Positions 1 to 64,000 of a stretch of DNA of 64,000 bases are shown here, piece by piece. Location: NCBI RefSeq assembly GCF_964204645.1, contig NC_134029.1:7830001-7894000 (forward strand), in the 5' to 3' direction. Source of the DNA: Tubulanus polymorphus. Taxonomy: Eukaryota; Nemertea; Palaeonemertea; Tubulaniformes; Tubulanidae. Below the pieces are notes generated by a model, which searched no databases, was not told the DNA's origin, and saw nothing but the letters and a program-made list of their open reading frames with translations. How positions within the stretch are numbered: the stretch's first letter is position 1; each line of letters starts with the position of its first letter. A program made the position numbers and the translations under genes.

Positions 1-427
1 TTGAATTGCCAAATCATCATAGTAGATGTAAACTTTCATTTTATATCATCCTTCTTGGTTGATATTCGACTCAAATATTGGAAACGAATTTATTTCAAAC
101 ACCGAGTCAAATTCAATTTATGGAACTTGACTAGAAATTTGGCATATCGACGACACAGATTATTCTTTTTTCTTTTGTAACTGCTTAATTGATAGATACT
201 GGTTCAATAAGGAGGAAAAAATTTTCGAAACCAACTATCATATCATATCATATAATAAAGGACTATGGGTCCAGTAGGATCACCTGAGTACATTTTAGTT
301 TTGAGCACAAAAATCGATTTGTTCGAAAGATGAAATCATGGTGCACTGTGTAGTAAGTTTGATGATATACAAGGTAATGTGTTTTCCCTATGAGTCACAA
401 CTACATGGTAGAACAGTTCTTGATAGT

Positions 428-484
428 GATGTCACTGGGAAAGCCTTTCTAGAGGGATTTCTGAAAGGCTTTCCCTGTGATGTC
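428..484. other. Short near-perfect hairpin
   Basis: Arms of 22 nt (428-449 and 463-484) surround a 13-nt loop. I count 19 Watson-Crick pairs, two G-T wobbles and one T-T mismatch. The size and pairing fit an animal pre-miRNA. A tiny inverted-repeat element would look the same. No known miRNA seed was recognised, so function is open. Confidence 0.5.
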
Positions 485-1989
485 ATGAAACAAGGTCAAG
501 CATCGATTAGTAGAATGGGGAAAAGTTCATTGAAATCTTTCACATTTTCTCCCAGCACTTCCAAACGGCTTAGAGCTGATAGACGAACACAGTTGATCCT
601 AAAAATGTGAGAAATCCAGTATAACTCCTGAGTAAGAGAGACCCATAAAATGATACGAAGCGCGGCACCGGCTACGCTAATCGAAACCTCCAACCTTTTG
701 CTATCAGCGAATCACTTGCATCGGGTTTATGAATTTGCATACGACCCCGATACTGACTAAGATACAAACGGCGGTAATGCACGGGCAGATAAAATTGATC
801 GCAACGCAATGACCCAACGATGGACATAGAAGGTGAATTACGCTCGCATTTAGTAACCTTTAAGTTCCGCGGAACGTCTGTGTACCATTGCTTATCTAGT
901 ACTCTAGAATTAGTGGTAATGATTGATTTACTTCCAGTTTATAATGCAGAATGATTAATTAATCGTTGGAACAAACGTTTATTAATCCGCCGTTTGTGCT
1001 GCACATCGTTGTCGGTTATGACTCGACCATTAGCTTTGATTATGTCTATGAATCTATCGTGTATGAACGTACCGAATAAAGCTTTGTTTCAAGTAGTTTA
1101 TAACTATCCAAGCGATGCTACAACGCTCCCGATTCTTATATACCCCTTGTCTCAGTTATTCCTACACCTGAAGACGGTGGTGCCACTCCATCAGAAAATC
1201 GCACCACTGCCATTCAGCACTGTCAACTGGTATATAGCCTATAATGGGTAACCCGCAACACCAGCTATCTCACCAGATGGCGTGAAGAACACTCGGTCAG
1301 TTAAAATCTTTTTATTTTTCTCTCGATATGTAAACATTTATGTAAACGAAATCATATTTTTCCCTCCGTACCATGGAAATCGTTGGAGAGTAATAAAATA
1401 ATCTTATCTTATTATCTTATCTCATCTGACGTTATCAATATAAGTTAATTTTTAATGAACCTCGAACTCTATTTTAGGCGCCCGTATCTATATTATCACA
1501 GGACCAACCAAATATGCAATAAACTCATTTTCTACTCAGATATCAGTAAAGTTTTTATAAATGATTCATTCATTTAAGAGGAAGTTCATTCAGTTTTAAT
1601 TGAAATGTAGAAAAAATCGGGAAGACAGGTGGATGACCTTGTGCATACTCGCCTGCCATATGTGGAATCCTCGATTGCCACAGTAGCGGTGCGCTGCCAC
1701 ATTGTATTCTAGCACGGGCGTCAAATACTTTTTTTAATTGTCACTGTGAAGGTTACATCAACGGGAGAGGAAGCGGTCTCCTACTGCGGCGGTTGGATCT
1801 CCGACTCCTTTGTTATTTCTTACAAGATATTATCTTCCGATATACGTCATGTAGACTCGAAAAAATAAGTCCTACTTCCTTGTTAATGAATACTTATCAT
1901 CATAACGGTACATCTATTGATTAATTAAATAGAAAGCCGAGGTTTGGCCTTTTTTAATTACTTTGAGAACGGATTTTTTCATGAAAAAT

Positions 1990-2335
1990 TGGAAGGGGAA
2001 ATATTTATCATTGGCGTTTTAAAATGGAATGGAACAGGAAAAAATTGAAATAAATTTTCTTTAAATATTTGAGCATTTTCCACATTGCTAAAACCTCGGA
2101 AGGACTGCAGAAAAAATCTTTGAAAGGAGTAAAAATATGATGAATGGTGGGAGAATTGAAAAAAACTTTTTGCAAATCACAATATTGAAAATTGAGATGA
2201 ACATCACCTTAGCAAATTACTAGATTGAAAATCAAGAATGACGTAACAAAACAGAATTTACTGAAAAATTGCGATGAAAACATGGTGGACTAAAAAGAAT
2301 TTGGTGTTTTTTTTGCAGAATTCTGGGAGGTGGAT
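1990..2335 (-). repeat. Dispersed repeat family R1, copy 1
   Basis: This segment matches, in reverse orientation, the segments near 5475-5800 and 13660-14010. Shared landmarks include CTTCCGAGGTTTTATGTGGA-like and AAGTTATGTTCATC-like stretches and a closing AATTCTGCA-like end. Copies differ by many substitutions and small indels, so the family is old. No coding capacity or clear terminal inverted repeats were seen. Boundaries are approximate. Confidence 0.55.
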
Positions 2336-3631
2336 TTGTACACCAAGTAATTCGTATATTCATTTCGGGATGACCCCTGAAACCACATAAAACGGTTTCA
2401 ATTCAAGTCTCCTTCAAATCACAGTGGCCTTGCTACTGTTTGGTAAGTAAAATGAAACGTGGTGTTTCGACAATCTTGAAATTACTGCTAAAGCCACTTG
2501 TTGCGCGGAATTCCCCAAATTCCCCAAATTGACTTGTTTAATTATTCAACGTTAACAACCGAGTACCGACTGCATTGAATGTGCATCCGTAGTAAATGGC
2601 GTAAGTATAAATTATGCAAATGTTTGGAAATAATTCGAAGAATGTCTGCATTGGCGTGCCTATCGATCATTTACTTCTTCTTGCTAGAGACCGAGAGAGC
2701 AGCGAGATTTTTTGTTGCCGACATTGTATAATCTATAATTTACTCCGAAGAACGGATGATCCGATGCTTACACAGATACGTATGATATTACCGATTGGAT
2801 CCGCAGAAATACATCGTACACACTTGATGTTCAAGAGAAAGGGAAGAAGTTAACAAACACGTAGCGATAAGAGAGGTTATTATCGGTGGCGATCGATCAG
2901 AAAACGCGTGGACACCTGGACAGCAATCAAGTCCACCAAAAACAGTAACAAAATATGTGCGCAATGTGACTGTTCGAAGTCTAAATAAACTGGTCGAAGT
3001 TACTAACCTATCAATATACCCTTTAGTTCAATGGTTTCTAGCCTCCATCACGGATGTCTCCTGGGAATTCATCAAGAACCTTAGGGTCCGATTTACTACA
3101 CTACACTAGGATGGCAGAGCGACGGAGATCTCTGTTGAGACAACCACTCTGCCGGGACTGGGTGAACCTGGGAAAATCCTTTAGGAAAAAATCAGACTTT
3201 GATCTCATGTCGGGCAATATTTAGAATTACGGGAGTGTCTTCTTGGGGATATCATTTTCGAAAAATGAAAGTTCGATTTTTGTAGATATATCTTTATAAC
3301 ACAAAATCATTTAGGGCGTTATACGTATCCGTTGAAGACTCGAAAAAGAGTTCACGACAAACTGATCAAAGACGTAAGATTTGTTGTAGTATAAACGATC
3401 ACTGGCAAGGTTTCCCACACTAAGCCGATGGAAAAATTCACAGTAGTTGTATTAACCCTAAGCGGAGACGACGAGAAAAAGCAATTTTTCGGTTTATGGT
3501 GCCAGTTCAAAGAGATTTAGCCTGCTCATAATTTCGGCCGATAGTAGGCCTAGTTGATATCAATACTGATGTTACCAATAAAGTGATCAAAAGCTTTATT
3601 AAAGACTGTCTTCTAAGATCATCCTCGCTTG

Positions 3632-3948
3632 CCAGGGTTTGATTGCCTCCCGCCGACGCCCACGCCAACACAAATCCTGGCCGCACACCCTTCATCGGTC
3701 TATTTATTACACTGCCCAAGATTTCTTGGGCGGACAGTTTGCTACTAAGCGACCACGGGGTCTATGTATTAAGCCAATCGGATGCGTTGTTTTCTACGGA
3801 CAGTTTCGCTACGCATCTGATTGGCTAGATAAATTGACTGGTGGCCGCTTAGCGGTAACCTGTCTGCCCAAGAAATTTCGGGCTAATATGCCAATGCGGC
3901 CAGGGTTTGTGTTGACGCGAGCTTCGTCGGAAGGCAATCAAACCCTGG
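3632..3948. mobile_element. MITE with CCAGGGTTTGATTGCC terminal inverted repeats
   Basis: The left end starts CCAGGGTTTGATTGCC and the right end finishes with its exact complement, GGCAATCAAACCCTGG. The ends stay paired for about 50 bp, and the inner part is also partly palindromic (TTCTTGGGC / GCCCAAGAA). There is no transposase reading frame, so this is a non-autonomous DNA element. TCTAAGAT occurs just outside both ends (3612-3619 and 3949-3956) but is separated from the left tip by 12 bp. Related ends occur near 26660 and 33700, where the tip reads CCAGG followed by an outer CAAGCGAGGAT-like sequence. Confidence 0.7.
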
Positions 3949-4650
3949 TCTAAGATAAGATTTCTAAACTGTGCACGTTCATTTCTGATAACTCAATCCG
4001 TTTTAGCTCGGCATTTTCTGTATTAGTACTCGTATTGAAAACATGACAATGCATGATAATATCGGCTGACGGAGCGCTGCCTCGAACGATCCAACACTTA
4101 AGCACGAATCGGTCTTCTTTCTTAATCAAAGCATAGAAAAATGAGAAAACGAATGAAACAACAAAAACCGCCCATCAGATTCGCATCGCGTTAGATAAGA
4201 ACCTCGTGCGCAAACTCGGGAGTACAAATTTCATCCGGAATGTGATTGAGACTGCGACACGACAAAAGATACGCCGTGATTCCGAGAAACTGAGAAAGGC
4301 TTCTAATCCCAACATAAAACAGACTTCATTCTGTTCCTTTGAAACGAGCTTTCTTCATCCCTCGAGGGGGTCGACTACTGATACAACCAATACAATCTCT
4401 GATCGAGTGATAGTTTTTATGATATGACGGCGACACGCGTTGCTAGTTCGGCGGAGGGAGCCGTAAATAAAACCAATTTCGAAAACTGCAGCAAAAAAGA
4501 TTGTGTAAAGCTGATTACAGGCAACTCGTCTTGTACGGCTGCAATTTAGGATATACACAAGCGCAGAAATATAATCGCCAAACACAAAATTGTCGCGATT
4601 TTTTTTCCGGCGGCTCATATGATGCAGCTACACCAAAAATAATTCAAGGA

Positions 4651-4763
<113 letters not shown>

Positions 4764-5474
4764 AAATTATTATATATAGCTGCATTTTGATCTAGATCAA
4801 AACTTTATCAGCGATATTGAAAGCACCTCAGTTGATAAGTGATGTTACACTAGGCCTACCATGGATTCGAATCTTTAACTCAGTTAATTCGCGATAAAGA
4901 ACCGGCGTTACCGATTTTCGATAGACTATACATGTACAAATAGTTTGAACTTTAGACAACCCTTGACAAAAAGTTTAGTGAACTAGCCTACTAATAGTCA
5001 ATAGGAGTTTACTTCTTTGGGTTTAGGTTTGTATTGGCCTATTAGGAAACCAGCCGTCAATGAACGACTAAACCAGCTAACAAAATATACCGTGACAAGT
5101 ACGTACGAGTACCCTATCGATGATACATTTTTACCAAAATTCATTTTGAAAAAGACTACTGATCCGATTAGAGTCCTATTAGGTCGAGGAAAATCTAGAT
5201 TGCATGCAAGATCATTAATTTTTCGACGTAGAAATTTATATTGGCGTTTGCATTCAAAATCGCTGCAATACAACGAATTTGCGATTCATTTCAATCAATA
5301 TTCGATTTTCTGACACCGGTTTCGAATGAATTCATCGATCGGTTTATCTATCGACGCATTTATCTACAGAAAACTTCAAACCAAAAATAGCACGGCTGTT
5401 GCACGGGTTAACACGCCTATAAATTAGCATGTGGTGGACGGTGAAAAAAATGGCACACTTATTAAGTCTTTTTT

Positions 5475-5800
5475 AGTTTTTTTTTAGTCCTCCTTCGTGT
5501 TTTCATCACATCACAATTTTTCAATTGCAAATGAAATTTATTGATATATAAGAATATTAATCTTTTTACATGTCCGCCTAGGTTTACAATCTTGTCAAAG
5601 TTATGTTCATCTAAATTTTCGATCTTATGATTTGTTAAAAAATTATTTACATCATATCTCCTATCATTTGAATCAAATTCATCTCGATTTTATCTGCAGT
5701 CCTTCCGAGGTTTTATGTGGAAAGTAGGCTTTTCAAATAATAACAAACTTTAGTTTTTATATTTCTCCCTGTCCTTTCCATTCTAAAACGCCTGTTATAA
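5475..5800 (+). repeat. Dispersed repeat family R1, copy 2
   Basis: Same family as 1990-2335 (opposite orientation) and 13660-14010 (same orientation). Landmarks are the GTTTTCATCACA, AAGTTATGTTCATC and CTTCCGAGGTTTTATGTGGA stretches in that order. It ends near a CCATTCTAAAACGCC-like stretch. Non-coding; class unknown. Confidence 0.55.
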
Positions 5801-6314
5801 AGTTTTCTTTTTTCAGTACCACTTAAAAACATACAAATACAATGTTGCTTTTGAAGAACTTGTTCGCTAGTCAAGCTGTATAAAATGTGTGGATCGGGTA
5901 TTTCATATTCCAGCCTACTTTGCGCGTAATGATTTCGATCAGAACAGACACCATAATCTATTTATTCCCCCGGATCGAATCACATGGGACGTTTACCCCC
6001 GTCCCTAAATTTCAGTTTCTCCTCGCGATGCTATTTCGGGTCCTGATCGATTATTACGACGTGTGGTGCGTGTAGCGTCTTGTACTACTCACTGTGCATG
6101 CATCGTTCGCCCCCGCTGATCACGATTTCTTATATAAGCGGTCGATATTGTCTCTCCATTTTATCAATGTTTCAACAGAATAACATAATTTTGCAATTAA
6201 TCTTGTCAAGCATATGAATCGAGAGGAGCTCAGCAGACAAATCAGCACAATGGCCTATACTCATCTTTGAAAAATAACTAGCCTATTCAAAATCAAAATC
6301 TCGTGACAATCGAT

Positions 6315-6625
6315 TGGGTCAGGGATTCGAACCTGATAGCATCGAGACTCGCCACGGGACGAAACCCTACCACGTGCGACGCTACATTCGCAGCTTAGCT
6401 GTCAGTGTAGCCAATCGGATATCCCGTTTCATTTTGGTCCGGGTTTTTCCATTTATAGTTTATCCGTTTACTTTGCCTCAGCGTTTATACAACGGGCAAT
6501 CTGTTTTGCCGCAAGTTTTCTTGCGGTAAACATGCGCATGTACCTGCGCACCCGGTCTAGTGTGGCAGGGTTTCGCGCATTGGCTGAGTTTAGCGATGCC
6601 ATCAGGTTCGAATCCCTGCCGGGGT
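6315..6625. repeat. Two inverted tRNA-like (B-box) segments
   Basis: At 6600-6620 the plus strand reads CATCAGGTTCGAATCCCTGCC, and at 6315-6340 the minus strand reads nearly the same. Each contains a perfect Pol III B box (GGTTCGAATCC) and is preceded by a similar upstream stretch (GGCAGGGTTTCG-like). This fits two inverted copies of a tRNA-derived SINE head, or one element with tRNA-like inverted ends. Neither side forms a convincing full tRNA cloverleaf, so I do not call tRNA genes. Confidence 0.55.
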
Positions 6626-9600
6626 ATGATGTCGTTCGATATGCTCAAAAGAATAGGTCAACTCGCGTATAGGGTCAGAGAACGATGTACCGAGACGAGT
6701 GTGGCTGATTATGACCGCTTTTCGTGTCGGGACTAGCTAACTCATTTAATTGAGAGGAGAGCCAGCCAAGACAATAATTATATATTTACTGTTGCGCATA
6801 AGACGGGTCGGGGTCACCTGGCTCAAATCAGTGACATCGAAGAGGTGTGATATTTCGTCGAAGCCGGCAACCAAAGCAAGGATAGGCCTTGGATTGCTGT
6901 CAATTGTGATTCGCGAGACTGCAGGAATTGTAAATTTATTCAAATTTATTGAATTTCGATCGTGTCACTGCGTAATTCAGTAGCATTAAAAACGAGGCAT
7001 TTTCTATGTCGAAGATCGATAATGAACTGTTCCGCTAAAAGTAAAATACATTCACCCTTCGTGCATCTATTTCGATTGACATAAGCTATATACATATCGT
7101 TATGAATGGCATCGACGGTGATTTCGAGGCATTAGAAGTTGATCACAAATTGCATTGACATCCTGTTTGGTATGATATTTTACATGGTAGGTAGGCCTAT
7201 GTCATGGTACGCGTGGATGGTACAATATGGAAGCCTATCATGTTCTACCCTTATTTGATTATACGCAATGAACTTGCATTAAAAATATCTTTAACGTCGA
7301 CGAACAAAAAAATTGCCTCAGACGGATTCGAAAGGTTTTGAAATCTTAAGAAGAAAATCCATGGGGCACGGATGGATGTACATGTGTATAATAACATGGG
7401 TCGACTATTCTCCGTGAAAATATTCATATATATTACGTGGTTTATGCATACGTCCGGTAATGTATATGTATATAGAGTACAGAACATACAGCGAGGATGG
7501 AAATGGATTGGCGGTGATATCGAAGTAACTGGAGCAGAATATATGCATGAATGAGTTGGTGAACTAATAAATGCTGCTTGGTTTAATTCTCGGTAAACGG
7601 GGGACTAAGCGCCGGTATTCGATTCTGTTCGTAATCTGTAGTAGGCCTACATCATCGGCGTGGCGAGATGATCAGTGTGGTATCATCCAACTCCGTGGAG
7701 AATTATCAATTTCTGCCATTGCCAATATATACATGTTATGTTGTACAAACTATATACCGATCGACAGTTTCCGATCAGTTCGATTCGAATCGAATTCAAG
7801 AATTCAAATCTCGTCCTTCCACACAGTCAATTTTGCTATGAGACTCTACACAGCCTAGTTTATTTTCCTATCATAACCCAGACTACAGGTCAACCAAACG
7901 CAATGTCCAATATCTAGTAATATTTCACCGGAAGAGAGGGTGGGCAGAAAGACTCATCGGGAGATGTAAAACTCCATAAAAGGCCAAATGTATCACCTTC
8001 ATACACAATATTTGTTGAAGTCTAGAGCAAAGCCAGGAAATGCGAGTCGGGTTAAATTGTGTGGTTTAGTAAATTATCGTATGGTGAACCTATACGACGA
8101 GATAATTGCGCAATTTCCACATCAGATACAAATCAGGAAGCGAATATCGCTCCGTCTTATCAACAACAACAGGAATGCAGACGTTTTGTCAGTAACGAAA
8201 TGACAGCGAGGCCGGGCGACAAATGAAACCGGAAACGAAGAATCCGACGTTTTAATTACACCCGTATCGACATCGACGAGAAATTTGCGGCAATTTCCAG
8301 TCTTGCTTTCCCTTGCTTCGTGATCTATTCCGTCGAGGAACCCGCTCGACCCCGCGAGGAACTCCGTGAACTATATCGGCGATGGCCTTACAAAAGACAT
8401 TCAAACGGGCACTGGAAAATTCTCGAAATTCTCCCGATTCAAGCTCCGTAATTCAGCTATTTGATCAGAGTACACGAACATAACAGAATGATTCCCTTCT
8501 CTTTACGTATTCGGATCAGGAGGGTTCAACAGCCGGCGGCCGAGCTTAGCAATGTTTTAGGCAGCGTGTCTACGTCACCGAATCGCCGTGCGCATGAATA
8601 GGTTATGCACCCTCTTATTCGATGTCGGTGCCCTTCTCCTACACGAGCTGTTTGGAAAGAAATGTCAATAGAATTTTCGCGGTGTCATGTTTGCACGAAC
8701 GTATCATAAACGGATTCTTCAATCACGAAGACAGAAGTTGCAAACACACATGTAAGCGCGTTGGTCGACATTATTAAAAGTTAATAAGCAACGCAAAACT
8801 CAGATACAACAATATATCAGTAGCCAAAGCCTATTGCGTGTTACTAATTACTTTTCAGACACCAAACGTATTGAGGAAGAATGTGCAACCATTTCGGAAA
8901 TTAACGTGTGCTCAGAGAAGCTTTAGTTGTCCTAGCTACGTGTATTTAACGTATCGACCACAGTTTGATTTCCTTGCCACACGATGGAGATACACAGTTC
9001 GATTTCTCTAACCAGGCAACACACACAACGTAAATATATCATACATAGTTGAAGCTTGGTATTTATCGCCAGACAAGAGCTGCCCGGATTATAAAGTAAA
9101 CCGTAATTAAGTTATTCGGCTAACTGAAGTTTGAGACTGATTACGAAACGTGTATAGGTTTATAACCGCCGAATAAGGTGAAACATATAAGAAAATATTC
9201 GATGAACTCCCATTGCCTTCAGAAATTTCAACAATTTTGGCTGATTGGCATACGATATTTGACAGGCCCGGTTGACGTCAACAGACATTACACTGATCAA
9301 GACCATTCCCATAAATCTCAACAAGTTTGAACTGAAATTGCTCCCAATCAAAATGCAGTAGGACCGGAAGTTTGTGACGAAGTGATTAGTCTCGGCAATT
9401 CGTTGTTTGGATAATCATCAAAAATAGATTTAATAAGAATATTCCACGCAGATTTTGATATGAGGTTTATTTCGATTCAAATAGTGGCTGATAGATATAG
9501 GCGGTGTAATGCGTATTCGAAGAGTTATCGGCATGGAATTTGTTCCGTTGGAAAAAGTCGCAATAGTTCTTTCTCCCACACGATCGATGCGATAAAGGGC

Positions 9601-11527
9601 TTTTTAAAAGCCGAGCAGAACGAGCGAAAGAAGACACGAACACTCCAGCGCATGTTTAAGATTCCGCCCTTCGAGCTAAAATTGAATATTCATAGAACTT
9701 CTCGCGACGACTACGATTCCGACGACGCTGTGACAGAAATCTTTTCCTTGAGTTTATGTAGCTATTGGGGAATTGCGAATACAGTTTTGAGGATTTTGGT
9801 ATTTGTTTGACATCTGTGCATTATATATAGGCTTATCTAGAAGTTGAAAACGATTTATCTCAATAGCTGAACATCCACCCCCGGGTTGGGATTAGGCTAT
9901 TAGCAACGAAAACCGGTTAAATTCTTCAAGTAGCTGCTGAATAGAATGATGGTAACAGTCATAACCTGTTAATAAACCTGGCATCGAGATTGCGCAAAAT
10001 TACTCCAAATTTAGAAAACTCATCCAAAATCAGCTTTTCGCCAAAGAATCGAAAAGCGAAACGATGATAAATGAAGTAAAAGATGTCAGCTCGGGTATTT
10101 CAGGTGAATAAGTAGCTTTCGCGAGCCGCTGCGAAACAAAATGATGATTAATGATCTACACCTAAGAAACGATATTAATTACAGTAATTAATATCCTCGC
10201 GAACGAATATGCTGGGAAGAATTGAACACGAATTAACTTGACGAAGATTATAAACCCGTGCTGTTCGCGAACGCGCATGTCAAACCCATGAAACTAATCA
10301 CGCGACTTTCATAATACAAATGGCGCTTATCCTATTAGGCCTATATTGTAGTGAAAGGATTACCGTGTGTGGTACTCGCAGTTGGACTGGTTGTCGTGCG
10401 TGCTTCGTGACGGCAACTCTACAAGAATGTACAGTAGGCCTAGTCTACAGCCGAGAGAACTACCGGTACGAACAGGTGATCTGAACGACGAAAGAACGCC
10501 AGTCACGAAATATAAAATCGTTGTATCTTTCATGATTATTACCCCGTCCTCCCTCGGCAAGCATTCGAACATGATACAGAGTATATCGATGTCATTGCAG
10601 GATTTGAATCCCTACTGAGAGACAACGGGTTATGCCTTGAACAACCCACTACATCAAATTATGTTTTCGGTATGCTTTCTTCTATGTGTGTTTTGCGGGA
10701 TTAAATGTATCATATTGATTGAAATGTTATTTATCAAAAACGATGGCCTCTGGCAATCGAACTTCGTAGATAAAGCCGTTCCGCGAGGTGATAGGTATGG
10801 CATATATCCCCGCATTTGCCACATAAAATAAGAAATTCGCACACCACGAGTCAGTGAGTAGGAATGAGCGACGTGTTTTGATGAGTATGCGTAGCCTAAC
10901 GAGCGGAGAGAGAAAGTCGTCTAGGGCACGATCCTGGCGCTTTACAATGACTAAGATTTATTAATGTTAACGATTCGGTCGTTAAGACGGTGTCAGACAG
11001 AATCGGAGAACCGAGGAATTGCTGGCGACGTGCTGGCCGATTAACGGTCCTTATTCTCGCAGGCACGACAAAACTTCGAAATGAAATTTAAAAATGTCGC
11101 TGATGCAGATTCCAAAATCCATTTCATCGTTATCGTCCACCGCTAAATAGGCCTCAGAGTGTAACATGAACAGAAATATTTCTCGCCTTTTTCCACTATA
11201 TGGCTATAATGATGCCCTTAACGGTCACACCCTTGTTATTTATTTTGAGCAATGCGCGTGTTTGATGAGTTTGATCAGGGGTGCTGTTTGTGGCATTGAT
11301 TGGCGAGGAAGGAACGCGATAGAACTATAGCGACGATTGTGTAGGCTTACGTACGCAGAGAGAGATAAGAGAAAATGTCAACTGCGTACAATCTGGTACT
11401 GATTGCACAGAGTGTGTCCCATGTTTTATGGTGATGATAAAGTCACGCCATGAATATGCAGACACAGGGCATATGTTACAACATGACTGACGAGCATAGT
11501 TAGAATAGTGATCTATTGTCAGTCAAC

Positions 11528-11770
11528 ATGGCAGTCACGGTGATGATAGTCACGGTTACAGCGATAGCCTTCGCCGTAGCCGTTATAATACCGTTATTTA
11601 TACCTAAAGGGCCGAACAAAGAGGTGATCCAAGTTATGATAAGCATGTCGGCTGTGTCGGTGTATCTGTACTGGATATGCACGGTTCTACACCAATTAAA
11701 CCCGTTGATAGGCCCGCAGTTAGATGCCAAAAATATGTACATTTTGCAGAAGCTCTGGACGTCCAACTGA
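11528..11770 (+). CDS. ATP6V0E1: V-type proton ATPase subunit e (ATP6V0E/Vma9-like), intronless
   Basis: An intact 80-residue single-exon gene encodes the small hydrophobic subunit e of the V-ATPase membrane sector (Vo), needed for assembly and proton pumping across endomembranes. Two membrane segments lie at about residues 4-24 and 34-52. Between and after them are the family signatures IPKGPN (about 25-30) and QLNPLIGPQL (about 56-65). Length matches the roughly 81-residue animal family. The chosen ATG has a strong context (A at -3, G at +4). The only upstream in-frame start is a TTG. The human gene has introns, so this copy looks like a retrocopy that has kept its frame. It sits on the opposite strand in the probable HCN intron. 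No target-site repeat or poly-A tail was identified. Confidence 0.88.
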   Translation: MAVTVMIVTVTAIAFAVAVIIPLFIPKGPNKEVIQVMISMSAVSVYLYWICTVLHQLNPLIGPQLDAKNMYILQKLWTSN

Positions 11771-13642
11771 ATGCTGAATGTGTACATTAGCCTATACCAC
11801 AGACATGCGGATTATTCGGTTAAAATGATGAACATACATTTTATTTGCAAAAAAGGACTAGGTTTATGTAGCTTTTGTTGAGTATGTGCACATATATCAA
11901 AGGAATAGTATTACAGAAGCGGTCGATGATGTCTATAGCGCGTTTGAACCTGCGGGGAAGAAATTAACAACGGCTTCAGTCAAAACGACACTGCAACGAA
12001 AAATGTATGTTAAACGGTCTGAAAAGCTTGTCTCCGTCGTTTACATGGCTGACATCAACGAGTTTTACCAACGAGACTACCTAACGTCACCGAGTCGTTA
12101 TTCTTTGTATCGACATCTATCGATGAAACCTATTAGAGGAATTTATGTGCATGTATGCGAGAAGATCGTTACGCAAATTAGACATTGTACATCACAAGAT
12201 ACAGTCGGTCTACACGTAGACCGATGGTGTTAGTATGTGTATACCTGGAAATTTATCATACCACCGGAACTCCAAGCTCTGGGAGTAAACTTATACTTAG
12301 TTTTATTGTTTATCAGATTTATATAAAATAGGGAGGCCTATTAGGCTTAAGTTACTAAATAGACATATTCATCGAAATTATTTTGATTAACCCTAACTGA
12401 TCACCCAACCGAATAAAATGACGTAAGCGTTTTCTAAAAATGGCGGACCTTCGTTGACGTAATGATATTTTGTATGACGTTATCATTCGGTTTCTAAGGC
12501 GTTAACATCACGTATCGTCTATTATCACGTGTACGTATTCTATATATTCTACTTCTGGATATAGTTCGTGTCATTATATCGTCGAAATAATTCATAGATT
12601 TTTATTGTATATATATATTTACATACGTATACCATATGAATATGCCAAGATCGATGTTATAGACGCGTTGTATAGTCATAGAAAATCTGCTCGTATCACA
12701 ATATACATTAATCAGCATCGTCTGCAAGCACCATTATTTGACAAGTTCTCTATTGCAACATTTGATCGAAGAGCCACAACAAAATCAACATGAACTGTAA
12801 TAAGCTGAGGATCATACTGCGAAAGCAGACGCACATACATAGGCTACATATCGATTCCCAATCGTATGATTTTGTTTTCATTTGTGTAATGAGGGCATGA
12901 GATTTCAAATTCTCAAAATGTCATCAGCGATTAGGGTTAACCGCGTGTATATGGTGAAAATACGCAATTCGTTGGTTTTATCTCTCTGCAAGTCTGTCGC
13001 GTCGATACCGCAGTGGCGCGTCGTATGATATTTTCACGGCGACTGCCTCGATATCAGACGGGGACAGTCCGTGTCCCGATTCCGAATTGACGACTATTTT
13101 CGGCTCAATGATGGATCAGTAGAAACCACGGGAGAGCGTGGTCTCTTTTAGGTAATATTTACACGATCGCCTAGGGAGTTGATAAGTGTAAGACACATTA
13201 ATCATTGCGCTTGTTTGGCGATTAGATATTACCTGAACATATGACCTACGGGACAAAACTGGACTTACAAAGTGCGCTATTTATGGCCACATTCGGTCAA
13301 GTTTTGGTGGTCACTTCCGGTCACATATGAAAGCTTGATATCAAAATATATCAGCTGCTTGCTGTGCCTATCCTGCAATTTTACATCTTCATTGCCTAGT
13401 ATTCAAACACATGGTTATTGAGTTCATTTATCATAGACTTTTGCATATTTAAATCGGAATGAAATAGGCCTACACATTCCACTACAAATTAACGCATTCC
13501 TTTAGGATTTAATCTTATAATTGGAAATCGGAGCAGCAATAGGATAGCCAAACCAACAACACAGTACCTCGGCACGGAAACTACACGATAAGATACAAAA
13601 CACGCAGGCCTGAGCCATTTTCCTTATTACTTGGAGCTATTA

Positions 13643-14010
13643 CCCCCCCCCCCCCCCCCCCCAATTCTGCAAAAGTCAGCAAATTATAAAACAAATTTTT
13701 TTTTGGTCCTACGCGTTTTCATCACAATTTTTCAACAATGTTTCTTGTTATACTCGTCTTGATTTTTAATCAGGCGTAAAAGTTATGTTCATCGTCATTT
13801 TCAATCTCGTGATTTGCAAAAAAGTTAGTTTTTTTTTTCATTTCACCCATCAATTCAATAAAGTTCATCACTCCTTTTTTACTTTTTAAACTTCCGAGGT
13901 TTTATGTGGAAAATACGCAATTAAGACAAGAAAAAAATTATTTTCATCTTTTTTCCTTCCATTTAGAAACGCCTATTATGAAATTTTCCCCTTCGCCCTT
14001 TTCATATTTT
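13643..14010 (+). repeat. Poly-C run and dispersed repeat R1, copy 3
   Basis: A run of about 20 C (13643-13662) is followed by AATTCTGCA, then the R1 landmarks (GTTTTCATCACAATTTTTCAA, AAGTTATGTTCATC, TTCCGAGGTTTTATGTGGA). Copy 1 has the matching GAATTCTGGG at the corresponding outer end, so the C-run adjoins a family boundary. Confidence 0.55.
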
Positions 14011-14305
14011 CTTGAAAAAGATTCATATTCCCAAGTAATTGATTATTCAATTCTGAGGTTGTGTGATAAACAGCAATATAAAAAGAACTTCATTACTCAA
14101 AAAAGACTTTGATTCTAGCTTTTCAAGTCAGTCGCCACTGCCGCGTCGCTGCCGCTACATCGGCATTGCTGACGTCATTTCTGGGTTGCGTTAATCTCGG
14201 TGTCAACTTTACGATCCCCTTTAATGACCAGCAGGCAGAACAACGGTCTACGATGGCTCATGTCGGTAATAGTGATTTATGGATGACACGCACACATCTA
14301 CGCAA

Positions 14306-14368
<63 letters not shown>
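14306..14368. repeat. CA dinucleotide microsatellite
   Basis: About 30 uninterrupted CA units. The frames on both strands that run through it (His-Thr and Val-Cys repeats) are artefacts. Confidence 0.95.
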
Positions 14369-14374
<6 letters not shown>

Positions 14375-16887
14375 CGCCCGGCATCGGCGGTGGCTTCTCG
14401 ACGCACACGTAAAATAACATGTTTCCTAGGAACTAAAAGAAACCTAAACGATGATTCATGACGGGAAATAACATCGTGTTCGCGACTTCTTCCATTAGGT
14501 CCTATCTTATTAGTAGCAACCGCAATCACAAGGTCAATCCCTTTCCCGTAAGGAAACTAATAAGCAATTCCTATACACCCCACACGAAGTGTTCAGCACG
14601 TATTCGGCAAGCATTTCTTTCAAAGTAACCGTATCGAAACCTTATCCACGAAAGCTGACCATGTAGACCTGTTAAGTTGTCCAACATTTTTACGTTACGT
14701 TTTTATAGTAAATTCATAGATATAGACGTAAGGTCTGAGCAAAAAAGAAAAAGAACAAAAAAAAAAGATTTAAAAAGCCATTAAATTCTTCAGACCAAAT
14801 CGAATCAAATGTTCGGTCATTTGGAAATCAATAGCTAAGGCTATAAGCGACCAACTCATCAAATCTCAATTCAAATTATATTGCAATTTAGACTACTATT
14901 AGGCCTAATGCGAATGACAAAACAAATGCACGGTCACAAAAAAAATCCAATAGGTATACCAGAGACTTCAAATTCAATGTCGTTTAACTATAAACCAGAT
15001 GCACCAGTTCCAAACCAAAAACTAGAGGTCAGTAACACTGTCTTTTAAGTGAAGATCAGATGACTAGAAATTCAAAAATGTTTAAAAAAGTCAACTGCCA
15101 TATTCTAGTTAATCCGAAGTTTCGGTGATGAATCGAAATGAAAAATTCCATCACACGGCAAGAGACCTAAAAATAAAGACAATTTACGCGAATTAGGCTT
15201 TTGATTAGCGATTCTTACATGGGTAAGAAATTCAAAACTTTCTCGGTAAATGCCTACAAAGCTAAAAAGCCAAAAATCCTAAACCAGATTCATCAGACCA
15301 TCAGCAAATGTATCTCTCTACACTTGTATCATATTTTCCGATGGATTAATAACTCGCTGTAGCTGAAAGCTTCTTAAATAAACCGAACCCTGAAGCAAAT
15401 GGAGACAGTTTTTTCCCCAAGCTTGATGCCGACAAGCTGAAATAACAGACCGTTCTCCCATTTCTTTCTTATTGTGGGGCAATTTTCCAGATATAATTCA
15501 TTATACGATCATAAAAACTGTATCATCGTCGAGTTTACCTTCATTCCTGGCATTTTCCTACTCATTTCTCAATAAAGACCGATAGCTCTGCATATTACCG
15601 TTTGATTGCAAAGGAACACATTATCATTGTTTTATAGCTATACGATCTATTGCGCACAGGAAACCAAACGCACGTTTTTTTTTTTGCTTTATGAAAGTAC
15701 AGTTGTCCACAAAATCGAGTGTAAATTCCTAATAAAATAAGTTTGTTTCTTCACAGAGCGTGTAAGCCTACATCGCTAAGCATATGCCTAAATGATCTTA
15801 ACATATAGGCCTATGGCACCTTAGGTAAGGTTTATTTTCCATATGGAAAGACGTAATCTCAAAGGAAAAAACCTGACTTTAATACCCAGGAAAAAGATTG
15901 TTTCAAATGTCGATTTCTTCTCATCGCAAATAAGCTTTTCTTTCGCTTATTTTGAAAGCACCAATTTCATACACATGATTAGAAAACGACAGCCATTTAT
16001 TTCACTCTACCAACGAATTCGGGGAGTGACTCCGGGAATACGGGAATCCAAATACAGATACAAGGACGTCGACAGTTTTTAATCAATCGACCTTTCCCGA
16101 GTCCAATATAGATGACCATGTTGGATTTTCTACTCGATAAGTCAGAAAATCTGTTTTTCTTAAAATCACATTTCGAAATGAAACTAAGCACTTCTCTGGG
16201 TTGAATTAAAATCTCTCTGTTTCGGCGTAGTCGTAAACCTTTTTTCTAATTCGGAAACAGACGCTAGTCTAATAGAACGAATGACAGTGATAGATGGTTC
16301 CAATGCTCCCAACTAGAAATTGGCAAGTTTATCTCTTATTACGGCTACTGAAATTATGTGTCGCCGTGTTCGAGGGATAAAAGTATACACGGCGGTCAGC
16401 GGCCGCAACGTGAATACAAAAGATAATACAAAATGTATTACTGGTTGCCGTCTTTATGATGGTAATCATGATTAATTGAAAAGCGTGCATCTCGTCAAGA
16501 AATCAAATGAAGCTAAATTATTAACGGTAGACCGTTGGCAAAGCGTGCGACAGTCAGCATTCAATAGATGGCAAATTGATATAAAGTCCTAGATGTGCCA
16601 CACCTGATTTGATGATAAAACCGAGTTATTATTCGAAAATGTCCTCGTCTAATTAGATAGAACGTCTCGGTACTAAATGCCCAAGCTCTCTCTCGTGACA
16701 TACAGTCAGTTAACGATCAATTTCCCGAGGAGCTGTAGGCCTACTTAACTTCGCCGATTCAGAAACGATCTTAAAAAATGCCAACTGATATAGGAATTTT
16801 TACACGCCCAACATTTCTGCGTACAGAAAATGCATCATATTATAAGCGTTAGAAGATATGCAAGTATTACTGAAGTGATATACTTAC

Positions 16888-17809
16888 CTAAAATTACTGC
16901 ACGGATGTATCACCCAGTTTCCCGCAGCTTGTTGCCTTCTTTTCTCTTTCATTAATGCATTTTTGTTCCCGAATAATTTCATTGCTAATTTATTATCCGA
17001 AGGTTGAAATAAGGCAGTTATTTGTTCTCTGAGAAAATTCGTCGTTGAGATGCCACCGGATTTTTGGTCGCCACCGGGTAGATCCTCCTTCGGAGTCCCG
17101 TACAGACTGCCCGTGTCGTCGCCAGAAAATTGAACTTTTGAGTCCACTTTCTTGTAATTTTTTTCTGGACTAATGTAATCACTAACGATTGATTCGTTTT
17201 CACTGCAAGTATCGTCCATCGTTATGGTTATTGCTGGTGCCAAACGCCGTCGGCGTTCGGCAAGAGTAGGCGTCGAACCGCAGGTCGGTCTTGCCCGAAG
17301 AGAACCGAACCTGTGATTGAAGTTTTTACTTAACTTTAGGCTCGGAAATCTTCTCGTTAATTTTGGAAGCGGTGACCATTGTGTCGAACTGTCCTGTCTG
17401 TGAAAACGTGCTTGATTTGGAAGAGGAGCAATTGGGTTTGAGTTTTCTTTAGTGTTTAAGCTATCTAGTGAATTGGTTTTGACACGTCCATCTTGCATAT
17501 CTTGACTGACAACCGCGTCATAATCCGGAAGGCCGTCCGTTTCTTTAATGGTTTTTTCAGGAGATATTCGGGCTGCTTTTTCCGGTGAACTCCTATGAGA
17601 ATCGCCATTGACATTAGGTGGTGATTGGTTTGTGTTTGGAGTTGATTCTGCTGTACTATACGTCCCGATTGATGCATTGTTCGGTAATGTATTTGACTTC
17701 AAACTTCCCTCGGATTGCTCACGAATCTGAGACGGTAAGTCAACATTATCAACTGAAGCTTCGTCGTCGGCCATGTCCAAAATAAATTCTTCGCTGTCAG
17801 TATCAGAAG
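16888..17809 (-). CDS. HCN: HCN channel, second coding exon (cytoplasmic N-terminus)
   Basis: This 922-nt exon encodes the variable cytoplasmic N-terminus and the conserved HCN N-terminal domain of a hyperpolarization-activated cation channel (Ih current, cAMP-modulated). The last 50 or so residues are diagnostic: FLREQITALFQPSDNKL, MKLFGNKNAL and AAGNWVIHPCSNFR match the HCN block just before S1. The exon starts after the acceptor TTTTCCTTCCAG and ends in phase 2 at the donor AG|GTAAGT inside an Arg codon, the place where animal HCN genes are interrupted. The first part is acidic and Ser/Pro-rich. An in-frame ATG (17775-17773) with strong Kozak context gives an alternative internal start. 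The membrane and cyclic-nucleotide-binding exons lie left of the window. Confidence 0.92.
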
Positions 17810-18352
17810 CTGGAAGGAAAACGATCAAATATTATATGAAAATCAGAATGGTCGAAAGCATACCTGCATATATGATTTTAAAAACATCAATGCGACGATT
17901 GCAACGTAAATCAATGAGTAGCCAAACGGACGAACATGCAAAGCACAATTCACAAAAATATTCAAAATATTGCATCAACATCCGGATATTGTTGAATATT
18001 GTCATGGGGACACTTCAGTCCCTCCAGTAAACCCACCATTGGTTTGAGAGATGTCCCGCTGGTCGAGAAGTTCAAAATCATTCCACACGAATGTGGCTGA
18101 TGGACGTCCATCTCACCAGCCGACGAGATCAATTTTGACTACATTATCGCAAACCAATCAATGAGCAATCGTCTCAAAGGAAAAACTATGCGGCGATGAT
18201 TTGAATAAAGTATATTTATGTCGGTGGGCAGTGACGGCGATGCCAATAACAGCTGTTCGCCATTTTTATGCGCATACATTTCATAAGATGAGCCTCACTA
18301 GACGGGATCAATCTGTCAGACCAGCAGGCAAAAACTGGTGCCATTATCTTAC

Positions 18353-18455
18353 CTCGCAGTCCAACATCCACAGTGAACGAATACTGACGTTTCGGTCCAT
18401 GCATGATCGGCTCTTCGAGAATGCTACCAACGTTGTTTTCAATTCTTCTGGCCAT
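18353..18455 (-). CDS. HCN: HCN channel, alternative first coding exon a
   Basis: From ATG at 18455 (context AAAAATGG) a frame of 34 codons plus one base runs to the donor CGAG|GTAAGA. The leftover G joins CT at the start of the 17809 exon to make GCT (Ala), so the reading frame continues exactly into the HCN exon. The peptide starts MARRIENNVGSILEEP and has no recognised domain, as expected for the variable HCN N-terminus. Intron length would be 543 bp. Transcript support cannot be judged here. Confidence 0.68.
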
Positions 18456-18813
18456 TTTTATTTTTGATTTCTACGCCTCTAAAGTAATGGCAACTAGCTC
18501 TAGTGAAAACAAAGTCTAATCATGCTGTTAGGGTAAGCCCAAAGCAGTTCCATTTGCGTCTACAGTCTCATTATGCTAAAATAAATGATTTCTTTTCATT
18601 ATGCATTTTATACTAAATTTCTAACTTATTTTGAGCAAGCTGAGCGAAGCTGAGCTTCATTTATAAATGAAATACAATGACACTATCTTTCGTTAACGCA
18701 ATTCGATTCTAATACATCGACAGACGTGTTTCATTCATGTTTTAATCAACCTTGAAAGCGGATCCGTTTCGTATATTCTAACATTCACACATCAAACACC
18801 AAAACAAACATAC

Positions 18814-18895
18814 CTGCATCAAAGAAATATCCCTCACTGAATTTTTGATTCGGATAACCATTTTGGCGTTCGGTCTTCGGAATATCCATGTACAT
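18814..18895 (-). CDS. HCN: HCN channel, alternative first coding exon b
   Basis: From ATG at 18895 (G at -3; a second in-frame ATG at 18889) a frame of 27 codons plus one base ends at the donor GCAG|GTATGT. Like exon a, it ends in phase 1 with a G and would join the 17809 exon in frame. The peptide starts MYMDIPKTERQNGYPNQ. No in-frame start-to-donor path links exon b to exon a, so the two look like mutually exclusive first exons with separate promoters. Confidence 0.5.
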
Positions 18896-19761
18896 AGCGG
18901 TATTTGCTTCAGAATGTGCGTGGAGCGACTACGCACTGGCAGCTCTCATCCTGTTAGCCATGATTATCTATCTATTGAACACCGGCGTATCGATACAGCC
19001 GTAAGTGCCGCGCTCGAACGGAAGTCGTCTTGTGCAACCAGTCTAAAACCGAACGAACAATATCGTACACGTACGCGATTCTATATAGTTGCGTTGGCCG
19101 CCTAGAATGATGATGGTCCCCTCACGGCTCCGAGAAGCTGGTCCGATTTCCGACGTCCCGAATAGATGCATGACCGTCGCATGTCGGATGATGTATTAGC
19201 TGGTATAATCTGATTTCTGCGCACGATGTTGTTACTAGCTGACTGGAAGAGACGATGAGTCCTTCGCAGATTCCCTGCTCCGTCGGTGTAAATCAAATTC
19301 CTCTCAGATGCCGAGTGAAGACGTCCACAGCAGTAACATTAAGAGATGCGTCTACCTGTCAGTGGTATGCGAATAATCTACACGACAGCTTCGACTGACA
19401 GATTCCTCTGACTCAACAACCAGCAACATGTTTCATTTTGACGCCCTTTTCCAATGGAAATTCGATCATTCAGTTTGACTTTAGGCTCGTCGCGCAAATG
19501 AATAGCTTCAATGACATCGCATCTTTTGAATAATTCAACCTCCGCAGTGACGGAAAAGTGTGTAATTTATTGACGTCCCTTGTTAATAGCGTTTATCTTT
19601 GATATCATCGATGATATCAAAGACGCACCCGTCGTAACAGATTAAGGATAGGCCTATGTTCTTCAAAAACGCGATCGCACAAATCTGGATAACAGCAACT
19701 GATTTTTAGCGTTTCCCAACAATTGAATGCCTGGGATTTATGAGATTGATGGGTATATGTT

Positions 19762-20216
19762 ATGGTGTCTGATAAGGGCCAGAGCGTAAAATCTCTGGTA
19801 TACAATGAGGGCGCCAGAACGCCAGAACGCCAAAACGAAAAAAAACATCCAATTATCTCTGAAAGTCTGTTTTGGCGCGCCAAAACAAAAGAATATTCCG
19901 TTTTGGTGCCCCCGCCGAAACGAACTTTCATTTTGGCGCCCCCGCCAAAATAAGCATTCACCCACTGTGAAATAATTTTTCAATTTGGCGCGTTGATCCT
20001 GTGTTTAATTTGCATAAATTTGCATATATAGAATTATTTTACGTGGTTGAAGGTTCGTTTTGGCGGGTGTGCCAAAACGGAATATTCTTTTTTTGGCCCA
20101 CCAAATCGGACTTTCTGAGAAAATTTGACGTTTTTTTTTCGTTTTGCTGTTCTGGCGTTCTGGCGCCCTCATTTGCATACCAGGAAATTTACGCTATGGC
20201 CCTTATCAGCCACCAT
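19762..20216. mobile_element. Foldback element FB, TTTTGGCG-motif version
   Basis: The outer tips read ATGGTGTCTGATAAGGGCCA on the left and the complement of CTTATCAGCCACCAT on the right. Inverted similarity continues for roughly 110 bp per arm, with the same blocks in mirrored order (GTAAA, TACCA-like, GGGCGCCAGAACGCCAGAA, CGTTTTGG). Inside each arm are repeated short palindromes such as TTTTGGCGCGCCAAAAC and GGCGCCCCCGCCAAAA. The spacer is AT-rich. No transposase frame was seen. The tip ATGGTGGCTGAT...GGGCCAT is shared with 26205-26539 and 57819-57840, which defines a family. Confidence 0.75.
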
Positions 20217-21722
20217 GTAGATAATGTGTTGTTAATTTTTGACCAGAACAATTATACATACCAGGTACAAATGATTAACTTGTTGATTGTTATAATTGCG
20301 GTACAGATCCCAATAATGCCTGGGATTTGTGTGTGCTGAATAGGTAATGGGAGATTTGATGATGTTAATTTTCTAACAGACAATTATATACATATTACCA
20401 TACACATGACTCTGATAATTGCGGCAAGCAGTTTCCAACAATGCCTGGGAGTTGATGCCCAATAATAGGTAATGGGCGATTTGTTGTTAATTTTCGAACG
20501 GAAAATAATCATACAATCAAAAACATGATTACATCGATGATAAATTGCGGTAAAAATAGCTCCCAAAAAAGCCAGAGATTTGTTTGCTAAGGTGATTCAT
20601 CTACACACGGGTGCAATTTAAAATTATCACAAATTGAATAGTTTTGTTTAAAATAGGAATATAGATAATCATATAAAAAGGAAGGGGTTATATATTAAGG
20701 AATGCTTAAAGTTTCTGGTGGTTTTGTCCATAACTAGATTGCTAATGTCGTTTTTCTATGAGTGTTTTCGTCGCCAAGGCAGCCTGTCTTGTTACACTCT
20801 TTCGTCTTTTGGAACTATGTTTCTTCTACCAGATTTATTTACTATATTCTCATTGGGTGTATAAACTAGGGTCATATTATATGTCCATGCAACACCTAAA
20901 TCTGCTACGACCCGGCTCTGGTTCTGGCTTGCATTCCCTCCATCGGCTCAACTTGAGTTAATGCCAATATCATAATCACTACGTGTCCATGTCATATCGG
21001 GTGACTCGCGATATGTCACTGCCTTCCTAGTTTAGCTACGTTAGTTTTTTCTGTCCGTAATACATACATCTCCATCGCAACATGGAGGGTTACGTTGAAT
21101 TGACGCATTATTATTGCAAAACGAATTATCAGGTTTTACCAGTTGGCCGATATTTGTGATTCATATAGTGTCAATAAAATGCCAATCGTATCATTTTTAT
21201 GATTCTCTTCGGTAACGGAGTTTACCGGTATTTAAAATCAAGCTATACCGCTTGTGAGCTTATTCGCACGATAAAACAAACATTTACAAATGCATCCGCG
21301 CTTGTAGTACACACCGACGTAGGGGTACCATCGTGTTTGTGCTGGAGTAATCAATTCAATAGATTAATATCTGATTCATGAAAAAAATGTTTCTATAATT
21401 GAACTTTCTAATCACCAATGAGATGAAATTGTGATGATCGACAGTGATTTTTTTTCGCGCGTGTCTTCAACCCGAAGTCAATTTGAAATTTTTTACGTAA
21501 GTGTCCAGGGAAAAGGCTATTTCATATCAACGCTGAGCTTAGGTTAACTAGGGCCAATTATGCTGATGTGAGGTGAATTTGACTTATATCTGTTCATATT
21601 CAATTAAATGTATTCAGTTTTCTAATCTATTATCATATATTTATTATTCTTTATTCACGAATAAAATTTCATTGGAAAATTACAAAAATGATAACAAGAT
21701 GATGTAATTCAAGTCGGTGGAC

Positions 21723-21840
21723 ACCAGGACCCAGTTCAACAGTTATGAGTTAGAGTGAACTCAGAGTTAAGATTAGTTAATTTTCAGTGAGTTAACTCTG
21801 AGTCAAATCTTAACACAGAACTGTGGAACTGGGTCCAGGA
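21723..21840. mobile_element. Palindromic miniature element
   Basis: The ends are CCAGGACCCAGTTC and GAACTGGGTCCAGG, exact complements. Inner blocks also pair (AACTCAGAGTTAA / TTAACTCTGAGT). The whole 118 bp folds into one long hairpin. It is non-coding. It could be a MITE or a solo inverted repeat; no flanking duplication was assigned. Confidence 0.65.
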
Positions 21841-24800
21841 GAATTTACAACAATAAATGTATATCCATAAATTCTTAAAATCTAGCAATAAATCATGAAT
21901 CATAAATCTACCGATTTCGATCAGAAAATCGGACTAATGACACGAACGTTTAGATATCGTGATAATAAATGGCATCCAAATAATGGTTAACATTATTCAA
22001 CATTTGAGTAAAATGTAATAGAAATATTAACATCTGCATCTGTGAAGGCCTGTAGTCAACGGTGACCCCGGTGCTGATGACGTTTGTTTTATGCGACGAT
22101 TCGGAATATAATAAGCGAGCCTCTGTATCTGATCTCTATACTTACTAATGATACATGTCAGTGGCGCATTAGTCGTCATTTCCCCTAAATCGACCCCAAG
22201 GCGTTTCCCCAGGATAGTGCAGAATTAGAGTCTGTCTCCTAATAATCTCTATACGTTATTTGCCTGACTGGCTAAAAACCTGAAATCGATGGCTACCATA
22301 AGTGAAGGTATACACACGCACAAAACACTCTTGACGGTTATGGGAAATCGTACTTAAAAAAAGAATTACCGCCTTCATCGCATTATGGCCTTTGGGAAGA
22401 AATTATGTATTTGTAAGCCTCCAGTGGGGAATTAAATCTGGCAAATTACCAATATCCAACGTTTATACGTTGTAAAAAAAGACTCGAACACACAGCTCAA
22501 AGGTGCTGATTTTCATAAAAGTGAATTACCGTACCGGTAGATGGACTGGAAAAATGTGATGGAATGGAAGTATAATATACATAATTCGAAAGTAAATGAA
22601 CATCATGATCGTGTTACAATAAATACCAGCAGATTAAAGATAATTAACGAAGGCCATATGAGATAATCTTGTTTAGATGAACCACATAACCGATCTCAAA
22701 CATGATAACAGTTTGATTCATTTTCAGGGGCTACATCTTTTGAGGCATCCGCTACTGTGTCCTTTACTGCATTTCTTCAGGCTCTGCAGTCGAGGGTACT
22801 TTTTGTTTAAACGATATCATCTTATTAGATGGCAGTAGCCGATGGTTACGCTTTCGTGGATCTTCTTTCCTCCAATTATCGGTGATTGAGCGCGGATCGT
22901 CTTTGCTTTATGGCTGACACACGGCCAAACAAATCGACAGCCAAGACGAAGAAGATGCCTTTATCATCGCAAATCAATATTCATCGATTACCAGTAATAA
23001 TCGCATATGTATACACGGTGCCTGATGCTTGCTGTAAATCGGCGGAATATGAAAAACACTCAACGACCTTTCTCTCATATTTAATAGCATTTAGAACAAG
23101 TTCTGCTTCACGACGTACACGCAATAAATAATCAATCTTCGTTGAATCATGTTTCGGTTATATGCCTCCCATGATATTTTCCATGAGTAATTCCAGTAGG
23201 CTTTAAAGCCCAAGAACGACATCTATGAAACATCATATTGGACTCGAAGTATCTGGGGGACAATAGAAAAATTATTTTCAATACAGGAATTAAGGAGAAA
23301 ATTCATGTAGGCCTATATATAGTCCTTTATGGTCTACACACGTAACCTAATGAAATGTTCGGATTTTCTGTTAATCGTCAGAAAATGTAAAAATGTATTC
23401 ATAAATCGAATTTCTGGCAAGCCAAAATATACGTCTCAAAATACACGAACTAGGCATAGTTGTTTCTATCATTGATGTAGTATTCAGGTATTGTCCCAGG
23501 ATGCTTTCGCATTCGACAACGGTGCCAATCTATTCGCATTTAAAGCAGTAAGATGCTGCAAAAATGGCATATGAAAGATAAGAAATTTAATTTAGGATGA
23601 AGCTTCTCTTCTATCGGCGTTTTGTTACGTTCATTCCCTGTTGATAATTGAAAACCAATAATCGTCTGACTCCACAGTCCGTACACAAACCGGAAGTGTT
23701 ATTGCTGAGAACGTAAACGTCGTTACGTTCGTATCAAAATAACATAATCGCCGTTCATCAAACCAAAACTAATGTCCGTAATTTCTGTAGACGGTAGAAA
23801 TTGATGGGCATTTTTCATCCGCGCTTGAGATCTTATCACGGCAATATCTCGTAAATGCCCTCGTAGCAATACGGATAAATTCCATTACTCTGTAGCTACC
23901 TTCTTTGATACACAAAAAAAGGAATCAGAAATTATAACTGATTCTACACAAAATCGCACAATTTCAGGCAATACTCCGTTAAGATCTTTTGTAGATAGAT
24001 GTATAGGCCAATTTAAATCAGTCATACCCGATTTATTCAGTAAATGGAAGTTTGATCAATAGTCAAAATGAATTTACATCATCTTGCGAAGGCCTCTCGG
24101 GGACAACCATTAATAAGCAATGTCAAAATATCTGATTAGCTCATAAATATTTTCATGAGAATTGGTATGTCTCAGTGATGACAAATGGACACGAGTATTA
24201 CATGTTATTTCATATTTTTAAACTTTAGTTTATCTCGCGAAACTTTTTCTGGGTTTTTTTCTGGGATCACTTTCTGGGAATCATTAATTGATTTTTTCAG
24301 TATCAGTTCGAAGAATGTTTCCTGTTTCTCTTTGTGAGTCATCTCACATTATATCATATATCTCACAGAAATATCTGTGAGATTTAATCGTATTGGTTGT
24401 ATATTTGTCAAAGCCTACGTCGTTCGGATCTCGAATCCCAAAAGTAACCCTATTATTGTAGAAGATTGTTCGAAGCTTCCACAGAACTCGAACCCACGTC
24501 ACCGCGCCGAGAGCGATGGAAATTTAGAATTCAGACGCCGCATAAAGACTATTGAATTCGGTATAGCGAACGTAGATATATAATTTGTTGAACCTTGCGT
24601 AAACCCATCGGTTGCAGCGTTTGGGGATAAATTTGTAGATAAGTTGGCCACTAATTCAACTATACGTACACAGTATTTAACCCTGACAACAATCCGCATC
24701 AAATATGACCATCTTATTACGAGGCGTATCCAATCATAAATCGTATTACGTCGTCGATATATGTATGATACATATTGGCTCGCGAAATCAGATCTGACTC

Positions 24801-26153
24801 TTTTCAAATCGCCACGCGAAAGTTTAATACGATTACGGGTCTGGCTTCGGCGGAACGTGGTTTTGTCATATACACGAAGTGACCGCTGTAAATTGAACCG
24901 GTTTCGCTGTTGAGGTATCTATAACCCAGTCCTCGACAAAAGACGATTATAATATAACTAATTGCAATTTTTGATTAAAGGGAATTTCTTTCGACGCGAT
25001 AATAACCTCTTGTCAGACATCGGATGGTTCCTTATATCATATTCTAGATTAGTGAACGAAACAGATCGGCTGGAAATCTTAATTACGTGCAGCATTTTAC
25101 TACGAGAACCTTCTGCCATCTTTCCGAGCACTTTCTTGTCTAATCGGCTTAATATAAGCAATTCAAGAAGAAATAAAATCGGATCAACGGTTGAAAATTG
25201 AATCCTAGTTGGTGGTTAATGGCATGCATTACGTAGGCTAGGATAACTTCTATCAAAATTCCTACTCCCCGGATACTATACGTCTTATAGACTGATCCCA
25301 GTTGTCTGTTTGTTAAGTTTGTTTTTTTAGACGAGATTTTAAGATCATTGTTTTCCAAATCCTTGGAGATAAATACAAATGTATAACCATTAGTCTTACC
25401 TCATAGCTGTAACGACAAACATGATATGAAAATAGCAAAGACAATTTAAGATATTTCCCTGAGGTTAAGTTGATACTGTTTCATGAAATAAGATCTTGTG
25501 GGGATATGGGCTATGGAAAATGTCTGCTTTACAAGTTTGAATAATTCGCAACAAATTACCGGTGAAGTAAAGTATATATATCCACGTTTACGAGTAATGC
25601 CGACGGGTGGTCACCGAGCAAATTAGTTACATATATACCCGGTAAGTCTATGATTTGTGGGATCACGGGAGATATTCGAGACCCGGGGTTATATCCCATT
25701 AGGTTCAACCGCTGTTGAGTGAAAGCTTGATATCTCCAATAATGCCACGGCTTTTCCTTTTATAATGGCAAATGAGATTGCTACCGTACCACCTGCGACT
25801 GGGTATCAACGCCAAGTATCAAACGAATTCATGTCGAACTCGCGAAAACTAAGACGATCTCTCCAATAGATTATGAATATTGTCCTCAGATTCGTTCATT
25901 TTCTGGTCTCCATTTTGATTTTTCCATCAATAATTTGAAAAAAATGTATATGTGTACGTATATAATGCGCTGTTTACGGACGTTTGCCGAAAGCAAGTCT
26001 CCTTTTTTTAAGTTCGTTACGGTTTGACCCTTAAGCCTTGGCACCAAAGTCACCGTTTTCCAAGTCTCGTCGAAGCACAGTGACTCATCAGTCGGCGTAG
26101 AATCATCAAACATGTCAATCAGATGCGGACTGAATCTGCCGGTAAAAAAAAAA

Positions 26154-26669
26154 CGCACCTGATTGGCTTAATACATAGACCGTTTAAACGTTAACCGCTT
26201 AGCTATGGTGGCTGATTCGGGCCATACTAAAAGATTTTTCTGTACGGATAGAGCAACGATAAAAAAACTTCTCATTGGCCCATTTTTTGGTTTTCTCGTG
26301 CGAGAATTCAAAAAGTTTGGTTTTCTCGCACGAGAATTCAAAACTTTTGGTTTGAACAATTTTTCTGTCTGGCTAGTGGCTGAATAAAAACTTTTTACAT
26401 TGGCCATTTTCTCGCGCGAGAAAACAAGAAGTTTTGAATTCTCGCGCGAGAAAACCAAAAAATGGGCCAATGTGAAAATTTCTTATGGTTGCTCTAGCCG
26501 TACAGAAAAATTTTCTGGTATGGCCTGAATCAGCCACATTACTTAGCGGCAACCTGTCCGTCCGAGAAATTTTGGGCAATGTAGTAGACCAAGTTCAAGT
26601 TCACCAATAAGGGTTTGCGGCCTGGGTTGGTGTTGGCGCGAGCTTCGACGGGATACAATACAACCCTGG
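26154..26669. mobile_element. MITE remnant (3632-family), interrupted by a foldback element
   Basis: The left piece (26154-26202) reads like 3812-3851 of the first copy (CCTGATTGGCTTAATACATAG, then CCGCTTAG). The right piece (26542-26669) resumes at CTTAGCGGCAACCTGTC and runs to CAACCCTGG, matching 3848-3948. The intact copy has a continuous CCGCTTAGCGG at the break. Only the right half of the MITE is clear here. Confidence 0.65.
26203..26541. mobile_element. Foldback element FB, TTTTCTCGCGCGAGAA-motif version
   Basis: The left tip CTATGGTGGCTGATTCGGGCC mirrors the right tip GGCCTGAATCAGCCACATTA. The arms pair through CATTGGCCCATTTTTTGGTT-like blocks. The interior carries repeated palindromes of the form TTTTCTCGCGCGAGAATTC. 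The element sits in the 3632-family MITE and is flanked on both sides by CTTAG (26198-26202 and 26542-26546), a 5-bp target duplication confirmed by the uninterrupted site in the other MITE copy. No protein is encoded. Confidence 0.75.
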
Positions 26670-26973
26670 CAAGCGAAATGACTTATGGTACTAATAAGCG
26701 TACCGTATGTCGGGGCTGTGGGATTAATCGTAATGATGCGTCTCGATAAAGACGATTTGGGATTTTGTTGGATAGATCACAAAATGGCCATATCTCTTCA
26801 AACCGTTATGCATGTCGCTCACAAATCAATCACGAATTCATGACAAACTGATTAAAATTCTACATTCAACCGCTATATTTATTAAAGTATACATTCACCA
26901 GCATGTCCAGCATGATTTCTTGCTAAATATCAGATTTATTTACAAACTACATTCATCACTAATTTAATCAATC

Positions 26974-27015
<42 letters not shown>
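26974..27015. repeat. AAT trinucleotide microsatellite
   Basis: About 13 uninterrupted AAT units in AT-rich intergenic DNA. Confidence 0.93.
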
Positions 27016-27230
27016 TGATTATTTACTATTTAGTAATTTGTACTAAACTTGGCCGGGACTACCGGGTAATACGATAGTCATCGTTATACCGCGAATTTCG
27101 TAATAGGCCGCTTTGTATTAACGAGGTTTTTGTTTGTAACACTACAATTAAAATAATTAGTTAATTAAAGTGAATACTACTACAGTTAACTATAACATCA
27201 CTTCAGAAAACAGACGACATATTTTCAATA

Positions 27231-27398
27231 TACAGTCAAACCCGCTTAATCCTGATCGGCTTATGGTCTAACCCGGACCGTATTTGCAGTCCATTCGTTC
27301 ATTAATATACACGAAAACGACTTTTAATCCGGATTTCCAATAAATCGGATGAATTTTGTTGGTCCAAAATGATCCGTAATTAAGTGGATTCTACTGTA
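27231..27398. mobile_element. pogo/Tigger-like MITE
   Basis: It starts TACAGTCAAACCCGCTTAAT and ends ATTAAGTGGATTCTACTGTA. The terminal inverted repeats (CAGT...GCTTAAT) are flanked by TA, the usual target duplication of the Tc1/mariner superfamily. Interior blocks (TTTTAATCCGGATT) resemble decayed pogo ends. No transposase. Confidence 0.65.
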
Positions 27399-27706
27399 CT
27401 TGTACATATATCCCTCCTTTGTATACACATAATTTGCATATATTTGCTTGTGATAATTAAAGATACCATGAACATAGATTCTTTACACTTCTACATTTAT
27501 AATAAAGAGGAATGTGTCGAAATGGAAGGAATGATTAATCTCGAGGAATTGAGTAGGCTCCGCTCGAGTCAAATCTAATTGTACCGTGAAAATTTGTCAG
27601 ACTTGAGCGATATCCGACTTAGATGGCGGTACATAAATCATAGAGGGTCAGAAAAATATTTTAAGAACATCCAAGTTAGGATTATCATACTGTATGTTAA
27701 CACTAC

Positions 27707-27953
27707 TACAGTGGAACCAGCAGTGGATCCACTATTTGGATTTGTGCACCCCCTCCATGGAATCCTGGATCTGCCACTGGGAACCTCGATATAACGAATT
27801 TCACAGGACCAGAAAATATGTTCGTAATGATCGATAGTTCTTTATGTCCAGAGTACGAAATTAGTGAAATTGTGTTATTTGGCATGAAATTCTATATTTG
27901 TTATATCCGATGAATCGTTTTATCGGAGTTCGTTATAACGAGGTTTCACTGTA
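27707..27953. mobile_element. pogo/Tigger-like MITE with a nested small insert
   Basis: The left end TACAGTGGAACC and right end GAGGTTTCACTGTA, with GATATAACGAA / TTCGTTATAACGAG inside, match the element at 34394-34571. The left end is interrupted at about 27719-27779 by a short piece with its own inverted ends (AGTGGATCC / GGATCTGCCACT). After that piece the Tigger-like sequence resumes at AACCTCGATATAACG. Confidence 0.6.
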
Positions 27954-28242
27954 GTAAGATTCACACAACAAATTTAGTTTTAGACTTGCGGTTGCCCTAG
28001 TACATTATATACATGTACACATATTTAGTATCTGTGCAATTATTTCGAACCGCAATGACAAATTTTTGTTAGTATCCCGCATCTATACCATACCCATCCG
28101 ACTTGGTCAACAAAACGTTTTTTGATGGATAAGCTGGAAACATTTACTACCCGGACAAAATGTAACATTCCATGTAAGGACGTATCGACCTACCAACACA
28201 GAATCGGTGCAAACACAAGGGAAAACCATTTTTCTACAATGT

Positions 28243-31200
28243 TCATTTCGAAGTATTCGAAAAACGTGACGAGAATATTTTAGCAATGCGTTTCGTCTCC
28301 TCAGCCGATGGCAGAGGGCGTTGTTTGGCGTTAAATCTCGGCGGAGAAGATTTAGCTTGAGGTGGGCTGGTTATCTTTTCGAGCAGTTCACGAGCAGCAA
28401 GGGCTCTTTCGCGTTGCTGATCTTCATTGATCTGAAAAACAAGTCATGTCCAGTACATGTAATAAAGCGTGAAGAAGAGCTCTGTAATTGTTTTCTAACT
28501 ATCCTTTCATGAACCAATGTTAGTTTTTCGACAGCCACATGTTTTTCAAGAATACTGATTTTGTGTGTCAAATCGAATTATCAACATCAATATAATACCT
28601 GTTTAGTTTCGAGGAGAGGCTTCGGTTGAGGTCTAGTGGTAGTAGCAGTACCGGCAAATCTCAAAGCTCTCATTGATTCCGCCAATTCTTGTGGAGCAAG
28701 GAAAAACTGAGGTACCGATGATGCCTGGTCACTGATCCTGTATAAAAATGTGAATTGATGGTACAAAACAGAATAGTAAAGCTGTTTAATCAGGATATGT
28801 CTTAATCATGAACATTATAGCATGCAATTAAGATGATCTTCATTCTAATTCACCTGGAAATCGAAGAAACCGGGGGATCATTTTCCTGACCAATATCGCC
28901 ATGCTCAGTTGCCAATCCGGGCCTAGTTAGCTCTTTAGCGCTGTCAATAAATACTTTTTTGGCAATCTTCTTCTTTTGATATTTCTTCATTTTCTTCTTC
29001 GCTTTCGATGAACCATGACTCTTTTCCGATTTATCCCCTTCGCTGTCACTTTCACTTGAAGATGATGATGATGATGATGACGACGACGAACTTGATGACG
29101 ACTTAGAGGACGATCTTGATGATGAAGACATTTTTGGCTGCTTTTTCTGCTTCTTCTTTTTAGCTTTTTTCTTCACCTTTTCATCACTATCTTCCTCTGA
29201 TACATCACTACCAACACGAATATCATCTTTCTTCAGTTTGGTTTCTTCATGCTCCCCATTTTCAACATCATCTGCTACATCAATATTCTCCTTTTCACTG
29301 TATTGATCCCCTTGCTCAGCTTCATCATCAGACACCAGTAAATCTTGTACTGCATCTTCACTGTCATCCAAACTTTGCAGTCTGTGTATGCCAGAAATTT
29401 CATCTGCGTTCGTTTGACCAATGATGATTCGAGACTCCTCTTCCCTGATAAGTAATTGAGAAAGTTTAAAGTTATCAACCCTTAAGAGAAAATCAACAAA
29501 TCTGCTCAATATGGGGTCTGGTGGACAACGTGCCCTCTTGGGAATAACCTGCTGAGACTTACATCCCAAGTGGGTTAAAAGCGTACAAGATTATCATGAT
29601 TTAGTCAGCTCTGATGCCAAGAAAGTTTTAGGTTTTTAGACGTAACACACACGCCACCAGACCCTTCATCTAAATAATGCAACCATTCCGAATACTCTTG
29701 AGAGTATAAAGAACGCCTAAAGAAATCTTTGGACATATTCCACAGAATTTTCCAAAAGGGAAAGTTTAAGAGCTAAGAATCTTGGGCTTTCATTTAATTT
29801 TAACAAGAACGACCATCACATTATGTAATGATTCAATTTTTGGTACCTGTTTTGAATTTGTTCTTCTTCAACATTAGTTTCACCTGCCATTTCAAGATCA
29901 CACACCTGACCAGAAGCCTCTGGATACCTGTGTATCCAAAGAAATACGTACATTATGATCGTAAGTTAATCATCTTTATACCGTTAGATTAATAAGATAA
30001 CTGGCAAGACCCCAATGAAAGTCAATAGACTTTAGGGGCTTGTTACACACTGTATCTATAAATTGAGCTAATAACAAAAGATGACCAAAGAATTGGAGAA
30101 GGTTATGATTTTGTACGACAATTGAATTGAACAGTTAAATCCAAAACATTAAATAAACAATAGAACTGGTTCCAAACTGGTTACAAATTATCATCACCCA
30201 TACCTGTGGAATTCTTGAGGCTCTGAAAGAATAGAATCATCGGCTGAATTGTTAAAGTTGAAACATGACACATTATTCAACGGTCTAATGGCCACGATAC
30301 TATCATCATTTACACCATCATCTTCCTCCTTATCGAGTTTAACCTCTTCATTTTCTGTACCAATTTGTTCATACTCATTAAATTTGTTCGTTATATAGTC
30401 ATCATCATCATCATCTTCTTCACTATCTCTCTCATCATCATAAGCAGCGAACTCTTCACCGGGTTTATACTTGAACATATCCTCGAGTTGATTTCTCGCC
30501 AGATCGGTCATGTGCGTAACATCGATCGGTTCCGCGCCACTCAGGTCGAGATCCAGATCGGATATTTCCGACGTCGGTTCCGCAGCAGTCCTCGGCGTTG
30601 CTTGTGGCGAACTCGTCTCCGAAAGAGTTTCGTTCGCGCGTCGCAGTAAATCTCTCGCGCGTGAAATCGCGTCGCTACCGATCGACATCGCATCTTCCTG
30701 ATCGGCAAGAACGTCCGATATCTTAATAGCAGATGCAAATTCAGCTTCGGCGCTGGATCGTCCGGAACGTTGTTCTTCGGGTGGAGACAATGGAGGTTGC
30801 TGCCGTTTAGATGAGGAGACGGCGAATAATCTTGAGACGGGAGACTGGTTGGGATCTGGTAGCGCTTGAGACACGCTCGGCTCTGGATACATGGATGATA
30901 CAGGATGATCGAGCCTGGTCCGAGTTAAAGCCGGCGGGGGCAAGACTTTTTCGTTGAATATATTCCCGCCGAGCTTCTGAGTAAATCTCTTATTTATCAC
31001 ATCCAGTTCATCCAAATTAGCTCTGTAAATGACATCAAAACGTGTTGATTAATCAAAGAATTAACAACATTCAGAGACTGAGCCACTTTTTATCTCATTT
31101 CCCAGGTACAGGTCACATTATCATTATGTCAAATTTATAGCATTGCAAGAGTAAATGTTTACCGGGTTGACCGGTTACTACTGCGTTGAGGATACAGGAA

Positions 31201-31465
31201 GGTTTTGCAAATAATCTTACCTTAAATTGCGGAATAACATTGATCGTGAGGTGTCCTCGACTTCGTCTTGATTCTGTAATGTAGGTGGCGCCCAGTGAGA
31301 TGTCTGCTGATTTTGTTGTTGATGTAACGACTCGTGATACATGCGTACATTAGCGAGGTGTTGACTGAAGTGCGGTAATTTAACCATTTGATCTGAATGT
31401 TGGGCTATGTGACTAGGAAACCCTGCATACAAGCCACTCGTCTGATACGGGCCGACCATCGATGT
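28243..31465 (-). CDS. C2CD3: C2CD3 exons 39-44: extended C-terminal region
   Basis: Residues 1874-2560. Exon 39 keeps the vertebrate motif NVRMYHESLHQQ. Exon 40 keeps NLDELDVINKRFTQKLG, the expected short helix. Exons 40-42 then add long acidic and Ser-rich low complexity: DDERDSEEDDDDDD in exon 40, and in exon 42 (29444-28854) a Lys/Glu-rich stretch around a run of about 15-20 Ser coded by TCN/AGY triplets, ending in KKKMKKYQKKK. Exons 43-44 encode QFFLAPQELAESMRALRFA and QQRERALAARELLEKI, predicted helices, before the TGA at 28245-28243. No polyadenylation signal was obvious just downstream. Confidence 0.85.
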
Positions 31466-34400
31466 CTTTCAAAATAAAAATAATCTTAGAAAGAATTTGA
31501 GTCAAGACACTAAGCTACCACTCTAGAAAACCATTGACACTAGTTACGCAGAAATATTGAACCAAAACACCCAAATAACCTTCCAAATGACACCAGAAAA
31601 GGTATTGTAAACGTCTAAGTTACCTTTTTCATCTACCATACAAGTCAATTAATTACCTTTGATGGCGAGGGAGGGGCTTGGATAGTCTTGATACCTCGTA
31701 GGTGCTCACACGGGGTCACACTTAACTGAAATATAGTTTATACAAACACATTTCAAATTTAAAAACAATTACAAGTTTCGAATCAGTTTCAAATAACTTC
31801 TTGGCTTTTGCAAGCTGTGTAGCATGTGGGCTCTCTTGCAAATACTTTAAATAGTTTTACACTTTGTAGTCATGAAATGTCAACGATCGGTGCAAATGCC
31901 TTCATTATCAACTAACCTTAATTTGGCCCTGACATTGCCCGTTGAAGTCCATGATATTGTACCAGCCACATATTTGAGTTAGACCAATAGTTAATGGACC
32001 AACATCAACTGAGATGAAACCAATCACTTTGTCGCAATTCTTGTCTGAAAACAAACCAAAGGTAATTATGATAGTCCTTACAAGATCCTCACGAGCTCAA
32101 CTTTTCTATTCAGACTTATCACCAATGTTTTGATCACCGAAATAAGAATTTTGTTGCATTTAGACCCAGTAAGTAAACTGAGTACTGTCGACAACACAAG
32201 GGAAGCAGATGTTTTATAAAACCAGCAACTACGCAAAAGAATATGTAGTCCATGTACATACCTGGTTCAGGTTTTGTGGGGTCTACTTTATGCCAAGCTT
32301 TGAAAACCAAATTCTTGGGAAAGAAGCAAAAGGTTTGATTAGATAAAAATCCCAACAGTTCCATGATAACCAATGGATGATTAACCAACCGAATAGCTCA
32401 GCTGATATAGCCTGAATGTGCAAACTTTTCAGTTAAACTTGAGTTTTATGACATTTACCTTATCTTGTTCAACAAGCAGTTCTTTACTGAGTCTAGTTTC
32501 ATGTTCGTGATTCCAGACCGGGTTATTTGAGGCAGTGATGACTTCGGTATGCGCTGGTGTTGAACTCTGTCCGGTTTGATATGTTACGTAACAACTTGGG
32601 GAATACGACTCACTCCTGAAAGAGAGACATTGATATCAACACCATGCCATCACCATCTACCGGTATATGGTAAAGGTAACGGATAGCAGGTGATCCATTT
32701 GTTCAGCTACACAGTTATTCAAGTATCGACCCCACATGTGCAATGCTTGGATAAAAGAACCAAAATATGCATAAGTACTTGTTTTGTTTGTGAAGGTTGT
32801 GAAAAACTACCCCAATCTATATATCATAAGTACTAGAATCACAGAAAACTTTCCACTATTTTTTTGTAAGAATATGCCTAAATGTTTACTAAATGAAGGT
32901 GCTTACGATTGTTTATCAAAATTATCTGTTAAATGCATGGCTCTTTCAATGGTAATATGGACAGCGAATGTCTCTTCTTCGGATAGAAGAGGCTTCTCGG
33001 GTTTTCTAGCAGTGATGCGTTTTCTCATCGGACTCAGTTCATCATCCGAAGCCAGGTCGCTGTATCGAATCAATGTTTCATCATGGAAATCCTAGAAAAA
33101 TGGAAATAGGATCAACTGAATATTTAGTCGACGAAAATTCATCTGAGAGTATTGAAAGTATATGACCCTAACTAATAAACCTTAACAATGAAATTGAACA
33201 AGAATATGGTAAATGCAACATGTCTCCCCAGATATGCAGACAGTATACATCTTGAATATCTTATTACCAGAATTGTGCTAAGAATAGCACAATTGTGCTA
33301 AGAAATTTAAGATGGCTGCTGTATTGGACAATGATCAACAAAAGGTTTAGACCTCACAGTCATTCAACCGATAAACTGACCCAATACAATCATCTTCACC
33401 CATCAAGGGATTCGAACCCACTACGCTAAAGCTGTTCCCCGAACCCCTTGACCTCACGAGTCGTTGGAGTCGTTACTAGCCGACCAGAATCCGGTCGTAC
33501 CAATCACAGCACTTGTAACAAACCGTCAGTAGACTTCTGTTGGTTTTCCCCTTAAATTGACCATTCAGCGAACGTTTTACCGAACAAGGAAGTATTTCGC
33601 AAAGCGATATATGTCGTCACGCGCAACAGCGCCAGTAATGAAATCACGCTTCATGAGGCCAGGGGGCTGGTGGAAGCGAGTTCGGGAGTGATACCGGACC
33701 CCTGGCAAGCGAGGATGAATTGGATTCACATACCCCTCACATGCCCCGATACATTAACAAGAAATTCAAAATGGCCACCATGGTGGTGGCCATGGATAGA
33801 GGACAATCACCATTTTTAATAGGTGTGAACAAATCGACCATCCAAAGAAAATACTTCAGGTATGTAGGTTGAATCATGCTTAGAAGCCGCACGCTGACTA
33901 AAATGAGATGTCTGCACCACAGAGGTGACATAATACTACCAAATGAGTTCCAAGAAGCCTTACCTCTTCGGAATGACCATGCTCAGGCTTCATAGTTAAA
34001 TGCATCATGATATAAGCGCCTCCTAAACTTGATGATCCGGGCTTAAACAACGGAAACACACCACTGCAAAACAATCAGTTTAAATGTTAGAACAATTATT
34101 TCATCGTCAAATAAGTATCTGAATTCAATAACTGTTAATAATCATTCATCCGATGACTTGAAAACCATTGACCAGACAAAAATTCTAGGCAATACCATAA
34201 GACACACACTAAAAAATACAGAAAACTCTGCTCTTTGATCTCGTGGCACTAATAGATATTCTCGAAGGTAAAAAAATTTGAGAAGTGTCGAATGAGCAAG
34301 TTTTAAAGATCTCTCTGCCTTGATGAAGAACAAACCTCAATGGGAAAGCAGGGGTCCAGATTCCATATATACCACCACCCAGATCAACCCCTGTACAGTG

Positions 34401-37400
34401 GAACCTCGTTACAAAGAACTCAAATACAACAATTCATCGCATATAAAAAATATAGAATTTCACCCCAAGTAAGAAAATTTGATTAATTTCATACCGGATA
34501 TAACGAACTATCGGTTATTACGAACAGATTTTCTGGTCCCGTGAAGTTCGCTGTAACGAGGTTCCACTGTATTAAGGCATTTTCATAATACCTGATACGA
34601 TGTTGTTTTCTCCTGCGATCATCCAATGATGACAGATCAACGTAAGCGCTACCGATCAGTTTATCTCTGTGTCGAGGACGTTTCTGATCTGCATCGTCGC
34701 TGTAGGTCACCCACACCTGTACTTCCAGCAATTCTTCCCTTAAATACCTGGAAAATTGAATCGAAAATGGGACTTTATGCACAATATGCGCCTTAAGTAT
34801 ACTCTTGTCTAGACTATCTCTTTATGAGAAAGCAACGGGTAACAACTTAATGAAATAAGGGACATTTTTCCGAGGAATGATTTTCAGGCAGAAAGCTATT
34901 TACCATAGCTTCTTGGATATCAAGCTAACGCATAGGTTTTTCGCTTGTTTGGAAAATTCTCATTGCCTCCATCACAAAACACCCCAATGTATTGAGTTAA
35001 AAAACAACACCGTTGATGTGGCTAATTATGATGAATATGAACAGTTTATAGAAGAAATCATTCATATCTGAGATACATCTTAACATCATTTGATTCGTCG
35101 ATAGCTCTTACCAAGAGAATGGTGCCGAAGCGCGAACACGAGTAGACTTGTCATGTTTCAGATCGGCAGATACAAAATGTCCGTCAGTTATGACATTTCG
35201 TACCCGTGAACAAACAGCAACTGCAATAAATAATTACGAGATAGTCACTAAAGTCATCGCTGGCCCGCTGAACATCACTTTTATGAATTGATGTGTGTGT
35301 TAATAAGTATTTAGGTAAGGTTAAATAGAATTCTAAATCATAATTGTCGCAGTTTTTGTTAATATATTGGGACTATTTCCACAACAGTGGGGACAGGTTT
35401 CCTTGGCATAGACATATTTTATATAGAGCTCCGGTTGATCGAAAGATCATGTCACATACCTTTGTCATAGAACTTGTATCGTACATAACACAGGGTATTG
35501 GGATCGAATTTCGTGTGCCCGGTTAAAAGCGTATTCTCGACGGGGAAACACGCTTTATCGATTGCGGCCGTTATCTTGTAGTGACTCGACGACATCTCAT
35601 CTGAAACAAATTGATACAAATTCATCATTCAACGGGCGGAGAATCCTGTAGCTGAGAATCTCCAAGAGATAGATAACGGTGTTGGTAAAAAACAACAAGG
35701 CTGATTATCAATCATTCTGTAAATATTAAGACCCCAATATGTTCAAAAGCTTTGAAGGGAGAACAAAGGGAGATTTGAGGTTTAGATTCAACATCATAGA
35801 AGTTAGCTTTTCAGGGAAGACGTAATAATTTTTCAGTGAGTTCCTGACAATCTAAGTGATGCTGGCGAATTTTTTAGCACAAAAAAAAATAATCTTTCAA
35901 GTCTGAGAGACAGGAAAATCACATTTATTCTAGCTAAATAAGCCTACCGGTAAATGTATAACAATTAAATAGGTCAACACACAACTGGGAATGAACTACA
36001 TATCAGACTGACCTATATCCTGCCAATTGTCCTCTTCAATCGGAACTTCAGGAGCCCAGCCGACAGTGCGACCCGCATTTAGGACACGCTCTCTATCATC
36101 ATGATGGGCAAACTTTACGGACAGTTCAACTCCGCCTACTACTCGCTCTAAGCCATGCCCACTCAATTCACCGGGATCCTCTTCGCTTTCAGCACCTTTC
36201 AAGTGTTCCCAGCCAATTTTCGACAGTTTTATGGGATACCAGCCCTTTATACCTAAAAATGGATGATCCATGCGAGAATGAATGTTCACAAATTGTTTAA
36301 AAAGAATTGAAATTTACATTTTTTGCTTGACTTATACCGGTTCGCTTAGTCAGCAGGGATTTCATCGGAATAACAACTGTTCCCAGTAACACATCAGTCA
36401 TTCCCGGTATCAATTTTCTGCCTTTCACAGCATCAGATCCTGTATTCACGTAATCTCCCTCAACATCTACGTATAAAAGACACACAATTTTGTTCGTCAA
36501 GTCTTAAACTTAGACCGAATAAGAGACATTTCCGAAAACACAATACGTTTACCTATATTGAGACCGGGAACTTGGTGCCATATTTCCATCAGAACTTCGG
36601 CCGTTTCTAAGATCTCGGCTAAACACAACGCGTCAGTGCCGGCCTCGGTCCACAGTAACGGACACGGAAAATCCATCTGCGTCGAAAACTCGGGAGCAAA
36701 ACTGCGAGCGATTGTACGTGTCGTTCGTTCATCCTGCAAACAATAATAACCAAGGTTGGCTTTAAAAAAGATTTATTTTTCTTCAGAAAAGATTGAACGA
36801 CAATAGCCCCAAGCTAATACCATCATACATGATATCTCTTACAATTTGTTTCTACGCGCTCGTATTCAGAAGGTATTTCAAAAATTTCACGATTATTATA
36901 ATTGCAACCTCTTTTAAGTAAAGCGCTGTGATTATTTAACATTACAGCTTTTATAATCAAATAAATCGTTATCATTTTACGAAAGCACGAGGGTGAAATT
37001 ATCTAGACTTAAGTAGTACGTACCTCTTCGGAGAGGAATGACAGTTTTAGTTTGACGTAGGAATTCACGCCCACTTCAGAAGCGAACTGCATTCCTCGGT
37101 TCAGTCGGGCATGTTTGTCGGCCGCCGTTTTCAGACCCGATGATCGTATAATGCCAACGCTTATACAAACAGTCGATCCAGATAGATTCTTCGATGCAGC
37201 AATTTGACTTGATTCACTTCTAGGCTGTTGTATAACAAAATATATATGTGCCACGTAATGCTACATTCGAAGGTTTCATGGGATACTGTTTCAGGGTGGC
37301 CACTTTCCGCTCATTTACAAATTTCTTCAGTTTCCCCTTATTTTTCCATGTTAATTCCCTGAGCGAATCAGATATATTTTGTGGTTCAAAATGTTATAAT

Positions 37401-40400
37401 TCATTCATTTTTTATGAATCACATATTGATAACAAACATGTGGTCAGTAGCATTATCCAAATTCCTCAAGTTTTCCAGGTTTTTGGTAACAATTTTCTGA
37501 TTCCCTGAGTTTTCCAGGTCAGTGGCGCCACCCTGTAGTTCTCAAACAAAGTACAGTTGATTTTCATTAAAATACCTGAATAGTTGAAGTTTTGTAATTC
37601 AACGTGATATCCAAAACTCCGGGTGCCTACAACGTAACAGATTCAAAATATCATTATTCCGTTGAAATAATCATCTGAGAAGTATTTCAAACCAGTGATG
37701 GTAAATCCATTTTCGTACCTTGTCGTCGTGATCTTCAGGGTTAACAAGAGCAAGAGGTAACGAAAAAGTCTGCACGCTTGTTTCACCCGGTTTTTGCATG
37801 GTTACCATAGCGCATAACTTAGCCAGCGGTAAAACAGCCTGAAACGCCAAAAATGCCATTCAATCTATATGTTTAACCATAATACAGCTACTCAATGTTG
37901 AAGTTTCGAGTAAATTTTGCCATGACTCCTAAGCAATGATCTAATAGTATCAATATTTCTATTTCTAGGTATTCTAAGTACTTCAAGCATATGCGACATT
38001 AGACGACATACCTTGGCTATCACTTGATCCCTGACGTTAGGTGAATAATACCGACACCATAACTCAAATGGAACCCCACCAGCCCCACCTCCAACACCTG
38101 CGCAAGCTGGAAACGAGACACAAATATTTCGTTTATTGATATTCAATTCATTATATATCTTATGAAACTCCGGTACAAGATATATTTCCAGTTCGGGCCA
38201 TGAAATATATCTCACAGTAACGGGAGTTCTAGATTTTTAGCACTTTCTGTAAGAAATGCACCGAACGTACCTGTTAGGATCTCCCGCTGAACAGGAGTTC
38301 CCGACGGAAGAGTTATCCGATGTTTGGTAATATCGTGAAACACTGGATCCGGTATACACAACGTCGTCGCTGTACGATACTGTTTTAATGTCGGTGTAGC
38401 TGAAATCAGACAATCCACCGATGAAAGGCCATTTATAATATAAGAAATCCTGCAAACCACTTCAATTAACCCATAGCTAGCAACTTGAGGTGTTTCATGC
38501 ACATTACGAAAGAATCAAAAAGTTTTTCGAACTGACTACGTGCCATAAATTGAGTAGACATGTACGCAGTATAGCATTACCCTGGTACATGCATAATAAC
38601 AGTATACTATGCCTTACTAAGTAGGGTTGGAACTGTAAATATTTCACCGTATTCACCCGATACGGAGTTGAGAATCAGGGAAATAACAGGTTTATCGAAT
38701 AATATTATATTATTTACGTATAGAAGTAAATTTTAGTTAAATTCACCTATTTGAGCAGTTTATAAAATAGGGAGGAGTCTTGTAGCATATTTCTAGTCAC
38801 AGTGGAACTGCATAGAATTTGCGTCCATACTCACTATGTTTAATCACGTGTCCGTCCAGCGATTGTTGTTGCATTTGTGATGGGAAGTGATATTGTATAA
38901 AACAATCAGCTTCTCCCCAAATCATATCCGTTAACAAACCCAAATCTCTTACACCTTCGACAACTACTTCAAACTGATGCTCAATGGATGTACTAGGTAT
39001 AGGCGCAACACATTCGCTATTCAGAAGATTGTGTCTGCAAAATTGAAAGAAAAAGCAATTAATATCTAAAATCGAGGTACTTGATTTATCCAAGGTACAG
39101 TTACAGATTCATGAGTTAGAAGATCATTATTGCTACGCAAATTTTCTCATTTCAATTTTTCTTCAGGTAGTCATCCAATATTTCAAAATAAGCCATGTTT
39201 GCATCTCTGGAGAGAACTTCTCCAAATAGAGAGTAAGGTAATACCTTTCAATGAATTTTTCTGGCTTTTCAGGATCATTGACAGATGATTCTGGATTTAA
39301 TTTGATCTTTTGTAAAGCATTAACCTACAAAACGAACAAGAATCCAATTTCAATAAACACAAGATATCAACTTTCAACTTTCGACAGATTTCGTAATGAA
39401 TGATAGCGTTACCTGCTCCATAGATCCCATTCCTAGCAGTACTTTCAGTTGTCCGAACTGCGTCCCACTGAACGGATCTACAACCGGCATGTAGTTATCC
39501 ACAGACATTATCGGATACTGAAACACACAATAATGAATCATACAAATTTAAAACAACGCAACTTCAATTGTTGAAGTTACTGCACTAATGCCCTCACAGC
39601 TGTGGAAAAACTGTAATTTTTTTCCAACGACTGCATTCTTAAGATTAGAGACGTTGAGTTTGCGCTTACCTGTGCCTTAAGCAAAGCGTTTGTGATACGT
39701 TTATCCCTCAGTGACATGTAGAACTGATGTAAGGACAACTTAACGATTCCAATCAACTGAAATTAAATACATGTACATTCAAATATCATGAAAAAGGTTT
39801 AAAGAAAGTGGTCATGGTTAGACAATAGATTATGGGCATGAAAACACAATCCACCCCAGTAGAAAAATTAATTATACCGTATCAGTCATTCTAAAACCCA
39901 GATTTTACCAATTTGACTATTATCTCGATCAATGGCTAATCGTGAAGATAGACAATATTTGATAACCGACATGCTTAGATAGAAACTATAGTACATACTG
40001 CAATATTTGAAATCCTACATGCTGTGATGAATATAAAAGAACAGAGATTTTCATAAGGCAAAGCAATGAATTTTAGCCTTGGTTGATCATAGGTTTCAAG
40101 CAAAGACAATTTATTATCCATTATTCAACAACACCTCACTGTTGACACCTAAAGTTGAGAAGTGGATCTGGTTCAATTTACATTTACGTTCAGGGATAAG
40201 TGATGAATCCCATACCGTACCTTGTCATTTTCCGACGAAGTTTTCTTGTCCCAAACTTCGATCACCATGAAATTGTTTTTCATTCGCTCCAACAACGATT
40301 GAGTGACCAACACGGGCGCCACCTGGCAGAAATTAAACTCCGGATCAAACGTTCCCCAGCAGACATCCGACCGTACGAGATCGCTGCACCAGAACATACG

Positions 40401-43400
40401 ACAAACCAGATAGATATTCCGCGTTGAAAAGTCTCGCAGTTTCACGGCTGCCGCCGATGGCGGAAATTTAGATGGCACCGATGAACCGTGTTGTACCGAT
40501 GGTGAACCGTGCAAGTTGATGTTTCGACCATCGGAAACCATGAGAATCATGTGCAATGTCATTGCCTTAAAAATCAGAAAAAGAGAACCGTCTTCATCAG
40601 TCAGAATAGTGGAAATCTGGTTTAGTTATAGATTATGTATTATCCCAATAGGGAAGAAGTGGCTCGAAACATATGAAATATTTGTTTAAGTATCGGTATT
40701 TACTTTAGGTATCATTTCTGAAGCTAAAAATTTTAGAACCAGCCAATAGTCGTCCACAATTGCGGAATCGTATCTAAGAATAGAATAATTGTAACAGTTT
40801 CTAGAATAGATATGATCTTCAACAAAATAAACTGGGCTTATTTCAGATCCTCACACTTTGCAGAGTTTGAAAAGGTATAGCTTTTACGCAATTAACCAAA
40901 CATATTCTTACCTCTACTTCTTCCATACCAGCTGCTACAGCCATCTGAGGACTAGTGTTTTGTTTCAATTTGGTCGATTCAGTAACAACGCTGCGTTTTG
41001 ACATTTCATTTACACTTTTCGAAACCGGCTCAGCTTTCGCGGGTCGAACGGATGAACTGGTTCCTTTCATAGATTCTGCCCAAAAAAGACGTACTAAATT
41101 CAATATTTTCACTATGAGGGGTTGCTTGAAAGTCTAATCCTATGGATAACCTACCGGGCGTCGGTGGAAGCTTGGCAGTTGGCTTTGGTTGAGGAATCGG
41201 TACAACTTTGGGATTCTTCATTTCGGCTAATCTGGTTTTGGCCAAAGCATTCGCAAAATCCTTACTTTCAGAAGCAAGTTCAACAGAAACCTGCGGGTAA
41301 CGAGAAGAATTCTACTAGTCTCATGCAGTAGCAGATTGGCGTTTGGAAAGTTTAAAACTAAACGACTAAAGAATATTTGAAATTGGTTCATCACGGTGTG
41401 TTGGAAGACAGAAATTATATTTTCATTTCTTAAGCACTTTGTGATTTCAGATGGAAACCTAAACGAACCTTTAATCGACCAGCGATAGGCCTCTCTTGCG
41501 CAGTGCTATCCATTGTTGATGAACCAGTAACTTTCTCTTTTACCAGTAGATTGTTGTCAACGTGAAGATTTCCAGACTTCAAAATGGCCTTCAATGGTAT
41601 ACTACAACTTCCGACGTGAGTGGGCTTGAAATATAAAACGCATACGTAAACTCATTGACAATTCAGAGTAAATGCTGAAAGAATCATCATTTAGATAAAC
41701 TTCGAATTGCGTAGCGAAATTGACAAATAAATAGAAACCACAGGTTATAATTTAATTCATCAACCCGCAGCATTGCTCAGAACATATCATATAACCAGTA
41801 CCAGTTTCTAGTTTTCTTTTACAAATAGAAACCAGCTTGAGAAAAACTTCAACTATCTCAAATCATCCGATACGAATTGTCCAATCAATCGCTGTCCACA
41901 TTCCGTGGAAATCTCAAGTCTGATCCTACACTGTATTTCCCACTATTGAAATTAGACAGTATTTCCTTCCAAATGACTTTTCTACACATTATATGAATGA
42001 TCTGTTCACAAAAACATCATCACTAGGTAAATCAAGTCAGACAGGTGATGATATAACGTACCATTTTCTGTCCCGGATAACGACTGAATATCTTAAACGC
42101 GAGTGCGTACTTCCACCATCTTTCGATCGTGCTGCCGTCGAACAGCACCGGAAAAACCGAACGGTGCCCGAAGACAACTTCGGAGCCTTGAACTTTTTTC
42201 GACACGACTCGCATCACCTCGGTAGCCATCGTATTGGGCGTGTATTTGTCGCGGGACGACGCGACCACCGGGAACTGATACTCGACGAAGTATGTGTTGG
42301 TTTTCTGCGGTTTCGGCGGCCGGCCGCGACTCGCCTGCGCCGGTCTCTGGTCGGTATTCGCGGCGAGTAACTGCAACACGTCTATGCTGACGCGCGCTAC
42401 TTGAATACGCCCCAATAATGTCAATCGTTCAACGCTTAAACCATCAATTTTATCCGATGAGCCCTTGGTTTTCCTTTGAGTTTCTGAAAAAATCCAAAAT
42501 TATTTACAATTCATTCGTTTTTAATTGAATCACATACTGATAAAGAAATACGCAGTCAATAGCATTATCCGAATTGCTTTAGGTTTGCCAGAGTAAGTTT
42601 TTTTAAGTTTTTGGTAAAATTTCTCAAATTCCCTGATTTTTTCTCAATTTTTCTGATTCCCCGACTTTTCTAGGTTATCCAGGTCAGTGCCTACGTCCCA
42701 GTAACACACGACCTCGAACACGAGTCGTGGCTTTCAACCGAAGACGGTACATTTACCGCTCCTGAAAGCGGTCCCAGGAGTAAATTTATCGAATTTAACC
42801 CAGTTTCTCAACACAGCTAAACTCATCAAAGTTAAATACAAGATATGCGTATCAATCAATACCTGAATCATCATCGAACTCATTGTCAGATGGAGTCATA
42901 TCGAACGAAACTTTCGACGCTTCTGATCTTTGAGATATGCTAACGTTATCATCCTCCTCTTCCTCCGCTTCCTCTTCTCTTTTCTCTCTCTGTACATCTC
43001 GGTTTTCTCTCTTCTTTCTTCCTCCCGTGACGGACGATTCCCTTGAAGGCGGTCGCTGAAAACAAAGATCGAAGTTCTTTTATCTGATCGATCTGAAATT
43101 TGTAAAACGGCACAGAACCCAATTTTGCCAGATAGAGAAGACAGTCTTACTATGTTGCCCGCATCTTCTAATGAGGTGTTATGCTGCCTTTTACTTTTCC
43201 TCTGTTTCTTAGAACTGGAGTTACTATTATTACCAATGTAAGCATCATCATCCTCACTACTTTCATCATACGTTTCCTTTAACAAAAGACAGATAATTAT
43301 AGATTGGATCATCCACTTTAAAGGAAAATAGCACTCGATATCCAGAAATTTAATGCGACTAACCTGTCCTTTTCGCTTATAAAACAGTTCCTCTAGAATA

Positions 43401-46400
43401 CTTTCGTCGTGAATCGGGTCTCCGGGATCGCTCAACCACTCGTCATCATCAGACACGCTGGAAACTTCATCTCCTTTTGCCATCGCTTTTAACATCTACA
43501 TAAACAGACAATAAATGATTCTAGTTAAGAGTCGGAATTAAATAGATAACTGATGTACCTTAGTCTTGTGCTACAGGGGTGCATCTGCGAATTGATTTAG
43601 GGAGTGGTGCACCTTGACAATTAAGGAGGGGGTGAGCACCCCGCACCCTCCCCTTGGATCTGCCCCTGTGACATAACTATCAAACTGAAAATTCTTAATC
43701 ATTCGATTATTCATTTGGGCAACTTCACTTCGTTTAATGAGAAACAGAAACTAAACCATGAACCTTTTTACAAAACAGCTTAAGAAAAGATAATAGCTTT
43801 GGCGATTTGAGTTTCAAGTCATGTAGATGAAGCCGATGACTAAACTCACATTCATTACTGGATCATATAAATAAATCTTCATTCAATTGTATTCTCACCT
43901 TGTATTCTTTGTTTGCCAGTCCGGGACCGAGAACTAAATCGACAGCGCGCTCATGCATGCTATCAAACGCCGATACGTCCGAAGTCTGATATTGCGAAAT
44001 CATTGGTTCTTTAGAATCGTCTTTTTCTTCGTTTAAAATTTCACGGAATAATTCACCGGTCGAATTACGCCTGAACAGATAGATATATATATGTGAGCTA
44101 TGAGAACATATTGCTTATGTCTTAACTGTTTACTGGTTACTGGTTGACTCTTCACCATAGACAAACTCTCGACATACAACCATTTATCATACAGGGGCCA
44201 GTTGACCAAAGGTTGTTCGAACATAGCCCCTGGATAACTGGTATAGTGAGAACACATCTCGCCAGATTGTGTGCATAAGAAAAGGCAAACTTGATCAAAA
44301 TTGTGTTCATTTTCAATTAACTTCAAACATTAACATCAAAACTGTTAGCCTCCAACATCAAAATATAGATTGATAATAACTCTTTTATTTTTTGAATGCT
44401 TGACCTACACCTAAATCATATACTGTGAGAACAAACCTTTTATGCAAATGAGATGAACTGAGGTCGATCTGACTGAGATCAGGATTACTCAAGCTCGGTT
44501 TCATTTCGGTGTCCATCGCTGACACGACCATAGCTTCGCGAAGCTTCTTGCCTTTATTCAAAAGTGCCGTGACCAAATCGAGACTGGCTTCGCTGCTTGG
44601 ATCCAACGGAATTCTAGTCTTATCAATTGTACCTGAAAGAGGATAATAATAAGGTAATCAAACAAGAGATCAGATTCTACAATTCATGCAACACCAAAGG
44701 TTTTATAAACAAAGGACCCAGTAGGCAGTCACTGGTCTTAGCTCAATCCAACACAAATCAAAGCAGCCTTTAAGATTTCAGAACTGAACTTCCGACTGCA
44801 CAACCAGAAAGGAACTAAAGGGACAAAATCAATGACAGTAAAATCCAAAAAAGTTGCGTGTACAAGTGCTGCACAAATCAAACCAATGAAATTCCTGTGT
44901 CACAAAGGTGCGTGTGTTAAAAGCCCTCTGTGTCCATTTTCGACCGAAATAACTGAACTGTTCAAACGATCACCGATTTCCAGTTAAAATGTAAGGAGTG
45001 CTAGAAGTTAAACAAGAATAACAGCATTAGAAGTGGTTTGGGGAGGTATCTGGCCGACATACCGAAATCTTCCCGTATTTGAGCAGTTGGTTTCAGACCT
45101 ATATCTCGAACGGGTGCCTCATGCGTATCTCTGTGATAAGATAGCGCGAGAGTAGGCGACGTGTCCGTCTTCGCAATTCTATCATCTTTTGCGCTGTCTG
45201 CCGGTACCTGAAAATGAACGCAATAGGTTTAGGCCTATTCATTAGCACTCGTTTCTCAGCGGGTAAAATAATCAAGACGATGAGACCGCAGAGTAAGGCA
45301 AAGTCTACCGAGGAACAAGATCTATTTCTTCGCACTTTCTCACAACAAAATACCAGGATTTTTTATACTTTGGAAAATGTTTTTCCAAGATATTCACATT
45401 TTTTTCAGGGTGTCATCTCAACAGCCTTTTTTCTTGAATTTTGCATACATTTTTTCCAATTTTCCACAATCTTTAAGCAGACATCCATTTTTCACAATTT
45501 TCACATCAATATGACGCCTGGTCTTATGAAAGTTTCGAAGATACGTGTATATATTTCAAATTACCTGAGAGACAGGAGATATAAAAGGATCGCTCATACT
45601 AGACGAACGTAACGACGGTTTCGGCGCCGGTAAAACTTCCGGCGGATGAGACGGGTTCATATCGAAGGCGTAAGACAAAGCTTCGTTCATGTCGGTCGTC
45701 GGGATTGACGTTTGACTGTCGTACGAAGCTAACAGGAAAAAGAAAATGAAATGAGTCGCCAAGCTCTGAAAAATGCTTCGAAACAGTATTCTGTAGTATG
45801 GTTAAGCCTGTTCAAGTTAAAATCCAACTCAGGGACAAAATCAACATTGCAAGTATATATAAAATGGTCCAAAACATTTGACTCATACAGAAAATTTTGT
45901 CAACAAATCAATGATGAATCAGTTATCAATGATAAGAGTTTGGGAACTTCCTGACATCTCTGTATCTATCAAATAAACCAGTATTTTTAAAGGTAGCTAA
46001 AATACTAACGAAGCGAAATAGGGCTATAGTACAGTGTATACTCACACATCAAAGATTCAAGCAATACAGACACTTGAAGTTCGGCAATTTTCTCTTTCTC
46101 GGGCGAAAAAACGGGGTAAAATCTGAAGATTGATAACATACAATTGATAAACACATTTAGCATCTCAGACTAAGTTTGAACACGACAATGAAACGCCTAT
46201 TCATTTTACAAATACCTACCCATTTAGTGGCCGCCCAGGAGCCAGGTTCACCAGATTATTAACAGAACACTGACCGAGAATCGACATCAAAGGACCTTTC
46301 ACAACATCTAACATCAAACTACTAGCATCTTTACCAATTTATTAAGGAAGCATTTTCAAGAATCGACAACGAACTTACCGTAGAGTCGTTCAATGGTACC

Positions 46401-48637
46401 ATTTACTAACATATTCGAGATTTTTACAAGGTTCTATCGGGTGGCAGTGCGAACAAGATTCGAGTTCCCTAAGATTTTTAACATGCCTAATTCATCCAAA
46501 ATAGCGCAAAAATCTCTGTAGGCATATGGTCAATGATTAAAAAGACCACGTACTATTTGCTACAGGTGTGCTTCACTAAAAAGGATACCACCGAGATAAG
46601 CAGCGAATTGTTTCGGCCCGGAACGTATGCTGTACCGCGCTGTCGTTTTTCGAGTATGGGTTCCAGCTTTTTTCACATCATGAGGCCTGAAGTTAAATCC
46701 AAGTCAAATTCTCTTCACAGAATAATCAGATACTGCAAGCACTCAGTCTTATGTTGTCAAAATTGGTTCGTTTTTGCTAAAAGTTCTTTTCAGACTCTCA
46801 AATCCATATACAGTGGAACCTACTAATACTAATCTTGCGGGCAAAAAAGTGACATTGTCATATTTAACAGGTCTCATGCTATCCAAAGCTTGATTGATAT
46901 AAATATGTTAGCTCGGACATGCTGGAAATCATCATAATGGGTTTCATCTTAAACAGAATCGTTGTATCAACCAAGTTCAACTTTACAAGGGATCAGGATT
47001 AATTCAATGAATCCTGTTTCCCTTGCATATGCATTTGCTCATTTTAGTTATTCCTTTGGTCATTATGGTCTCTATAGGGAGAGTCTAAAATGTTGTGTCC
47101 TCTGAAATTTTTTTGAAAAAATTGAAACCTTTTAAATTAAATGTAGTGGGCTTTATTCTTAATATTACCCGTTTCTAATTTCTTTTACCTGAAAAGAACT
47201 CCATTTCCAGCTTCTCCCCACCATTTCACACGAACGTAAGTGACATCTGGTAGGTTTGGTGTCAACCACAATATCTGATTTATACACAATCGCAGATAAC
47301 ATCTCAACTGTCCGGATACCTGAGGTGGCAGACTTGTTTCAACGCGTATTTCTTCGGCCGGTAAACTTTCAACACTCTCTGAAATTAAATATCAAAAAGT
47401 GAGAATTGAATTTTAAGGCGTCAGAATTAACCTGTGCATGGATCGTTGTCATATCCGTCAATCAGGCAATCTGTCGCCAATACATATGGTAAAATTTAGA
47501 AATTCAGATAGGGCCTAGGTAAAACCTACGCCCGTGAAAATGGTAAATTGGGCAATCATATAGGCCTCAAGAGATAAAATCAATAAAAATGCGCCATCAC
47601 CTATAAGCATATTTCAAAATCAATAAATTAAACATATCATCTTTCTCATAAATATCTATAATTTTAATAAGCTGCCAATTTAAATCTGCTGAAATACACA
47701 GAGAAGAATGTGAGTCCTAACACCACCGTCCACTACTGACTATTACAAATTATTCAATTTTTTGTAAATCAAAATACTTTTGTTGTTAATTCAAATTTTG
47801 AAAACTGCTGTTGATTTCTGTTCGTTTTTGTGTTAAAATGTTCTTGTTTTTTCCATCACCATTATTTGCGTCATCGGGCTCGAGCGTTGCGTGTATTCAT
47901 TTACATAGTTAAACTGACTGAGAGTGAATAAATTTAAGGAAGTGGATATTTTGCCAATGCGGCATTATTTTAGTAAATTAGCTATTTTGCCAATGGCTAT
48001 ATATAATAAGATATAGTAATAAAATATAGGCAGTGGATATTTTGCCAATGCGGCATTATTCCTGTTAACGCTTTTTTGCCAATGGTGCGTTTTGATTGGC
48101 TTATTGACGCCACGCATGCGCACAGAGGTGCGCGACTTAGAAAATTCAAGGTCAAGGAAAGTGTGGAGAACTGAGTCAGAGAAAATAGCAGCATAGAGCG
48201 GGATTCGAACCCAGACCAGCAGATTGCTAGTCTAACGTCTTTCCACTAGACCACCGGGCTCACTCAAAACCACCCGTAATTTTTCACTACATATAGCCTC
48301 ACCTTACCCTAACCCTATCCCTTGGGGTAAAAACGGACCCTAATCCTCACCCTAACCCTAAACCTAACCCTCTAGACCCTAACCCTATCGGAACCGTCCC
48401 TAACCCTACACCCAATATAATGATGTTATTGTTATATTTTATTACTATGTCTTATTATATATAGCCATTGGCAAAATATCTACTAAATATCTTACTAAAA
48501 TAATGCCGCATTGGCGAAATATCCACTTCCAAATTTAAAATTGAATTTTTGAGTTTACCTGCTCCGCTTAAACTGCCTTTTTTCTTTCCTTTCTTGGTGG
48601 ATTTTGATTTCTTTTTTACTGGGTTTGGATTTTTCAT
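28243..48637 (-). CDS. C2CD3: C2CD3, C2 domain-containing protein 3 (complete, 44 coding exons)
   Basis: C2CD3 is a centriolar protein needed for centriole elongation, distal appendages and ciliogenesis. Forty-four exons were joined by matching splice sites and phases into 2560 codons (human about 2350). Coordinates, 5' to 3': 48637-48559, 47378-47189, 46686-46589, 46328-46220, 46122-46046, 45728-45565, 45207-45063, 44632-44437, 44070-43899, 43495-43364, 43276-43151, 43055-42863, 42483-42062, 41624-41469, 41290-41155, 41075-40912, 40565-40221, 39756-39670, 39517-39413, 39324-39245, 39034-38835, 38399-38271, 38106-38012, 37838-37719, 37626-37576, 37224-37024, 36733-36553, 36466-36338, 36252-36013, 35600-35460, 35220-35112, 34747-34592, 34063-33964, 33091-32907, 32615-32459, 32313-32262, 32044-31917, 31725-31657, 31465-31221, 31022-30204, 29927-29847, 29444-28854, 28737-28599, 28431-28243. 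Residue blocks such as FVEYQFPV, NFMVIEVWDK and WGEADCFIQYHFP match vertebrate C2CD3. The start ATG (48637) precedes a Lys-rich N-terminus, as in human. Least certain are exon 4's weak acceptor and the start of exon 39. Confidence 0.93.
31657..35600 (-). CDS. C2CD3: C2CD3 exons 30-38: last two C2 domains
   Basis: Residues 1508-1873. Exons 30-33 contain LCYVRYKFYDK, WYLREELLEVQVWVTYSD, LIGSAYVDLSSLDDRRR and SGVFPLFKPGSS. Exons 34-38 contain FAVHITIERAMHLTD, SCYVTYQTG, ASNNPVWNHEHETRLSKELL, LVFKAWHK, VIGFISVDVGPL and [20 protein letters not shown]-like strands, ending with the turn into the C-terminal region. A pogo/Tigger-like MITE lies in intron 32. A SINE-like tRNA head and a MITE end lie in intron 33. 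Confidence 0.9.
33400..33720 (-). repeat. tRNA-like B-box repeat and MITE end in C2CD3 intron 33
   Basis: On the minus strand, GTGGGTTCGAATCCC (around 33405-33425) is a Pol III B box, preceded by a GGTCAAGGGGTTC stretch. This resembles a tRNA-derived SINE head. Further along, 33690-33716 reads GGACCCCTGGCAAGCGAGGA on the plus strand, which matches the outer tip of the 3632-family MITE. Boundaries between the two repeats are unclear. Confidence 0.45.
34394..34571. mobile_element. pogo/Tigger-like MITE in C2CD3 intron 32
   Basis: The ends TACAGTGGAACCTCGTTAC and GTAACGAGGTTCCACTGTA are exact inverted repeats flanked by TA. Internal GGATATAACGAACTATCGG resembles the copy at 27707-27953. It is non-autonomous. 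Confidence 0.75.
36013..39324 (-). CDS. C2CD3: C2CD3 exons 20-29: two further C2 domains
   Basis: Residues 1033-1507. Exons 20-24 contain FEVVVEGVRDLGLLTDMIWG, EADCFIQYHFP, RTATTLCIPDPVFHDI, VPFELWCRYYSPNVRDQ and KLCAMVTMQKPGETSVQTFS. Exons 25-29 contain TVCISVGIIRSSGLKTAA, GVNSYVKLKLSFLSEE, FAPEFSTQMDFPCPLLW, LAEILETAEVLMEIWH, LLGTVVIPMKSLLTKRTGI-like and GLERVVGGVELSVKFAHHDD. All blocks follow the vertebrate order. Exon 23 adds a Gly-rich loop (about eight Gly) not obvious in the human protein. Confidence 0.92.
37292..37535. mobile_element. hAT-like MITE in C2CD3 intron 25
   Basis: The ends CAGGGTGGCCAC and GTGGCGCCACCCTG are inverted, the form seen in hAT-superfamily miniature elements. 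The body is TTCC- and AATT-rich. A related but eroded copy lies at about 42490-42690 in intron 12 (shared GAATCACATA-TGATAA, AGCATTATCC-AATT and TCCAGGTCAGTG blocks). Confidence 0.55.
39413..42483 (-). CDS. C2CD3: C2CD3 exons 13-19: central C2 domains
   Basis: Residues 561-1032. Exon 13 (422 nt) and exon 14 hold one C2 domain: LTLLGRIQVARVSIDVLQLL, TYFVEYQFPVV, VFPVLFDGSTIERWWKYAL, then HVGSCSIPLKAIL. Exons 15-16 are a Ser/Pro/Lys linker. Exons 17-19 hold a second C2: MTLHMILMVSDGRNINLHG, VCWGTFDPEFNFCQVAPV, MKNNFMVIEVWDKK, LIGIVKLSLHQFYMSL and NYMPVVDPFSGTQFGQLKV. The Asp pattern expected for calcium binding is incomplete, in line with the mostly calcium-independent C2 domains of this family. 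Confidence 0.9.
42490..42690. repeat. Eroded copy of the 37292-37535 element
   Basis: Similarity to the intron-25 element runs from an AATTCATTCGTTTTT-like block to CCAGGTCAGTG. The left CAGGGTGGC tip is missing. Confidence 0.5.
42863..45728 (-). CDS. C2CD3: C2CD3 exons 6-12: linker with low-complexity region
   Basis: Residues 185-560. Mostly disordered. Recognisable islands are YDSQTSIPTTDM at the start of exon 6, LVTALLNKGKKLREAMVVSA in exon 8 (matching the conserved LLSALL...KLRNAMVISAM motif of vertebrates) and IHDESILEELFYKRKG in exon 10. Exons 11-12 are rich in Ser, Asp, Lys, Arg and Glu, with a mixed-charge stretch suggesting a charged helix. Exon 10 begins with an ATG codon right after its acceptor; that Met is internal, not a start. 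Confidence 0.85.
46046..48637 (-). CDS. C2CD3: C2CD3 exons 1-5: N-terminal C2 domain
   Basis: Residues 1-184. Exon 1 gives a Lys-rich leader (NPVKKKSKSTKKGKKKG). Exons 2-5 give the C2CD3-type N-terminal C2 domain: GQLRCYLRLC (about 47-56), VRVKWWGEAGNG (about 76-87), TTARYSIRSGPKQFAAYL (exon 3), then LDVVKGPLMSILGQ and AELQVSVLLESL. Exon 3 ends at G|GTATCC and exon 4 begins AT, rebuilding an Asp as in the vertebrate order Y-L-x-D. Exon 4's acceptor (TTGGTAAAG) has a poor pyrimidine tract but is the only one that keeps frame and similarity. Intron 1 (1.18 kb) is the largest in the gene and carries the composite repeat at 47930-48537. Confidence 0.9.
48195..48263 (-). repeat. tRNA-like segment (SINE-type head)
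   Basis: The minus strand reads GGTCTAGTGGAAAGAC (A-box region with a 4-bp D stem GTCT/AGAC), a CTAGCAA loop, and GGGTTCGAATCCC (B box). The acceptor pairing is only four base pairs (GAGC/GCTC) and the anticodon stem is poor, so a working tRNA gene is unlikely. A homologous segment lies at 63925-63985. Confidence 0.6.
48303..48413. repeat. Degenerate interstitial CCCTAA (telomere-type) repeats
   Basis: About ten CCCTAA-like units, several in perfect tandem (CACCCTAACCCTAAACC), broken by short unrelated stretches. They lie in an intron and in a mobile-element-like structure, so this is not a chromosome end. Confidence 0.8.
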
Positions 48638-50335
48638 CGTTGATTCTTTCAATTAGACACGAAAACGTCGATTATTTTCGTTAAAATTGTCATAAATATC
48701 ACATTAGACACACATTCAGTCGATAAGTATTCATAAAGCCGCCATTTCCTAATCGTCCTAATTATTGCAATGCACCGATCAATGTGGTATTGACTATTTC
48801 TTGGATCAGGCCTATTCCGACTTGCGGTGATTGGCTTCGGATCATGAATCGGCGAACGAACAGCCGGCTAGACGATTTGCCGGGTTTTCGGGTAACCCTT
48901 GAACAATTTCGAAGACAACCCCATGCTCTATGATATGATGATAGCATATATGATAGCATAATCATCAGTTTGTATGCATTTATATTTTTTTGATCACCGT
49001 CAAATGTCACTGTTATTTCTATATTGTATAGCTACGGCCCTTCGGACCGGCTTAGCATATATTCACTATCGACTTTGTTTGATAAAATCTATTTGTACTC
49101 TAAAAAAGTAAGATTAATTAAGTTTCTATGGTAGAAGATGATACCATCATCGACTCTCAGGACGATTTCAGCGAGGAAAATCCCCTGTCTGGTCCCCTCC
49201 TAAGTTTCGGAATTTAGTAAAATAGATTCACTTAACAAAAGGTTGGAAAAATTAATACCTTGTTTCTCCTTTCTGCTGAGCTGCCGCCTATCTTCTATCC
49301 TGTGCTACTAAATGCATGATCAATTTTACTATAACGTACACCAGGCAGCTGATTCAATGGTATTGTATTTTTAAAAATGACCCGCCGGCCGATTATGAGA
49401 ACGAAGATTTTTGTTGAAGCTGCTAGATTGGTTGTAAGATGTGTTTTGCAAATATGACTGGATCAATGACACGGTTTATGTTCAATTCTAATGATCGATC
49501 AATCCGACATCAAAAATCAATTTCTACATTTTCCAGTTAAATCTGATAAACTTTCCATGCGTGGCTTTCATCTAACAATCTCATGATAACTAGACTATTG
49601 ATTCCATTAGGAGTTTCATTAGTGAATTGATAAGAATTTTAACGGCAAAACATCTGGGATTTCTCCTGTTTATAAGGCGGCGATGACCGCGTACACCTAC
49701 CAGTCTGGGATACTACGAGCAGGTACGTAAGCATTTATCTTGTCTATTACAACAAAATTTCATGACGAATTCTGGCGAAAGTTGCGGATTCGCTACAATC
49801 CGGAAACGTGGAAATGCAGACGGTTAACTGTATTTTCAGTTAGATTTGAAACATGAAGTCTGAGAGTATTCTCACTCTATTTTGAAACCATAATTCACGT
49901 GACCAATCTAATCTATTTATTCATTTATATCATTAAAGTACATCAGAATGATAAAATCAATACTATTTCTTCGGCCGGTAAACTTTCAACACTCTCTGAA
50001 AATAAATATCAAAAAGTGAGAATTGAATTTTAAGGCGTCAGAATTAACCTGTGCATGGATCGTTATCATTTCCATCAAAGGCAATCTGTCGCCAATACAT
50101 ATGGTAAAATTAAGAAATTCACATGACCTTCGCCCGTGAAAATGGTAAATGAAGAATTCTGCCGAAAGTTGCGGATTCGCTACAATCCGGAAAACGTGGA
50201 AATGCAGACGGTTAACTGTATTTTCAGTTAGATTTGAAACATGAAGTCTGAGAGTATTCTCACTCTATTTTGAAACCATAATTCACGTGACCAATCTAAT
50301 TTATTTATTCATTTATATCATTAAAGTACATCAGA
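48638..50335. promoter_or_regulatory. Divergent intergenic region between C2CD3 and the SOUL gene
   Basis: About 1.7 kb separates the two head-to-head start codons. It should hold both promoters. No TATA box or other defined element was assigned. The right third consists of the duplicated SOUL upstream block and a captured C2CD3 fragment (49767-50356). Confidence 0.45.
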
Positions 50336-50356
50336 ATGATGAAATCAATACTATTT
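49767..50356. repeat. Duplicated SOUL upstream block flanking a copied C2CD3 exon-2 fragment
   Basis: 49767-49968 and 50154-50356 are near-identical direct copies, from GAATTCTG to the first seven codons of the SOUL gene (ATGATAAAATCA in the left copy, ATGATGAAATCA in the right). Between them, 49966-50150 closely copies 47349-47548, which is the 5' part of C2CD3 exon 2 plus intron-1 sequence. The junctions share short microhomologies (TATTT on the left, AAAT on the right). The left SOUL start therefore runs into C2CD3-derived DNA and is a dead copy. Confidence 0.85.
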
Positions 50357-51492
50357 ACTGTCGCAGTGAGTGCGGCAATCGCGTGCTGTTATGCCAATGA
50401 TCAACCGAAGTTCTGTAATGGGCTTGACTGTCCTAAATACGAGGTCGTCGAAAAAAATAAAGCAAGTACTGTCAAAAAAAAATCCAAAATACTAGAATAT
50501 TTGAAAATGCATTTCATAGATTTTTTTCTGATGGCAGGATTACGAGCTACGTAAATATGCCCCGAGTAAATGGGTATCGACGAGAATAATTGGCATCGAA
50601 TACAACACGAGCACCATGAGAACAATGTTCATGAAACTATTTAAGTATATCTCGGGAGAAAATGCAGCAAGTAAGTGTCTCGATAATCCGCGATTCAAAA
50701 AGGGAAGCAAAGTTTATTTTTCATTTGAGTTTTAAGCTCTCGCAGTGATGTGTTTTATTGTACTCGCTTAAAACTATTTTCCCGTCCTACCAGTCGAATC
50801 TTTACTTAGGTTTTTTAAAGGAATATGGTCAATCGATATGAAACATACTCTATTTCTATGATTAATCATTATATCCTGGCGCAATCTAAAGAATTCTGCT
50901 CCCATTCCAATCCGTAGAACAAAAGATACCGATGACGTGTCCAGTTACCACGCGATTCATTGCTGGTGCCGGCCCGGCTTGCGAGAGTAACTTCACCATG
51001 TCGTTCTATGTACCGAATACTGATGCTCCTAAACCTACGAATAAGGATGTATTCTTCACAGAGATGCCAGAAACTTTGATATACGTCAGGTAAATCGTCA
51101 GCAAATAATTAGTAGGCTCGTTCATGCGAGGCTTTGAATAGCAAATAGGCATCCATCTACGCAAATTAATGATCTACAGACCTTGAATTATAGCGTCCAG
51201 CAGAAATTGGCTTTTAATCTGCTTGGTGGTGGCAATTGATTATCGCAGCAACTTCTGTTGATTCAACAAAAATCGTCAAAGATTTTCACCATTACAATCA
51301 CATATTCAAAATTTTAGGCAGTTTAGCGGTTATTACGTCAGATTCGATGCTTGGGCTCAGGAAGCGATGAAACTTGCAGAAGCGATCGGAAATGAGAAAG
51401 CTTATGACAACAGTTTCTTCTTCACTGCTGGTTACGATGCCCCATTCAAGCTATTTAACCGACATAACGAAATTTGGTTCCAGTCGAACTAA
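50336..51492 (+). CDS. Secreted SOUL/HEBP-family haem-binding protein
   Basis: Four exons (50336-50461, 50538-50670, 50918-51089, 51318-51492) encode 201 residues. A signal peptide is clear (about residues 1-20, ending CCYA). The SOUL domain follows with family blocks in order: YEVVEKNKDYELRKY (about 35-49), KWVSTRIIG, FMKLFKYISGEN, IPMTCPVTTRF, MSFYVPN, VFFTEMPETLIYVRQFSGYY and FFTAGYDAPFKLFNRHNEIW. Family members bind haem or porphyrins. Intron 1 is only 76 bp and uses a GC donor (AAA|GCAAGT); no GT donor keeps the frame and the conserved KDYELRKY junction. A second Met codon follows the first directly. The gene is divergent from C2CD3. Ligand and tissue role are unknown. Confidence 0.9.
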
Positions 51493-51759
51493 AGAAATGA
51501 TTTTTGTTTGCATGTCCATCGAGGAGGTATCAAAAGGTTTTTTTGAAGAAAATTATCTTTAATTCAAAATGTTTAACCGACTTATTTGGATCTGACATGG
51601 AATAAGAATGCACATGCAAGGAGGATAGCTGTAAACAGCGTGAAAACTGGCATATGGAATTAGCATGATCATTCATAGTACCAATATTTCATGGGTATAT
51701 ATTTATTCAGTATTAATTTCCAAACCTCTACTTGGTATCGAGGATTTTCTAGACAAACA

Positions 51760-51765
51760 AATAAA
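51760..51765 (+). terminator. Candidate polyadenylation signal of the SOUL gene
   Basis: Overlapping AATAAA hexamers occur at 51760-51769, about 270 nt after the SOUL stop codon. This is the first good match downstream in the right orientation. Confidence 0.4.
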
Positions 51766-52062
51766 TAAACACTTAAAACAATATTCGACTGGATACGTCG
51801 TTTTTATTAAAGGCATTTTGGTTTCGAAGGCTTTAAGTTACTACACTTTCACCAAACTGTAGGGAATTCCAATATAAAGATTGTTTATAAAATCTATTCA
51901 CTAATAAAACCCAACACTACGATTTAAAATCCATGTATCCCATATAAATCAAGACATTTTACAATTTTCGATACAATTTATTCAACAATAAGCCCATCAC
52001 AACGTTTTGGTATCTGGAACTGAAAATGGAATTGTACACAACGTGTGTTCTAGCAAATTTAC

Positions 52063-52240
52063 ACGAGCAGGCGACCTATTAACAGAACTCTCAATCGTCT
52101 GTCTCTTTAGCAGCGCTTTCCTCGAAGCAACGAAAAACTTTTGCTAAGTTTATGGACGTTGCAACGGTCGGATTTCTAAAGCAACAAGCACAAAAACCCC
52201 TGAACGAAACAAAAGTGTTGCCGTATATTTTGTCACCCCT
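52063..52240 (-). pseudogene. HNMT-like pseudogene fragment (5' part only)
   Basis: The first 50 or so codons of the array gene are recognisable (DKIYGNTFVSFRGFCACC, INLAKVFRC). The start codon is altered (ATG to AGG) and the stretch matching RGLRVLSIG is frameshifted into stops. Similarity ends at about the first motif, so the rest is deleted. It lies at the left end of the array, in the same orientation as the intact copies. Confidence 0.75.
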
Positions 52241-52573
52241 GATAATAAAAAGTGCGTTTTTTATATTATGCATTAGCATTCATGATTTTAATCGGATAAG
52301 AGGCCTGAATTGTTAAGTCCAATTTAACATTTTGCATATCCGTGGTTATTCTACGCAACCTGTTACACAGACGGTATATAGCCGGTATCTATATATCGGG
52401 CAAATATCTAACATGAGTCTTATGTCATGGGTAATTCTCTTCAATTAGAGAACATTTTGGTTGTATCGAAACACAGATAGAACACAGATAGAATTCATCT
52501 TGTTATTCCGTCGTCGAGATAAGAATATATTTTTTTGCAATGAATCAAAAATTTCGAACTGCTACATATTCAA

Positions 52574-53461
52574 CTATTTCCGAGCGATCAGCAAAGTTTC
52601 ATTTGTATACGGAATTAAAGGAAATCCAACAGTCTGTACTGTATATCTGCGAATGATATTTTGTACTATAGCGCGTTCGTCATCCGTTAATTTACTGACA
52701 TCTCTGTCCGCCAAGAACGTTAGGGTATCATCTGCCAATTTACGAATTTCTTTATCCCATTCACTTATACATGGTCGACTAGGCATCAGAGCGATATGAA
52801 CTAGCGTTCCAACTTCACCAATTGTATGCGAAAGGGTTTGAGTGTCCGTTTGGAATAAAACATCATGGGCATTGATGTTCTCTAAACGAGCACGGGGTTC
52901 CTCAACAGTACTTTTTGATAAAGCGCTATCGATTTCCTCACGTAAAGTGACAACTGATTTGCTTGCATCGAGCGCTATAAATGTTTTACCATTGCTGTGA
53001 GTGAGGTGAAATAGCGACCACTCCAGAACAGCAGCAGGATCATCAAAGTAGAAGCAAACATGCGAAAACACCAATAAATCGTAGAAATTATTCGGCAGAA
53101 ATGATCCACTATCTTTCGAAAATGGTTGGTTGTGTATATTGTAAGTGAAGTTGAACTTACTGGCAAGTAAACTCATCCGCTTTTTGAGCTCAACCACCAG
53201 ATGAGTATTCGGTTCCACGCAATCTATCTGATCAATTTTAACATCACTTCCAACCGTATACAGCGTGTCCTCCAACATATACCCATGAGCTGAACCTATT
53301 GACAGAACTCTCAATCCTCGATCTTCATTAGCAGCACTTTCTGCAAAACAGCAACGAAGTGCTTTTGATAAATTTGTGTTCGTCGAAAAAACCGAACCGT
53401 CAAAACAACTGCAAAAATTTCTAAAAGAAACGAAAGCATCGCTGAGTATTTTGTCGTCCAT
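52574..53461 (-). CDS. Histamine N-methyltransferase-like protein, array copy 1
   Basis: An intact, intronless gene of 295 residues encodes a class I SAM-dependent methyltransferase of the HNMT type. N-terminal SFRNFC aligns with HNMT SFRRFL. The SAM-binding motif I is VLSIGSAHG (about 52-60, HNMT ILSIGGGAG). The acidic motif is CVEPN (81-85, HNMT VVEPS). A core strand FSHVCFYFDD (132-141) matches HNMT IQMLYYVKD, and the C-terminal TNETLLIARK matches the closing strand. The position of HNMT Gln143, which contacts histamine, is His here, so the substrate may differ. A TATATAAAG box lies about 90 bp upstream. It is most similar to copy 4. Confidence 0.85.
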   Translation of the reverse strand: MDDKILSDAFVSFRNFCSCFDGSVFSTNTNLSKALRCCFAESAANEDRGLRVLSIGSAHGYMLEDTLYTVGSDVKIDQIDCVEPNTHLVVELKKRMSLLASKFNFTYNIHNQPFSKDSGSFLPNNFYDLLVFSHVCFYFDDPAAVLEWSLFHLTHSNGKTFIALDASKSVVTLREEIDSALSKSTVEEPRARLENINAHDVLFQTDTQTLSHTIGEVGTLVHIALMPSRPCISEWDKEIRKLADDTLTFLADRDVSKLTDDERAIVQNIIRRYTVQTVGFPLIPYTNETLLIARK

Positions 53462-53547
53462 GTTATAACACAGGTGATATCCAGCAGTTATGAATGAATT
53501 ACGTATTCGACCCGATACAAATTTTTTAGAGTCATATCTCGTTCGCG

Positions 53548-53556
53548 CTTTATATA
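53548..53556 (-). promoter_or_regulatory. TATA box upstream of HNMT-like copy 1
   Basis: TATATAAAG on the minus strand lies about 87-95 bp before the ATG. Just upstream is GCGCGAGGTTACCAG. A near-identical GTGCGAGGTTACTGG precedes copy 4, so the promoter block was duplicated along with the gene. Confidence 0.55.
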
Positions 53557-53672
53557 CGACTGGTAACCTCGCGCAATCAGTTATTCAAAACATGCAGTAA
53601 GCAATACATTGAAGTAATGTGAGCAAAATGCAATTTACAGTGATCTCATTTCCGTGGAATATCTATTGTGTG

Positions 53673-53874
53673 AACAAACAACGTATATGAACTTAACCTT
53701 TCTCTGGAAACCATATCTTTCCACTTGTTTTATTGGCGACCGACCCAATAACAGTCGGTCACACGAAGGTCACAACAAACAACGTATATGAACTTAACCT
53801 TTCTCTGGAAACCATATCTTACCACTTGTTTTATTGGCGACCGACCCAATAACAGTCGGTCACAACAAAGTCAC
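53673..53874. repeat. 101-bp tandem duplication
   Basis: Two adjacent near-identical copies run from AACAAACAACGTATATGAAC to CAGTCGGTCACA; start points are 101 bp apart. The unit lies between copies 1 and 2 of the methyltransferase array. Part of it (TTATTGGCGA..CCAATAAC) recurs near 61078-61098, upstream of copy 4. Confidence 0.85.
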
Positions 53875-54359
53875 ATTCAGACCCACATTCTGGACAAATT
53901 CTTTGCTAAAGCATTTATTTTTGAAGGTTTTAAAGAGATTTACGAACTTCCAAAACTAGTTAAAGAACATTCCAAGTGCCATCAAGATTACTGTGTGGAC
54001 GTTTGTCACTAGAATCACCAGGTTCGGGTGAACCTTTATTAGTAACGAGGAACAAGAAATCAATTTCTTAAGAAGCGTGCGTGTGTTGGTGGAAAATATG
54101 AGGGGTATCCTGAATCCCTTGGGATCCCCCTTAAACCCAGCCTTGCACGAATAATCTATTGTAATCTTCAATTTTGTGTCGAAGATTTTTGAAGACCGGC
54201 AAAAGAATTGACACTAAGACGTAACTCGATTGTATATGGCATTTATTTTGAAGGCTTTAATTAAGTTTCCACGCCTTAAAGTCTGAGAAATCAATACATG
54301 TTGCAAATCTGATTTCTAATGTTGCACTATCATTGCGGAAATACCGAGTATTTTTTCAA

Positions 54360-55250
54360 TTACTTTCTAGCAATGACAAAGATTTCATTCGTGTGTGGAA
54401 CTATTGGAAATCCGTAACTTTCAAACGCATATTTACGAATTATATTTTGTATCGTAACGCGTTCGGCATCCGTTACTTTACTGACATCTGTTTCCGCATA
54501 GAAACTCAGGGTGTCATCAGCCGATTTACGAATTTCTTTATCCCGTTCACTGATACATGGTCGACTGGGCATCAGAGCGATATGAACTAGCGTCCCAACT
54601 TCACCAATTGTATGCGAAAGCGTTTGAGTTTTCGTTTCGGTCAAAACAGCGTGAATGTCGACGTCTTCGCTACGAGTATGCGGTTTCGTGTCGGTGTTTT
54701 TCGATAAGGCGCTTTCTATTTCATCACGTATAGCGACAACTAAACCACTTGTTTCGATTACAATAAAAGCTCGACCATTTCTTTGAGTGAGTTGAAACAA
54801 CGACCACTCCAGAATAGCAGCAAAATCATCAAAGTGATAGCAAACATGTGAAAACACCAATACATCGAAGAAGTTATTCGGTAGAAATGATCCGCTATCT
54901 TTCGAAAATGGTTGGTTGTGTATATTGGAAGTGAAGTTGAACTTACTGGCCAAAAAACTCATCCGCTCTTTAAGCCCAACCACCATGTGAGTATTCGGTT
55001 CCACGCAATCTATCTGATCAATTTTAACATCACTCCCAACTGTATACAATGTATCTTCTAGCAAATGCCCATGAGCAGGACCTATTGACAGAACTCTCAA
55101 TCCTCGATCTTCTTTAGCAGCACTTTCTGCAAAACAGGAACGAAGCACTTTTCCTAGGTTTATGTGTTTTGAGATGGTCGAATTTTCGAAGCAACATGCA
55201 CAACAGTTCCGGAAAGAATCATAAGCATCGCTGAATATTTTGTCATCCAT
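54360..55250 (-). CDS. Histamine N-methyltransferase-like protein, array copy 2
   Basis: An intact single exon of 296 residues starts at the MDDK methionine shared by the other copies. An upstream in-frame ATG at 55277 would add nine residues but is not conserved. Motif I is VLSIGPAHG, the acidic motif is CVEPN, and the core strand is FSHVCYHFDDFAA, where Tyr of the usual YYFDD is His. It has a CACC cluster at about residues 17-20, part of the variable Cys-rich N-terminus of the family. The C-terminus is PHTNEIFVIARK. Confidence 0.85.
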   Translation of the reverse strand: MDDKIFSDAYDSFRNCCACCFENSTISKHINLGKVLRSCFAESAAKEDRGLRVLSIGPAHGHLLEDTLYTVGSDVKIDQIDCVEPNTHMVVGLKERMSFLASKFNFTSNIHNQPFSKDSGSFLPNNFFDVLVFSHVCYHFDDFAAILEWSLFQLTQRNGRAFIVIETSGLVVAIRDEIESALSKNTDTKPHTRSEDVDIHAVLTETKTQTLSHTIGEVGTLVHIALMPSRPCISERDKEIRKSADDTLSFYAETDVSKVTDAERVTIQNIIRKYAFESYGFPIVPHTNEIFVIARK

Positions 55251-55559
55251 AATAAACCGACAGTTGATCGTTTTCATACAACACGACGAGGTAGTCGAAA
55301 TACAAATTTGTGAATACGCAACCTGTTACACAGAATATAACCTACATCCATATATCCATATTTTTATTAGTCTCATAGTGCCTGTTCATATCGAAAATAA
55401 ATTGTAGGGTCTTATTGTCCCTAAATATATTGACCTAAATGAACCAGTCATATCAGGTTCGAATTCAGGTTTTCACTTTCTATTTATGAATTTCCAAAGG
55501 TTTGCATATTAATGATGCCGCTATAAGCAGAAAACCCGTTATGGCTGTTTTTAGACGAA

Positions 55560-56030
55560 TTGTATTCTTTACCATAACGCATTCGGTTCATGCCACTATA
55601 TTGACTCCAGTTTCCACGTAGAGAGTCAGGGCATAATCAGCCATGGTTTTCGCCCTCCACTGATATATATACATGGCCGACTAAGGCACCCAATTTCACT
55701 AGCAACTGGATGAAAGTGATTCAGTTTTCGTTATTGCTAAAACAGCTCGAATGCTGACTTCACCATAACGAGTTTCTTCTGTTTCGTGTCAGTAGTTTTC
55801 GATGCATTGCTTCTTACGTTTTTCGAATTTATTTCATCTTTAAAATTTCAGAAACGAATATGTGATCTAATAATCGAAGCAGCTATTTGATTAATCTGTT
55901 TTTCCCACTTGTTTGTGATCAAAAATTGGAAATAAAGTGTATTGATAGACCTTCCACTTGTTTTGAATGCAATAACAGCTCGGCCCATTCTGTGAGTTGA
56001 TATAAAACCACCCGAAATAGCAGCATACGG
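55560..56030 (-). pseudogene. Strongly decayed HNMT-like copy
   Basis: The DNA still aligns with copy 2: the plus-strand stretch TTCCACGTAGAGAGTCAGGGC followed by ATAATCAGCCATGG matches its TTCCGCATAGAAACTCAGGG...GTCATCAGCCGATT. Further on, CGAGTTTCTTCTGTTTCGTG and CAGCTCGGCCCATTCTG match its centre. Many stops, frameshifts and gaps are present. The unit's 3' flank is also recognisable near 56095-56150 (GAATAGATTTTCTTGCAACA against the flank of copy 1). Confidence 0.65.
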
Positions 56031-56631
56031 AAACTAATTTAAAAATATGGGTCGCGTCGAAATAAAGAAAGAATTAATCTTGCTATCTCCGTTGTTCAGA
56101 TATGAATAGATTTTCTTGCAACAAATCAAAATTTCGAACGAGCCTTTTGTGGTACAGGAAAATTATAAATCAAAAGTTCACAATAACGCCAATAAACCCC
56201 ATTTATGAAATTATAGGACAGTCATTCATAACGTCACATTTGGCGTTTTTGTTGAGCTTTTTCAAATTTCACATACGAGTAAGAGATTTTTTTAACATAT
56301 GTAAATGAAGTAACATTTAAAAACCACATTCGACTGGATTAGAAGATATCGTTAAAGGCTTTTATTTTCACACATAAAAAAGATAGTTAGCAACAGTAAG
56401 CTTATGTATTTGACACATTACGTAGATATTGATAAATATAACAAATACAACAATCACTCTATATACTTTTGATATAACCATCAATTACAATAATAATTTA
56501 GAGATAAAAAGGCATTATGAAATGTTGTTGAATTCGTATGCACGAAAAGTGCACCTAGACATACAGTATAATAGAACGGGAATACAAATTTGATTTTAAA
56601 TGTCTGCAGTACCATGCACTACTATTACTAG

Positions 56632-57519
56632 TTATTTTCTAGCGATGACAAAGGTTTCTACAGTATATGGAATGACAGAAAATCCATAACTTTCAACCGT
56701 ATGATCACGAATGATATTTTGTATCGTAACGCGTTCGTCTTCTGTTAGCGTACTGACATCTGTTTCCGAAAAGAACGACATGGTCTCATCGGCCAATTTA
56801 CGCATTTCTGTATCCCGTTTGCTGATACACGGTCGACTAGGCGTGAGAGCCACGTGGACCATCGCGGCAACTTGACCAACTGTATGCGAAAGCGTTTGGG
56901 TTTTTGTTTGGGCTATAACAGCGTGAATAGTGACTTTTTCACAACGAGTATGCGGTTTCGTGTCGGTGTTCTTCGATAAAGCGCTTTGTATTTCATCCCG
57001 GATAGTGACATGAAAATCATCTGTTTCAAGCGCGATGAACGAGCGACCATTTTTGTTAGTGAGTTGAAATAGCGACCGCTCCAGGATGTTAACAAGATCA
57101 TCAAAATAGTAGGAAACATGTGAAAACACCAGTAGATCATAGAAATCATTCGGTAGAAATGATCCACTGTCTACCGTAAATGGTTGGTTGTGTATATTGT
57201 AAGTGAAGTTGAACTTACTGGCAAGTAAACTCATCCTCTCTTTTAGCTCAATCACCATTTGAGTATTAGGTTCCACGCAATCTATCTGATCAATCTTAAC
57301 ATCTCCAAGTTTATACAACGCTTCTTCTATTATATGCCCATGAGCAGGACCTATTGACAGTACTCTTAATCCTCTATTTTCACCAACAGCATTTTCCGAG
57401 TAACAGCATTGAAACGCTTTTGCTAAGTTAATGGGTATCGCGAAAGTCGAATTTCCAACGATACAACCACAGAATCTTCGGAAGGAAGCATAAGCATCGC
57501 TGTATGTTTTGTCATTCAT
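56632..57519 (-). CDS. Histamine N-methyltransferase-like protein, array copy 3
   Basis: An intact single exon of 295 residues starting MNDKTYSDAY. Motif I is VLSIGPAHG, followed by IIEEALYKLGDVKID, which lacks one residue relative to the other copies. The acidic motif is CVEPN, the core strand is FSHVSYYFDDLVN and the C-terminus is YTVETFVIARK, in which the Asn of the usual TNET is Val. That Asn aligns with HNMT Asn283, a reported substrate contact, so copy 3 may have a different specificity from its neighbours. It is the most divergent intact copy. Confidence 0.85.
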   Translation of the reverse strand: MNDKTYSDAYASFRRFCGCIVGNSTFAIPINLAKAFQCCYSENAVGENRGLRVLSIGPAHGHIIEEALYKLGDVKIDQIDCVEPNTQMVIELKERMSLLASKFNFTYNIHNQPFTVDSGSFLPNDFYDLLVFSHVSYYFDDLVNILERSLFQLTNKNGRSFIALETDDFHVTIRDEIQSALSKNTDTKPHTRCEKVTIHAVIAQTKTQTLSHTVGQVAAMVHVALTPSRPCISKRDTEMRKLADETMSFFSETDVSTLTEDERVTIQNIIRDHTVESYGFSVIPYTVETFVIARK

Positions 57520-57818
57520 GATAAACCGTCAGAATTGACTTTTCGATAGTGCAATGAACTAACGCCCAAATGAGAAGACTGTTGTTTGACTTCCTAAACT
57601 GGCTTGCTTTTTCAGAGTTTGTTTTTCAGCCAGTGCTGGAGACCTGACTTACATAACAACAAAAATAGTCATAAGATTTACAACCTCCCAGGGTCTGTGA
57701 TTTAGATCACGTGTTGCATGCGTTCGCACGGTCGAAAAAGCACGTGACTACGAGACCTCTTTATGTGACAAAATAAAAATGTGTACAGTACATCGATTGA
57801 GCTTGTATACCAGTATTT

Positions 57819-57910
57819 ATGGTGGCTGATTCGGGACATGTAAAAATTTTTTTCGTCCTCCACGAAAACGCGCAAAAACAAATCTGACCGCGCAAAATCA
57901 AACTTTTTTC
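57819..57910. mobile_element. Truncated foldback element end
   Basis: ATGGTGGCTGATTCGGGACAT is the FB-family tip seen at 19762 and 26205. It is followed by CGCAAAAACA/CGCAAAATCA repeats, a third internal motif type. No matching opposite end was found. It abuts the methyltransferase pseudogene that starts at about 57925. Confidence 0.55.
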
Positions 57911-57924
57911 TTATACATTTTTTA

Positions 57925-58620
57925 CATTTTTATACACGAATGAAACCTAATGACAAAATATCTTAAAGTTTCATTTGTAGACGGAAAACTGTGCATGGGA
58001 AATCCAGGAATTTCTACTGCAAAGACTATAGTGCGTTCGTCGTCGAGTTTACTGACATCTCTATCCGCCAAAAACGTTGGGGTATCATCTGCTAATTTAC
58101 GAATTTCTTTTTCCAGTTCACTGATACACGGCAGAGCCAAATGGGCCATTGCTCCAACTTGGCCAACTATATACGACAGCGTTTGAGTTTCGGCTAAAAC
58201 AATGCTGGCCTTTTCACGCTATAACGCTTACACTTACGTCGATTGCAATAAAATCTCGACCATTTCTGGGAGTGAGTTAAAATAACGACCATTCCAAAAT
58301 AGCAGCGAAATCATGGCAAACATGTGAAAAAACAAATAAATCGTACAATTAAGTTATTCGGTAGAAATGATCCACTGTCTTTCGTAAATGGGTGGGAGGT
58401 GTATATTGTAAGTGAAGTACTGGACAGCAAACTCATCTGTCTTTTTTACTCAACCACCAAATTTGAGTATTCGGTTCCACGCAATCTATCTGATCAAGGA
58501 GGTGGAAGTTAAAAACAATTCCCTGATCTGATCAACTTTGACATCTTCTCCAATTGTACACAACGTGTCTGATAAATCATACCCGTGGACTGGGCCTATT
58601 GACATTACTCTGAAAAAAAT
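57925..58620 (-). pseudogene. HNMT-like pseudogene between copies 3 and 4
   Basis: Recognisable blocks in 3'-to-5' order are the C-terminal TNETL, CISELEKEIRKLADDTPTFL with DVSK, the motif around CVEPN, and a first-motif region reading about VMSIGPVHG. They are interrupted by a 1-bp deletion near DVSKLDDER, deletions in the centre, a duplicated GATCTGATCA-type insertion near 58500 and stops. The N-terminal 45 codons are missing. A 3' truncation coincides with the foldback element. Confidence 0.75.
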
Positions 58621-59077
58621 CATCAATCTATTACACAGGATTATAACTACATATTGGGTTTAAACCTGTTTCTCAAATTGTTCACGCAACGGCAGTTTCC
58701 AAGACAGTAGTGTCCAATTTCCAAGAAAAATCTAAATAAACGGGTAAATAATGCAGTTGTGAATGAATATTTTAAACAAGGAATGAGTGTGAAATATGTT
58801 TTTATTTGTGCGCACTATCGGACACTATTATACTCAATATATTATTCACTTAAGATGATGAAGGCTCCAACTCTCCTTATCTCTGCATATCCTAGCAACG
58901 TGATAACAAAATATACAAACTATTCGCATGCAAAAGGCTTCTAATTGGAATGTATCAAAGAATCGGTAGTTCCCCATTTAGAAAACAGTTAAGAATTCAT
59001 ATGATATAAATTTTGCAGTTTTTGATGATTTTCAGTCACAAGGAGAGTCGATTCTGAATGCACTACTACGTAGTCAA

Positions 59078-59965
59078 CTATCTCCGAGCGATCAGCAAAG
59101 TTTCATTTGTATACGGAATTATAGGAAATCCATAACTATCCACAGTATATTTACGAATGATATTTTGGACTATAGCGCGTTCGTCATCCGTTAGTTTACT
59201 GACATCTCTATCCACCAAGAACGTTAGGGTATCATCTGCCAATTTACGAATTTCCTCATCCCGTTCACTACTAATACATGCTCCACTTGGCACAAGAGCG
59301 ATGTGAACTAATGTTCCAACTTCACCAATTGTATGAAAAAGCGTTTGAGTTTTCGTTTTTGACAAAAGATATTGGATATTGGTGTTCTCCAGATGAGCAT
59401 GCAGTTCTTCTGTATTTTCTGATAAAGCGCTATCGATTTCCTCACGTAATGTGACAACTGATTTACTAGTATCGAGCGCTATAAATGTTTTACCATTGCT
59501 GTGAGTGAGGTGAAATAGCGACCACTCCAGAACAGCAGCAGGATCATCAAAGTAGAAGCAAACATGCGAAAACACCAATAAATCGTAGAAGTTATTCGGT
59601 AGAAATGATCCGCTATCTTTCGAAAATGGTTGGTTGTGTATATTGTAAGTGAAGTTGAACTTACTGGCAAGTAAACTCATCCTCTCTTTAAGCTCAACAA
59701 CCATATGAGTATTCGGTTCCACGTAATCGATCTGATCAATTTTAACATCACTTCCAACCGTAAACAAAGTGTTTTCGAGAAGATGTCCCTGAGCAGAACC
59801 TACTGACAGAACTCTCAATCCTCGATCATCTTTGGCAGCACTTTCTACAAAACAGCAGCGAAATGCTTTTGATAAATTTCTGTTCGTAGAATAAACAGAA
59901 CCGGCAAAACAACTGCAAAAATGTTTGTAAGAAACTAAGGCAGCGCTGAGTGTTTTGTCATCCAT
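59078..59965 (-). CDS. Histamine N-methyltransferase-like protein, array copy 4
   Basis: An intact single exon of 295 residues. The central part is almost the same as copy 1 (FYFDDPAAVLEWSLFHLTHS), which suggests recent duplication or gene conversion. Differences include DYVEPN for DCVEPN in the acidic motif, VLSVGSAQG for motif I (His to Gln), PSGACISSERDEE instead of PSRPCISEWDKE, and a final ARR. The catalytic fold looks whole. The promoter shares GCGAGGTTACTGG with copy 1, with a TTATATAT stretch about 100 bp before the ATG. Confidence 0.85.
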   Translation of the reverse strand: MDDKTLSAALVSYKHFCSCFAGSVYSTNRNLSKAFRCCFVESAAKDDRGLRVLSVGSAQGHLLENTLFTVGSDVKIDQIDYVEPNTHMVVELKERMSLLASKFNFTYNIHNQPFSKDSGSFLPNNFYDLLVFSHVCFYFDDPAAVLEWSLFHLTHSNGKTFIALDTSKSVVTLREEIDSALSENTEELHAHLENTNIQYLLSKTKTQTLFHTIGEVGTLVHIALVPSGACISSERDEEIRKLADDTLTFLVDRDVSKLTDDERAIVQNIIRKYTVDSYGFPIIPYTNETLLIARR

Positions 59966-61600
59966 GATAAATCAACAGTAAGCCATCCAGTGCGATCTAT
60001 TCGACCCGATGAAAAATCTCATTTATTTTGACCCAGTAACCTCGCACAATTTCGTCACAGAAAAAATATATAAGCAATGTTGTATTAATAGTATATATGC
60101 ATACAATATTCTTTCATGCTGTAAATTACATATTTTGTTTAATCTCGATTAATGTTGTTATTTTGAGAATTGACATGTCTGGTTATGTAATAATTTATGT
60201 TGAGTTGTTTGGGTTGTTTGAGTTGTTTGTGGACAATTAGTGTCCGTGGTTACTCCTTGTCATAACATGTCATCACTAAAATTGTATATAAGGTTTTGAT
60301 TCTGACAATTAAGAAGAATGTTGAGATGTAATAGATTTATGGTAGAGAATAGAAACGAAGAAATATGAACATTATCAACGTTTAGTTTTGTCTTCTTGGT
60401 GGTCGCTGGTTTACTCTGCAGTCCGAGAAAAATGCTGCATGAAAATTCCTCATTTTCTTGGGAGATCCAAATTGTGTGAATATAACACGAGAATATCTGA
60501 ACCTTGGGCAGGTTATTCTGAAAATCATATTCTAATGTAAGCGCAGCGGGAAGTTCTCGACACGGTTTCCAAAATACAAATTAGATATATATACTTGAAG
60601 TCATTCTCAGTGCAAAAATACACATTCAGGAATTTGTCAGAACACCGAATTACTTCTGAAATACCTCTCATTAATTGTCAACATTGGAGGCACCAATACT
60701 TTCTCGTAGAATTCCAGTAAATCAGCATCATCAATAATCAGACTGATTGAACTGAGATGCGGATTTTTCTTAATCTTAGCATATTCAGCATATTTCTGGG
60801 CACCCAGCAATCATTTCCGTAAACTGCTGCTCTAACTAATGTGAGATGATTTCCACCGTGTAATAAACCTAGCCGAACATCGGTTTTGCGAATGACAGTT
60901 AGTCGGAACTTGAGTGTGGAAATAGTCGACAACGGAATTGGGCGCGGTCGCTGTAGTTCGGATATATCACCAAGATCTACTGTGAAATGCGTTAAGACCG
61001 AACTAAAGTGCGTTCGGTTATTGGTTCCGACCACTAGTCGACTAGCTACGAAAAAAATCGATGTTTGCCCTATCTGTTTATTGGCGATCCAATAACCTCA
61101 GTCAGTTAGACGAAGTTGTGCAAAAAAACACACAAAGACTAAGAACCACATTCAACCAGAAAACATCCCGTTTCGTTAAAGCATTTATTTCTACGGTTTT
61201 ATAGAGATTTACCGACTTCCAAATCTGATTAATTAACATTTCAGCCATAAAGTTACATTTGTACATGTGATGAAAACCTTTGTGCACCAATTATTTTATG
61301 TAATATACGATTAAGCGTAAAACTACATCGCTTTATAGCGTACATAATTGAATAATACATAACTACATAATTTTATGATAGGAAAATACATGAAACGATG
61401 TGTAAAACACATTATATTCAACTAATAATTGAGCGACGCGAAAATCGCAAAGGTTCATATTCTTAAATCATGGAGAAGACAGCAGTTCGTTGAATTCTTC
61501 CATCATGAAAAAAAGAGACGGAACATCGATTATTTACATTCCGTATAACGGTGGAAATCATATCATATCACGTATACAATGGTAATATTACGTTAAACAG
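59966..61600. other. Spacer between HNMT-like copies 4 and 5
   Basis: No gene is called. A 98-codon minus-strand frame at 60738-61034 has no recognised motif. 61070-61260 repeats the 3' flank of the array unit (AAGCATTTATTT, GAGATTTAC, GACTTCCAAA) also seen at 53820-53960, marking a duplication boundary. Confidence 0.5.
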
Positions 61601-62494
61601 TTATTTCCTAGCGATGACGAAGGTTTCATTAATATAAGGAACTATAGGAAATCCATGACGTTCAACGGTATATCTACGGACAGTATCTTGTATGCTAGCG
61701 CGTTGGTCGTCCGTTAGTTTACTGACATCCGTTTCTGCATAGAACGCCAGGGTATCATCAGCCAATTTACGAATTTCTTTATCCCGTTCACTGATACATG
61801 GACGACTGGGCATCAGAGCGATATGAACTAGCGTCCCAACTTCACCAACTGTGTGCGAAAGCATTTGAGTTTTCGTTTTGGCTAAAATATCGCGAATACT
61901 GATGTTTTCGATGCAAGTATGCGGTTTTCTTACGGTAGTTTTCGATAAAGTGCGCTTTACTTCATTAGAAATTTTGGGTACGGAATTACTCGAGTCGACT
62001 GCAATAAACGATCGACCATTGCTGTTAGTGAGTTGAAAAAGCGACCTCTCCAGAACAGCAGCGGGATCATCCAAATAGTAGCAAACATGCGAAAACACTA
62101 ATACATCGTAGAAGTGATTCGGTAGAAATGAGCCACTGTCTTTCGTAAACGATCGGTTATGTATCGAATGAGTGAAGTTGAACCTTTTGGCCAGTAAACT
62201 CATCCGCTTTTTGAGCTCAACCACCATATGAGTATTCGGTTCCACGCAATCAATCTGATCAATTTTAACATCACTTCCAATCGTATACAGTGTGTTTTCC
62301 AGCATATACCCATGGGCTGGACCTATTGACAGTACTTTCAATCCTCGATCTTCTTTTGCAGAATTTTCAGCGAAACAGCAACGAAATGCTTTAGCCAAGT
62401 TTATGTATGTTGAATAGTCTGAATAGTCAAAACAACAACTGCAGAAATTCCGGAAAGAACCGAAAGCGTCGCTGTATATTTTGTCATCATCCAT
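61601..62494 (-). CDS. Histamine N-methyltransferase-like protein, array copy 5
   Basis: An intact single exon of 297 residues starting MDDDKIYSD (one extra Asp). It has a CSCC cluster at about residues 18-21, motif I VLSIGPAHG, acidic motif CVEPN, core strand FSHVCYYLDDPAA and C-terminus YINETFVIARK. Residues 165-190 diverge from the other copies, the region expected to line the substrate pocket. It is the outermost, presumably first-transcribed member at the right end of the array. Confidence 0.85.
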   Translation of the reverse strand: MDDDKIYSDAFGSFRNFCSCCFDYSDYSTYINLAKAFRCCFAENSAKEDRGLKVLSIGPAHGYMLENTLYTIGSDVKIDQIDCVEPNTHMVVELKKRMSLLAKRFNFTHSIHNRSFTKDSGSFLPNHFYDVLVFSHVCYYLDDPAAVLERSLFQLTNSNGRSFIAVDSSNSVPKISNEVKRTLSKTTVRKPHTCIENISIRDILAKTKTQMLSHTVGEVGTLVHIALMPSRPCISERDKEIRKLADDTLAFYAETDVSKLTDDQRASIQDTVRRYTVERHGFPIVPYINETFVIARK

Positions 62495-63910
62495 CTAACT
62501 GTATTCTAACCGCGGAACTGTTATAACCTTACGGAACCTCTACTCAGGGAGGTGGGAGTGTTTAACTGAACTATTATATCATGCTATTTGCAACACAGGA
62601 AATGACCCCCTTGAAGTGCCTTATTTGCAATTCGCCGGTAGAAATAGTAGCTGATTTTGTAGTACATGGCGCATATAAGCTGCAATGTAGTTGAAAAATA
62701 TATGTTGAACAAATTGATACATCTGTTAATCGATGAAAGCAAGGATCTTACCTGCGTGTATTTGCATAAGAGTTTATTTTTGAAGAGTACTAGTTCGACA
62801 TGCAGTATAGGCAAGACATGTAATTCATCTCCAATCTATTGTGGATTACAAAATAGGCAGATTCTGTGAGCTATATTTCATATACTGTGACATTGACGTT
62901 CCCACGCTGCCAAGTGGCGGGCAGCTAATTTTGTCAAAGCCGTATGCGATTGCGCAAGTCGGCGAATTTTATCCGGGAGTTACATTTGAATGCTGCTTTG
63001 CACTTGAAGCGGTTTGGATACTGATTATGATCCACAGACGTCGAAAATTAGGAAAAAATCGGATATGAAAATATCTATATCAAAAATTTTTGGCTTTGTG
63101 TAAATATCCGATTGTGAAACTAAACCACGACACGTAGGCTAGACTGCTTTAAAGAATAAGCATTTCTTCTTCCCGTGTCGTCCAACTTCCAGTTTTCGGG
63201 CGTAAATATTTCGAAGGCGATTATTACGAATTTTTTAAGGTACGGAAACATTTTCATTTGTGATTATATTTTGATGGAAATATGATTTCTTAAAAAATGA
63301 TTTCATCTTTTAAGAACGGTTTTATGGCCCCCTATCAAGAACGGCGCGCGGGCCAGAGCTTTTTGTTTTTTGTGTTTTAAATCAAATAGCCACAATTTTC
63401 TCTCCGTGTAATATCTTCATTGTGTTCAATTTTAAACTGATTTCATTTAATTTGACCATGGACTCTAAAACAAATCGTTTTCTAATCGGATTTGACCGTA
63501 GTGTTCGAACTGTGAAATCGTTGGACGGTCGGTGAGGTGGAAATGGTCCGGGCCTGAGTCCGTTTCTTAAGAGGAAGCCACGTTACGGTAGCGGATTATT
63601 CATTATTTATTGTGACAGCAGTCAATACGTCAAAGTTTAATTTTGAAATCCTATATCTTATTAATCAATCAATCTTAATCTTCGGGTGCGAATCATTTGA
63701 AGAATCGTCCCCTTTTCGGATGTAGATTATAGGCCTACTCTTGTTGCTGTTAAGTGTGAATAACTTTTCCATCTCTATTTCAATTTCATTATTTTAGATG
63801 AGGAAGTAAATGGTTATAACCACTTCCTTTACTTTAGTAGTCACCTTTCTTTTTTGGACTTTTCTTGACTTGGGCTTGGCTAGTGTATAGAGTATTGTAA
63901 GTGAAACTAA
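62495..63910. other. Gene-free right flank
   Basis: No reading frame with recognisable similarity on either strand. Contents are AT-rich DNA, one TAGGCCTA palindrome near 63731 and a local GC-rich patch around 63340 (ACGGCGCGCGGGCC). Confidence 0.5.
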
Positions 63911-63985
63911 CTAGGGTTAGGGTTAGTAGTGGAAAGACGCTGCGCTAGCAATAATATGCTGGCCCGGGCTCGAATACTGCTCTAT
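63911..63985 (+). repeat. TTAGGG stretch plus tRNA-like segment, second copy
   Basis: CTAGGGTTAGGGTTAG is followed directly by TAGTGGAAAGACGC, GCTAGCAAT and GGGCTCGAATACTGCTC. These align with the tRNA-like segment at 48195-48263 read on its own strand, with a decayed B box. In both places the TTAGGG run is upstream of the tRNA-like head in the same orientation. Confidence 0.6.
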
Positions 63986-64000
63986 CGATCGGCTCTATTT

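Follow-up and report, generated by a model that had tools for sequence, protein, structure and literature searches.

An array of HNMT-like methyltransferase genes within an expanded single-exon family

Introduction

Cytochrome P450, UGT and GST genes form clustered detoxification families in which gene conversion occurs and homogenised and divergent segments lie together. HNMT is known from one or a few copies and inactivates histamine. Its acceptor contacts are given as Glu28, Gln143 and Asn283 (PMC9867436), and the one change of HNMT acceptor described in PMC3660329 is that to carnosine in birds, the chicken HNMT-like protein being a carnosine N-methyltransferase, which is paralogous to HNMT but differs from it in acceptor. 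According to the same source, hnmt-like genes stand in tandem in several deuterostomes, with four neighbours in the acorn worm, and invertebrate HNMT-like proteins are 26-30% identical to those of vertebrates. A survey of monoamine genes reports HNMTs from Deuterostomia, Acoela and Anthozoa (PMC10244343).

The stretch of DNA analysed here (the window; 64,000 nucleotides, contig C5, positions 7830001-7894000) holds an array of methyltransferase genes that is one local cluster of an expanded single-exon family. The genes lie close together, as do the HNMT-like genes of PMC3660329. With HNMT (292 aa; PDB 1jqd, 1jqe) the family (285-338 aa) has in common the top Pfam family, PF13489, and a similar N-terminal helix and SAM core, and HNMT is its top Foldseek match. 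It differs in being single-exon and multi-copy, in a C-terminal half that could not be aligned, and in two acceptor-site residues of the window copies, which have Cys at the place of Glu28 and His at that of Gln143. Identity to human HNMT is 21% and 16%, compared with the 26-30% given in PMC3660329.

Results

Gene content of the array

Five intact ORFs of 295-305 aa and three decayed copies were found on the minus strand at 52030-62494 of the window (Table 1). Each intact ORF runs in one frame from ATG to stop, and pairwise protein identity is 61-83%; P0002 measures 305 aa when counted from its first ATG and 296 aa when counted from the ATG to which the other copies align. The decayed copies were located by nhmmer, using a DNA profile built from the five intact window copies. 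With the same profile the reversed window gave no match at E<=1, and the other matches in the window were four weak ones (E 0.011-0.59), all on the plus strand and antisense inside intact copies. Of the decayed copies, the one at 55529-56025 is the weakest, and tblastn matched it at E 0.092 only. ORFs and nhmmer thus bear out what a sequence-only reading of this DNA had described, namely eight units in one orientation, five intact and three decayed, with intronless intact copies. Chance is excluded as the source of the array pattern.

Table 1. Intact and decayed family members in the window, with decayed, fragmentary or interrupted loci elsewhere in the genome. Positions are those of the window unless a contig is named; the PF13489 cut-off is 27 bits.
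Feature	Position	Strand	Remarks
P0001, intact single-exon methyltransferase ORF	52574..53461	-	295 aa; PF13489 28 bits
P0002, intact single-exon methyltransferase ORF	54360..55277	-	305 aa; PF13489 33.6 bits
P0003, intact single-exon methyltransferase ORF	56632..57519	-	295 aa; PF13489 26.3 bits, just below cut-off
P0004, intact single-exon methyltransferase ORF	59078..59965	-	295 aa; PF13489 30.6 bits
P0005, intact single-exon methyltransferase ORF	61601..62494	-	297 aa; PF13489 31.8 bits
Decayed copy, 5' coding part only	~52030..52238	-	nhmmer E 1.2e-38
Decayed copy, two pieces, second half of coding region	~55529..56025	-	nhmmer E 1.6e-26, 1.9e-4
Decayed copy, broken frame, pieces in two frames with stops	~57965..58629	-	nhmmer E 9.9e-75, 4.3e-46; also tblastn
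Decayed locus outside the array	C5:7624321		two stops
Decayed locus	C36		one stop
Fragment	C5:868254		
Fragment	C4:9115745		
Interrupted copy on C8	C8:3280809-3289175		split by retroelement-like insertion

The wider family

When P0005 was used as tblastn query against its own genome (267.8 Mb, 77 contigs), 50 matches were obtained, which resolved to 38 intact loci. As the yield of a single tblastn query this is a lower bound, and intact single-exon members therefore number at least 38 in this genome, distributed over nine contigs (C2, C3, C4, C5, C6, C8, C9, C10 and C11). All 38 have a single frame from ATG to stop. Seven decayed or interrupted loci were among the tblastn matches, two of them relics in the window; the genome-wide count is eight because the third window relic was detected by nhmmer alone. 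The interrupted copy on C8 was considered as an intron-bearing parent and rejected, its interruption being an insertion with near-identical direct repeats, as read from the ORFs.

Relationship to HNMT

The family can be assigned firmly, on its sequence features, to the class I SAM-dependent methyltransferases. PF13489 was matched above cut-off by four of the five window proteins, with the fifth (P0003) just below, and by one of three members of other clades (29.3 bits; the other two scored 26.8 and 24.2). Human HNMT likewise has PF13489 as its best Pfam match. The SAM site, which the sequence-only reading had called conserved, is invariant at G58, G62 and E85 in 38/38 members. NCBIfam gave a single match at chance level (E 0.13), in one of the five window proteins.

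Membership of a generic PF13489 lineage without any special tie to HNMT is the strongest of the alternatives, though an unlikely one. Comparison of the family with HNMT by hhalign gave a probability of 77% (E 2e-5), and the whole protein scored 18.9 bits, compared with at most 5.7 bits in shuffles. The SAM core resembled HNMT at p=0.0005 (2000 shuffles). Against a generic lineage stands the N-terminal extension, which lies outside the generic domain and resembled HNMT at p=0.001 (2000 shuffles, one of which scored higher, at 13.7 bits), and at p=0.0005 (2000 shuffles) when one clade was taken alone. Foldseek, run with a poor query model, also argues against it: HNMT chains were ranked 1 and 2 among 350,542 PDB chains, with longer alignments (210 and 193 columns) than ranks 3-5 (113-153 columns). 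Filtered PDB profile searches did not return HNMT. The C-terminal half gave no usable alignment to HNMT (0.9 bits, p=0.0135).

Two structure predictions were made from the five window proteins. Both were too poor (mean pLDDT 44.7 and 36.2) for a pocket to be read. Pfam, hhalign, shuffles and Foldseek together uphold the HNMT-like assignment of the sequence-only reading, HNMT being the closest relative of solved structure. Since the C-terminal half did not align and the Glu28 and Gln143 contacts are missing in all five window copies, the family is best described as distantly related to HNMT, HNMT-like and not HNMT, as judged by these comparisons.

Acceptor-site residues

At the place of HNMT Gln143, His is present in 5/5 window copies, as the sequence-only reading had stated, and in 36 of the 38 members, the others having Gln (C10:10112819) and Asn. 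That reading had taken the His to point to a new small-molecule substrate. This argument is weakened, because His also occupies this place in the unrelated methyltransferase 2p7h; the residue says little on substrate and may simply be common there. The change at the place of Glu28 is more telling. With an alignment uncertain by about one residue, this place is occupied by Cys in 5/5 window copies (ungapped count from the N-terminal aromatic) and in seven members overall, all within the eleven-member window clade, by Glu in 9/38, all within a ten-member clade from C8, C6, C9, C10 and C11, and by Gly, Asn, Val and others elsewhere. Asn283 belongs to the C-terminal half, for which no alignment between HNMT and the family was obtained. 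HNMT Tyr147, which is replaced by Arg177 in the chicken carnosine N-methyltransferase (PMC3660329), corresponds to Tyr in 35, Phe in two and His in one of the 38 members, and to Arg in none.

Flanks and dispersal of the copies

Growth of the array by segmental duplication including flanks, as the sequence-only reading had it, did not find support in the window. DNA similarity between the copies stops within ~20 bases of the coding ends, and flanks scored z>3 in 2/20 comparisons by a mononucleotide-shuffle test of low power (upstream 0/10; downstream 2/10, P0002/P0005 at 6.8 and P0001/P0004 at 3.2), with two further downstream comparisons at z 2.2 and 2.3. Missing flank similarity does not exclude segmental duplication, because at dS ~0.5 neutral flanks are hard to align.

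Two copies on C3 are nested inside the window clade, and a clade of window copies only was rejected (AU p=0.0004 for the core, 0.004 for the ends); copies have therefore moved between chromosomes. The nearest relative of P0003 (the 56.6 kb copy) is on C3, and C3_27438 and P0003 have in common ~185 nt upstream; downstream, a gapped alignment read by eye adds ~330 nt, reaching past an AATAAA. Longer blocks of 2-3 kb, flanks included, are common to the trio on C6 and to C8_8722 and the C36 locus. The C10 pair is inverted, 220 kb apart and 98.3% identical over 1001 nt. No direct repeat >6 nt (by script) and no poly-A (by eye) was found at its edges, and past a sharp edge the 3' flanks of the pair still seem related on visual inspection, as would suit gene conversion. 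Visual inspection of the 3' end of the C3 copy likewise showed no poly-A tail or target-site duplication, so hallmarks of retroposition were found in neither of the places examined (the C10 pair and the C3 copy); such marks decay with age.

Repeated retroposition, with a family mRNA reverse-transcribed and inserted anew for each copy, those inside a cluster included, would suit the single-exon structure of 38/38 intact members on nine contigs, the little that window copies have in common beyond coding DNA, and the transcript-sized block, reaching past AATAAA, of C3_27438 and P0003. It is nevertheless distinctly unlikely. The edges and related 3' flanks of the C10 pair fit gene conversion, the 2-3 kb blocks of the C6 trio and of C8_8722/C36 resemble ordinary duplication, and one orientation for eight units would be unusual for independent insertions.

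That the intronless family was founded by horizontal transfer from bacteria, with which the single exon of every copy would agree, is very improbable: among 84,980 prokaryote species (one genome each) there were 128 matches to two family patterns and among viral contigs 56, none of them a relative, in scans that reach only relatives keeping the patterns.

Selection and regional divergence

In all ten pairs of intact window copies dN/dS was 0.28-0.39, with dS of 0.28-0.68. As far as codon comparison goes, these values show purifying selection between the copies, and they speak for function of the intact ones. An array made up mostly of functionless relic DNA, to which the three decayed units of eight and the five further decayed or interrupted loci elsewhere in the genome might point, is hardly credible given these ratios and the full-length frames.

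Split by region, the window copies gave dN/dS values of 0.25 (residues 1-31), 0.29 (32-49), 0.26 (core, 50-164), 0.52 (165-206), 0.25 (207-245) and 0.36 (246-297), so that the ratio is clearly raised in residues 165-206 only. The sequence-only reading had named the N-terminus and residues 165-190 as the divergent parts. The N-terminus of the window copies is more divergent because its silent sites also differ more (pS 0.60 against 0.31), and fast protein evolution there was rejected for these copies, whose N-terminus and core have ratios of 0.25 and 0.26. In three other groups the N-terminus has a somewhat higher ratio than the core (0.44/0.31, 0.52/0.36 and 0.34/0.27). Small segments of two clusters reached dN/dS >1, on the basis of very few silent changes.

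Gene conversion

Silent differences are scarce in the core of several linked pairs: 4/103 codons against 35/79 in the rest for the C2 pair (p=1.8e-11), 8/107 against 35/100 for C4:23863/23866 (p=7e-7) and 6/109 against 27/122 for C5:865/867 (p=2e-4). Of the 35 within-cluster pairs, 13 showed such a core deficit (p<0.05) and 22 lacked it, among them the pairs on C9 (0/3) and C6 (0/3) and the C10 pair; the cluster at C4:9.1 Mb had it in 1/10. One C6 copy has its silent differences confined to the core. Among hand-picked closer pairs of unlinked members, 0/11 had a core deficit by this criterion. Between clusters, where silent differences are near saturation, there was no regional deficit (N-terminus 0.518, core 0.520, residues 165-206 0.572, C-terminus 0.492).

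A scan for stretches of concordant silent sites was applied to 122 pairs within five clades (34/38 members) and was significant at p<0.01 in 13/122 (4/27 pairs within 30 kb and 9/95 farther apart or on other contigs). Eleven of the 13 tracts lie inside residues 34-162; several of the pairs have members in common and so do not count as independent. The unlinked pair C8_8497/C8_8722 was flagged by the scan though it had no core deficit at p<0.05. Gene conversion, mostly of the core, across several clusters is the simplest reading of these patterns. Within the window conversion is only suggested, by results uncorrected at p<0.05, with Fisher tests positive in 5/10 pairs and the scan in 3/10, one of the three scan tracts lying outside the core (178-246).

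Discussion

The reading that we somewhat favour, with its inferences on function and origin included, places the array, as a local cluster, in an expanded class I SAM methyltransferase family that has HNMT as a distant relative. SAM would be bound in the Rossmann core and its methyl group passed to a small acceptor, for which an amine or a ring nitrogen is the likeliest candidate. The acceptor pocket would be lined by the N-terminal helix together with residues 165-206, and the copies would therefore differ in acceptor; the role of the family may lie in detoxification or specialised metabolism. A retrocopy is possible as founder, in which case the family would have begun with an already intronless gene and spread later in short units plus local tandem duplication. 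The silent-site patterns of several clusters are those expected from gene conversion that evened out the SAM-binding core and left the N-terminus and residues 165-206 distinct.

A bolder version, that some 40 genes form a diversification system in which ectopic conversion, also between chromosomes, re-copies the core and leaves residues 165-206 and the N-terminal helix, whose Glu28-equivalent site differs between clades (Glu, Cys, Gly, Asn, Val), to diversify into an acceptor repertoire, is tentative and, for now, rather doubtful.

The organisation itself, a family of tandem and dispersed copies that shows signs of conversion, is of a known sort; what stands out is the scale and the single-exon make-up. 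Cytochrome P450, UGT and GST clusters show the same mix of homogenised and divergent segments; the enzyme is different here, all intact copies found have one exon, and some of the conversion candidates lie across contigs. No description of a large intronless HNMT-like family was found in the open-access literature, within long result lists covered in part. The family might include sequences like the HNMTs that the survey in PMC10244343 reports.

Taken together, the sequence comparisons indicate a real and sizeable expansion of HNMT-like methyltransferases that look functional. About 40 one-exon relatives offer a natural series of variants for how the choice of acceptor evolves in the HNMT fold, and the family could teach which small molecules such an organism methylates.

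Repeats and an open frame in the window

The tandem pair of 101-base units lies approximately 210 bases upstream of the intact methyltransferase gene at 52574-53461, and a separate direct repeat is found at 49762-50356. The ACCCTA run resembles a short interstitial telomere-type repeat. The neighboring tRNA-like match barely exceeds its threshold; because the stretch at 48193-48248 recurs in inverted orientation, the match may be a tRNA-derived repeat. The domain found in the minus-strand open frame is known from HCN-type channels.

Coordinates of window features and of family members on other contigs of the genome
Feature	Position	Details
Ion_trans_N open frame	16884-17831 (-)	PF08412, E 2e-24
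tRNA-like Rfam match	48198-48254 (-)	29.2 bits, threshold 29, E 0.055
Inverted pair	48193-48248; 63927-63985	78% alike
ACCCTA run	48337-48387	six-base unit, ~8 imperfect copies, 75% matches
Direct repeat	49762-50356	~208 bases, 98% alike, 388 apart
Tandem pair	53673-53875	101-base unit, two copies, 96% alike
Gln-bearing member (L032)	C10:10112819	
Split member (L039/L040)	C8:3276001-3294000	insertion of several kb
Trio copy L047	C6:17500271	
Trio copy L048	C6:17956682	
Trio copy L046	C6:18283352	

Family members on other contigs

Among the 38 intact members compared, only L032 carries Gln at the place of HNMT Gln143, and the longest end branch of the family tree is also that of L032. The insertion that splits the C8 member contains near-identical direct repeats and, judged from its ORFs, is retroelement-like. 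The three C6 copies, spaced 330-780 kb from one another, are 92-97% alike across most of the fetched 2.9 kb, flanks included; on this sequence likeness, the trio is considered a recent long-range duplication inside one contig.
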